Positions 1 to 64,000 of a stretch of DNA of 64,000 bases are shown one piece after another. The DNA is from Polytrichum commune. Lineage: Eukaryota > Streptophyta > Polytrichopsida > Polytrichales > Polytrichaceae. The stretch spans positions 53,149,554 to 53,213,553 of the forward strand of contig OX485803.1 of assembly GCA_950295325.1 (NCBI GenBank). The letters run 5' to 3'. The translations under genes and the position numbers were made by a program. Every line of letters begins with the position of its first letter. Position 1 is the first letter of the stretch. Below the pieces are notes generated by a model, which saw only the letters and a list, made by a program, of their open reading frames with translations, was not told where the DNA came from and searched no databases.

Positions 1-2729
1 ATGAAAACATGAATTGGATGAAACTAACACATATGTTATCAAGTTTTCCTCTACACCTTAGGGCCTCCTTTTGTACATCTACCTTTACATCATAGTTTGT
101 AACACCCTTTTTGGATGTACACACTTAGGCAAAAAATAACACCTCTCCGTTATTTATGCCATGTACGCTAATGCCTCAAAGAATACCCCTTCTTACACTC
201 ATGTTAGTTCATACATGGTATGGGGAGTCCATCCCCACGGGAGTTACATGCTATGGATGAAAATGACTTTTTTGGAGGAAAGTGACCGTGGATTTCCTAT
301 GTGACAAAAGGCATGCTTAAGTCATGATATATATATCTTGTATACGTAGTGGGGGCACTTATCGCATTAAATTGAAAAGCTTAGTATAAATACATGAGTC
401 CATTTCCTAGGATGCCATTAGTACATATACATTGCTTTTCTCCACAAATTTCTTGTATATAGGGGGTTTAATTTCATACTAAACCACGAATGTTATTTAA
501 GTATCCAATGAAGAGTCCACACCCTGGGACTCCAAGTGCCTCCAATTTATAAAAACCTAGACCTCAAATGCAAATCATAACAAGAATGGAGATGGTAGTC
601 ATTGAGGACTATTACTATATGACAAGCATAGTATTCATGAAAATGTAACATTTGCATGTGACAATTTCTAGTCCGACTCAAGACCGACTCAATTTCTAGT
701 CTTGTGAAGTGCACTTCAACTTTGAATTTTTTTGCATCCTGAAACTAATTTTGTATGGGCACCAAATGGCCTTATCAAGTAAAATGAGCCAATTGGGCCA
801 TTATGAGACAATCCTTTTGTCACAATTAATGAGATCTTCCATATTACAATTGATTATTTGCATGGTTTTCTAAACATGTGTGGGTGTATTGGAATGGTTG
901 AGTTGTATTTTAAGAACCCTCAATGGGTATTCTCTCGTACCAACTAGCAATCATTACATTCCCATCATGTTCCCTACATTAAATTGAGTGGACCAATTGG
1001 CTCATTTTAGTTAATAAGGCCATCAATGGTACAAATCCTTGAGTGAAGGAGAAGTGTTTTTATATCACAGATTTTACGTTTTGATTGTTATTAAGAGTGT
1101 TTGAAGTAACAATGAAGTATAATATTCATAATGTACAAACACTTCTTCCCCCATTATCACTTGCACATGCGACTAGCATTTTGTGAACATCACAAAAGGA
1201 GGCATCTTTGTCCAAGGCCAAGTAGGATAATGATAACTTCAATCTCTCCTCAAGTGATTAAGTCCAAGACTGTAACTAATAACAAATTGTGACTGGAAGA
1301 TTGACCCCACTATCAACCAAAACCCGTGCACCAATTTGCAAACAAAGTTAGTATGGATAAAAAAATTTCAAATAAAAAATAAAATGTAGTTGCGGTTGAT
1401 TGTCCACAAGTTACAATCACAAAAATAGTTACCACATGTGATATGCAAGGCATGGTACATCCATTCTGGATACTTATTCTACCACTTCCATTGACCTTTT
1501 GAACACAAGAATATACTAGATGATACGCAAATGTATGCGGAGTAAGCAACACTACAATTCACATTAATCTACATTTATTCAAATTTCGTACACAATTATA
1601 AAGTACTAAGGAATGAATGCCTTGTGATGAACAAGTGGGGGCACCCATAATTGAACTGATTTCTTTGCCATGGGAATAAAGTCACAACCACAATAACACC
1701 CGCACATTTAAAGTTGAGCATTGAGGATGAGAGAAAGCAACTAGAGAAGTGCCAAGAACTTGTGGATACACTTTCAATACATTGAAATAGCATGGGAGTA
1801 TATAGATATGAGCCCTCAATAATTTATTGAGGGCTACTTCACACATGAGACTGAGAGCCCGTGACCATTACACTTCAAGCACTCTCATTGGTGGGAAAGG
1901 CGGAGCCGGTCCAAGTACGCTTCACACTATGCTTGAGGGAACAACAAAGTACGTGAATGTAAGATGGATGTAAAGTCTACATGGATTCTTACATGGCATC
2001 AAATGGATCACGTTTCATGGTCACTTGGACTAGTTTCAAAAAACCACTTCTTGGAGGTAGGTCTAACACAAAATTGGGAGACCATGGCACTCCAAACGTT
2101 CATAACCGTTGATTTATTATATTTTATTATGCGTGAGGATCCATATGAATAGAAATTCATTGAAATAGGATTTGGTTGAGGGTCCGGTCACACATGACTT
2201 CACACTACACTTGAGGATCCATGACCGCACTACATGGTTTTGGAGGTGTCTTGGGACGGCCTTTGGACACTTTCTTTTGGGCTCTCACAATTTCGTGGTC
2301 ACAGCTCTTGGCTCATGTGTGAAGTGGCCCTAAATGTATAGATATTGAAATATGATGAATAATATAAAATCATATAATCCATTGTTTAAGTTAAATCCAC
2401 ATAACCAACTGATAAACGTTGAAAATTTAAGCAAACAATTAGTTTCATGTTAGCATAATCAAGTCTCCATATCAGACATGATCCTAATATACAATCCAAC
2501 ATGTTATAATCTTGGACTGGACCTTACTCCAATTTTCCGTAACATATCAGTTCAAGACTCGCCACCAGAAGTGACAAAAACCTTCAATGTCACCACCAAA
2601 GTCGGTCCTCTACGTTTTCACCCTCCCTCACGATTACACCTTAAACTTGACTCCACTTTCAAAGTGATCATCATCATCATCATATTACCCCCAAAAATAG
2701 GTGTCCATCAGTATCCGGGAGAGATGTTT
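1..2729. other. AT-rich intergenic DNA without a supported gene
   Basis: Only short ORFs occur, with no recognisable domain and no coding-like base composition. The stretch holds one copy of a dispersed repeat (352-535). A short segment near 666-735 reappears in diverged form near 51,985-52,050. I see no RNA gene. Confidence 0.6.
352..535 (+). repeat. Dispersed repeat R3, copy 1
   Basis: This segment is recognisably related to 7239-7411: both share the order 'AAGCTTAGTrTAAATACATG', a block with 'TATATAGGGG', and the ending 'CCAATGAAGAGTCCAC'. Diverged relatives are seen near 24,370-24,480 and 38,600-38,710. The family is not recognised. Confidence 0.55.
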
Positions 2730-2955
2730 GGGCATAACTGGTCAACATCCTAGAATCCCAAGTCCAAGCGGTTACATGTGGTGATCCCCCGGTTTCTCTT
2801 TATGAATTTGAGGCATATTCCACAGATATATTCCTCGAAGATGATCAGTAATTTTCCTACATGTCTTGAGCTTTGAACCGGTGATTTCTCCAGCGCAACC
2901 GGTTTATCTGTACCTAGTAGTGGTCGATTCTCCCCGTGCAATATTGGTGCCCGTA
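2730..2955 (-). repeat. Dispersed repeat R1, copy 1
   Basis: Read on the minus strand this matches the R1 family seen best at 46,890-47,110: an 'ACATGTAACCG' block, then a 'CTAGGAT' block, then 'ATGCCCAAA'. R1 recurs at least five times in the window. No terminal inverted repeats or coding capacity were identified. Confidence 0.5.
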
Positions 2956-4139
2956 ATAGGTCACAAAGTCCATGAAAAGTGCAATCCGCACCTCCCCAAG
3001 GCCAAATTAAACAACCCTCCGAAGATGCCGAGATTCGCCACCCGTACCTGCAATTACCTGATCCCTGGACTCTCCGAGTCAATCGGCCGCTGCAGTGACC
3101 GACACAACTGTTGCCCGGTCCCTGCAACAGCAGCTCACCGACGGTGCTCTGGTGCAAGTCTTGTGCACCTTCGGGGGATCGGCGACAAGGAATTAGCTAT
3201 GTATGTACTTGTAGGCAGGTGGAGGGGCGATCAGGGGGATGCGGATATCCAAACGGATCTAACCAGCAGTGATGCTGGAAGACTTTCATGGCGCTTTGGT
3301 GCGATCGAGCTTCGTAGAAACAGCGCGAGCTGATGCAGCATGCGTTCAGAAGCTTTTAATGCAGCTCGCGGCGATCCAGCAGATGAAGCTTCAGTGAAGT
3401 TTGAAGCCCTGCCAGTCATTGTTCAAGATTGAAGCCCTCACATGAGTTTCATTTTGAAGGGTTCGCAAATTTCAGCCCTTCAAGACGTCAATCCAAGAAT
3501 ATAGAAATAAATTACAAAACTTATATTAAACTTGTGCAGTACAATGTGAAGAATTAAGAAACAACCATCTAACTCCACTTTTTGTAGTGACAATGCCCTA
3601 CGCTTGTTGGTTCTTGTGGCAGGCAGATTATATTGAGGACTTCAAGTGACATCTTCATTTTCAATTTGCAGTTGCGTTCTGAAGGGTTGTTTTGAGAGAG
3701 GTATATTTTGAAGGGCCAAATCGTGTTTGAAGGGCACTAGAGACTTCAATCTTGAACCTTGTTGCTAGTGTAATATTAGTCACTCCCTGATCATCTTGCA
3801 ACATTGTAGGTTTTCGGGCGGCGGGCTGTGCTCATCCAGTCGGTATGCCTCACAATCATGGATCGAATTAAGGTGAGTTTCCATGTAGGCCGCTCGCCCT
3901 CTAGATTCTAGAAAATAATGGGTCGAAGGTGTTCGCAGGTACTTAAGTACAAGTCGTCATCCAACCACATTCTTGCGGTCTGCTAGAATAAGGAGGACCA
4001 TGAACACGGGCTGCTAGACTTTCATGCGCCCACTAAGCAATCTTCAACCTACAGTGCCGGTCATTGAAGGTTTTGAAGACCAGGTTTAACAAGAGGAGGA
4101 GGTAAGTACATGGGCCCGGATTCGAGAAGATGGGATTTA
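2956..4139. other. Unassigned sequence with mixed composition
   Basis: GC is higher than in the surroundings between about 2,950 and 3,430, and a 155-codon frame (2866-3333) overlaps a 135-codon frame on the other strand. Neither reads like a known domain. Near 3,400-3,740 short 'GAAGGG' and 'TGAAGCCCT' motifs recur. I see no supported gene here. Confidence 0.35.
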
Positions 4140-4517
4140 CTACACCAAATATGATATTTCGTGTCACCAATTCTAGTGGTCTTGCTCACTACTAATTGTG
4201 AACCGTGCTATAGTGTCACCAACACTAAATGTTAACCCAACATTATTTGTCATTCCTCGTAAATGTTTTGGGGGATTCTAGATTTACTGTGTTGCAATTA
4301 CTATCACTCACCAAGTGATTTCTCATCCAAAATTGCAATTATCCACAACAATATTTCATCACATGTTCCTGACAAGAGAAGGTTAGGGCTTTGGCCAATG
4401 GATGAACTCATCCATCATCCATGACAATATTTGTTCACTTATTCATAAGTGTAATCCGAAAAGTTACCATAGTGACACAAAATACCATATGACACTAAAC
4501 ATTATATTTTAGTGTAG
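4140..4517. mobile_element. MITE candidate, Tourist-like
   Basis: The ends are inverted repeats of roughly 27 bp, beginning CTACACCAAATATGATATTT on the left and its imperfect complement ending ATTTTAGTGTAG on the right. The flanks are TTA on the left and TTG on the right, resembling the TTA duplication typical of PIF/Harbinger MITEs, but not exact. There is no coding capacity. A diverged relative may lie at about 38,945-39,245. Confidence 0.5.
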
Positions 4518-5305
4518 TTGCTTAAGGAATTTCCTATCCCACCAAATTTCCTTTACATTTGGGCGGGTTTGTACTTAAGTTAGTTTCCATGTAGGCCGCT
4601 TGCTCACCAAAAGTATGGTTAAGGACAAACCCGTCCAAATGTAGAGGGAATTCGGTGGGATAGGGTTTATATGTGCCAACGAGCTACTTTCATCTTTTCA
4701 AATACGGGCTCACCTACTAACGTCCTCCTAGTTACCAAGGATGAAGTTCTAGACCAACATTGGTTCTCTTGAGTCTTAAACATATCTTAATCCTTCGGTG
4801 ATAGACACTAGTAGGTTAAAGATTCTTTAGTGGGCGCATGGAAGTCTAGCAGCCCATGTCCATGGCCCTCCATATTCTAGCAAACCGCCGGAATGTGGTT
4901 GGATGGCGACTTGTGCTTAAGTACATGCGAATACCTCCAACCCAATATTATCTAGAATCTAGTGAACAAGCGACCTACATGGAAACTCACCCTTTCACAC
5001 TAGAATTTGGTGAGCGGGCGATCTACATGGACCTCACCTAATAGCCCACCCACACTTACTGGTGCGGGCCACCAATGAACGATGAGTAGCAACACTGGCT
5101 GCAACCAGTGGCTCTCACTGGCTAAACATGCTCTAAAAGTGACACCCTGCTAGTAGGAATCGTTCACAAATGTGTTGGTATCAACACCCTCTTAAAATAA
5201 TAGCTATGCATTGATATAATAATCGGTACGCCTCTCCTCACTCGGTGTAGATGTCAATGCTACATGTGTTGATAACTACCCTTAAACCTAATAGTGTATA
5301 AACCT

Positions 5306-5323
5306 CTCTCTCTCTCTCTCTAC
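5306..5323. repeat. CT microsatellite
   Basis: A run of about eight to nine CT dinucleotides. Nothing else of note surrounds it: the stretch 4,518-6,235 has no supported gene. Confidence 0.8.
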
Positions 5324-6243
5324 GTTTGTGGTTGATTCATCCTCAATGGATTTTCCATAGACAAATTTAGGGTTTATGATGGAAAATCATTGTCAAATAT
5401 CCCTACTATATTGGAATTGTTGTGTAATGTGGTTTCACTCTGGGTAATCCTAGTGAGGGTCCACCTTAAAGAGTAAGGTGTCTTAACCTGGGCATATAAC
5501 TTGGACTTCCATGGCTTGGGCAACCTTTTGAGGATGTGGGCCACAACAATAAAAAAAAATACAAGTTTGAATGTGTTGGTACAATTTTGAGGCGAAAACC
5601 AATATTTTTACCATTGGGTAAAAGACAAGCAGTGTGTTTATCATGTTGAGGTAAAACAAACGTAGTATATTTATTGCATTGGGATAAAACGCATGCTGCA
5701 TCTTTATTGCATTTTGTAGCCTATGTGGTGGCTTGCCTTGGATGTAGGATGGATTTAGCTACACATTACTGCCACCTAGCTAGCTACCTAGCCTCCCAAG
5801 TTGTTGCTTGCAGCTGAAGCAACTTGTTTTTGGGCCATGTTCCCAACCCTTCTAGTCATGGTCAAGGAAAGTGGCCCTCTTTTAGCAAAAAAAAAATTCC
5901 AAACACAAATTTGACCATATATCTATTTTATTTATAGTGGAAAGGACATTTAATCCATTGTATAAAGTACACCATAGTAGCACGCACCCAATTACCTCAA
6001 GCTGGATTACAGATGGACAACATGTGAAATCAGAATGCAAGCTCAGCAATTGAGTGAACAAGGACAGATACACATGTATTTTTAATAGCAAGAACTACAC
6101 TAAAGCTCATGACCTTATGTAGAAAGTCTAACCATATGGATGTGACCTTTGACTTAGTGTCAACAATTTTTCTTCGTAAATGTTTTATAAATTAAGCTTG
6201 TAAATCTTACTTCATGATTGATCTTGAAAATACACATATCACT

Positions 6244-6758
6244 CCCGGGTACGCAACTCACATATTATACGCAGGGGGCATCGTACTTAAAACGGCTTAG
6301 AGGACGGCTTTTGTAAAAATTATATCAAATTATATCAAATTAAAATGATCAAAAAGTTGGGTGAAGACCAAATTAAATTAAATGAGATGAAAAAAAAGTT
6401 GGGTAAAGACCAAATTAAATAAAATGGGATGAAAAAAAAGTTGGGTTGCATATTTATTAAGCCTCCCATTAAAATTATAATTCATTCACAATGTTAAAAT
6501 TTTATTAAAAAGTCCAAAAAGTTGGGTAGTTTGACCTATGGTACCTGTATTAAAAAAATCATATAATTAGGTTTTTAATGCAATTATATGCTTCAAAATA
6601 TATTCATTTCCTATATATAATTACATTTTTGGATTCCTTGTTAGAAGGGCTACAAGGGTTTCCTACATTAAAACAAATTGTATCACTCAATATTGGACTA
6701 AAACGCATTATAAGTGATTATAATCAGGACCATATAATACGGGAGTTGCGTACCCGGG
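6244..6758. mobile_element. MITE with perfect ends and 8-bp TSD, copy 1
   Basis: The element starts CCCGGGTACGCAACTC and ends with the exact reverse complement GAGTTGCGTACCCGGG. It is flanked by an exact 8-bp direct repeat ATATCACT (6236-6243 and 6759-6766). An 8-bp duplication is typical of hAT-type transposons (family knowledge), but the ends were not matched to a named family. The interior is AT-rich and non-coding. A second, inverted copy lies at 7798-8383. Confidence 0.85.
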
Positions 6759-7238
6759 ATATCACTAGGGACATAATTTAAGGATAATTCTATTCAAGTA
6801 TACCAAACCAACAATAAATCTAAAACAAATACTCCCCGAGCACTTTGAAAGTTTGCACAATAGGAACATATTGATTATGAGGATGTATAGTGACCCTTTG
6901 AACACCCCTTGGGGGGTGGACTCTTCTCACCACGTACAAACATAGTATACCAAAGGGGGAAGTCTTGTTTTTTTCCTCTACTTTGTATAGTTAGAAAAAA
7001 CTACTAATAATTTTGAAGTAAAGATAGATTTACAAAAGGGGCCCCGAGTTTTATAGAAAAATTTGATAATAGATGTGTTACTTTCATCGCCTTAGCTTCA
7101 ATGACGTGTGTTTTTGAGTCAAATTATTATAAGTAAATCCTTTATAAAATTTAATGACTATTTCATAAAAAATGGAAGTGGATTGTTAATGTAATAATGG
7201 AATATTTAGTTCATGATTTAAATTTTAGATATGCTTTG

Positions 7239-7411
7239 GAGGCATTTATCACATTGAAATGACAAGCTTAGTGTAAATACATGAGTCCATTTTCTAGGCT
7301 ACTGTTATCACGTACTATACATTTTTTTCCTTTATAAATTACTCATATATAGGGGTTTTTAGTTCATAGTCACCCACACACATCATTTAGGTTTCCAATG
7401 AAGAGTCCACC
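7239..7411 (+). repeat. Dispersed repeat R3, copy 2
   Basis: Same order of conserved blocks as 352-535, with scattered mismatches and small indels. It lies between two MITE copies and has no coding capacity. Confidence 0.55.
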
Positions 7412-7797
7412 TAATTCTAACATCAGAGTTTATCCTTAGCACTTATCCTATCAATTTTAGGTGTGCTCATTCTAACCTCTAGAGACCAACACAAACATTT
7501 TTGTTAGGCAAGCACTACTACCCAACAATGCTAGCATACACATTTATGTTATAATAATCTTTTGATTCTGGACATTTGTGTGGACATTCGTAGTTCTACA
7601 ATTATTTCATCCATATGGCGAGATTTGGCAAAAGAGGTGTTGATTTTATTTTTAAATGGGATATTGAATTGGATTGAATTATTTTGAAGTAAATTTGGTG
7701 CGAACTCCAGGGTTTGAATAAGGGATGTTATTGATAGAAATGAGATTTGAACTTACTAGAGTCAAGCTATTGTTGTGAGGATCTAGCTGCACAACCT

Positions 7798-8383
7798 CCC
7801 GGGTATGCAACTCCCGTATTACATGGCCCTAATTATAATCACTTTTATAATCTTTGTCCAATCTCAAGTGATATAATTTGTTTTAATGTAGGAAACTCTT
7901 GTAGCCTTTCTAACAAAAAATCCAAAAATATAAATGTAGATAGGAAATGAATAATCCTTGAAGCTTGCATTAATTGTATTAGAAATTTAATTATATGAAT
8001 TTTTTAATATAGGTACCATAGGCCAAACTACCCAACTTTTTGGGGCTTTTTAATAAAAATTTAAGATTCCTTATTGTAAATAAAACATTTCCATTGACTT
8101 TTAGTTTTAATTGGAGGCAACTACTCGTGTGGGTGTTTTGAAATTAGATGCTCTACAAGGTTAAAAAATAGGTGTTTCAATTCTTTACATATGTTGTGGG
8201 GTTCAAAGTAGACAAACATGCAACCCAACTTTTTCTACAGCTCACTTTATTTAATTTGGTCTTCCCCAAACTTTTTGGTCCTTTTATTTTTGTATAATTT
8301 GATATAATTCTTACAAAAGCCGTCCTCTAAGCTGTTTTAATGTCGATGCCCCTTGTGTATGATATGGGAGTTGCGTATCCAGG
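7798..8383. mobile_element. MITE with 8-bp TSD, copy 2 (inverted)
   Basis: The ends CCCGGGTATGCAAC and GTTGCGTATCCAGG are an imperfect inverted repeat matching the ends of 6244-6758. An exact 8-bp direct repeat CACAACCT flanks it (7790-7797 and 8384-8391). Its right-hand interior (CCGTCCTC..., TTTGATATAATT...) is the reverse complement of the left interior of copy 1, so the two copies face opposite ways. It is non-coding and about 70 bp longer than copy 1. Confidence 0.82.
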
Positions 8384-9230
8384 CACAACCTAGGCTTTAA
8401 GAGAAATGGCCGATTCACGAGTTAATGAAGATTAACTAACCAATATTCTAGCTAACTAATATCACGGTCAAACCAACTGCACCATCTAGTTAGGATGATA
8501 AGCTAAAAATTTAAATTAGTGATAGTCAATTCACGAATATGCTAGCTAATTGGTCGCGTGCCCGCACATCCTAGTTATAACTAACAAAAGATAGACCGCT
8601 ATAATAGACGAGTTTTAAATGTTGACCAACCAAAGTTTTGCTCAACTTACCCAAGTTTTGGACATGACACTAATCATGATATATTTTAATTTTGTGGCCC
8701 ACACCATTTGTGTTTCACTGTAATAAAACAAAAATCAAATATATTTATAATTAGTTGATATCTTTTATCTAAATTTGAATGTAAAATGATATTATTATAT
8801 TATTATATCATTGAAATATTATTTATTATGTTAAAATGCATGCTTATTTAGGATGATGTAAGAAATAATGTGGTCCACCTTGTAGCAAAATGGAGAAGAG
8901 ATAGGGAAAATGAGCGGCGGGAATGCAAGAAATTTTTTTGGGTTTATCATTGGTAAAAGTTAGTTAGTGTTAAGGGTATGGATGAGTTAAGATTTTTCCA
9001 TAAAACAAGCTTATCATCTTCATAACTCCTAGTCTGATAACTTTTATTTGAATCTTAATTTTAACTAGGTGGTGTGGGCATGAGATTGATTAGCTCTCAT
9101 ATATGGTTAGCTACCTCACATGTTAGCTGAATTCCATGCCCACACTAGGACCAACGATTGGCTCACACCAATGGGATAGTTTCCATCTCAATAGGAACTC
9201 TTGTCTTGTATGCACTGGCGAAACTACAAT

Positions 9231-9654
9231 ATTCACGGGGAGGTCACTCCATTGTCAAATTGAACACCACGTGCGAACAAAGTTTGCTACCCCTATATTA
9301 TATGCCATAGATAATTTTAAAATTTATGATAATTTTTCTACATATAGATAACCATTGATAATATTTTTTTATATTAGTTTGAAATTTTTAGCCATCTTCA
9401 TTTTTTGTAGTAGTTTTTTAGTTCAATTTAGCATCATTCTAGTTAGAAACGGTATGTTTCATAGAAAAACAAATCATCAAATTTAGTTACCATTTTTTAC
9501 TATGTAATAGGTACCGTGTATATCTACTCATGAAGAAAATTTGATAAAAGTTTGACCCATTTTGGTGATGCTTTATGTAAAAAGTAGGATTTTTTACATG
9601 TAAAGTGTTCGCACGTGGTTGTTCAACTTTACAATGGAGTGACCTCTTGTGAAT
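9231..9654. mobile_element. Foldback/MITE candidate
   Basis: The outer 45-50 bp on each side are inverted repeats, ATTCAC..GAGGTCACTCCATTGT on the left and ACAATGGAGTGACCTC..GTGAAT on the right, each followed inward by a CACGTGCGAAC block. Flanking target duplications are unclear. The interior is AT-rich and non-coding. The rest of 8,400-10,230 has no supported gene. Confidence 0.6.
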
Positions 9655-10816
9655 ACATTACATCCAATGAGGTTGTTGTGATTAGGAAAAAAATTCTTAT
9701 TAGCAGCAGTAAATTTTAGAATTAGAGACACTTTCCCTATCAAAGGGACTCCTCCTGCAGCTTAGGACCAACGACACGTCCTAAAGTGAACATGGTATAA
9801 TTCTCTTAACCAAGAAATGCAAGCACATTTTAAGTAATTTTGAATGATTACCTTCTCCACCATTTAGGGCTTAAAACAACTCTTTTCCTCTAATACCCCA
9901 TATCTTGATTAATCTATGTGATTTTTATTTTTATTTTTTTAATCATGACTTGTGTTGAGAGTTGAAAGGTCAATTTGAGCCTCACCTCCCAAAAGTGTTA
10001 CCATGTAAGACATCCATGTCATACTTGGGACTTAGGACCCTGTGTAAAGTGGTTAGTCCCAACTTTCATGCTATCAACGGCTGAGATTGCCCGAATTGAC
10101 CCCAAGCGAGCTCGAACTTATTAGGACTTGGAAACTGACCCTTAGGACAAGGCCACTCACTTTGCATTTGCACTTTCACATCCGCAATGCACTTTTATTG
10201 TAACCAAAGTCTTAAGCAGGAAGTGGAGCCGGACCCTAATAAGTTAGTACCAAGGAGAAGAGAGTGTTGTGCATGAGGGAGCTTCTAACCAGCTTCCCAA
10301 CTTCCCAGGAGTCGTGCCAACACAGTAGGAGGAAGACTAGTCCCAGATCCCTCCCCAAAGCATTTTCTTCACTTCCCGACGTGCCACTGCTTTCTGTCGG
10401 GATCCTAGCAAGACTCATGTTGCCCCCATCACACCAATGGTTCCGTCCGGTTCAGCCATGAAATTGCTGTTGAGGAATAAATTGTGCCAGTAGTGGCCGG
10501 TGTGATTAGCCCCTCATCAGGAGCTCTGGAGTCTTCTTCAGCATCTAGTTTGCATTCATCTATCTTTCGCCTACACCAACCACTCATGCAGAGCGCCGCA
10601 AGCGCATGACGGCCGAATGCGCTCAGTTGCTGCAGGGTCGGTCGGATCATCAATTCTCCTGGACAGTTGCAGTAAGGTTTGTGAAGCATTCGAATGAAGA
10701 TGGTGGACACGGGGTGAGGATTTGAGCTGGGAGGCAGTTGTTCTCACGGAGATCAGCGTATCAGGAAGCTAGGGGGGGGGGGGAGGTTGGGTAGAATTAG
10801 GTAACCTGGTATCGGA

Positions 10817-13800
10817 ATGGCAAGAATCGACCCTCCGTCAAGCATCGATGGTGGCTCACCGGTGGAGGCCAACATTGTGGAGGCCAACATTGTGGAGGTC
10901 AACATTGTGGAGGCCTTCGCTTGCTGCAACAAGATCCTGACTACGGCCCAACTGGTGAACCTCATCAAGTTGGCACTCCCCTACGCCCAGTCGAAGGAAG
11001 GGAAGAAGTTCTTCCACGTCGTTGGGATTGTCACCAAAATCCAGAATGGCAGTAAGTTTCACCCGCATCACATGAATATATAGCAAACTTATATAATCTC
11101 CAGCCACACTTCAGGATTCCAACTTTGGGCTACATGTAAAAAAATTCGACCGGTTTGATTATGATGTCTTCTTGATTACAGCAATTAATCCGGGGACCTG
11201 ATCATCGGTCTGAATCAATCTTCGTGTCGAAGTTTGATCGATCGTGCGTGCAGAATGTCGCATGTGGTGCATCAGGTTTCCAAGGTGAACAACCTCTAGT
11301 CGATAGAACAATGTAGGTAAGGGAAGTCGGCAAAACAGATCCGTAACTTCGGGAGAAGGATTGGCTCTGAGGGCCGGGCCTAGGGGTCTACGGCCAGACC
11401 CCGTACGCTGTCGGCAGTCTGCCCGAGGCTATTGCCACCTTTCGGTGGAGGCCTCTATGAGAACGCACGGAGACACGGATTGACATGACTGACTTGATGT
11501 GATGTCCACCAAAAGCTTAATGTTTGGTCGTCTGTTTCGATCTTGGAGGTGGTCAAGAGGGGAAGGGTCTCTGTGTGGGCTGTATAGATGTGTTTACTAA
11601 ACAAACTTCCTTCGATCGTGTGCCTGGTATGTCATATGCTCAATTTGTAGATAGGTAGATGTGATCACCAGCTTCTTCTGTGCAAAAGCAAGCTATATGA
11701 AGAGCCTCTTCGTCCGCAGGCTAAGGGTAAGGCCACCATGAGATTGTTTGGGGGACACAGATTGACGTGACTGACTGATGCGACATTATCCACAGCTGGA
11801 GGGCGGAAGGGTGTTCTTGTCGTGGTGTTTGTGGGTTTGGGTTCGACCTTGGAAATTGTTAAGCGGGAAGTGTCTCTAGGTGGACGTCATGTATGTGTTT
11901 ATGGAGTTTGTGTCCTTGCTATGGATGTGCTCAATTTGTAGATAGGTACATGTGGTCACTGGCTTTTCGTGGAAGCAAGTATGAGAACGGGGCCACGGAC
12001 TGACATGGCGTTCATCCAAAAGGGAAGGTGGTGGGAGTCCCTCCTGCGGTGGTAATCTGTAGGTCAGTTACGACCTTGGTTGTTAAGAGGGAGGGGTAAG
12101 GAGAACTTAGAAGGGTGCGTCCACTTGGGTCATTTATGCGGGTTTGTGGTGCGAGTCTGTTAAGCTAGGTTTGTGCAGGAAAGCTCTGTGTTTATCCCTA
12201 CCAAGTCTCGTGCTAAACTTCCATTACAATAGCATGCGGATTGAAGTTAAAGCCGGAAGACTAATTGATATTCATGTATCGATTACTGTGGTCGGAAAGT
12301 CAGTCGGACCACTAAAATGTGATCATAGACAAAATTGTACTGTCACGGTGATGAAATTATATCTTTCGCCCGCTAACAACTGTTCGATCCTTTTCGCTTC
12401 TGCAGTGCAGTACCTATCTGTGGAGCAGGTGACTCCCTCCAAGGTGGCAAACGAGCTTCGGGAAAAGGAGATAATGTTAAGAGACATATCTCGAGAGCTT
12501 CGGCTTGACGAGATATGCAGCAAGTTAGGGGTAAGGGCCCCAAGTTATTATAGGTCTATTCCCTTCGAACACTCAGATTCCAAGCTCTAAGGTGGTAAAG
12601 CTTGCATTTCCCTACCTTGCACGCAGCCAGTTCGACGGCGCAACAGGATTACCCCAACAGGATGATAAGATGGGGTCAGCATCGTCTTGATGTGGGGAAA
12701 CATTAGATCGTGCTTCTTCTAGTAATATTTGATTGACTCGCGCATGGATCGAGTTTCTTTTCCCAAGCGATGAATGCGTGTATAGATTAGAGTTTCAAGT
12801 AAAGGCATCCTATTGAAGACATGAGATGTGGATGTTTGCAGATCGAGCTGGTCATCGTTGTCAGGGCTGGAACTCGGCCTCAACGTATAGTCGTCGAAGA
12901 AGCACAGAGGAGTGGCGCTACAATGATTGTCCTCGAAAGGTAAAAATTTCCTCTCCTGAGCACCATTTTCTATGTTTATGTTGCCTTTTCCATATAAATA
13001 TATCCCCTGGTCACTAGTATATTCTTCATCACTTTGTGGTCAGTTGTGTCGGTCGATTAATTGACTTTGGCATCAAATTCAATCCATAACAATACTCAGC
13101 TAAACGGCTGGAGTTGTGTTCAGCTACCCTGACTTCAAATTCGGTCTGAAGCACTAAGATTCCGACATTTGAAGGTTTTATTCTCGAAATCTATTGTGGG
13201 GTCCATGAACACATCTCATCAACTGAGTAGCATTATGTCATGACACTTAAAAAACATCATATTGGTTGTAATGAATGCCAAAGGGAGACGATGTCCTGAA
13301 TTGTGCCAATTTCTAGAGTTCTATCTGAGGCATGAACCACCCCTCCATGAGCTCTTGCAAAGGTTGAGCCAAAACCCACCATCCAAGAGGTGGAGATCAT
13401 GTATCTTGCACCACACATGATCTCCTTCTCTATAGGTCCACCCATGTCTTATCTTATGATTTAGTGGGAATTTACTAAAGTTTCGTTTGCACTAGCAAGA
13501 ACACGTACATGGATCCCTATTTCCATTGGGGATTCATAATTAGATGGGGTTTTTGAAGGAGCTCAACTCTTATTTTATACAATATAGAGATGGTTGAGAT
13601 TAAAGACGGTCACTGAATAGGTTAGTCATAAAAACACTTATTAGATGCTTCGTTCTTCAAGAAACCTTCTACTTTGCAGTTTGAGTGCAACCATCACAAG
13701 TTTGCACTTGCGTCATGTGGCCATGAAATACTTCTCTTTTGACATGACGTGGATTTCTACTTCTTCTTCTTCTTCATCTTCTTCCCCCCTCCCCTTGCGA

Positions 13801-16561
13801 AATCTTTTGGGCATGCCAAGATATGTAGAGGTCCGGGTGCGAATGAATCCAGTTTCAATAGCGGACCCTCGCCTCCAACACCCGTGCGTGAAATCGGCTA
13901 CCTGTCCATGTTACAACTTAATATTACACATTGAGCTGAGTACTCGTACTATTGTTTGTGCTGCATCTAGGGTGATGAAGAAGCACACGCGGCTACCTGT
14001 CCATGTTACAGCTTAATATTACACATTGAGCTGAGTCCTCGTACTATTGTTTGTGCTGCATCTAGGGTGATGAAGGAGCACACGCGGTATATCAAAGCCG
14101 CGCCCTTGTCGTGCGGTGTGGTGCGCCTCAAAGATGGTGGGAGTGTTGAGGTGATTCGGAGCCCCTCCATAAAACTCCCTTACACCTCCCCAGCAGTGTC
14201 GGCCCCTGCATCCCCACCTCACACTCCCAATAGCCCGGGATCGAGGCCTCGATCGCCGCCGCTGCCCCCGGCAATCTTGAACCGCAGGTCGTCATGGGAC
14301 AGTGGCTGGGGCCGGCGGTCGCTGGAATACAGCCCCCAGCACCAGAACCTCCAAGTCATCTACGACGTGTTCATCAGCCACCGGGGCACGGTGAAAAACG
14401 GGTTCGTGGGCTACCTTGATGCGGCGCTGCACAGCTTCCTGGTGCACTCGTTTCTGGACAGGAAAGACCTCGGCGTCGGAGAATACATATGGGACCGGCT
14501 GCAAGCCATCATCGAACAGGTTCGGTGGTGTTTACATCTCTCCACCGTCCGTGTCATTCAGATCACTTCGTGTTAGACTGTTGTGTCATGAAGCTATCAC
14601 ATTTCTACTCGTGCAAGTGGCTCAGGGCACTTTCCAAACGACAACACGACTAGGAAACACAATGGTCCTAGAACACACTTTCCATGTGACATGGGCGGTC
14701 ATTACCACATGTTGTATGACCGACCCCATTGACAAGTGTCGAGTCCCATCTGCAATTGTCATGGACTGCATTCTGACTCTTGTTAGTGGGGTCGTGTGTT
14801 AATGACCGCCCGTGTCAAAGGGGGAAGTGTCTTCTAGGACCATGTTTCCTAGCATTACAAGGTTGTCCACATTGGACCCCCTACTAGTCCCTTGAAGTAT
14901 CACGACTAGGAAACACAATGGTCCTAGAACACACTTTCCATTTGGCCCATTAGGCCCACATTTGGCGGTCATTATCACATGTTGTATGACCGACCCCGTT
15001 GACAAGTGTGGAGTCCGATCTGCAATTGTCATGGACTGCATTTTGGCTTTTGTTAGTGGGGTCGTGTGCTAATGACCGCCTATGTCAAAGGGAAAAGTGT
15101 CTTCTAGGACCATGTTTCCTAGCATTACAAGGTTGCCCACATTGGACCCTCTGCTAGTCGCTTGAAGTATCACGAGTAGGAAACACAATGGTCCTAGAAC
15201 ACACTTTCCATTTGACATGGGCGGTCATTAGCACATGTTGTATGACCAACCCCATTGACAAGTGTCGAGTTCGATCTATAATTGTCACAGACTGCATTTT
15301 GGTTCTTGTTAGTGGGGTCGTGTGCTAATGACCGCCCGTGTCAAATGGGATGTGTTCTAGGACCACGTTTCCGGGTGTTGTATGGTGGTTTGTGTGATGG
15401 TTTGGTGTCCTTGGTTGTGCTTGCATCATGTTATCGAGTTCAGTCAATCTTATGTCACTTCTATCGAGTTTGCAAGGCAAGACTCATGTGTCTGGCACGG
15501 GGAACATGATTTACATTAGAGTCCGGATCCATAAAACCTAGGGGGTCCAAACCACCTCTTCATGGACCTTATTTTGGAGTAGGGGGACCAAAACACCCAA
15601 GCTTAAAGTTTGGTTTCTCAAATCGGGTGGAGTATTTTCTTGTATCAAGACCGACAAGATTGGGCGGGAAAACAGGGCACCACATTGAGTGCCACTTTTG
15701 ACTTGGACCCTAATGTGAAGTCCTTAGATTGCTCGATGTCAGTGTTCCTTTGGTCTTGGACTCTTGGATTGAAATCCCAAAACCCCAACAATTGAGACAT
15801 CCCATTTACTATCAAATACAACAGGTGCCGGTGAGCTTGGTGATCTTCACCGCCGACTTTGCAGGCTCACCTTGGTGCTTGGAGGAGTTGTACCTCATGG
15901 TGCAAAACCGGCCAAGGACGCAAATCCTCCCCGTTTTCTATGATGTGACTCCGAGTGATGTTCGGCGCCCAAGCCAGGGGGCCTTGAAGGAAGGGTGGGC
16001 CAAGACGGCGAGCCGTGTATCTGCGGTCACCAAGATTAAGTATAAAACCGCCCTCGAGACGGCTTCCAACATTGTGGGCTGGCAGTATTCCAGCAGCGGA
16101 CACATGTAAGAAAACGGTCTACACTGAGTCTTCTATATGTTTGGAAGAGTTTTCATGTGAGTAGATTTAGTTTCAATTACAGACAAGTTATTTACTTCTT
16201 GAATGCCACGGTCTTTGATTCACCTGGTGGGTATAGAATTAGCCATTTGGATCAGATCCCCATGAGATGCATGATGTCCTCATCATCATGTCTACCTAAA
16301 GATTTGCAAACAACACCGAGATGTTTTCTCGGCTTTTACCAAGTGGTAATAACACGATATGAGTTCTAACTGTTAGTCGCGCGGTGATTCATTTTCTGCA
16401 GACTGGAGGCAGATCTGGTGTATGAGATTGCAAAGCAAGTCTCTGTGAAGAAACACAAGCCTACGATAGGAACACAAGCCTATGATGGGAATTGTGCAGA
16501 TAAGTTCCAAATGAACAATGGTTCATTATATACAAGTGAGCCCGGCCATGAGCTTGACTAA
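10817..16561 (+). CDS. USP-like plus TIR domain protein, six exons
   Basis: Model: exons 10817-11051, 12406-12530, 12842-12939, 14066-14519, 15825-16105 and 16402-16561, all GT-AG with matching phases, giving about 450 aa. The ATG is preceded by no competing in-frame start. Residues about 40-165 resemble a universal-stress-protein fold as found before plant receptor-like kinases: an FFHVVGIV strand, then IVVEEAQRSGATMIVLER, then LSCGVVRLKDGGSVEVIRSP. A Ser/Pro-rich linker follows (about 186-245). From about 252 there is a TIR domain: YDVFISHRG, FLDRKDLGVGEYIWDRL, SPWCLEELYLM (putative NADase Glu near 325) and ILPVFYDVTPSDVR. It ends soon after the TIR domain with no NB-ARC or LRR seen, so it is a TIR-only receptor/enzyme type or a truncated gene. 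Exon 1 has a 15-bp repeat encoding EANIV-like units. TIR domains cleave NAD in immune signalling in plants (family knowledge); the role here is inferred. Confidence 0.78.
11466..12130 (+). repeat. Degenerate tandem repeat in intron 1
   Basis: About three diverged units of roughly 240 bp recur in intron 1 of the USP-TIR gene, each with a 'GACTGACwTGA'-like start, an 'AAGAGGGGAAGG'-like middle, and (in the first two) 'CTCAATTTGTAGATAGGTA' near the end. The unit has no coding potential. The third unit is partial. Confidence 0.5.
13896..14085 (+). repeat. 95-bp tandem duplication across a splice acceptor
   Basis: 13896-13990 and 13991-14085 are near-identical units. Both contain GCTGCATCTAG followed by GGTGATGAAG, that is, the 3' splice site and first codons of exon 4 of the USP-TIR gene. 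The second copy is the one that continues into the open TIR exon. The first copy reads on to a stop, so its use would break the frame. Confidence 0.85.
14647..15374. mobile_element. Three tandem foldback elements in intron 4
   Basis: Three units begin at about 14647, 14903 and 15173 and end at about 14856, 15115 and 15374. In each, the left arm (GACTAGGAAACACAATGGTC and an inner GGGCGGTCATTA) is repeated inverted at the right (TAATGACCGCC and inner GGACCATGTTTCCTAG), so each can fold on itself. Spacer sequence between units is also shared, pointing to tandem duplication rather than three insertions. Confidence 0.7.
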
Positions 16562-18314
16562 CCTACCTAGAAGACTGTTCCTAATCAAATGCCCACTTAA
16601 GGTGAGCGGTTAACACTGATGATCTTACTAGATTCTCCTAGTATGTGATTATTGACTATAGAAATAGTGAAGGCCGTGCCACGTATCTTGAGATTTCTAC
16701 ACTCTGAAATTGGTCCCCATGCGGCCATCACATGTAGATGAGGTCCTTGATGCAAATTGGCGCCAAGTGCCTGAGATGAACAAATAGATAGATAGATAGA
16801 TGGATGTGACACCATTTGTACTTGAAATTATATTGTAAAAATGCAACTTCTCTTACCCACCCACTCACTAATCAACGGCTGAGCCAATGATGAAATCATG
16901 ATTTTGCATAAAGAACAAATGCTATGTCCGGGCGCAAGCACAGTCAAGTACACAATTCCATTATTTTGCATAGGTCTAAGTGAAAGTGATTCAAAATATA
17001 TATATATTAAACTTGAGGGAAACTATCTTATGAGCGATGAGCAGTGAGCGGTGAGCGGTGAGCGGTGAGCAGTAACACATGAGCAATGAGCAGTATCATA
17101 TGAGCAATGAATCCAAATTTAGTAAAGACACATGGGTTTAGGGTACACAACCAAATTTTTGACAAATTAATTGCATATTTTCAATTGTAAATTGCCAATA
17201 TTTTAAATGAAGCACAAGTGAAAGGGCCCTATTTCCATGGATCATTTAAAACACTTTCAATTCATTGCTGATTTTTATTATAATAATTCAAACCAATACA
17301 TGTCATTTATTGACATCCTTATACATGTAGTTACAACCAACACTTGCACAACTACTCACATTCCACAACACCAGCAAGTTCAAGTAGGTGCATAACCTCA
17401 TTATACGTATATGTGTCGAGGTCACCTTCAACCCTCAGCCTTAGACGGTGTAACCCGCTGCTGAACCGGTTTACATGGAAGTCACTCCCACCAAAATTAG
17501 ACCATTCTAGGTTTCCATTTCTATGAAGGTGGTTGTTTGTATACTAGCATTTAGATTTGTGACACATTGCTTTCGTGCTCTTTTGAACTCTCAAGAAGTA
17601 GTTGACCTAAGTTTGCAAGTTTTTGTTCTCCTAAATCCTAATGTCAAGGTTAAGTGCTTTTGGAATGGAGTACATTCCTACATTCAATAACACTTACTCC
17701 TATATCTTTCATGGTTTGAATGTCTTGTAAAATATTCTTATTCCGTTCCAAATCCAAGAATGTAGTATTAAGGTCTTTTGGAATTCAAATATACTCCCTC
17801 ACTAATGCAATTCCATTAGGAAGTACTTGATTATGTAAATTCACCTATCTCAACATTCATCAAGTACAAGTTACCTTCATCCAAGTTGTTTGAACATTAC
17901 TCATCATCATTCATTTGTAAACTTCAATGTTTCAAATGTCAATGTTCCTATATTCTCTACTTGATATTCTTAAATATCTACAATCCTCTTAGCTTGATGA
18001 AAAGAGATCTTAATTGAGTAGGGTGGAGCGCTGGTGGTGATGTAGATTCCTTTTGCATTTCCTCTTTTGAGCTCTTGCTTTTTCCCGTCACTTGGTAATT
18101 GAGTTGGTTTCCCATTCTTCAAGTTCTCGGGAAATCCTTTGTGGTTAGGTATCCCTTTTCTTCTATTTCCAAATTATGAATCTTGTTGGAGCTATGTTGC
18201 TCTTTTGTATTTTCTTTGGTGTTTGTGGAAATATCCTCCGCCAATCTGTTCTTGGATTCTTATCTTACTACACTTGATTGGCCCTTCTAATTGTTCGGCC
18301 GTTCCTCAAGTTTC
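16562..18314. other. Intergenic DNA downstream of the USP-TIR gene
   Basis: No supported gene. It contains a short GATA run (about 16,786-16,800) and a cluster of imperfect GAGCrGTGAGC units at about 17,031-17,105. The remainder is AT-rich and unassigned. Confidence 0.55.
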
Positions 18315-18482
18315 GTTTTTGAGTCCACATAAATTATCCAGCATCCTTTGTATATTTTCTCTAATTGTTTCTCATTTCCACCTCTTGTGAAACCTAAGAG
18401 TTTTCCTTTTGGGTCCATATAAGTTTTCCGGTATCCTTTGTGTATTTTCTCTAATTGTTTCTCATCTTGTGAATCCTAAGAG
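18315..18482 (+). repeat. Short tandem duplication
   Basis: Two units of about 85-95 bp share 'GTATATTTTCTCTAATTG' style sequence followed by 'CTAAGAG'. Non-coding. Confidence 0.5.
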
Positions 18483-18511
18483 TTTTCCTTTCAATTCCCT
18501 TTGGAATTCAC

Positions 18512-18750
18512 AGATTTTTCTTTTCGTTTTTCCACTTCAATTTTGAAAATTTTGGGGCGTGTAATATACTGTTGGGAAGGTATTTCCAAGACCTTTCCAG
18601 CGGTATACTACATGCCCTGAATTCGTAAAATTTTAGTCGCTAGACCAAGAAAACAAATCTGCAGTTGTTTAGCGACTGCAGATCAGGCTGGTCAAAAAGA
18701 CTGCAGCCAATTTCGGCTGCGGTTCTTTTTGGCATAGTTATCTACTACTG
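18512..18750. mobile_element. MITE relative of 60919-61228, left-truncated
   Basis: It shares with 60919-61228 the blocks GGGGCGTGTAATATACTGTT, a central palindrome around ACCTTTCCAGCGGTATACTA, CTGCAGATCAGGCTGGTCA, and a right end reading TTATCTACTACTG. The left terminal repeat of the family is not visible, so this copy is truncated or decayed. Confidence 0.6.
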
Positions 18751-19559
18751 CTTGGAATTAATTATAACTTTCAATGTGGGCGGCCATGGCCAGGATATCT
18801 GGAAAGACAAATTGCAACTAAGCTCAAATTTGGAGATGACATGTAATGATAGTAGAAATGGCACACAAATAAAGATTTATTAAAGGTATTCAATAAATCA
18901 CATGACATGAATAAGTTTGTTGAGAGTGCTCAAAACCTACCAGTTTTCTCACAAGATCCACTCAAAATGAAATGGGGGATGCATACCCAACACCAACCTT
19001 CAACACAAAACCTGCATCAAACTATTCGTTCTTTTTTATGCATAATGTATATTATTTGGCTAGGTGACTAAAGTCCTACCACATGCGCACTCTAAGTTAC
19101 AAGGTCTGTGGCAATAATCATTGAAAACTGCTAAACATTCAAGGAAAATTATGAGGCTCTCCAGCCACTTGACATTCTGACAAATTGCCAACAGTACACA
19201 CAAACTTGAAATATTCTCCCTACAATCTGCAGAGTGCATACCCACACACCATCAAGCTGGCTTCTTCAAGTCTTACCAGGATTCGAGAGGTCGCATTTTC
19301 CAACATTGAAGCTTTTGTCGCCTCTCACCATTTGAGCTTCTCGATCAAGAAATGCTCCGCCCGCTGTTAGGTGTCCATCGCAAAGCATGGCAATCTTCGG
19401 AAACGGCATGATGTCATTACCAAGCATGCTCTAATATTGCCACTTGGTGTAATGAAACCAATATTATAATTATGGCATCGAGTTTTTGAGATTCACTGCA
19501 TTTGCACTAAGATAGACATTGTGCCTACAGCTATCACACACAACAATAATATGCACACC

Positions 19560-19840
19560 TATGTTTGAGTGGTATATATGTGGTCAGGTGTGGATCTAAT
19601 AACAGACACCAAAAAGACAATATGTGTAAATCAAAAGAGATTAAGCTACGTGCTCAAAACATGCTAAGGCTCAATAGTCAGCATGATTGGAGGGACTCAA
19701 TGTGTGAGCGCAAGAAGCTTCACTTTGATAAGGAACAAGATATTCATACGAGCTCCGTAATTTTTGAGGCAAACGGCTATTGGACACGGCTTAGATCTGC
19801 TACCCATCTCGCATTAGTTGCGTGCATTCATATCCTACAA
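19560..19840 (+). repeat. Dispersed repeat R4, copy 1
   Basis: Similar block order to 24,640-24,895: GAGTGGTATATATGTGG-like start, 'GTGCTCAAAACATG', 'CTTTGATAA', 'GAGCTCCG'. A 124-codon frame crosses it but shows no domain and is not conserved as a frame in the second copy. Confidence 0.45.
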
Positions 19841-20055
19841 GAAAACATGGGTGTATCCAATAGAGAAAAAAGTATCCATCTAAAATCGCAATGCTTGCCT
19901 CAGTGGTTTTGGGATCATTACACCAAGTGGCAATGTTAGAGCATGGTGGGCAACGAGAGGTCGTGGGCGCATCGAACACACTGGAAAAGCAGAGATGGGG
20001 TGTAATGTTGCAGGTCTGGCTTCCAACGACTGGGCTTGGCAACCTTCACGGCACA

Positions 20056-20314
20056 AGCAAATTCAAGAGCTAACACTCATGCAACGCTCACTAACTGTTC
20101 TAAGACCTCACAACTTGGCACACAAATCAGAGATATATAGAATGAAGTTGCCATCTGCTTGTGCTTCTTTAAAGGGTATGGCCTGAGCAAATTCAAGAGC
20201 TAACACTCATGCAACACTCACTAACTGTTCTAAGACCTCACAACTTGGCACACAAATCAGAGATAGAATGAAGTTGCCATCTGCTCGTGCTTCTTTAAAG
20301 GGGTATGGCCTGAG
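20056..20314 (+). repeat. 130-bp tandem duplication
   Basis: Units at 20056-20185 and 20186-20314 differ by a handful of substitutions and small indels and share AGCAAATTCAAGAGCTAACA through GGTATGGCCTG. No coding role is apparent. Confidence 0.85.
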
Positions 20315-23300
20315 TTTCGGAACTGTGTCCAGCCTACACTGACGGTTGCAGGCAATCATATCATAGCATGTGCATGTCCCTGACGCTCGGGGTGGATGAC
20401 GCGTGAATCGATTGTTTTCTCTTCGGTTGGTGGATTTTTGGGGAATTTTGAGGGTTTGCTTGGGAAAAAATAAGAAAGAAAGAAAGGAAGAAAGAGAGCT
20501 GTGATGTTGTTGCCGGTGTGAATTATGGCGTTGCTTCATTTTTGAGTTGGTCTAAGTCTAGGTGTAGTCTCGAAACGGGCATTGTGTAATAGGTAAGGTT
20601 CTAGGGCTGGGGTCTTTTGTGAATGAGGGCCTGGCCAAGAGTTGGCCCATATTTGCAGAAGGCCATGGAGTGAGGGCCTTACCGAGCATAAAGTCCTTTC
20701 CAAGATTTTGGTTGCTAGATTCAGATCAAATGGACAGTTCCGATGGCATTACACAAGAAGTCTTATTGAAATCCCCAGTAAGCAATGATGGAACGTAAGG
20801 AGCATGTAGAGTTCAAAGAGAAATTTGTGTGACGGTTTTACAAAATTTAGAGGGCTCCTATAAACTTTTGGCTCCTTTTAAAGGTGAACACCTTGAACGG
20901 GCATGGACCAAGGGCAAGCCCATAGGTTCCCACATGATTTGTTGAAAATGTGTGGTTCACTCAAATACACCCACTGTGATTGGATGAATCATTTGTGGTA
21001 TGGTGCACCAAACTTCAAGTGTTAGGAAGGTCACATATTTGCTTGAAAATATTTAATAGTAGAGACTCAACTTATGCAATCCTTGCCCACAATTTGATAG
21101 AAAGAAAGAGTTGGTGAATGCAAATTACTACACTGATATCACCTATTAGTGTGGTTTATCATTTGTAGTTATGTGTTTCTATAATGTTTTCCTAAGAGCA
21201 TACATTTTTTCTTTTTCTTATCAAGTAATGTATATTGTATTCCTTGATGCCCATACTAGCTATTTATATTATCAGGGAAAACCAATGATCTTTCTCAATG
21301 AGAAGTTATGGCAATGTGTAACGCTAAACAGTAAATTCTACATTATTAGGTGACATTGGTGTACTTCCTCAGTATGCACTGTGAAGTTGCTTGAGATATG
21401 ACAGGTTTCCATTGAGAAAATATTTGTTATTATGGAAGTTAGGAACTTCAAATCTTGCTGGGGACTCTTTGTATTTTGTCTGTCTGGATCTTGTTGGTTT
21501 CAACTGAGGTGAACACTAGACTGAATCTGCCATTGATTTTTCTACTATGTAGACTAAGTTTGATTGTTGTGAGCTGGACCTACACAAGTTCCAGGTCTGA
21601 ATCAGATAGAAGCTTCAGTCTTGACTCTTGTTGGTTTTATTTCCTGTAAATTGGCATCAATTTTACAATGAAACTGGCATCCTAACCGCATACTCCTTCA
21701 AATCTGGTCAGAACCAGCAATTTTCGCTGGGGAATTGAAGTCTACAGTGCAAGTGTGAATATGGTATTAACACTTGAATTATAATCGAAAGACTTTTAAG
21801 TGAAATGCGTTTGAGTTGTTACATGTGTCACCTACTAGCTTGTATGTTATTATTTACCCCATCTAACACCTCTGAAAGGAAACGATCATGCTTGTAACTC
21901 TTCAAAACTGTAGTAAAGAAGGATGAAGATATCATATCAAGTTGCTTTGAAAAACATACAAACAAACATTTTATGAAGACCAGATCATGATTTAGTCTAG
22001 TGAACAATCAGTTCATTTCATTGAGACTCAACTCTCTGAGATACATTCATAAGGTGTGTGGCCTTATTGTGGGCATCATGCACTTCTAACTACACAATGT
22101 ATAATCTTTGGCCATTGGATCTCATCGGGAAGTGTTTCACCCAAAACTAGCAATTGCAGATTACACATATTGTCATTTCAAGTTTCAATTTTAATAGGGC
22201 TCAAATGTTGAAGTTGTAGGAGGTGAAAGTGAAGATTCTCTTTTTCCTTCAATCATTAAATCCCTAAACCTTTTTTTTCCCAAAATCAAGCAAATCAACA
22301 CATCTGTTGAATTTGCACTATATCCACATGTGAATTGAGAGGACCATGGTGAATCTAACTATACATATATGTTGTTGTCTTGGATCACCCTATGTCCACA
22401 CAAAATTTGAACCATCCATGTGTTCATATCACTAAGATTACATATTTTTTTGTGGGGGAAGGGTTCATTAGGCAATAAAATTGAATCTTTGAAAGCTCAA
22501 GCTTTCTATAGCAATTTGGCCTGCATATAGGGTGAGACTTGGTCTTTGACATCATAGGCTTTGAATTTGAACTATTGACTCAAATTTGATGTTTGGGAGG
22601 CCTTACTTTGGCCATAGCCTTACTTGCCCCAATGAACCATGATATTTTTCCACATATGACAAAGGCACAACTTCAACATCTAAACCGTAGATGTTTGCTA
22701 TTAAAAATATATTATTATTTCATGCAAAATTTCAATGCAATTGAGACAAACGAGTTCATGATGATGTTCTCTTCCAAAGAGGTTTACAATGTACTCTGAA
22801 ACTTTTCCTTTTAGGCAGCTTGGCCACTTTGAAATTTTTGTTCAACCAGGGATTTTGTCCATATCCAAAAAATATAAGTGTGTTAGGTTCCCATCAACAC
22901 TCCCCAATCCCAATCCAAATAGAGCCTCAACCTCAAGCCTCATTAATTGAAAAACAAACAGAGAAACGGTCGCTTTGGGTTATCTAGGGATTTAAAACTT
23001 CAAGCGATCTTTCAGGCCCACCCAACTGTATAAACGATTGGACTTAGAATGATTAACACTCCAATTTCTTAATAATATGTAAGGTTTTTGGAACACATGG
23101 CGTACTTGACCACCTGGCTAGTTTCGTCAAGTAGAGAGATGATTTCACGGCCGGGAATCGAACCGCCAACCACTCCGTTCGGTTTGGGTACCTCTCCATT
23201 GTCATCCGGTAGTTTAGGGTCATCTCGGACCATTAGATGAAATGTCTTCAACACTTCAACATTGATGGCTTTGTAAAGTTAATTTCCTACTTACTTTCAT

Positions 23301-24640
23301 CACCCACGAAGGTCACAAGTGATGTTTGATCATCCCCTATAAGCTCTGTAATTAGTTGTTGCACAACTAAGTTAAGCGGGTTTTAAATGGACACTTTTCT
23401 CTCTACACTTTTCTCTCGTAGAATCTGAAGTTCAGGCAAGTAGTGCGAGATGATCATCGAAGCCAAAATCATGCCCGTATTCACTCTCCTCATAATTTTT
23501 TCCCTAAACATTATAAGAAATCTCAGTTGTAAATTACTACAAGTCATGGTTTTCAAGCCAATACTCTAATACCTTAGAGCTTTGTAAACTTGTGTAATTC
23601 AATAGATACCTTAGAGGGCTCTCTATTCCAACCCATGCATATAACAAAGATGCAACATGTCACTTAGGGTCTCAATCAATGTAAGAGTGTTTCATTAGAG
23701 TTTATTAGGTTGAATATCTTGGTAAAGGAATAGCCATGGTATAGTTCTCAAACATTATTTGATAGACTCCCGGTCTCATCCACCCTTCTTGCTCAGTTGG
23801 ATAATGTTATGTCATATGCTGATTGTACAATTGTAATTAAAAAAACAAATATCCATAAACGAGTCTAGATGTAATGAACTAAGTCACATATGCATTGCCA
23901 CCTATGCCCTAGCACAAATTTGAAGCAAAATGGCTATTTTTTTTCATCTCCATCCATCTTCTCACGTTCCAAAATTCTCATCTAACTCATTAAGAAAATT
24001 GAAATGTTGTCAACATGTGAACTTCGATTCAACTCAAGTCTAGTATGGCATATTTGCCTATCTACTTTCTTTGAATCCTAGAATACTTCAAAATGATGAT
24101 AGTATATCACTTTTTGATGTCAAATCTATTTAGCTAATTAACACACACACATGGATTTGTCCATACAAATTTGCATTGGCTACAGTGACTTCATATTGTA
24201 GAAACAAATTTTTATGAGCTACATCCAATGAATGAACAAGTGTTCAATGATTTCATCAATGATAAATAAATATGTCTTGCTAAGAGCATATTAGTTATCC
24301 TTTTCACATGATCTTTTGGGCATATACATATGATTGGGGTCGATATGATATATTTATTTTTCATTTATGTATTTATTGGAGGGGATTTCCTAGCTACAAT
24401 TTCTATATATATCATTTTTAGAGGGGACAAAATCTTGTATATTAGGGTTCTTAATTTCATGGTCATGCACACATGTGATTCATGATTCTAACATTGAGTG
24501 CACCCTATAAGTGTACACACAATGACATCACTAACTTGCATACAACTCAAGATTCTCCAAAACATATATTGTAAGGATCATCCCTCAAAGAAGGTAATGT
24601 AAGCGGACCTAAAATGCTCACTACGTTTAAATGGACACCT
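20315..24640. other. AT-rich intergenic DNA
   Basis: No supported gene or RNA. A purine-rich run (about 20,470-20,500) and scattered short repeats are all I can see. Frames present are short and random in character. Confidence 0.55.
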
Positions 24641-24895
24641 CTATTTTAGTAGTGTGTGGTTAGGTGTAAATATATGCGCAGAGACCAAAATGACACATGT
24701 TTAAAAAAAATTAGACTATGTGCTCAAAATATGTTGACCATTCTCAACTCAATGGCGAACAAAATTGGGGTGGCTTTGACTTTGATAATGAAAAGATTCT
24801 CACCTGAGCTCCGAAATATATGTGGAGAACGCATATGGTCATGGTTTGAATTTGCTAATTATCTCACACTAATATGAGTTCCATATCCTAGGAGT
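24641..24895 (+). repeat. Dispersed repeat R4, copy 2
   Basis: Diverged copy of 19,560-19,840, with the same order of blocks; a fragment of the same family follows at about 25,435-25,560. Confidence 0.45.
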
Positions 24896-24972
24896 AGTGG
24901 GTGTAGAATAATAAGTGTCCATTTCAAGTTGCTTACCTGACTACTTTAGTCAATGTAATGATGAAAACACTT

Positions 24973-25141
24973 CATAACATTATTAAGCAACGTGTGTGCG
25001 TTCATGTTGACCCCGAGAATATAACCATGGGATGCTCTAACCTTGTACAAGGAGACTCAAGATTAAGACTGGGCTCCTAACATCCCGTGGTTATATTCTT
25101 AGGGCCCACAAAACAAACGTACACTGCTTAATAATGTCATG
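24973..25141. mobile_element. Small foldback MITE
   Basis: Left end CATAACATTATTAAGCA and right end TGCTTAATAATGTCATG are inverted repeats, and inner arms (AATATAACCATGGGATG and CATCCCGTGGTTATATT) pair as well. No clear target duplication was found. Confidence 0.65.
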
Positions 25142-26548
25142 TTGGGGTTCTAGAAACTTATTTCCTCCACATATGGAAAACATGGAATTTGTGATTATTT
25201 TTGGCCTCTTGGGAAGTTGAAGGTTAATCAAGTTAGAAACCTTAATGTGAGTGAAGATGCGGATTCAAATGCCCGACCTAGGTGGCAATGAATGCAACAC
25301 TTCCTTGGGATATAGAACATCAATGTCACATATCATTGCTATCTTTTAATCAAAATCTCCAAAAGATAAGATGAATGCACTAAATATAGATACATGCAAG
25401 CCTTATTTGGTTACCTATCTCAAATCGGACACCTATATTTGAGTGGTGTGTGGTAGGCTAGTTCTAAGAACAAAACCCACCAAGACATGTGTTCAAAAGA
25501 AAAAACTGAACGACATACCAAAAATTTACCAACCAATTTAGACTCAACACATCTGGACGGATCTAAGTTTTCATTTAAAGAATTAGCATACACACACTTT
25601 TAACAATCATAACCATTAATATCATAATAAGTCCGATTTCCAATCCGATTCACGTCGATGCTTCCCTCACACATTTGCTATTGCAACACAAGATTCGTTG
25701 CATGAATGTGATCGGTAGAAGTTGGAGGACCATGAAAAACTGACCGAATAACACCCACGTACCTCATACATCGTACATTGGGCCCCTTTGACCTCCAAGG
25801 GCTACATTGTCGGAAGGGGACTGAGACTTGGGATTTGTCCCTTGATCTTTGACAATGAAATTGCATGAAGAAAGGAGAACAAAGACCCGTTGCCAAACCC
25901 TAAACCTGTGAAGCTTGTGAGCTCGTCTGCCATGAGAACGACTTACTAAGGCGGTGCCTGAATTGCTCATACAGATACGGGAGATTGAAGTATGTCAGTC
26001 TGGGGTCGTTGGATGATGACTACTGCCTTACCATATGAATCGACCGCAAGTTAATTACAGATGAATCGGTTGAATTTGAGAAGTAATAATTGGTTGGAGT
26101 TCATCAAGATTTCACGACCAGTGGCTGGGAAGTTTTTGAAGAAGAAGAAGAGTTATGGTCTCCAGAGGAGGCCGGAGTGAATAGAGTGTCTGCTCATAGA
26201 ACATCCTTGGCCACGCCCTAGGACAATGGCGTTAGATGTAAAACTACTTCACCCTTTGCAGGGAGTAGACATTATATTTAATAACTAATGATTATTACCG
26301 GTAACCGGTAACATGTAACCGTCTTTAGTCAAAAGACATCTAGTAATCATGGCATTGGTTTAGGGGGTAAGGCAGAGCGGGTTGTAAGTTTATTTGTTTG
26401 TGTGTGGTAAGTCTTAGAGGTCTATGATGGGTTGTCAGTTCTCTAGTCTATGTTTATGAACTAGTAATGAGTGTGCATATTGTGTGGCAATTATGTTAAT
26501 TTGTTTAAATGTACTTTTAATTTTCATGACAGGGAGTTTAAGTATTGT

Positions 26549-27133
26549 TTATAGTTTATTCATTGATGGGATGTGTATTGTGGCCCTTGCACCTGCGACT
26601 AATATCATGAGCGGGGCTACATTCCACCCTCTTGTTATGATGTTGTTGACGAGCGGTTGATATTTTGTGGTTTTCCTATCGAGGGTTTCTGCAGCAAATC
26701 TGTCATTACAATATGTTAATTCTATAAATTGTATGGTGAGTTCTAGTGCAGGGAATTCTGGTGGAGGATGATTGTACGGGTGGCCAATGACGCATAGTAG
26801 GTCAAGTTTAAGTCTGGCGGAACAATGACATCTTTGGGCACCACACGTGCACGGCAGTAGCCATGTTGGTACTGTGTTTTCTTGAGGTAATTCATTATGT
26901 GATCCTGCATTCATAAGTGTATAATGTCTTGATATTTTAGTTGATAGAATGACTTTCCGTAATTCCCACGCAACTTTGTTGTGTCTTTTAGTTAAATTAG
27001 TGCATGGATGTGTTGTTGTTTGCATTTGAATAGTACATGTAACCATCTTTGGGCATGTATAGTCGGTCAAGATCCTAGTGATTCTAAATCCAGCCTGTGA
27101 CATGTTGGCATGTTCCGGTTTTGCTTCATTCAT
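26549..27133 (-). CDS. Doubtful ORF, possible fragment of a mobile-element nuclease
   Basis: The longest frame in an otherwise gene-free tract (194 codons, ATG start). It has a Cys-rich CTCGAQRCHCS segment at about 96-106, then IELTYCNDRF and a GWNVAPLMILVAGARATIH segment. The pattern 'vE.tYC.D... KY..L...GW.v.pl.il..G.R' reminds me of a PD-(D/E)XK-like segment found next to some retrotransposon or algal reverse transcriptases. That is recollection, not a search result. No reverse transcriptase is adjacent. It could be chance or an old fragment. Confidence 0.3.
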   Translation of the reverse strand: MNEAKPEHANMSQAGFRITRILTDYTCPKMVTCTIQMQTTTHPCTNLTKRHNKVAWELRKVILSTKISRHYTLMNAGSHNELPQENTVPTWLLPCTCGAQRCHCSARLKLDLLCVIGHPYNHPPPEFPALELTIQFIELTYCNDRFAAETLDRKTTKYQPLVNNIITRGWNVAPLMILVAGARATIHIPSMNKL

Positions 27134-27410
27134 TTGAGGTATATTCTTCTATAGATTCCTCTAGAATGTTCAGTAAATCTCCAGAAGTCTCCAACTTCAA
27201 CCGGTTATTTCTCAAACTCAACTGGTTCATCTATAACTGACCGCCAATTCTCCCGGGATAATGTTCAGGATAATTACCCATCATTCGTGAGGAATCTATG
27301 GAATAAACCTCAAATTAATGAAGAAAACCCCAAAAGATCGCAACATGAAATTGGTTGGATTTGGAAACACTAGGATTTTGACCAATTGTGTCTAGAAATC
27401 TCCCCGAACA
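27134..27410. repeat. Repeat R1, two partial copies head to head
   Basis: 27,134-27,245 matches R1 on the minus strand and 27,260-27,405 matches it on the plus strand, so the pair forms an inverted arrangement with 'GAATCTATrGAATA' and 'GGAAACACTAGGATTTTGACC' blocks. Confidence 0.45.
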
Positions 27411-28539
27411 CTGGCCGTGCCCCCACATTGCAATTTAAATTTTTTTGTTGTATTTGATTGGCTCTGCTTTGAGGGAAGAGACCTAGGGGTGGTCTCTGTA
27501 ATGGGTTAAAAGTTTGGCAACCAACCAAAACCGAACACATACTTCTTTGGTAAGATGACTTCACAAAAGTGCAAACTCCATTTCATGAAGGTTCCAACCT
27601 AGTTCATGAACCTTCCAACCAATGTTACCAAAAATTTCTATCAATTTCATGAACCTTCTAAATTAGTTCATGGTTCTTCTAAACCTTCCGCAATGCTCTA
27701 TCTCATGGTATGTGACAAGGCCAACAAACTGTGAGATCCATAAATACAAAAAATATGAATTATGAGATTGGGCAAGGACTTGTACACATTGTGTTACTAG
27801 GTGTATATAGGGTATATATTGGGTAATTGTCTATATATCTGAGGTACATGTATCTTAAGTGGTTTTTTTTTGTTTTTTTCGCCGGGGGGGGGGGAAGTCT
27901 TTTTTTCCAACTAGCCCACTTCTCCTAGGATATGAAACATGTGACTAGTATGAGATGCTTAGCAAATCTAGATCGAGGCCATATTTTGTTTTCTCATAAT
28001 TTCCAGAGTCCATATGAACATCTTAAAATATCATAAAATGGTCACATAAGTCCCCTCCCCCTCCCAATTATATTGATCGTTGAACCTAAAACGGCTATCG
28101 TATTTTCTGAGCATGTAGTCCAATCTTGTAAACACATGATGTCTTTTTGGTATCCATTCTTGGAACCAGACCTAAACCACATACCACTCAAATGTAGATG
28201 TCCGATTAAGATAAATAACTATAGGCATGTAAGCACGTCTATCTCATAGGGCGTACATAGTGAGCCCATTAGACCTTCAAGAGCTCATAAGTCATCAGAC
28301 ACAACGTCTCAGAGCTGGGATTGAGACGGAGATTTGTACAATTGATCTTTGACAATGAATCTGCATGATGAGTTTGTCATAAGAAAGGACTTAACAGAGC
28401 ACAAGACCCTTGCCAAACCCGTGAGCTGGTCTCAGGTCTGCCATGAGAATGAAGGCAGTGCTATGGCAAAACTCTTGATTAGACTTTTGCTTGGACGGTG
28501 AAATAGAAATCTGTCAGTCAGGTGGTTGGATGATGGCCA

Positions 28540-28572
28540 CTCTTGCTATTATTATTATTATTGTTATTATTA
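28540..28572. repeat. ATT microsatellite
   Basis: Repeated ATT triplets with one GTT interruption. The surrounding 27,410-28,825 has no supported gene; a poly-T/poly-G run lies at about 27,865-27,895 and a repeat R2 fragment at about 28,130-28,230. Confidence 0.7.
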
Positions 28573-28824
28573 TGAGAGAAGGAGTCTGTATACGAAAAAC
28601 CATTAATATGTTAACCACATTTAATGTTTTCTCCAAGATCAAGCCGCGGCGTCCTACACAACATCATTCAGGAGCTTACACTTAAGTCACCAAAGTGGAT
28701 CTTTATTTTATAAAAATCTCAGTAACTCTGTCAATTGAGTTGCCATGCATGTACACAAGGGGAGTTCTTGGCTCCAAAATCGACCTCTAAACCTCACTCT
28801 GGCTCAGTGTCCAGGGAGATTTTT

Positions 28825-29000
28825 GGGGCGTAATTGGTCAAAATCCTAGTGTTTCCAAGTCCAACCAGTAGTTACATGTTGCAGTCTTTCAGTTTTTCTT
28901 CATTAAATTGAGGTATATTCCATAGATTCTTCAAGATTGATTGGTAATTTTCCTGAAGTCTTGAAGTTCAACCAGTTATTTCTCCAACTCAATTCATTTG
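28825..29000 (-). repeat. Dispersed repeat R1, copy
   Basis: On the minus strand it carries CAACATGTAACT, GGAAACACTAGGATTTTGACC and the upstream GGTATATTC block shared with the other R1 copies. Confidence 0.5.
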
Positions 29001-29488
29001 ATGAGTGTGCAATGCATCGATGCCTGACAGCGGTTGGATCGGAAATTGTTCCAGCAAATGAGAGTTGTTTCTTCGAGAAATTCCGCCCACCTCCAAGTGC
29101 ACCCCTATAGTCCCAATCATGTTGCATGAGTTTTCTAGAAGAAAAGAGAAGGAACACAAGATAGCAGTGTCACAGTTGTTGTGTTGGGAGCTCATGTGAA
29201 GGTGTTGCCTTCAATCAATGGTTGCCACTTCATTGACAAGTTTGCATGAACATCAAAGATGTCTATTTTGATAAAAGTGAGATGTATTTGGTGTTCATGT
29301 GGAAATATTTTGTGCTTACATCGACTGTTCAATTTAACATTTGGACACTCGCAACAATTTCAAGGAATTCTCTGCATATATGTGGGACAGTTTACGTACT
29401 CCAAATGAAAGGCGGCTAGGCATTTGTGAGTTGCAGATTTTGGCATGAGAATTTGTGGAGATGCTCAATTATTGAGTTGTTCCCATCT

Positions 29489-29516
29489 AACACTATATTC
29501 GGTATTTGGAGACTTT
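29489..29516 (+). repeat. Left terminal inverted repeat of element A
   Basis: Starts AACACTATATTCG and ends GGAGACTTT. It pairs with 46507-46534 with three mismatches, all in the six-base middle. Preceded by ATCT. Confidence 0.85.
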
Positions 29517-29889
29517 TTGTTGATTATGAGACTATATAAGGATGCACATTTCAAAAATGGACCAGTATTGACGACTAAAAATCCCATATGTATAATGGTA
29601 TGCTACTATTATTATACATAAAGGCATGGAAGTGAACAAAAATGTGAGGCATACATGAAAATAGTTGCGTATGAATGACAACTCGTTATGAATGGAAGGG
29701 AAGATGCGAAGAATGAATGGAAGTTGAATGAATTAATTGGGATAGAAATACAATTATAATGGAAATACCATCAATGTCTTGAGTAACTTGGAATAGCATA
29801 GAAAGTAAGCACTTAAATATGTTCTACACCTAAGCCCATTTAGGGAGTCCGTCCCACTAGTACGCTTCTAGTCACACTAGTCCGACCCA

Positions 29890-30880
29890 CTATTTTTTTT
29901 TGGCGGCTAAGTCCTTTTTTTTTGGCGGCCTCCATGGCTCTAAAAATCTCAGGCCCACGATTGAATCCTTGTGTGTTGCCTGGATAGGAATATGTGTCGT
30001 TCTTGCATGTTTCAGGACGCGCTCCCGAATTGTACGAGGTGGTATTATAAGTAGAATACGAGGGCGTTTGCGAAAGGGAACGTCTTGCGCTTCTCCGGAG
30101 GGCCAGACAACGATCGGACTCGGAAGATGCGGCCTTGAGGGCGTGCCTATCCAAGGAGGACGTGGAGGAGGGCCGGGCACCAAGCGAGCGGGTAGCCACC
30201 TGCGAAACAACGTCATAGGAAGATAAGAATAAGAATGGAGTGGGGAAAATAATGAGGGCGGTTTGGGATGGGCGCTCGTAAAGAGAACGGCACGCAAACG
30301 GAAGACAAGGAAAGCAAAAGCGGGAAAGGGGTTTAGGGTTGAGGAGGGCACCTTGGATTTGGGGACGTCCATGCGGGGAACGGTGGGAACGAAGGGGGCG
30401 TCGACGGGAGCATCCGGAGCCGATGGAACTATTGCAATGTTGGATGGCGGGGGGGAGTCGAGGCGTGGAGGGCCCACGATCGCGGAAGACGTTGCGGGGG
30501 GAGGAACGGAGTCGGCGGGGGAGGTGTGGCAACGGGGGCCTTCCATGCGGAGACGCCGGCTCGGCCCGCGACGAGCGACGGCGTCGTCCCTCGAGGGCGA
30601 GAGGTGTCCCAAACGAACGAGCGTCCGTTTCTCCTTGGAGAGGGGGGAGGGCGACGGGGCGTACGCGCGGGGGACAAGTGCTGGGGGCGGGCTGTTGACG
30701 ACGCCGTCGTCGATGCCGACGTCGCAGGAGTAATCCACGGCCGAGGCCGCGTCGACCGCCGAGAAGTGGTAGAGGGATGGCATTTGGAAGTCCGTGACGT
30801 CGCGGGAAGGGGATGCGGGGAGCGAGAGGGGACGGGAAGAGCCGTCGACCACAGGGGCGTCGCATATGGGGGCAGACTAT
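29890..30880 (-). CDS. GC-rich minus-strand frame, possible exon of element A
   Basis: A frame beginning after CCCATAG at about 30,880 stays open for about 330 codons. Its codons are strongly G/C in third position around 30,500-30,880 (for example SLYHFSAVDAASAVDYSCDV), unlike the host DNA. The product is Pro/Ser/Arg-rich with no recognised domain. It begins at a phase-0 acceptor-like site, and a donor-like GTATATAAG at 31,035 in the HAD exon could splice to it in frame, making it a fifth exon of the ParB-like/HAD gene; otherwise it is a separate ORF or non-coding GC-rich DNA. It contains a palindrome copy with one mismatch (30613-30628). The overlapping frames on both strands are probably shadows. 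Confidence 0.4.
30613..30628. repeat. Degenerate A-type palindrome in the GC-rich frame
   Basis: Reads ACGAACGAGCGTCCGT, one mismatch from ACGAACGNNCGTTCGT. It is the copy nearest the left end of element A and lies in the possible fifth exon. Confidence 0.6.
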
Positions 30881-30881
30881 G

Positions 30882-30925
30882 GGCAAGAACAACAACAACA
30901 ACAATCACAACAACAAAAGACATCC
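30882..30925. repeat. CAA microsatellite
   Basis: Repeated CAA/ACA triplets just upstream (minus-strand sense) of the GC-rich frame; on the minus strand this is a TTG-rich pyrimidine-containing tract leading into the CCCATAG acceptor-like site. Confidence 0.7.
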
Positions 30926-30987
30926 AAAAACGGGGCAAGCATTAGATATGTGAACCACATGATAACAAGCAAAGACATGGAGGCATT

Positions 30988-33900
30988 TCAAATCAATTTA
31001 TTGAGTTTGGCGAGCCTCATGATGCTCTTATATACATTATCGCGGGGGCTTAGCGCCGCATTGCCGAAGGGGTTGGACCTAACAAAAAATGGGATGCTAC
31101 CGGCGTGGAGCACGAGCCTTCTAAGGTAGGGGGCTAGCCTATCGACCAAAAATGTGTCTTGCCTATCGCCGGTCCAAGTGTCCGGGAAGATGACGTTTCC
31201 CGGGGGGTTCAAGACGCTCTTGGTGGGGCTGTCGTCGATGAGGACGGTGTTCTCTGGAGTCGGCCACCACCCGTGCGGCGTCCCTTGCAGACAGGGGACG
31301 CCTCGCCAGAGTCTCGAGCGGAGGACCTTGAGGAACTGTTGTCCTCCGCCTCGACCGCCAAACTTGGGCACCGGTTGGCCCTTCTCGTCGAGCAGCTCGT
31401 CGCATTCCTCTTGGCCGAGGACGAGGCAAGGGCGCGGGAGATCACGGAACAAGAAGTCGACGATGGGCTCCGTGTTGTCCATGACCATGGAGCTCCACAC
31501 AACGACGTGGGCGAACTCGACCACCTCGCGAAGGAAGTCGCGCAGGCCGGGACGGGCGCGGACAGCCTTGCGGTTTATGAGGGTGTCGAGCTCGCCGTCA
31601 TAGTCCCTTTCGTCGGGGTGACGGAAGGGACGCGTGGGAACCCTGGGGATGTGTTGGGTGTGACACAAGACCCCGTTGAGGTCAAAAACTATGAAAGGCT
31701 TGTTCCGGGTTCGAGGTCCACTGGTCGAGGGGTTGCGACCTATCTCCGGGGGGTCCTGTGATGAACAACGCGACTAGTTTAATTCTATGATCTAATAATG
31801 AAATTTTTGCGTTCAAAATAAAGACGATGCATTATGGGAAAAGAGGAGGAAGTAAGGAGGGTTCAAGGAAATATGCACAAGGGCACAATTGCGAACGAGC
31901 GTTCGTGAATGAAGGCTGCGGGGGCGGTGCGCATCATTTACGAACGCTCGTTCGTGAGCGCGGATGCATACATATACGAACGCTCGTTCGCGAAGGAAGT
32001 CGAGAGGGGGTCGCACAGTTTTACGAACGAGCGTTCGTGAGTGAGGTGTGTATGCAAAGAATGCAAAGACGCGCAAGAGCACAGACAACACAAGACGCGA
32101 GAATATGCAATAAGTTGTGGTGATGCGAGTAGAGATCGTCTGCTCATATATTAATTCGGTGAATATGTACAATTGTCTCGCGTGATAATCTATCAAAATT
32201 TCCTAAGGAAAAAATTCAGTGTCCTACAAAATTGATCGGCCCAAGGGATCACATAGAAAAAGGCTCGCGCGGGCAACGTGATGTCGATGGAGTTGAAGCG
32301 CCAAGAACACAACGCGGGGGTTAGTGATGTTACGAACGCGCGTTCGTAAAACATTTGGCATTCTCAGAGATGAGTTACCTCTTTGGTTAACGAACGCGCG
32401 TTCGTAATATCCATTGGGGCAGCAGCCTCTGGATCCATGACCTCCGCCGGACGCTCCGCCTGAGACGACTGGGTCTGTTGGATGAGCTCCACGTCGTCGT
32501 CCCCGCCCAGGTCGAGTCTCTCCATGCGGACATCCTCCATGTGCGCGGATGGATGTCGTTCCTGTTCAGGGCTCTCCACGACCATCCCACGCGGACCTGC
32601 CGAGTCATTGGGGCTCCCCTGCGTTTCCTCCACAATGACCATGTCAGTGTGTTGCGCAGTGTCATCGCCCCTCCTATCTACAACCCTTGGGACGACGGTG
32701 AAAGAGGTCGTGTCCGTGTCTGTGGGCAGTCCTACCCTTGAAGGGGGAGGGGTGAGGACTGCCGGACCTGAAGATTCACGAACGCGCGTTCGTAAATCTT
32801 CATCCTCCCTTAGCGCCGCCGTGATTGCATCGTGGGAGGTTGAGGCGGTCGCCGTCACCTCCGGGGGCAATGGACTTCCCGCCGGCGTTGGGTGTGGCGC
32901 TGTTTGGTGGGAAGGCCCTCCTTGGTACATGACTGGAGGTGGGGGCTGTGAGGGGTATCCTCCAAGGGGGAAGGGGTAAGGTTGCTGGACCGGCGCAGAG
33001 AAGCTCTGCATGTTTCTGAGCATCTCGAAGATGGCGTCAGTTTTGGCCGCTGATTCCCTCAGCTGCTCTTGCAGCCTGGCCAGATGCTTGGCGCTCTCCT
33101 CCTGGGCTGCAGCCATCTCCTCCTTCATCTTCGCCTCCAGCTTGACGTTGAGCTCAGAGACGGTAAGCGCCTCCTCCTTCACCCGCTTGTTCTTGTCGTA
33201 GTCCACCCCAAGCTCGGCCATGATGTCCATGTCCCCCTCGTCCTCGTCGGAGACCTCGATGATTGCTCCCGGCGGCAACTCCACGTAGGGAGTCTTCTTC
33301 ATCCTCCTCCTCGTGTTGCGGAAGAGGTCCAAAGATGGACGCGAGCGTTGGTCGAGGATGTCCAGGGTTTCCATCTTCGGAACCACGGCGGGCCTTGGAG
33401 ACTGTGACGTCGAGCATCCGCCTGGCGTTCCGAAAGGCTCCGCAAGAGACGTTTGCGCGGGGAGGAGGTCCAGGGTTGTCCCCGCGGACGACCCTGTATA
33501 ACCACCCGGAGTCCCTTGAGGGTCGGGAAGATCTGTCGTTGGCGGCAAGATCCGAAGCGGGGGTACATCGAAGGACTGCAGAATGGCGTCCACGTTGGCG
33601 GAGGGGGCGGGCTCGTCGTCCTCTGAATCGTGGAGTGGTATGCCCTCGTCGGCGGGCATACTGAAGTCCATCCTTGGGACAGAGATGTCCTTGAGGTCCA
33701 TCGTCGACGCCTTCGCACGGTGGAACTTGAAGTCTTCTTCGTCGATAGCGTCAACGAAGGTGTTGACTACGAGACCCATCATCTGTGAGAAGAGAGCAAT
33801 AAGGTCAGAAAATACGAACGCACGTTCGTAAACATCAAAGCGTGGCGTGCAACGAGTTTCAAGCATTACATTACGAAGGGGGTTATGTTTACGAACGAGC

Positions 33901-36740
33901 GTTCGTAAACATCAATGCGTCACGTGCAGCGACTTTGAAACAATGCGTTGAGAAGTTGGTTAACTTTACGAACGAGCGTTCGTAAATGGAGTCTGGACAA
34001 CTTACCATGGCCGCATACATGAATTTGGAGCCTCCACATACGTTGTATACCGTCTCTCCACTTATAACCAGACTCTGCAATATAGAGACGTAGAACTCCA
34101 TCCTGAGTTCCATGGCGGGGAAGATGGTGTAGAGGGTCTCTTGCAGCAAATCCTTGGGAGGGGGATGCGGGATGCTGTAGATTTTCTTGAACGTGTTGTT
34201 CGCCTTGATAGGCGGTCGCCCATCCCTAAGCTCATTGTACGTCAAGAAAATCAGGCTGACCGCTCCCACTTGCTTGTTGCCCCTGGCCTCGTTGATGGCC
34301 ACGATCCCCTCCGTCTTCGCTGGCACGTACGTGCTGTGGAAGATGCTGTACTCGAATTTGATCTTCTGCTCGTACAGCTCTGTGACGACCGACAACTTCT
34401 CCTGTTTGACTATCCACAGCCAAACGTGTGGCTCCCTCATGGCCGGCGATTTGAACTCCATGAACTTGGCCATGAAGGGGTTGTAGAAGGGAATGTCCTT
34501 CCCCCCCTGCCTTGACGCACCCGGGATCCCCTTGAAATCGATCAGGGCAAAAGGGCAACCCCGTCGATCCTCCCTCACCTCGGCCCTGCTTATGGTGCCG
34601 TCCCACTTGGAAAATGTGACCCTCTCCACGCCGGAGGTTATCACGCAAAACCTTGCCATCCCTTCGAATGTGGCGTTCCTCTTCCTCTCCAAAAATTGTA
34701 TGTACAACATTACCTCGTGGGGATCCGTGTCGGTTTTCTTAGTCCTTTTGTTCCCCTTCAACTTCAAAACCGAGGCGTGCTCCTTGACCAGACTGCGCAT
34801 GGAGGCTCCGTTGATGTTGTAGTCGACCTTTAACAATTGCCATTGCGGCCAGTTGATGTCGCCGTCGACTTCAAAGATTTTGTACTCTGGTGTGAGTACG
34901 CTCAATTCTCTCATGGCAACAGTCTTCAGCTTCCGGTGGTCACACCACTCCTTGATAGAGTACGTGCCGGGCTTGTGCTTTGGCCTCTTCAAAAAGATCT
35001 TGGGATAGGGAAGGTTTCTTCCCACGGTGTTCCCAAGAACATGAATCGCACACCTCTTCAGCTCTGACTCCGTCAATCCCTGGAGGTGTCTAAAGAACTC
35101 CCTCAGTAGTGGGGGCGCCTCACCGGTTTTTTCCGTGCTGTACTTCTCCTCGGTGTCGGGATTGACCAAATCGCCCGAGTTGTGTGCATCAAAAAACTGT
35201 GTCCACAAGTCCCAGGTGTCCCTGTTGCAGCAGATCAGTCTGAGCTCACCCTTCAGCTCAAGCACTGACTTGGTGGTGGTGGACTTCATATCGATGGAAG
35301 AGAACTTGTCTACCATCGCGTCGCAAAATGCCTGCACAAAACAAGATGTCAGTGTTGCACATAATACGAACGCACGTTCGTAAATTGAGTATGTAATTGA
35401 AGTTTTCATGAATCTAACACTTTACGAACGTTCGTTCGTAAACTCACCTTCCATTGGGGAGACTGGTTCTTGGCGTTCTCCCTTTCCTTTGGTGGGCATC
35501 CGTGTGCCACCCAGACGTCTCTGGCAGCCACTATGTTAGCCGCCCACGAAGCCTCGAACGCCTTGATTTTGTTCCCCGAGTTCAGGAAGGTTGAAATCTT
35601 GCGCAGTTTGTCCCAATCGTCCGACCAGACCAAGAACGCCTTCCAGTACCGCAGGTCAGCCTTCAGCTCGTGCTAGAAGTTGTCGTCCTTGAGGATCTGT
35701 TGCGACGCCTCCAAGCTGTGCTGACCATCTATAATCCAGAATTCTCCATTTTGGATTCGCGGCCAATCCACCTCTGTCGGTCGGGATGTCAGCCCCTTGG
35801 GCATGACGCACACTGTCTGTCTATCCCACTTGACGTTATTCATGAGGTTGTTTATCTGCCACTTCACCCCACCGCTCTCGCGAGACCTTACCACCCACTT
35901 GTTGGGTGACTTTTCGCACTTGAAGCAGTCCACGTTGAACGTGAAGTGGCGCCCCATGGGCCAGCAATCCTTCGAGTAATTATTGAAATCTCGTAGGATC
36001 TTCGTTGCCTTCACCGCATCTGGATTCTCACCCTTCTTTAAAGGGGTTGGCATCACGGGAGGAGAGCTCACCTCAGCGCCCTCTGTTACCCCAGACCTCT
36101 CCATTTCGTCCCGGGACCTCTTCGATGGCGTGGAATGTCGGTTGGGACCCTCCGTCACCCTGCTCGCGGAAGGCACCGGCTTGGGTGCACTTCTCGATCC
36201 TCCTGCCCCGGATGCGGATGGTTTCCGTGGGCTCTTCTTCTTCTTGTTGGCTTCCGCGACCGCGCTATTGTACTTGGAGATATTCAAGGAGAGCGCGGCC
36301 AACTTCCTTGCTGTCCAGTACGAGCTCAGGGTGTACTTCGTGAAGAGGTCCTTGAGGAAGTGTTTGGCATCAGCCACTACGTTATTTTCCGCGTATGTGT
36401 AGGAGAAACTATGTCTCCTGTACTCTAACAATAGGTTAATGTGATCCTTCTTGTTTTTCATGTCTAGAATCACATAATCTCCTTGTGCCTCAATTGATTC
36501 TACTTCCCAAGTCTTCATCTGCACCCATTGCTCTGGCTGGTCCGGCGTCGTTTCCAACTCGTATGTGAAGCGAAGACAGAAAAGACCGTCTGATGTCTTC
36601 TCTGGCAGTGCCGTCCATTCCCCTATGAAGTCCTCTTTGGGGACATAATTATCGTTTCCGTTGGGGTCGGACACTGACTCTGGTAGTTGATCTATCTGCA
36701 CTGCGAACATCTCAATGGCGCTTCTGCTCGGTCTTGCCAT
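30988..36740 (-). CDS. ParB/DGQHR-like protein with C-terminal FCP1-type HAD domain
   Basis: Model: exons 36740-35448, 35331-34006, 33782-32379 and 31755-30988, every junction phase 0 with GTGAGT, GTAAGT and GTAACT donors, giving 1,597 codons. The ATG directly follows a CTGCAG acceptor-like site, so a 5' leader exon is likely. Exon 1 has a basic KKKKSPRK stretch and, at 335-345, WIIDGQHSLEA, matching the DGQHR/ParB-like nuclease motif with Ser for Arg, followed by a region ending AARDVWVAHGCPPK. Codon 356 is TAG, after which the frame stays open. Exon 2 (432-873) is unrecognised. Exon 3 is Pro/Ser-rich with a SUMO-interaction-like IIEVSDEDE (about 1047) and a coiled coil (about 1074-1133). 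Exon 4 holds an FCP1/NIF-type HAD phosphatase: FIVFDLNGVLC (Asp1366), VVWSS (about 1427), LIDDSPTKS (1515). The HAD exon could instead be a separate gene. Function in the transposon is inferred only. Confidence 0.65.
31756..32378 (-). repeat. Intron 3 with five A-type palindromes
   Basis: Copies of ACGAACGNNCGTTCGT (first or last base varying in two) start at 31891, 31940, 31976, 32023 and 32332. The centres are AG, CT, CT, AG and CG. The intron runs from a GTAACT donor to a TTCATCACAG acceptor. Nothing else is recognised in it. Confidence 0.8.
32390..32405. repeat. A-type palindrome inside coding exon 3 (3' end)
   Basis: ACGAACGCGCGTTCGT lies 11 bp before the exon's GTAACT donor. On the minus strand it is read in frame as part of DITNARSLTKE. 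Confidence 0.8.
32778..32793. repeat. A-type palindrome inside coding exon 3 (middle)
   Basis: ACGAACGCGCGTTCGT here sits in a longer inverted repeat, with GAAGATT on one side and AATCTTC on the other. It encodes DLRTRVRES in frame in the ParB-like/HAD gene. Confidence 0.8.
33783..34005 (-). repeat. Intron 2 with three A-type palindromes
   Basis: Palindromes start at 33814, 33891 and 33968, about 77 bp apart, with centres CA, AG and AG. They fill most of this 223-bp intron between a GTAAGT donor and a CTTCTCACAG acceptor. The segments between palindromes are themselves alike (GTTTACGAACG, CATCAAwGCGTsrCGTGC), so this part grew by tandem duplication. Confidence 0.82.
35332..35447 (-). repeat. 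Intron 1 with two A-type palindromes
   Basis: Palindromes start at 35366 (centre CA) and 35424 (centre TT). The second begins eight bases inside the GTGAGTTT donor. The 116-bp intron ends TTTTGTGCAG. Confidence 0.82.
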
Positions 36741-37335
36741 CTGCAGAGCACATAAACATTTAGTATTGTGTTTACGAACGAGCGTTCGTAATTGACAAAG
36801 CAAATCATATACACTAATCATTGAACTCTGGCTATGGATACCCGTGAGAAGTTGTAATGATGTCTTCGCTGATTTCATTTACGAACGATCGTTCGTAAAG
36901 AATGTGGTTGCTAAGGTGTATTTGACACAAGTTTACGAACGTGCGTTCGTATTGTTTCTAAACAAGTCCATGAGTTGTCCAGGGTTATCTAATTTCCACG
37001 AGGGTTGTTCGAATTTCCATGAGCATCTTCTAAATAGGTGAATTAATACTTTAGTTCTTATTTACGAACGTGCGTTCGTAAATAATGCTACTTGGAAATG
37101 CAGACAATTACCATGAAGGGTTTGGTATATTGTTATAGTTTGTGATTACGAACGTTCGTTCGTATTTTTGTATGTGTAATTGGATTTGAGGATTTTCTGA
37201 TGTACAGGGTATAGACGAATATACGAACGTGCGTTCGTAAAAATGGAGGGTGAGGTGCGTATTTACGAACGCACGTTCGTATATGTTTGTGGGGTAAGGC
37301 ATGTATTCACGCCACATTTACGAACGAACGTTCGT
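36741..37335. promoter_or_regulatory. 5' region of the ParB-like/HAD gene with eight palindromes
   Basis: Perfect ACGAACGNNCGTTCGT copies start at 36774, 36881, 36935, 37064, 37148, 37223, 37265 and 37320, with centres AG, AT, TG, TG, TT, TG, CA and AA. The outer bases are usually TTT before and AAA after, extending the symmetry. The nearest copy is 34 bp upstream of the ATG, probably in a leader intron ending CTCTGCAG. A regulatory or protein-assembly role is inferred from position and symmetry. Confidence 0.8.
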
Positions 37336-37801
37336 AAATGTGGTCATCTGGGATTAGGAAATGGTATATTTATTTATGTACATATATATATCCGTACCTA
37401 TACGTATATGTATACGTATATATACGTATAAATGTTGGTATGAATGTTGCAATCTGCCATTGTTCATGATCCTGCAACTCGTGATCAGATTGATGAAACA
37501 CAAGTGAAAAATGGAATCAGAACAAAATTGCGAGTCAGTGATTGATAGTTCAGAATGAAGAGGAAAGTGTTATTTCATACAAAACATGACATACCTCATA
37601 ATGCAGAAAACAAATCACAAGGAATTCATCAAACAACAATTTCAGATTGTGAAGGAGTGATTTGTAAAGGAAACCTGTACTCACATTGAATTGTTGCACA
37701 CAAATCCTCCTGCCTTCACTTTGTCACACTCTCAAGCCTTCACAACTTATATGCAAATCCTACACAAACCCTGATGTACACAACTCACAAGCTTCACAAA
37801 A

Positions 37802-38129
37802 CTCAAGCTTTCTGAAGCTCTCAAGCTCTCAAGCTCTCAAGCTCTCAAGCTCTCAACCTTTCTGAAACTCTCAACCTCTCAACCTCAAACTCAAGCTCTC
37901 AAGCTTTCTAAAACTCAAGCTTTCTAAAACTCAAGCTCTCAAGCTTTCTAAAACTCTAAACCTCTCAAGCTTTCTAAAACTCTCTACCTCTCAATCTTTC
38001 TAAAACTCAAGCTCTCAAGCTTTCTAAAACTCTAAACCTCTCAAGCTTTCTATAACTCTCAACCTCTCAAGTTTTCTATAACTCTCAACCTCTCAACCTT
38101 TCCTACTCTCAAGCTTTCCTATTCTCAAG
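37802..38129 (+). repeat. Pyrimidine-rich tandem repeat
   Basis: Imperfect units such as CTCAAGCTTTCTAAAACT and CTCAAGCTCT recur about twenty times. Non-coding. Confidence 0.85.
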
Positions 38130-38330
38130 GTTCTGACAACACAACAAAACAACATTCACAATGAGGCTCTAAAATTGGCAAGGGCTTCGCCGCACCTAAG
38201 AGCTCCTCTCCTCCTCTGCTCCAAATGACAAATGAGGAGGAGAGAGAGGGGCGCGGGGAGGTAGCCGGCGCCGCTAGGGTTTCCAAGCGGCGGCCACGTG
38301 GCTAGTGGCCACTGGCGAGGGCTGGGATGG

Positions 38331-38515
38331 GGGAGGGGGATGGGGATGTGGGATGGGGATGGGGATGGGGATGGGGAATGGGAATGGGGAGGGAATGGGG
38401 AGGGGATGAGGATGGGAGGGGATGGGGAGGGGATGGGGAGGGGATGGGATGAGGATGGGATGGGAGAAGGGGAGGGGGAGGGGATGGGGATGAGGGGATA
38501 CCATGGGGACATGGA
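38331..38515 (+). repeat. GGGGAT-type tandem repeat
   Basis: Repeats of GGGGAT and GGGGAGGGGATG in a strongly G-rich strand; quadruplex formation is possible. Frames crossing it are repeat translations, not genes. Confidence 0.85.
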
Positions 38516-39432
38516 GGGATGAGGGTTCAGGAAAAATGAAATAGGAGATGGGAGGAGCTTAGTTTAGGGACATAAATTTGACTTTCCGTATCCCTTTAGT
38601 ACCTCGACATATGGATTCCTTGTAAACATATTTTAGAAAAGTATGTTCAGATAATTTGTATTTAACAATTCATGTCATTTAGTAGGTTTTCGATGAAGAA
38701 TCCACCCCCAAGATGCAAATGTCGTTTTCATGAACGAGACATCTTTAAAGTTCTTCAATGGTTCCTCAAATAAATATTACATATATAAATGACTCAATTT
38801 AAATTGTGGAGAGGGGCTATCTGATTCTCCACAAGAGGTGGATGAAAATTCAATTTTCAATACGATGTCATTAATTTCATGAGGTCTTAGCTTGAACCAC
38901 CCTTAATATGATATTTAGTGTTAGATACTCTAAATACAAACGCATAGTACACTAAATATCACTAACCCTATGAAGGTAACTACTATTCATTGCGAACTCA
39001 AACACTTAATGTCAACTATAATGGTAATATGTGGATGTCGCATGCACAAATTTTGTGTAAGGAAATTAATATGAAAAAAACAATTAACAATGATAAAAGC
39101 ATAAAGGACATGGTAGTAAGAAATGTGGTGGCCCATTTAATATGTCCAACACTAATTATCAAAGAATTGAAATTTAGTGTTGACCATGATAGCGTAACAA
39201 CACTATATTATACAATCAAACACTAAATATCATATTTAGTGTAGTGTATTTTAGCCATGTGGTCGCATGTTTTGCTAGTAGTATCAATTGATAGTATGAG
39301 CTTCCCATAAATTAAGTTAGTGCGATATGGATTATTTAGGAGTCGATATTGTTTGTGTATATAATGCATTGAAGTAACGATCTAAACCCTAAGCCCGCAA
39401 ACCACATAGACAACTCTTTCACAAACTCTATA

Positions 39433-39470
39433 CCCTAACCCCAAACCCCAAACCCTAAACCCTAAACCCT
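39433..39470 (+). repeat. Interstitial telomere-like repeat
   Basis: Four to five units of CCCTAAA with CCCCAAA variants at the left. CCCTAAA is the usual plant telomere unit. This short run is not a chromosome end. Confidence 0.8.
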
Positions 39471-40784
39471 ACATCTTTTTATCTTACCAACCTTTCTTAT
39501 ATATGGCCATGTTGTGGTCTATGCGCATCATGTCAAAATGGTCTACCAATGTTGGTTCAATTGGAAATTGCTTTATTTGGGTCATAGCAACTATAATAAT
39601 CTAGACTCATGCCAATAATTGTCATTTTGATATAAAACATTGGTTTAGGGGGTGAAGAGTGAATTTTGAAATGCTAGCCCTTTCACCTTAATAGTTTTGA
39701 GTGCAATTTGATCACACAATATACACTTAGTCTTATTATAACATGAATGGTATAAGACTTCAACTTAAATCAACAGTTAAGCTATGGTCATGCACATACT
39801 TCTTGTTGCAAATAATACAAATATATAATTGTAAGTGCATACTATTGTATGCACCATTCCAAATTCGTTATCCATTTCCACACCATGGTGGACCTAAAGT
39901 GAATTTCCAATAGGACGTCAAGTCATTTAATTAGGTGTCAACTTGAACTAACGATCGAATACTAGTGCATTAAACTTTAATTTTCACCAATGATGAATTG
40001 CAACAATGATTCATATTAATATGGGCCGATGTTTGGTGAGCCTCCAGTTCCAAATGTCCTCAATCTACCTAGCACAAGCCATTATGGATTAAGCGACTTT
40101 TTATTGGTATTCATGCACTTGGTGACCATATTACAAGCATTTTTTTTATGTGAATCATATGATACCTACAATTTTAGGGGATTCCACAATATGTTCTTAG
40201 CCACTCTTACCTCATTGTGTGTGTGAATATATATATCACTTAGACCTTCATCAATTCACTTGGACTTCACACCTTAGCCGCAAATAATTTAATACTCAAT
40301 GTTAACCCATCAACCTATATATATATAATATAATAACCCATATATAAAATAGTAAAATATACATATATATACATATAAATATAGACATATAGACATATAG
40401 ACATATTTTCGTGCGACCTTGGTAACAACTAAGGTGTGCGACGGATTTATAGATTTACAATATGTTGCGTGCACGCAAGACATGTTCCATACATAATGCT
40501 ATTTATATATTGCGCATGGATGGAATGGCATATTGTTAGGTCAAAGTAGGCGGCGGGAATCCGCTTTTTAAATAGCATCCAAGGAATTTTGAACCATCGG
40601 GGGGAAGGTACTTAAAGCTCTTCCCCCCCACAGAAGAGCTCTTTTCTGCGGCACATCCAAGTGTGCGCTCCACAGACCTGACTGGAACGCGCTCAAACCA
40701 TTTTCTTGTGCGCCAACCCTACACCACCCAGGTCCACTACAGACTGCACATACCCGTATATACCGCCGCAAATACCGGATGTTT

Positions 40785-41859
40785 ACGAACGCACGTTCGT
40801 AAACGTGAGTTGGTAGCACATGTACAATAGGTACATCGATATGATATGAGTTGTTTACGAACGTGCGTTCGTAAGTTGATCACAACCGTACTCGACATTG
40901 AGTTCCTTATAGACAGAACTAGGCACGAAAATTGTGTCGATGATATACGAACGTACGTTCGTATATCTACCTTCAAGACCCAGACGCGCATGAGTTCCCG
41001 TGTAACCGTTTTCTCCAACGGAACATCTGGTGATGGGATATTTACGAACGTGCGTTCGTAAATATCACCTGGGATTATTTTTCAAGAATCCAAAAAACAT
41101 TCCTTAATTTATACACTTCAGTGCATTGGCCACGTTAACAATATGCAAGTTAAATACGAACGAGCGTTCGTATTTCTCACTACCGTTTGTGTCCGCGGAG
41201 AATTATGTTAGTTGAATTTTACGAACGCACGTTCGTAAATACCACCTGTCCACCGTCCACGCATCCACCAACAGGCCTGTTGACGCAAGCATGTGTAGAG
41301 GACTACACCGTGTTTATGATAGATACGAACGCTCGTTCGTATCTATGCAATCATGATTTAGTGATAGATTTCGACTGTCATTTTCCACTGGTTATTGGAT
41401 AACATGTTTCCCTGTAACGTGGCTATAGATACCTCTATTCGGACGTGTCCAATCATTTTTTCCAAACACTGTCGCGGCTGTGACATACAGATGATCGGTC
41501 GTTTGCATCCGCCCCTAAGTTTCGGCTGGAACTTACGAACGATCGTTCGTAAACACTCGCCCATCACATATGATGCTTACTGCATGTGGATAAAGTGACA
41601 AGTATATTTTAGGTGCTCTTATAATATGTCCCATTTAGATTTTACTGTATATTGGGTTGATATTTTCGTCCGCGCGTTCGTGAATATATGTGCTTGTGTT
41701 GTCTCTTGGTGGTGGACAACCCTTCCAATGTTTTATTGGCGACTCGACCCAAAGCCCTTCACGGGTAATATATATCGGAATGGGGTTCCGTTGTGCAGGG
41801 ACGTCTGAGTCCCGTGTAGGATTTGCATGTCATCGAGCTGTTGTCGAACGCACGTTCGT
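40785..41859. promoter_or_regulatory. 5' region of the element A transposase-like gene with ten palindromes
   Basis: ACGAACGNNCGTTCGT copies start at 40785, 40857, 40947, 41044, 41156, 41221, 41325 and 41535; a degenerate copy lies at 41666-41681 and one with an altered first base at 41844. Centres are CA, TG, TA, TG, AG, CA, CT, AT, then CG and CA. Spacing is 65-210 bp. The last copy is about 145 bp before the start codon of the DUF7869-type gene. Sequence between copies is not alike, so they are not simple tandem repeats. Confidence 0.82.
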
Positions 41860-42003
41860 CTTCATATGTGAGGTCCTGCAACGGTGTGGCGAGAGTTGTT
41901 TGTGATTTTTGAGCCATATATGTAGGCATATCTCGTATCCACTTTTGTATGCATTGCGGTGGTTGTTGTGTTGGTCATTTTATTGGTGGTTTGTTTAGGT
42001 TGG

Positions 42004-45000
42004 ATGGCGATGCACGTTGGATATAGTTCATTGGAGTTGTCCACAAAAGCTTCCTCTTCCGATGATGACTGTAAACTATCTTCACCATCGGCGGGTAGTC
42101 ATGGCATGGCAAATGTCATGGGTGGGTTTGTGGATGCATCCTCCCACGAATCATTTGAAGCGCACGAACAATCTATACGTTCCGGGGATGACAATGATGA
42201 CATTCCGTTATGTGCCGGTTTCGGTAGGGAGCAATGGGTGGGCCTTGATGTTGTTCTTTTCAACGATGTTGGTGTCCCCGTGGCAGATGGCATATGTAGA
42301 AACTCTGATCCCCGTGATTGTGTTGATGCCAACCCCCTTGGTCCCGATGATGTGGGTGTGTGCATCTTGAATTCTTTGCTTCCGCTTGACGTCCCGGTGA
42401 CATGGAGATTTTCCTTGCGTCGATGGCCTCTTTGTCGGGTTCTCCATGACGGAGTAAGCTTGTTGGACCATGAGCGCCGCCATAATCAAACGCAATTAGC
42501 TTTGTTGACCAAAATACGTCCTCGCAAAGGCCTACGCAGATATGATTCTAACCGTGTGCCTCGTGGAGATAAGGAACGTCGACGGGATCGCATATTGGGA
42601 GACGAAACTATCCGTCTTGTGTCCGCCAAAGACTGTTGCGAGAGGAAATGTTGCCAATTTTTCCCGCGGGAGAAAATTAAGTCCCTACGTCAAGAGATGT
42701 GGCTTGCGGATTTCCGTATGAGATCGGCAAAGAAACTCGAGGTCCACAGAAATGTCCACATTGACACCCATGGGCGTAAGGTGGTCACACTTGAGAATGT
42801 GGAAGTGTGTTGTACTGCGTGGTATACCATCCACGCCGTGTCAAAGTCTGACTTTTATAGGTTTCAAAAATATTCATTGTTCGGTCGCCGCTCTCGATTT
42901 CATGGCAATTCGGGCACAAAGAAACCTAGGGAGGCTACACTCCAAGCCTCCGCGACACTCTCCACCATCATAGTCCCATTGGCCGATGCAATGCCCCACA
43001 AGACGAGGACATTGTCGTCAGGGGAGAAAGTTGTACAAATGGTATTGCCCACGGGTACAAAATGGAAGAACATATTAACGGACATCAATGAAGTGGGTCG
43101 CATAGCGGGATGTGGGCCCATTTCTTTGTCCAAGTTGAGTGTGATTAAAAACCAACAGTTTGCCGAATACATTTTGAAGAGACCTGGGGACAAGTTCGCT
43201 AGGTGTACGACGTGTGAAAAATACAAAGGTCTTCGAGACGCCCACCCCATAGGCACCGAATCCCACACTAGACACCAAGCAAAATATATTGAACATGTCA
43301 ACAACCAAGAGGCTCACCGTCAAGATTACTACAAGAACCGTGCTCTATCCATAATGAGGCCTACAGAAGTTCTAACAATCATCCATGATAAAATGGACCA
43401 CGCCAAGACCGCATGCCCTTGTTATGCACGCAAAATTAAGGCCACGGATGGTCTCTTCAAGTTGCCCGTATCTGTCATAGGTTTGTATTGAATCACAAAT
43501 ATGTATTCAAATTCTCTCAAATTTTACTGGGTGTGTTTGCCAAATGTCCAATTTCATACCTCCGTTTGGAGTTGTCGTTGTTATTGTTGTTGTTCAAGCA
43601 TCGTTTGTTTTTTTTCGCAGGGATGATTGCCCACGGCCATGGAGACGTAAAGTATGCCCATTATGGGTTGGATTTTTACCCTGGCGATGCTAACCACACA
43701 GTGGGTTCATTTGCAAAACTCTTGCGCGATCTGGAGAAGCCGCCGTTACATTCATCACGTGCACTTTTTGATGGTTGTGGAACGACACCCCTTTACGAAG
43801 CAGTGCTTGCGGGGAAGGAGGTTTGTATGTCGTCATTGCCAGAACCACCGGGAGAACCTATTTGTGCAAAACCATTGCCTCCAACTCTTCACGTTCAACT
43901 TGATAATTGCGCGAAAGACAACAAATGTCGATACGTATTTTGTTTTTGGTCATTGCTCGTGGCGAAAGGAATCTTCAAGGAGGTGTTTGTATCGTTTTTG
44001 ATGGTGGGACATACACACGACGACATTGATGCATCATTCGGACGGTGGAGCATGAAGTTGCATGAAGAAGATTTTCCAACCATACCTCTTCTTATGAAAT
44101 CGTATATGGATTTGGACCGTATGCCAGCGCACCTCTCCATGAGGAGTGCCCGAAACACCATGGGCACAAGGGGGACCCCGGAGTGACACCCGGGACTTGT
44201 GGCGCTGTTGGTGAGAGGGCCCAAGTGATCCTAGTGTGGGTGAGGGCCCCGGGCGTTGGGAACGCCTCCCACCCACGGAGACTAGGAGGCACAAGGGTAA
44301 GGCCATAAGCTATGCGTAGCTCATGGCGTGATGATTCTAGAATGCTCAAGATCACCTCAATCGGAGGTGTGAGCTAGGAGTTATGGCCATTTGAATGGGG
44401 CGCTGTCCCGGGACAGCGCCCTGGTACAGCAGTGCCTGGGAGTGATTCCTGGGAGTGATTCCCGGGACTGCCAAGGTTCAAACAGGCATAACTTCCTCAA
44501 TACTTGCCCGAATGGGGCAAGTGAGGAGTCCATCAGCATCTACGTGAAGCGTAGATGAGGATGGAGTGGTTGGTTGTTGGAATCAGACATCATACAAGGA
44601 AGTTATAATGGTCTGAAGCTGATGGGGGCTTCTAGGCCAAGCGGCTAAGGGAAAGTGTCCACTTGGCCCCAACTCTTGGTAGAGAGACAAGAGGTTGGTT
44701 GACGGTGGGGTAGGGGCCCCGCGTAGAGTCCTAGAGGCTTATTTGGGTGAGGTGGTGTGGCCTCACCCACCCGAGGCCAAACGGCACGGCCTCCATGGGC
44801 ATTGGCCCAATGTGAGGCCATAGTTGCCTAGTATGGTTCGGGTTGTTGTAGTGTTGCTCCGGCAACGCGATGATCAACATAGGATTGGACTTCCATGGAT
44901 GGAAGTCCACATCCAAGAAATGAGTTACCGATTAAGGGGTGAGTCCCGAAAGCAAAGTAGGAGGGCTGGTTCCCTCCTATGAACTATAAGGTCCGGGGTA

Positions 45001-46131
45001 GGAGGAGCTAACCATTAGCATGGCGGAATGCGAATAGTTAGCGCTCGTAACCTTTGCTAGAATTGAAAATTGGCAAGATTGTCAAGGGGGGCTAGCAAGG
45101 GTTGCGACAATATGCCAGTAATTCCGCACATGATTGAGGAAGTACCAGATTTCAAGGCCTTCATCAAGTCATACATGTTGAAGGGAGGGGACCGTTTGGT
45201 GGGGCATACCAAAGCACAACAATTCCGATTCTATATAAGGGATGATGGTCTCCCAGCCATGCAATTCAAGCTTTTGTGCACATCTCCTAATTGGGGACCG
45301 GATGATGGTATACTCGTATGGCGTCAAGACAATGATGGGAAATGTTTGCTCCCGGATGGGGATCCAAAGCCTTGCAAACCCGACCCCATGAGGAATGGGC
45401 CGGAAATCATCAAAGGCATATCCGGATTCATTGAATATTGGAAAGAATTGTGTGAGGAGGACATCACTAGACGTGTTAGAGATACTCATGAACCTTTGAT
45501 TGCGTATTGGGATCGCATTCGCTCGGCCCTAATGACACTTGGTGGCGACACCCGTACAACTTTAACACAAGGATTTTGGCCACAAAGCCATTTAACGGTT
45601 GTCGAGTCCGACACCATGTTTTTTAGCAATGGAGACGTTCGTGAAGAGTTCGCAATGGACGAGCATTACGTTGGCCCTGCCCGCAATCGACCGGCACCGT
45701 CGTTTCGTGTAGGTGTTGATTGCCATGAAGGTTATTTGGTCCTTGTACGAGCAGGGGATGAGGAACATCCCAAGCCAATTTGGTTGGTGAAAGCATTGTC
45801 TTCACCCAATTTTGTTCGAACTAGCCCCAACTTTCGTCAGATTGAGGTGGAATATTGTCGTCCAAGTACTAAAGACCAGAACGTGCTACGCACTTATTTA
45901 GGTTGGGACACCAAAAAGAATTTTAAGTGGACAGTGGACTCAGCGTACACACCGGTTTGGATAAACACGGATACTATACTTTGTGCTTGGAAGCCGCGCA
46001 AAGGTTCCAAAACAGAAACAATGACCATCCCCCAAAAACATATAGATTTTGCCAAAGATAACTTGGCACGTATTGCAGCTGCGGAAAATGACGCCGATAA
46101 TGGATATGAAGTGGAAGACGGAGATGTGTAA
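42004..46131 (+). CDS. Transposase-like protein of element A (DUF7869-type), split by an insertion
   Basis: Exon 1 42004-43480, intron 43481-43620 (ends TTTTTTTTCGCAG), exon 2 43621-44118, insertion-derived gap 44119-45118, last exon 45119-46131; joined this way it encodes 995 aa. The chosen ATG follows TTTGTTTAG, an acceptor-like site also present before the element B gene. Seen features: acidic N terminus, Cys pairs KDCCERKCCQFF and VCCTAW, FARCTTCEKY with following His residues, then MIAHGHGD (Asp501), LDNCAKDNK (Asp587) and GHTHDDIDASFGRWS (622-636). This Asp/His pattern suggests an RNase H-like transposase core; I recall it as DUF7869 but did not search. About 60% similar by eye to the 57319-60387 protein. 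If the gap is not spliced, the protein stops at 44,186. Confidence 0.7.
44128..45110 (+). mobile_element. 983-bp insertion with 8-bp target duplication
   Basis: TATGCCAG occurs at 44120-44127 and again at 45111-45118. Removing the insert plus one copy restores an unbroken reading DLDRMPVIPH, which aligns with DLENIPVIPH in the paralogue, so this is a true insertion. The insert is GC-richer than host DNA, has no clear terminal inverted repeats, contains internal duplications (GGGAGTGATTCCyGGGA) and no ORF of note. Its class is unknown. GT at 44119-44120 and AG at 45117-45118 would allow in-frame splicing. Confidence 0.85.
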
Positions 46132-46506
46132 ACATAACATAGGTGGGAGTTCATGGCGAAAAACATGGACGCTTAGTAGACTTGGTTTTTAATAGACTTC
46201 ATGGACTTGTCACACTCCATTGTGGTATACGTTTGGGATGTGCCATCCAAATTCATAAGAGCCTTACTTATGGGATGCGCACCCCAAACTCTATAATGAC
46301 ATAAACCATTTTTTTTTTTAGATTCGATTGTTATTTTCCACATGGAGCTCACGTTTGCATTTTAATTGACATTCTCTATTTTTAGAAATAAGAATATTCT
46401 TTACGTGCAACTTTTTAAATCGTTATGTTCTTGATGTTCCCAATATTCCGTATGCCCACAATATTGGCATCCCAAACTATGGGCAGATTTTATTTTGAGA
46501 CTTTCG

Positions 46507-46534
46507 AAAGTCTCCGATTAACGAATATAGTGTT
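46507..46534 (-). repeat. Right terminal inverted repeat of element A
   Basis: Ends CGAATATAGTGTT followed by ATCT. Just inside it lies a perfect hairpin, GAGACTTTCGAAAGTCTC (46497-46514), which overlaps the repeat. Confidence 0.85.
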
Positions 46535-46889
46535 ATCTAGTGGATCACACTAACCATTGCCTCATATTCCAGATGAATTTGATCGGTCAAAGGTCTTTTT
46601 CGGGAGATAAAACATGACATTTTCTCATGCATCATTGCCTCCAATTGTTATAATCTAGAAATCCCAAGGATAATCTGTGCCCATTTCTTCCCTCATTATA
46701 GCTCATCTCTCATGTTTCAAGATCTTACGGATAAATCCAATCTTAACCTCAAAACTTGTCCATGAGAATTCCACAACCCACATTGATTGAAATGCACTCA
46801 AAGCAATCTTTTTGATAGGCTGGGAAGTTATGGACTAAAGGCAATGCTAGGGCAAATTAAGACTTGATTGCATTATCGACCGTGAGATT

Positions 46890-47110
46890 GCATCAATGAA
46901 TAGGGAGAATCGATTGCTAATTACAAATGAACCGATTGAGTTTGGGAAGTAGCCGGTTGAAGTTCAAGACTTCAGATAAAATTACCCATTATTTTAGAAG
47001 AATCTATAGAATATACCTCAAATTATTAAAGAAAACCCGTAAGATGTCAACATGTAACCGGTCGGAATCGGTAACACTAGGATCTCAACCGATTATGCCC
47101 AAAAATCTCC
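46890..47110 (+). repeat. Dispersed repeat R1, best copy
   Basis: About 220 bp: CTAATTACAAATGAACCGAT at the left, then ATACCTCAAATTATTAAAGAA, CAACATGTAACCGG, GTAACACTAGGATCTC and ATGCCCAAAAATCTCC. Used here as the reference copy of the family. Confidence 0.5.
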
Positions 47111-49089
47111 TTGCATTACATTATGCCCCCACTTTTCTACCAAGAGGTGGTCAGGATAAAGTATGTGGCATACCACATCATGATAGGTTTGTAAACAAGG
47201 ATTCCTTTGACTACATTCATATTCATGGTAGGACCCCATTGATATGAGTTACACAATCCACTTGATGAAATACTCTCTTATTTCTTATTAAGCGAAGACA
47301 AAGTACTTTCGCTTTGGAATATTGAAAATCTGTACTCAACAAATTCTTTCTCTTCTACTAGTATGATAAACATGTCTTTTTATTAGATGTGATATGATTT
47401 TTGTGTTGTATTTACACTTGTTGGTATTTTTTAGCCATGCATTTGTATGTATATGATTGAGTTTTGTGATCATAAATGTTAAATATGTGGTTAGTAATTT
47501 GAAGGTGATGCACACACAAGATACATGCTTTTTTGGTGTGGTCTTGGTGTAAACATGTAAACCACCTCTTTATTTTGGGTGGTTGAGTTGGACATCCAAC
47601 AACTCCCACTATCCATACTCCTTTTGTACATATTTGATGTGACCTTTGCTTTACAAAAGCTATTGGTACCCAAAGGACTGGATGTGTACACTTGCGTTAG
47701 CTGCATAGTTTATAGGGGCTATTATGTATAGGTTTAGGAATTTAAGTGACCCTCACTTGATAATGTATTGGTCTTTCGATCGTACCTTAGAACCCCACTA
47801 GTACTTATGAAAATTTATCCATGTGTTTTTATAAGATTGAATAGTTCATTCAACTGTATTGAATCAAGATACACACGAATTGCTTAGATATTCACCAAAA
47901 TGAGTAAGAACACACACACAACTACAAGCTAGCCCTTAATGACCTCTTCGTCAAATACTGACGATTTTGTCACTTGCCTTTGCGACCCAATTTGAATAGC
48001 TTCACAACCTCAAGACAACACTCGAACTAAGAACCTTAAACCTTTAAACCTCCAAACCCTTTCTCCTCACCATACTTTTTTGGCCATCCTTGTCATCATT
48101 GGTGATCCCATATTTGACACAAATGTGGCACCTATTCATCCCTCCCCACTGAATCTACCATTGTATTATGTTAAAATACTTCATGCACCAACTACATTAG
48201 AAGGAAAAATAACCTCATGTTGTGGAATTTCGAGTATGTTGTATTACAAATAACTGTGATATGGGCTTTCCATTGCTACTATGTTACTTCAACTTCAAAT
48301 AGAATAATTCTCAAAGGGAAAAACTACACCATATGTATCAACTACACCATAATTTATGCTCATTGAAGTCCTTGGAAGAACAATTGTATGCTAGGTTCCC
48401 CTCAACATTCCTCAATCATGTTAACTATGATATTACCTGAAAATAATTTCATGACCTATGAAAACTGGACAAAAAGTTCTTGAGCTTCATAAATTGGTCA
48501 CTTCGGATCACTTGGGGCCCAAAACAGGAGTTAGGTGAACCCCTTTTTGACGGTTGGAAAATAACATGCATGTTGATTATCATAGAGGGCACTCTATTCC
48601 AACACAAAATAGTTATTTTCCCCCTCAAAGTTTCCCATATGTCATGCTCACATTCACTACGAACCACTTGTATCCCACGTGAAAACTTTACATTCTGACA
48701 CATGTAAAGATGAAATAGGGAACCCTATATGGTAATCCAAAATGGATTGTTGATGAGGTGGCCTTACATTTGATTGCATTTGATGAAGACATAATGTAAC
48801 CCAACATGCGTCCAACATACATAAAGTTTTGATGTAAAAATGCATAAGAAAATAATGTGTTTATGTCAATACTAATTATAGTATTGAAACCAAGACGATT
48901 CGAAATAATTTGAAGGTTTGCTCGAGATATTGAGGGGCTCTCTAGCATACAATAACTTGCGGGGGATAGACATCCCACAACATTTTAGTCCCTCGAAATC
49001 CTCAAATTCTATGTTCAGCATGTCTGGGTTACTTTAAAGTGTGTATACTTTATGTACTAGGTAAGTACAGTTGATTATCACAATCAGTG
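47111..49089. other. Intergenic DNA
   Basis: AT-rich, no supported gene, RNA or clear repeat structure; only short unrelated frames. Confidence 0.55.
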
Positions 49090-49091
49090 TA

Positions 49092-50756
49092 CCGTAGCAC
49101 CATAGCTGGTTCGTGCACCTCAAAATGAATATTTATTTATTTTTTTGAAAAATAAGGTTCGTCAACGAAAAATATAATTTATGCAATTTTGTCAATCCTA
49201 TGATTTTAAAAAGATTAATTCGTTTTTTCGTTAAGATCCAGCAGTTGTGCAAGTAGGTTGTTGTTTTTTTCATTCATTCGTGGCGGCTTCTTGGCCTTAG
49301 ACCTAAGTATCCACCTTAACTTTACTTAGTGCGGCTCTTGTTCGTCTTTGCACAATGTATGACATTGTTAGGTCTTTTGTATGTATTTGCACTTTGATAT
49401 GTGTGAGAAGAGTGTTAGAAATGGCACCAAAACAATGACGGGATTAATTTCAATCACAACACAAATGCAAAAGAAAACCTTCTACACCCTCTCTGCATGT
49501 CTACCTTAAAGAGACTAAAGAGAAACAATCCATAAAGAAGAAAAAGCTTGCACATAACGAACTTCTCAATCCTGCTGCAGTAGGGACACTCATGAAGCGT
49601 ACCTGTAGTCTTTGATGGATGCACTGATCAACACAGATAGCCAGTCCTTCTAAACATCAACTTCAAGAACATAGACAACATTTTTTGGTCAAAAGTAGCG
49701 AACACAAGATTTAGTACAGTTGGAAACTATTTATTTCTCAAAACTCAAGAAGTAATCTGCCACTCCTAAGCAACGCATACTAATTAGAGTAGGAATAGTC
49801 AACGACATCATAATCTACAATTTCATATGTTTCAGTAATCAGACTGATAGTGTTTATCAACAGCAATAGAAACTTCCCAAGTGCACATCATGCCTTTGGG
49901 GAAGACAACCAACTCACCTGCCCCAAACTCAACAAAGTCCGATGATCCTTCAGATTGTGAAGAGCTGAGAAGCTGAGAAGGATCATCGGATCATCTGCCG
50001 CAGAGAGGGGGAAAAAAATCAAACATCACATTACAGGAACTACAATCGAAGGCTTAAATCGTGAAAGACAGTTAATTGACATCTAGAAGGCTCTTACAAA
50101 AACAATATCAAGAAAAAACACCCACACAAGTATGTCACAAGGGACAACTACACAAACTTGCAAAATTTCAGTAACGTAAATGCCCAACATGAGCACACAC
50201 AGACTAAAAACAAACGTGCAAACATGATTACATTGCAGGAAACAAACTTACAGAAGAACACACAAAAAAACAAGGATGCAAGCATCCAAAGCTCCACATA
50301 TCTAATCACAACCTAATCCCCTAACGAATGAGAACAACATGATTTGCAAATATAAAAGCATAAAAACGATGGTTAGGTATAGGTTGATAGAGCCGCTCCC
50401 CGTGTAGAAGTCTTTGGGTCTCCTCACCCTCATGAGTCCCTCCTCTATACTTACTAGGCAAGATGAAGGCAAGGCATTTTAAGGGTAGCGTTGGGAAGTG
50501 CTCGGCGTTTTTGTCCCGTGACTTGAGCAACCTCATGAAGTTCGTGAGCAAGGCGCTGAGCCATTAACGCGTAATCATGCAACCTCTTATAACACGTTGA
50601 CGTGGTTGGAGCTTAGAAGAGTCCAAATTTTTCATTATTCGTTTTTTTTTCTAATGCAAATTTTCACTTATTCGTTTGATTCGACTCATAATTTTTGATT
50701 TTTTTCGGTTTTTTATTTGGGAATTATTTTTGCACGAACCAGCTATGGTGCTACGG
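49092..50756. mobile_element. 1.7-kb non-autonomous DNA transposon with TA flanks
   Basis: Starts CCGTAGCACCATAGCTGG (continuing TTCGTGCA) and ends with the exact reverse complement; similarity of the inverted arms continues more weakly for about 150 bp. TA is present directly outside both ends (49090-49091, 50757-50758), as for Tc1/mariner-type elements or simply by chance. The interior holds a hairpin at 49939-49990 and no substantial ORF. Confidence 0.72.
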
Positions 50757-50758
50757 TA

Positions 50759-53700
50759 TGTTACATTTCAAGAGTTATGCAGTGCTATTGCTATTGCTAT
50801 TTAATGAGTATGTAATATTTACCAAGCAAAGTCATTTATGTTTTATAAAGTCCGAACAACCTATTGATCTTTTGGTAGTAAAAATTAAGTTTCTAAGTGG
50901 GATGATAGTGGGATGATATTGCACTGTGTAACTCCGAACAATAACATGTACTAGAGTAGAGGTGCCCATAACCAAATATTTAAGAGATTCAACGTCAAAT
51001 TTGGAGAATCATAAGGTAGTGCAATTTTTTCCATGTGGGAAGATAGAAATTTAGAAGAACTGCAAAATGTTTGGTAATTTTACTCCTTGAATTGAATTTA
51101 TTGTGATTTTTGAAGCCCAAAGTTGGCTCACACATATTACCAATGTCTAGAGTCTACCATAACCGCTTATTTTAACCACTCATTCTTCCTCACTTTAGCA
51201 CTCAAAACAAAGACATGTGTCATGGCACTATTGGGTCCATCTTGATCAAAATTAAGTCCGAGCATGATTAAAAATTCAATCCCAGCCTAATCGAAATTGT
51301 AGTACCCTATAAATTGCCGATGGGGTCCTGATCGGGAATAGCTGCCTCTACTATAATTGGGATAATCAGTGTAGTCCTAACTTCGTGAACCAAACAACAA
51401 GAAGGTTGTAGACTTGGTTAATTTGAGTACTCACTTACAATCATCTTGAACTGAGGTTGTGTAATAAATCATGGGCATTCACAACTCTCTTTCCAAGATA
51501 AAGCCACAAGCACAAGCATAACCATATGCAAAGTGGTTTTTGACCATGTGCAACAATGGGGGAAGAAGGAAATTATTGTATGCAAGGATACCTCTCGTTC
51601 ATCCAACATTAAAACCTTGAAATAGTATGCAACCTAGATCTTCTTTATTTTCATCCAATTCGACATCGGAATTAGTTCTAAGAGTCCCAACCTAGTCTAC
51701 TAGAGATCATTTCAGATGAATCGGCCACAAATCTATAGCATGCCAAGTATTTATGTTGGATGGATGAGAGGTATGCTCGTATACATTAATTCCATGTCTC
51801 TCCCAACAATGTTGAGTCACTTGAAAATGGTTTGGTCTTATTTTGTACGAGTGATTCGGGACTATGTCACATCAAATAAGTAAAGGTACAAAGGAGTTTG
51901 GACGGTGGAGTTGTTGGATGTCCAAATCACGTGCCAAATCAAAAGTAACATAGTATTCGTGCAAACGTCACATTCACATGTGATGTTTTCTTTTTCAAGG
52001 CCGACTCAGTTTTTAGTATTGTGAAATGTACTTAAACTTTGAAAAAAACTATACTTGGCAAAACCTACCTCCAAAGACCAATTCAAGTTGGCCTTCCTTG
52101 CATTTGAGATAACGACATATATGATATTTCTAGGTGCCATGTGATGTTTTCACGAATACCATGTTAGGTGTGGTTTGTACAAGCAAGTAGAGCTTTTAAT
52201 CTATTTATCTAAGATAGCCTATAGGCTAGAGCGACAAGCGTGAAAAGAGTTATTGACTTAACTTGCAAACCTCTTTTGGAGTTGTTAAGAATTCAAGTTA
52301 CATGAGCCCCCCTTGTGAAAGGAAGGCATTAACCCACGGGGGGGCTGACTCATGAGGGGGGTATGTATGCCCCATGTGACTGAGGGGTATTTTGATGTAG
52401 AGGGGATATGAAATAAACAATTGCATTACCTAATTTTTAATTAGTGATGTTTTAGAATGTCATACCATTACTTAGAAGTGAGGGAGGATAACAATACTTT
52501 ATACCATTCTTTTGTTATAATAAAAACAAGTTTGTGTAAGGGATAAATGAAAAGAACACCAGTTGCACCAATCATCACAAATATAAGCCTACTCAAATGA
52601 TCAATCATCACAAATGAGAGAGAGAGAGATCACCGTACCCAAACGATAAAGAACCTTCACATAGCAATGGATGCATAACTTGCATTCACATAGTATCCAT
52701 TTTTCATTCATCCACACATGGTGTACTACAAGGTGTAGAGTACATTTTTTTAATATGAAGTATAATTACATTTAAAACAATAGAATTGGCTATATAATGC
52801 ATAAAAATTCATTTATTATACAATTCCTTATATTTTAGACAAGAATTCCCCTCCCCTAAAGTTTAAATTTTTTCGACTTGATGAATAAAGCACACAATAC
52901 CTTTGGCTGCACATTGTTTGAAAATGTTTGATAAGTCACCCCCTAGGCATTAACCCTATAATGATACACGCCCACAACTCCCTCTCACATTTATGGGACA
53001 AATAGGCTCAAAGAGCACACTAGTAAAAATATTCTTATGTGCCCCGCCACTCCATGGCCATACATCTAGGGCCACACCTAACCATGTCTCAGGATATTTG
53101 AAAGGCACTTAAGGCATGTGAGTGTTATTTGGTTCATTTTTCATGTTCTCCAACTTCTACTTGTACACAACATAACTCATATTGCATTAGTAAATCTATG
53201 AAATCACCAAACCACATACCAATCAAATGTAGGAGGTCCAATGAAGAAAACAAGGCACTTAAGACCCATCCATGTTATAATGGCCCCCTCCTTCATGAGG
53301 CCTTGGGGCTTCCTTTGGGATACCTGGCCACATGCTCACCCCACTCATGCTCATCTCTTTATGAACCAAGGTAACTCAAGGCAAGCATGGCACCCTAAGT
53401 AATCAAACATTTGAGATATTGTGTACAAGGGCACAAGCACGGTCAAGTACACTAGCAACTCCATTACCCTCCATAGGTTTAACTGAAAGTGATTCAAAAT
53501 TATAATATACTAAGTTTGAAAATTGTGAAGGAAAAAATCATAAAAATTCAAAAAACACATTAATCCGCAAAACCGAGTAATTTACGTTGCCAATTTTTTT
53601 TTTCAAAGAAAAGTCTACATTTTTAGAAGGTTGTGCAAGTAGTGTGCAAGTAGATATTTGGAACATGCAATTGTCTAGAATTGTTTTTAAATGATTAATT

Positions 53701-54049
53701 TTTTCAAAATTGATATATATATATATATATATATATGTTTTGTTTTGGTGTAATGGCACCCTCAAGTTTATAACAAATTCCCAACTTCAATATATTAAAG
53801 GTCATGAAATCTATGTCTAAAACCTAAATTTAAGCCATTACCTTTTGAGCAGTACTTTCAATGATAAGCTTTGAAGATCTCATCTTCATTTCTATATTTG
53901 AGTACCTAACACAACAATAAAGGGCGCCATGACAAAAAAAACTAATTTAAACAACGTTGTGCTACTACTTTTAGGCGTTTGACCAAAAAAATTATGGTTT
54001 TAGTATACCACAACACTTTTTCCATATACTTAACCGTGCTTGCTCCCAC
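50759..54049. other. Intergenic DNA
   Basis: No supported gene. Partial R2 repeat near 53,110-53,290, GA run near 52,617-52,630, and an AT microsatellite at about 53,713-53,738. Confidence 0.55.
53713..53738. repeat. AT microsatellite
   Basis: About thirteen TA units. Confidence 0.9.
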
Positions 54050-54420
54050 AAGGTATGTGAGTGTTATTTGGTTCATGTTTCAGATTTTCCAATTTTTATT
54101 GATTATATTTACACAATGAAGCATTTGTTCCATTACCAAATCTATGATGAAACATCATCGAAAATTGGATTGAAAATCAAGCCTACCCTGACATATTTAC
54201 AGTCATTGAAAATGCATGTTTGTTGAATCATTCATTAACCGAATGCATAGGTCTTTGCAATTGTGTTCACTATTGAGTGTGGAGACTTAATAAATCCTAA
54301 AGATGTAGTCCAATCCCTTTTAAACATGTGCCTTTATGGTGTTTGTTTTTTGATCCTCATTGAATCACACACCAATTAAATATGGGTGTCTAATTAAGAA
54401 AGGTAACCAATTAATATCTG
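54050..54420 (+). repeat. Dispersed repeat R2, copy 1
   Basis: Matches 62,540-62,915 along its length: 'TTTACACAAT', 'GTGTTCACTATTGAGTGT', 'AGTCCAATC', 'AACATGTG'. A fragment lies near 28,130-28,230. No coding capacity. Confidence 0.55.
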
Positions 54421-55740
54421 CATTATACCTCAAATCTTAACTCATAAGGGCCCTCTCCTTGTTATATAATGAATATCCAATTGCATGCTCTTTTAGACTC
54501 TTTTTTTGCATATATGTCTTATAGTAAGACATTAGCACATGCTACTATAAATAGTCTTATTAGTGTGGGTATTGAACTAATGTGGAAATAATTAAAGTGG
54601 GTTTCCTTAATTGTCTAGTTGTGGTAAATATAACGTAGACCCAAGTTATCAAGTCTTCCCACAACAAGACATGGAGACTTCCAAGCAGAAGGACAAAGTT
54701 TGATGGCAACATGGTTCAAGGAAAAAAAAAACAACATAAAAAAAAACAATCACCCATATTAGTTTCCTAGAAAAAAAATTTAACATGATCCACATAGATC
54801 TAAAAAACCAAAGAATTGGTGTAGTTTGATAAACAATGTGGTTGCCTTTGATTTTCATTATAAGAGTTAATTTGGGTTACAGAATAATTATTATGACCCA
54901 CACTAATAGGACTATTATTCAATGTAGTTCCTATTCTAACTTAAAAAAATTCCTTGTACATATTATAATTTTTTTTTTGAATATGTAGATTTACTTACTA
55001 CATGCTGATGGTTCTAACTCCTAAGTCTCCAAGAGGCCCAATCTGGTAATTTGTGGAGTTACCTTGGATATACAAACCTAGTATTTTACAACTTCAATAA
55101 ACATCATTTGTCAAACTTCAAATTTTACAAGTTCACTAATTAAACTTAACCTTGATGATACCAAGTTCACATTTTACCTATGAATTTACTTGATTATATA
55201 AACTCACTTTTTCAACTTACCTTTCCTAAAGATTATGAACTTGTAAAAGCCTCAAGGTGATACGTTGCGAACTTAATCCAAGTAATGCCACTATTATTGT
55301 CCGATTAAGTGTGCCTTGCTTGCCTTGAGTTACCTTGGTTCATAAAAAGACCATAAGTGGGTGAGCCTATGGCCAAGCACCCAAAACAAAGTCCCAAGGG
55401 AGAGAGAGGGAATTATTGCACATGAGCATATCCTCTTATCCATCCAATAATACAAAAACTTGATTCTTTATAGGTTTGTGGTCGATTCATCTCAAATGAC
55501 TTGAACTAGACTAATACATGGTCTTAAAGGTTGATTATGGCGGTAAAGACCTAAAATTAGTAACTAAAACTAGGTTACATACTATTTTAGGGATTTTATG
55601 TTGGATGAATGAGAGGTACGCTCATATGTGATACTTCCCTTTCTCTAGCCCCAAGGCCTCACAAGGAGGGAGCCACTTGGGGCCCCACCATATGTGGCCT
55701 TCACTTATCCCAAGGGCCAAGGCCCTAACCATACCACACC

Positions 55741-55905
55741 AATGAACGGCGAGAACCGACTGCTAGTTACAAATGATTCACCATCTAAGTTTGAGAAATA
55801 ACCGGTTCAAACTGAAGACTTTAGGAAAAATACCGATCCATTTGGACTATTTTACAGAATAATCCTCAATCTAATAAACAAAACGGAAAGATCACAGCAT
55901 GTAAC
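55741..55905 (+). repeat. Repeat R1, left part, interrupted by element B
   Basis: Matches R1 up to GCATGTAACC and then stops where the B palindrome array begins. The missing R1 sequence (CGTTGGGCTTG, AAACACTAGGATCTCGAC, ATGCCCAAA) resumes at 61,230 after the MITE, which shows that element B and the MITE lie inside an R1 copy. Confidence 0.65.
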
Positions 55906-55940
55906 CACACTTGGCGGGTTTCAGTCTGACCCTTGTGAGG

Positions 55941-57117
55941 TTTGGGTCGGTCGACCCAAACCCCTCCACTAGTGTGGGCGGGTTCTAGTCTGACCATTCT
56001 GAGGTTTGGGTCGATCGACCCAAACCCCTCCACTAGTGTGGGCGGGTTCTAGTCTCACCCTTGTGAGGTTTGGGTCGGTCGACCCAAACCCCTTCACTAG
56101 TGTTGGGGGGGGGGGGGGGGTCTAGCCTGACCCTTGTGAGGTTTGGGTCGATCGACCCAAACCCCTTCACTAGTGTTGGGGGGGGGGGGGTCTAGTCTGA
56201 CCCTTGTGAGGTTTGGGTCGGTCGACCCAAACCCCTTCACTAGTGTTTGGGGGGGGGGGGTCTAGTTTGACCCTTGTGAGGTTTGGGTCGGTCGACCCAA
56301 ACCCCTTCACTAGTGTTTGGGGGGGGGGGGTCTAGTTTGACCCTTGTGAGGTTTGGGTCGGTCGACCCAAACCCCTTCACTAGTGTTGGGGGGGGGGGTC
56401 TAGTCTGACCCTTCTGAGATTTGGGTCGGTCGACCCAAACCCCTACCCCACTATGGGCGTTTATCGTAAAACCTTTCAGAAGGTTTGGGTCGGTCGACCC
56501 AAACTTTTTCGCACATCGTGAACGAATTGTTAATGGCCCTTACCCAAGGTACTCAGAAGGTTTGGGCGGACAGAGTAGGAACCTTATCCCATCATATGTA
56601 ATGTTTGGGTCGAGCGACCCAAACCTCATCCCAGTGTGGGTGGATTTACACTGTGAAAGTTTGGGTCGACCGACCCAAACCCTTTCCCAGTGTGGGTGGA
56701 CTTACCCTGTGAAAGTTTGGGTCGACCGACCCAAACCCCTTCCGAGTGTGGTGGGTTTACCCTGTGAAAGTTTGGGTCGGTCGACCCAAACCCCTTCCCA
56801 GTGTGGATGGATTTAGCCTGTGAAAGTTTGGGTCAACCGACCCAAACCCCTATCCAGTGTGGGTGGATTAACCCCGTCAAAGATTGGGTCGGTCGACCCA
56901 ACCCCTTCCCCAGTTTCGGAGGTTGTAGTTGACCATGACAAGGATTGGGTCGGTCGACCCAAAATTTTCCCCACAGCGTGATGGAATTCTAAATGGCCCT
57001 CAACCCATCATTGTACAAGGTTTGAGTCGGTCGACCGGAACCCGACCCTATCCCACGGGCAAGGTGTGGATGGCCCTCAATCCCTGGTGCCACAGGGTTT
57101 AGGTCGGCCGACCCAAA
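55941..57117. promoter_or_regulatory. B-type palindrome array upstream of the element B gene
   Basis: About 19 copies of TTTGGGTCGNNCGACCCAAA, starting at 55941, 56005, 56069, 56142, 56212, 56282, 56352, 56420, 56484, 56604, 56660, 56716, 56771, and degenerate ones near 56827, 56883, 56944, 57021 and 57098; a half-site remains at 56571. Centres include GT, AT, AC and AG. The first eight lie in 63-73-bp tandem units with G runs of up to about 18; later ones are 55-75 bp apart in less similar sequence. The array ends about 200 bp before the start codon. Confidence 0.88.
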
Positions 57118-57318
57118 CTCCCACCCAAAATATTTTGTGGAACATTTTGTGGACTGGCGCATAGTATTGGGAGCTCACATTGCATTTGTGTTGCAAATGT
57201 CTTGATCCTCAGTGTCCCCATTTATCGTGATGTTTTGCATTTTCCAATATTTGATTTTTTTGGACCCTTACGTTGTGTCCATGTTTGTTGAGGTTTCATG
57301 TGCATTTGTGTAGGCGCA

Positions 57319-60300
57319 ATGGAGGGAGTTGGTGGAAGAGGGGATTCCTTCTCTGAAGACATGGGCAGCACCCAATCTCTGTCTGGGGATGACCTAGACA
57401 TTGTCGGGGAGGATAGTTTTGATGACAGTGCAGATGAAGGTCATTTGGGGAGTCCTTCGCCATTTGACCCTTTTTGCCCCATTGTGGAATGTGCGGGGCT
57501 TTCACGAGCTTCATGGGTGAATTTGGATGTGGTACTTGTTAATGACAGTGGAGTTGCTGTGGCGGAGGGTATTTGTCGTAACACACATCCACAAGATTGC
57601 ATTGATGAACACTCCCTTGGCACCGAGGACGTTGGAGTTGTTATATTAGAATCACTTGTACATTCGGAAGTCAATCCAACTCATAGGTTCTCGTTGCGAA
57701 GGTGGCCGTTGAGGAATGTGACAATTGAGGGGGTTAGTTTGCGCGACCATGAGCGACGACACGTCCAAATCCAACAGGAGCTCCAAGCAAACATTCGGCC
57801 ACGCAAAGGCCTTCGGAAGTACGAAACATTGACACGTCCTACTCCGTCTGCAAATAAGTGTAAACGTCAAAGGTTGCTCTGTGAGGAGTCTATTAGAGAA
57901 GTTGCTACGAAGGATTGTTGTGTACATCGTTGTTGCCAATTGTTCCCAAGAGATAAATTGAAGGCCATCCGTGAAGAAATGTGGCTTGGAAATTTCCGTC
58001 TAAGATCCACCAAAAAACTTGATGTCCATAGGGCGATACATGTGAACGGAGCGGGTCGCAAGGTCATCACCCTTGAGAGCATAGACGTGTGTTGTACGGC
58101 ATGGTACACCATTCACGGTGTGTCGAAAGCGGAATTTTATACACAAGCCGCGTATGCCAATGAAGGCCGCCGTGCCCGTCACCATGGGAACACGGGCTTA
58201 AAGAAACCAAGAGAAGCAACGAGACAAGCAACAGCCACTCTGGCAACCATCATTGTCCCCCTTGCCGATGCAATGCCGCACAAAACACGGACACTCGCAA
58301 CCGGTGAAAAGGTTGTGGAGAAGGTTCTTCCTACAGGCACGAAATATAAAGACATATTGTTGGACGTAAACGCAGTTGGCGAGAAGGCCGGGTTGGACCC
58401 TATTTCGTTGTCGAAACTGAGTGCTATCAAAAAATCTCACTTTAGCGAATACATCACAAAAAGACGAGGCGACAAATTTGCCCGTTGTTCCAAATGCGAA
58501 AAGTTGAAACGCCTTCGAGATGCACACACGATGGGGACAGAGTCCTATGCCACACATCAAATGAACTATTTCAAGCATGTGAACATGCAAGAGGCACACC
58601 GTAATGATTACTACACAAATAGAGCTTTGTCCATCTCCAGGCCTTTGGAAGTCCTTACAATCATTCATGACAAAATGGACCATGCCAAAACAGCCTCACC
58701 ATGTTTTGCAAATCGAATAAAAGCCACGGACGGCCTTTTTAAGCTTCCTGTTTCGGTTACAGGTGATTTTGATAACAATTGCATTGCATTACCTAAACAC
58801 AAATTTGTGCGTTTAGGTTTGTACTTGGGGCCATACATGTACACCATGTGAATTTTTTGGTGTTATAGTTGAATATTAAACCATTGGGTTGTCTTTGCAG
58901 GAATGATTGCACATGGGCATGGAGATGTCAAGTATGCTCATTATGCTCTTGATTTGTATCCGGGGGATTCAAACCACACGATAGGGTCATTTGCAAAGCT
59001 TTTACGTGATTTGGAGAAACCGCCGTCCTATTCATCAAGATTGCTATTTGAAAACTCGGGATCAACACCTCTATATGAAGCGGTCTTGGATGGAAGAGAT
59101 GTATGCGTGCACTCATTGCCGGAGCCACCAAGTGAAGATGTGATTGCCAAGAATTTGCCCCCAACTCTGCGTGTCCAATTGGACAATTGTGCGAAGGACA
59201 ATAAAAGTAGATATGTTTTTGCATATTGGTCGTTGTTGGTTGCGAAAGGCATTTTCAAGGAGGTTTTTGTGTCCTTTCTATTGGTAGGCCACACGCACGA
59301 TGATATTGATGCGTCCTTTGGGCGGTGGAGCATGAAGTTGCGCGAGGAGGATTTTCCAACAATCCCATTGTTGATGAAGTCGTACATGGATTTGGAGAAC
59401 ATTCCCGTCATCCCACATATGATTGAGGAGGTTCCAGACTTCAAGGCATTTATAGAACCGTATATTCGAAGCGGAGCTCACCGATTGATCGGGCATACGA
59501 AGGCACAACAATTTCGGTTCTACGTGCGTGACGATGGTGTCCCCGCCATGCAATACAAGTTGTTGTGCACATCACAAGACTGGAGCCCGCCGGAGGGTCT
59601 CCTTGTATGGCGTGTTGATGGGGAAGGAAGGACGATGTTGCCTGACGGAGAGCCTAAGCCTTGCAAACCAATACCCATGAAGAATTTGGAGGACATTTGT
59701 AAAGGCATATCAGGCTTCATACAATATTGGGAGAGTTTGAGGGTAGCGGATGTTGGTGGATCGTGTTGGCTTCGTTACGGAAGTTGGATACAATATTGGA
59801 CACGTGTTCGTGGCGCTTTGGCAAACCTTCATGAAGATACACCCCTTACTTTAAGGCATGGGTTTTGGCCACAAACACGTGTCAATGTACAAGCTTCGGA
59901 GGCTAGTCTTTTGGGAAATGGAGAGGTTCGAGAGGAGTTTGATGTGGACGACCATTACGTGGGGCCTGCTAGTAGTCGTCCGCCACCATCTTTCTGCATT
60001 GCAGTGGATTGTCATGAAGGTTATATGCTCATTTTGCGTCCTGGAGATGAGACATATGCAAAGCCAGTGTGGGTGGCAAGAGCTTTGTCCAAACCAAATT
60101 TTGTAACTTCCAGCCCTCATTTTCGACAAATACAAGTAGAGTACTACCGACCGACATCACGGAATGAAGATGTTGTTCGGCATTATACAGGCTGGGATAC
60201 AAACCCTAACTTTCGGTGGAAGGTGGATTCTGAGCATGGTCCATCTTGGATAGATACAGATTCCATATTCATAGCATGGAAACCACGGAAAAATCATAGT

Positions 60301-60387
60301 GGATCGGTGTCCATCCCTCAAAAGTACATAACTTTTGCAAAAGACAACCTTGCTCGGATCGCAGAAGAAGCAACCCACGTTAAATGA
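57319..60387 (+). CDS. Transposase-like protein of element B (DUF7869-type), intact
   Basis: Exon 1 57319-58762 and exon 2 58901-60387, with an intron at exactly the same place and phase as in the element A gene, give 976 aa. The ATG follows TTTGTGTAG, again acceptor-like. Features: an acidic N terminus, KDCCVHRCCQLF and VCCTAW, FARCSKCEKL, a PLADAMPHKTRTL block, then MIAHGHGD (Asp490), LDNCAKDNK (Asp576) and GHTHDDIDASFGRWS (611-625), followed by a conserved C-terminal region ending in a helix-like FAKDNLARIAEE. No stop or frameshift is seen. Catalytic roles for these Asp residues are inferred from spacing. The family name is from memory. Confidence 0.82.
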
Positions 60388-60890
60388 GAAGTTGGTAGGA
60401 TTGTGTTAGCATGATTATAGTGTAATATGTAATTCGACGAATATATATTACTCATATGTGTGCTCCTCAAACTTGGGGCAAAGTTTGGGTAGAACTTGCG
60501 AATGCTATATTGTTTGGGGTTGGATGAATATTCATTTACTATATTTCAATACAAATGTGAAGTTCATTTTTTTATTAAGTTTGGGACTAAATTGTCCATT
60601 GAAGAAAAATGCATTTATTACATGCACTTTGTATGTTGCAATGTCTATATTTTATTGACCATGCTAATAATATAAACCATTTTATATGTTTATTGGATGA
60701 AACTAGTTTGGAGTGCTCTACCCAAAGTGTTTTTGTTGATGAAGTTGGTGTTGAGTGCTCTACCATATGTGCTTATGTCCACACATAATAGATTTGGGAT
60801 ATTAGAACATATAATATATTTGAGATTGTTCGCAATATAGTTTCGGAACACGGAATGTTGTTTGATCCATATATTAATTTGAGACTAGAG

Positions 60891-60918
60891 AAAGTCTCAA
60901 TTTAACGAATATAGTGTT
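60891..60918 (-). repeat. Right terminal inverted repeat of element B
   Basis: Ends CGAATATAGTGTT, with TTAAAT and TGAGACTTT on the complementary strand inside it. It closely matches both ends of element A. The next bases, ACTAGTAG, belong to the neighbouring MITE. Confidence 0.82.
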
Positions 60919-61228
60919 ACTAGTAGAAAATTATTCTCACAATAATCGTAGCCGATTTCGGCTGCGGCTGTTTTGACCAGCCTGATATGCAGATTTTGTT
61001 TTTTTTGGCTTAGTGACTGAAATTTAGGAATATGGGGGCGTGTAATATACTGTTCGAAAGGTCTTGAAAATACCTTTCCAACGGTATATTACATGGCCCA
61101 GAAGTTTTAAAATTTGAGTCGAAAAATGAAAAAGAAAAATATGTAGTTGTTTAACAACTGCAGATCAGGCTGGTCAAAACAACCGTAATTTCGGCTGCAG
61201 TTTTCTTTGACATAATTTTCTACTAGTG
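60919..61228. mobile_element. MITE with CTAGTAGAAAATTAT ends
   Basis: Left end ACTAGTAGAAAATTAT and right end ATAATTTTCTACTAGTG are inverted repeats. The right end suggests a full terminus CACTAGTAG, so the left copy lacks its first C exactly where element B adjoins. Internal palindromic blocks (CTGCAGATCAGGCTGGTCA, GGAAAGGT..ACCTTTCC-like) are shared with 18512-18750. Non-coding. Confidence 0.75.
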
Positions 61229-62539
61229 CCCGTTGGGCTTGTAAACACTAGGATCTCGACTGGGCATGCCCAAACATTCGTTTTTTGATTAAAAAAAGTG
61301 GTGTCAATGATTCGCCGCAAGCACTTTCAAGTCTCCTTGGGTGGGTCTGTCACCATAACCTATCATGTTCCTCTTTTGAACATGCGATGGCCGATAAAAC
61401 ACAACCCTCCCTTGCATTCTCTTCTCGTTCCTTTCCGGCGAGATTGCAAGAGTCTCCTCTCCTCTCCTCTCAAACTCACAGTTATACATACTAGACTCCC
61501 TTTACATTCCTGAATCTTCTTTTTATCAGCTTGAGGCCACGCTTTCGTTTATACATAACAACTAGACTCCTGTAGTCTCCTAGTACATAACTCAGTCGAC
61601 TGCATAGATCTGAGATTTAGTAGCTATAAACCTCCATTTGCTTCCCAACCCAAAGCATGGATAACTTGTATCTAACACACTTCGCGGTGCACAATTAGAC
61701 TCCGTATTCTAGCAATCAGTCTAATCTACATTAATACACTAGTAAATTAGTTGAATCATGGAAGCAAGTTGCAAGTGCAGGACAGGCTTCTTCGAATTCG
61801 TGATTAGGCCCACTTTGGGGATTCAGTTGACATTCCAAATTTCTTTGGTGCGTTCTCATCTCTGGTGTGCTCTCTATGTATGAAGTTGTTGTCAGGGTTC
61901 ACATTGTTCATCACTTCCAGTAATTTGACTTTCTTGTTGGCATGGGTCTCAGGCGGGAACAAGTTAAGGCTTGGCAATTTTAGTTGGTCGTTTCTGTTTA
62001 TTGGATATGCTCGTTCCCCAATGCAAGTGTATCGACATGTAAAGTTTATGAAGGGATTGAGCAAATCCGAGTTACAGATACAGTTAGTCCAGGAGGAAAT
62101 TATATATGAATCTCATATGAATATAGGTACTAGAGATTCCAAAGGTCAATTATATGACCCTCAGTGTGCAGTCAGTGTGTACAATGAACTTACTGGAGGA
62201 TGTCATAGTTTGTAAGCTTCAAAACATGAAGTCTCTGAACAGAAATAGTTTGGAACGTTGATTATCTGTTTTGTTCTCTGTCATACATGTGCACATCTTC
62301 ATCTAGTACTCTACCAGCAATTACTAGAGCACCTTAACACGTGAAGTACTATTTTAGAGGGTGATGAGGTTTGAAAACAAAGTTACAAGATACCTTTAAA
62401 TGTTAGTAAGTTAGATCAGTGAGGAGGCAATCGTTTCATTGTTGGCACCTCAACTGAGATAAGTTGACTACTTGTCTCTGTTGGGTGACACCAACTGTGT
62501 TGCCAAAGTTTCAGAAATAAAGATCACAACATTCAACCA
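61229..62539. other. Intergenic DNA with the right part of an R1 copy
   Basis: 61,229-61,278 is the right part of the R1 copy split by element B. The remainder has no supported gene; a 116-codon frame at 61865-62215 shows no domain. Confidence 0.5.
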
Positions 62540-62915
62540 TGACTGAGGTTATGTAGGTGTTGTCTGGTTCATTTTTCTTGTTTTCCAACTTCTACCAATT
62601 AGATTTACACAATAGAACTCGTGTTTCATTAGCATTATCTAAGATGAAACATCAACAAAACCAGATTGAAAAGCATACCTCTCCTGATTTTCGTATGGTT
62701 ATTGGAAGTGCATGTTTGTTAGTTTCTAAACTGAATATATAGGTCCTCCTAATTGTGTTCACTATTGAGTGTAGAGTAGTTTTTAATAATTGAATACGCA
62801 GTCCAATCTCTTCTAAACATGTGTCGTTATGATGTTTGCTCTCTTATCTTCACTGAACCACATACCAATCAAATAAAGGAGTCCGATTAAGAAGGTGAGC
62901 CACTTAAGACCCATC
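62540..62915 (+). repeat. Dispersed repeat R2, copy 2
   Basis: Same block order as 54,050-54,420 with scattered differences. Confidence 0.55.
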
Positions 62916-64000
62916 TACCTTGACACCTTGATGAAAGCATCACTTTTAAACATACTACAGAGCACACACATTCAGGGGCCAACTGTAGACATAACATTCA
63001 GGTTAGTGGTCATTGAAGGTCGATACACCTTAACTATGATTACACTTTGAAGGCATGGCACATTCAACTTGGAGAATTCTGCTTGTTGTGGTTGGATGTT
63101 GATTGGGGATATTGTGGGTTGTTACAGGTCAGTGCTTGTGATATTGAATTCTCCAACAACTTAATCTCTTTGAGGATTGTTGATGGCAACTTTGCTCTTT
63201 GAAATGTTTTGTAAACGGCATTGAATATTGGATAATTGAATATCAATAATATTATCATATGATAGTCTTACTTGTAATTTGTATCTTTATTTTGAATATT
63301 GTGGTCAAATTGAAGGTCCCTTCTTTGTGGTGTCCGGCCCTCTCTTCCAAATATTCCCATATCTTGTTTCTTTGGAAAGCATCGACCGTAACTTCTCTCT
63401 TTATAATGATAGCTTAGAAAGAAAGAGGTTGTTGTTGTTGAGAAAAATTCAAAGAAGTCCATGAGCACTTTAAGAGCCTCTAGTATGTAGATACTAAAGA
63501 TGTCCTAGAACCCAAATGGACAAAATGGAAAATATTCCAAGTATTTGTTTTATGATTTGTTCATTTGAAAATAATCGTAATTAGTAACACTATATTTATG
63601 GGAAACTCATATTCTAAGGGCCTTGATTAATAAGACAATTCAAGATTTATCAAATTGAGGAAAATAATAAAAATTGAAGATGATATAAGTTGAGTGCAAA
63701 TTGAGTGCAAAACCAAGGCTGGCAAACTACCCTCAAAGAAAAAAATGATCTATAAGTTCCAAAACATGTTGTATTGAGGTAACTTCATTTGTGCGTGCAA
63801 TACTTGAAATAAAATAATAAATTCAAGAAGTTTTGTGACACAGAAGAAAATTCAATTCAAAAAATTCAATGATAATGATTCAGTAATAATGAAGAAAGGA
63901 ATTAAAAAAAATCAGTAAAAATGGGGATACAAACAAGTACTCATAAACCTTAATCCTAATAAACCTAGTAATGTAAAAATTAGAACACTTAAAACAGTAG
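62916..64000. other. AT-rich intergenic DNA
   Basis: No supported gene or RNA. A terminal-repeat-like match to element A occurs at 63586. Confidence 0.5.
63586..63608 (+). repeat. Possible terminus of a third related element
   Basis: AACACTATATT followed a few bases later by GGGAAACTC resembles the left end of element A (AACACTATATTCG... GGAGACTTT) with a short gap. The window ends too soon to test for an element on its right. AT-rich chance matches are possible. Confidence 0.25.

What the first reader, a model, noticed from the sequence alone, without database searches (positions are those of the whole stretch)
29489..46534. A 17-kb plant transposon combining a ParB-like/HAD gene, a DUF7869-type gene and a private palindrome set
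Seen: 28-bp inverted ends (25/28), ATCT target duplication, two divergent multi-exon genes, and about 31 palindromes, all inside the ends. Known: DNA transposons usually carry a transposase and sometimes a helper gene, with subterminal binding sites. Inference: this is an autonomous-type member of a large transposon family in which the helper is a ParB/DGQHR-like protein fused to an FCP1-type phosphatase domain. I know of no described plant superfamily with this gene content.
Basis: partly seen in the sequence, partly recalled or inferred. Interest (0 to 1): 0.95.

Follow-up and report, generated by a model that had tools for sequence, protein, structure and literature searches.

The report
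Moss-type transposon with private palindrome code
A large, recently active plant jumping gene carries a probable transposase and a fast-evolving helper gene, and its control regions and introns are packed with one exact palindrome whose sequence differs between families together with the helper, which looks like a built-in protein-to-DNA address code, possibly for escaping silencing.

Summary
29489-46534 is a real DNA transposon: 28-bp inverted ends (25/28), 4-bp target duplication (ATCT here; 10 of 11 readable copy pairs agree) and many near-identical copies in the 408-Mb host genome. Two divergent genes: a DUF7869 protein (probable DDE/D transposase) on +, and a four-exon helper on - (weakly ParB/DGQHR-like N-terminal part, NIF/FCP1-like last exon). 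This copy is broken (in-frame stop in the helper; 983-bp insertion in the DUF7869 gene). The strongest result is new. The 22-bp palindrome TTTACGAACG-NN-CGTTCGTAAA (26 exact 16-bp cores here; 5602 in the genome against 4 for a reversed control) lies in helper introns and upstream of both genes, not at the ends. Two further families in the same genome keep the layout and 10-NN-10 design with other half-sites, TTTACGGACG (helper 52-55% identical) and GTTTGGGTCG (36-37%), in helper introns and upstream of the DUF7869 gene. Half-site type follows the helper tree. The window holds a second DUF7869 gene of the GTTTGGGTCG family. Best reading: a sequence-specific helper/palindrome system laid out like Arabidopsis VANC/VANDAL anti-silencing. 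Binding and anti-silencing are inferred; superfamily (Sola?) and ParB fold are unproven.

The parts
29489..46534 (.). whole transposon, 17046 bp including a 983-bp secondary insertion
   Evidence: inverted ends, ATCT duplication; same borders in other copies
29489..29516 (+). left terminal inverted repeat (28 bp)
46507..46534 (-). right terminal inverted repeat (28 bp)
29485..29488 (.). target site duplication ATCT, left copy
46535..46538 (.). target site duplication ATCT, right copy
35448..36740 (-). helper exon A (431 codons; DGQHS motif, weakly ParB-like); in-frame stop at 35673-35675 in this copy, open in copy B
   Evidence: open in L066
34006..35331 (-). helper exon B (442 codons), the part used for family comparison
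32379..33782 (-). helper exon C (468 codons), looks like a low-complexity linker (by eye)
   Evidence: splice sites read by eye, exon lengths A-C all multiples of three
30988..31755 (-). helper exon D with NIF/FCP1-like phosphatase domain, motif DLNGV in place of DxDx(T/V)
   Evidence: PF03031 E 1e-16; four CTD small phosphatase sequences in the PDB, best E 0.0017
31756..32378 (-). helper intron C-D with 3 exact palindromes (2 more with one mismatch)
33783..34005 (-). helper intron B-C with 3 exact palindromes
35332..35447 (-). helper intron A-B with 2 exact palindromes
36774..37335 (.). 8 exact palindromes 5' of the helper ATG
40785..41550 (.). 8 exact palindromes 5' of the DUF7869 gene (a ninth with one mismatch at 41844)
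42004..43480 (+). DUF7869 gene exon 1 (probable transposase)
43621..46131 (+). DUF7869 gene exon 2, interrupted here by the 983-bp insert
   Evidence: PF25273 E 1.6e-35; uninterrupted in copies A and B
44128..45110 (.). secondary insertion (983 bp) with 8-bp repeat TATGCCAG at 44120-44127 and 45111-45118; a separate repeat also seen near other copies

Best explanation
A large DNA transposon (4-bp target duplication) of a moss-type plant genome, moved by a DUF7869-family, probably DDE/D-type, transposase. Its second gene encodes a fast-evolving protein that recognises, probably as a dimer, the family's private 22-bp palindrome (10-bp half-site, 2-bp free spacer), which is clustered in the helper's introns and 5' of both genes. 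By binding there the helper keeps the control regions of its own family active, most likely by countering host silencing (the VANC/VANDAL design), possibly simply as a transcription factor. Each family has its own half-site, so each helper would serve its own family only. SHOWN: transposon, borders, duplication, recent spread, palindrome enrichment and position, covariation of half-site with helper clade in three families. INFERRED: transposase activity, helper-palindrome binding, anti-silencing, role of the NIF-like domain (possibly acting on the polymerase II tail, or inactive given DLNGV).
For: Transposon. Transposase candidate: PF25273, 117 homologues among 6107 candidates, invariant or nearly invariant D and H columns in DxMDxxKT, QxDN and VGHTHxxID motifs. 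Palindromes: 26 exact in the element; 30 with up to 2 mismatches against 0.08 expected; 5602 exact in the genome against 4 for the reversed pattern; 16 of 26 are 5' of the two genes, 8 in the three helper introns, 2 in helper exon C, 0 elsewhere. Covariation: family 2 helper loci, 6 of 6 fetched carry GTTTGGGTCG-NN-CGACCCAAAC in the introns beside exon B, the same palindrome as upstream of the window's second DUF7869 gene, and a DUF7869 gene 88.8% identical to that one (over 2220 bp) lies beside one of these helpers. Family 3 helper loci: 9 of 10 fetched carry at least one exact TTTACGGACG palindrome, and one family 3 element has four TTTACGGACG sites upstream of its own DUF7869 gene. An 82%-identical helper (L086, 316 residues compared) keeps ACGAACG. 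Types fall into separate clades. The helper diverges more than the transposase: family 3, exon B 52-55% against 78% (449 residues, exon 1 only); family 2, 36-37% against 62% (994 residues). Same layout as VANC21 sites: introns of VANC21/VANB21 and upstream of the transposase VANA21, different motif for VANC6 (PMC5735166, passages read).
Against: No binding, methylation or expression data. The covariation rests on three families; loci within a family are copies. The tenth family 3 locus, L082, has no exact site: two mismatched ones of the family 3 type and one nearer to the window's type; L077 and L081 have mismatched sites beside an exact one. CpG decay in palindromes (2 of 107) is lower than elsewhere (39 of 772), but not significantly (Fisher P = 0.10). 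No DNA-binding domain was detected in the helper: only sub-threshold matches, among them an HTH PHROG in 1 of 16 rows at E 0.31. Two palindromes are coding.
Confidence: 0.55

Rival explanations
1. The palindromes are operator sites of an ordinary autoregulator: the helper represses or activates its own and the transposase promoter, with no role in chromatin silencing (like TnpA of En/Spm, recalled).
For: Arrays sit 5' of both genes and diverge with the helper.
Against: 8 of 26 are spread over three introns and 2 lie in coding sequence; an operator system would seem to need fewer (judgement).
Confidence: 0.25
2. The palindromes are read by the DUF7869 transposase, as internal sites for synapsis or regulation.
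For: They also lie upstream of the DUF7869 gene and differ between families.
Against: None near the ends; DUF7869 exon 1 is 78% identical between families 1 and 3 although the half-site differs, while the helper is only 52-55% identical.
Confidence: 0.08
3. A ParB/parS-like loading and spreading system: the helper loads at palindromes and coats the element, or tethers extrachromosomal copies.
For: Short DGQHS box aligned to three bacterial ParB proteins at E 0.012, PHROG ParB-like E 0.096 in 1 of 16 rows, DUF6551 E 0.03 and DUF1015 E 0.043 in 1 of 16 rows (that these are ParB-related is recalled); palindromic sites.
Against: All scores weak (hhalign probability 3.5%, 21 columns); no structure model could be made; the Arg of the usual box (recalled) is absent.
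Confidence: 0.08
4. The palindromes are themselves small repeats that accumulated in the element without function.
For: In family 2 they sit in tandem units of about 36-73 bp.
Against: In the window's family the arms are nearly unchanged between copies (2 of 26 sites altered, both in copy B) at matching positions while the 2-bp spacer differs from site to site; half-sites are clade-specific with constant 10-NN-10 design.
Confidence: 0.04

Closest known systems
VANC / VANDAL anti-silencing system of Arabidopsis (Mutator superfamily)
   Same: Transposon-encoded fast-evolving protein, family-specific motif clustered in introns of accessory genes and upstream of the transposase, motif and protein change together (PMC5735166 passages; PMC10398659 abstract)
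   Different: Other transposase (DUF7869), 4-bp duplication, no detected relation of the helper, 22-bp palindrome with free 2-bp spacer instead of an 8-9-base motif; anti-silencing untested here
Sola superfamily of DNA transposons
   Same: 4-bp target duplication, elements can exceed 15 kb, present in the moss Physcomitrella (PMC10741241 passage; PMC9033089 table passage)
   Different: I could not compare the transposases; I know of no Sola element described with a helper or palindrome set (recall; the source paper PMC2727372 is not held)
DNA transposons with accessory enzymes (KolobokP with a His-Me nuclease; fungal transposons with TET/JBP)
   Same: Transposase plus second gene inside one element (PMC9587614 abstract; PMC12730594 listing)
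   Different: Different genes; no cognate internal palindromes in the abstract and listing that I saw
ParB-parS partition systems of bacteria (recalled)
   Same: Possible DGQH-type ParB-like box and palindromic sites
   Different: Similarity only at motif level

Membership tests
Cut-and-paste DNA transposon | terminal inverted repeats with fixed-length target duplication in independent copies | tested here: met
   10 of 11 readable pairs (13 chosen)
Cut-and-paste DNA transposon | DDE/D transposase with RNase H fold | tested here: inconclusive
DUF7869 (PF25273) proteins | match above Pfam cut-off | tested here: met
   122.9 bits, cut-off 26
Sola | 4-bp target duplication | tested here: met
Sola | transposase homologous to Sola transposases | not testable with these tools
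   no Repbase; PMC2727372 not held
VANC anti-silencing proteins | motif clusters in introns and upstream regions, differing per family together with the protein | tested here: met
   layout only:
VANC anti-silencing proteins | binding of the motif and loss of DNA methylation on expression | not testable with these tools
   needs protein and bisulfite data
VANC anti-silencing proteins | sequence homology to VANC | tested here: inconclusive
   no VANC-related family among Pfam hits with E up to 1 for the helper exons; no direct comparison made
ParB | ParB N-terminal domain found by Pfam | tested here: not met
   no ParB_N match at E up to 1; own-genome PF02195 search gave 3 places on two small contigs, none in the element
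NIF/FCP1 phosphatase | domain match above cut-off | tested here: met
   61.4 bits, cut-off 21.8
NIF/FCP1 phosphatase | catalytic motif DxDx(T/V) (recalled) | tested here: not met
   reads DLNGV in window, A and B

The most novel reading that the evidence does not exclude
A second, independently evolved plant transposon anti-silencing system: a family of large DUF7869 transposons in which a rapidly evolving, possibly ParB-fold protein carrying a polymerase II CTD phosphatase-like domain recognises a private CpG-bearing 22-bp palindrome (10-NN-10) and, by binding or spreading, keeps its own family unsilenced; the palindrome alphabet (ACGAACG, ACGGACG/ACGGCCG, GGGTCG) records successive changes of specificity.
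Probability: 0.35. Interest if true: 0.9.

Novelty: new variant of a known kind. Interest (0 to 1): 0.8.

Why it matters
Sequence-specific anti-silencing by transposons is, to my knowledge, described in detail only for VANC/VANDAL. Here one genome holds at least three families with the same architecture and a matched helper and palindrome, with many near-identical copies, so a protein-DNA specificity code and its change can be read from sequence and tested at the bench. It would give non-flowering plants their own counter-silencing system and gives DUF7869, so far nameless, a biological setting.

Tried and rejected
Tried without result: viral contig scan with the DUF7869 alignment, 202 pattern stretches, none confirmed; PDB sequence search with the DUF7869 alignment, no match, and with the helper alignment, two weak macroH2A sequences at E 1.5-1.6; search for helper homologues of 878-2793 aa, 4347 candidates, none at E <= 0.01; literature on DUF7869, 0 papers; ParB-like with eukaryotic DNA transposons and palindromes (10 listed of 396), ParB with moss and Sola (10 listed of 957), nothing relevant among those listed; a Polytrichum genome search, nothing useful among the 10 listed of 40. 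Non-autonomous copies: none of the 60 end loci (3.2 kb each) held a complete short element. Empty site: in the sequence held locally only the window and its own end loci matched; the genome-wide query did not complete. Rejected: chance palindromes; terminal transposase-binding sites (no such palindrome near the ends). The CpG protection test was not significant.

Not answered: genome-wide counts for the other two palindromes and a spacer control (one of them repeated up). Structure prediction was never accepted.

Full report
What is there. The stretch 29489-46534 begins AACACTATATTCG and ends with the inverse, 25 of 28 bases alike, between ATCT and ATCT. The host genome (G000; seven contigs of 42-78 Mb make up 406 of 408 Mb) holds many copies: the left 212 bp gave 567 candidates, of which 40 were scored, all at 98-100%; the right 200 bp gave 772 candidates, of which 40 were scored, at 94-100%. 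I paired 13 ends; 11 were readable on both sides and 10 of 11 have equal 4-bp flanks, different from copy to copy. Two full copies, A (16023 bp) and B (16152 bp), match the window throughout at about 98%; the regions compared differ by 0.7-1.6% at aligned sites. So this is a recently mobile family with these borders. Copy B is the one pair whose flanks do not match.

Genes. On the + strand a two-exon gene (42004-43480, 43621-46131) encodes a protein of 998 residues in copies A and B with DUF7869 (E 1.6e-35). It has 117 homologues among 6107 candidates; eight carry an organism name, all Ceratodon purpureus or Physcomitrium patens, so the host is most likely a moss (inference; seven chromosomes would fit Polytrichaceae, recalled and not tested). 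The alignment of 39 (38 homologues, one own) keeps DxMDxxKT, QxDN and VGHTHxxID motifs, which I read as a DDE/D site (inference). In this copy the gene is cut by a 983-bp insert with an 8-bp repeat, absent from A and B and found elsewhere beside other copies. On the - strand a four-exon gene, whose exons A-C are multiples of three, would give 1596 codons. Exon A has an in-frame stop here and is open in copy B. Each of the three helper copies is broken in at least one exon. The helper has 15 homologues of 480-1528 aa (7996 candidates scored), none with an organism name. P0119 (863 aa) joins exons A and B without an intron, and homologues run on past exon B in text that fits a splice donor there. 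No homologue of 878-2793 aa was found, so the union with exons C and D rests on reading frame alone. Exon D is NIF/FCP1-like (E 1e-16) with DLNGV in place of the usual motif (the motif rule is recalled). ParB likeness of exon A is weak: hhalign E 0.012 and probability 3.5% over 21 columns against three bacterial ParB proteins, better than nine controls with E 0.23-0.85; PHROG ParB-like E 0.096; DUF6551 E 0.03.

Palindromes. There are 26 exact ACGAACGNNCGTTCGT and 30 within two mismatches, all inside the element; shuffles give 0.08 for the latter. Copies A and B have 26 and 25. By place: 8 upstream of the helper, 8 upstream of the DUF7869 gene, 2, 3 and 3 in the three helper introns, 2 in exon C, none elsewhere. 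The spacer varies from site to site, the arms are nearly fixed. Genome-wide there are 5602 exact sites against 4 for the reversed pattern; the places listed, all on C1, fall in clusters.

Palindrome and helper change together. Homologues of the helper from metagenomes carry translated intron text, which suggested other palindromes. In the same genome, a search with P0131 gave 88 scored places (1508 candidates) and with P0129 88 scored (1182 candidates). I fetched 6 and 10 of these. All 6 of the first set (36-37% identical to the window helper in exon B) have GTTTGGGTCG-NN-CGACCCAAAC in the introns beside exon B. Of the second set (52-55% identical) 9 of 10 have at least one exact TTTACGGACG palindrome; L075 and L084 also have exact TTTACGGCCG ones. 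The tenth, L082, has only mismatched sites, two of the family 3 type and one nearer to the window's type; L075, L077, L081 and L084 have mismatched sites as well as exact ones. A third query, P0128, gave 86 scored places (1184 candidates), the window's own among them; of these I fetched one new locus in part, L086, 82% identical to the window helper over 316 residues, which keeps ACGAACG. In the three families the arms are about 10 bp and the spacer 2 bp. In the tree of 30 exon-B sequences, types do not mix between the three main clades; labels of 11 P rows are inferred from translated introns, P0119 has none, and the L075-L084 rows were labelled as one group, L082 included.

The transposase side agrees. 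The window's second DUF7869 gene (57.3-60.4 kb, 62% identical to the first) has 18 sites of GTTTGGGTCG-NN-CGACCCAAAC (up to 3 mismatches, 0.01 expected) just upstream. Beside a helper with that palindrome lies a DUF7869 gene 88.8% identical to it over 2220 bp. In a family 3 element the helper (+) and a DUF7869 gene (-), 78% identical to the window's over 449 residues of exon 1, are divergent, with four TTTACGGACG sites upstream of the DUF7869 gene and one variant site (TTACGGATG) just past its exon 1. So three families share layout and palindrome design and differ in half-site. The helper differs more than the transposase, as expected for the part that sets specificity (inference).

How it may work. 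The layout resembles that of VANC targets: introns of VANC21 and VANB21 and the region upstream of VANA21, with a different motif for VANC6 (PMC5735166, passages read; PMC10398659, abstract). I therefore think the helper binds its palindrome and keeps its family's control regions from being silenced. Copies show more C-to-T change in CHG (0.0376) and CG (0.0237) than in CHH (0.0135), as expected if they are methylated, but CpGs in palindromes are not significantly protected (2 of 107 against 39 of 772, P 0.10). A plain autoregulator is the main rival.

Known or new. 4-bp duplication, length and moss hosts fit Sola (PMC10741241, passage), but this was not tested at protein level. No paper in the library mentions DUF7869; searches for ParB-like proteins with eukaryotic DNA transposons and with moss or Sola (10 titles shown each) listed nothing like this. 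I rate it a new variant of a known kind (transposon with sequence-specific accessory protein), with a bolder reading given in the section on the most novel reading.

Noticed in passing
window 55940-60351: Second DUF7869 gene (+) with 18 copies (up to 3 mismatches) of GTTTGGGTCGNNCGACCCAAAC just upstream; no helper match by tblastn in 46.5-74 kb around it.
   Followed up: yes
window 44128-45110: 983-bp mobile repeat with 8-bp duplication TATGCCAG; the same repeat lies near other copies (L014, L023, L033) and its GCGCTGTCC palindrome recurs in L085.
   Followed up: partly
G000:C1:53146448-53146660 (about 3 kb left of the window): Another left end of the same family, 98% identical, pointing away.
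   Followed up: no
window 46497-46514: 18-bp palindrome GAGACTTTCGAAAGTCTC overlapping the inner part of the right inverted repeat.
   Followed up: no
window 37802-38129 and 38324-38499: Two simple tandem arrays between the genes (CTCAAGCTTTCT-type and GGGGAT-type), where the copies align with shifts.
   Followed up: no
window 14645-15372: 270-bp tandem repeat, 2.8 copies.
   Followed up: no
window 49090-49117 and 50731-50758: 28-bp perfect inverted repeat about 1.6 kb apart, possibly a small transposon.
   Followed up: no
G000:C12 and C23 (L001-L003): Small contigs with ParB-domain genes, probably bacterial contamination of the assembly (inference).
   Followed up: no
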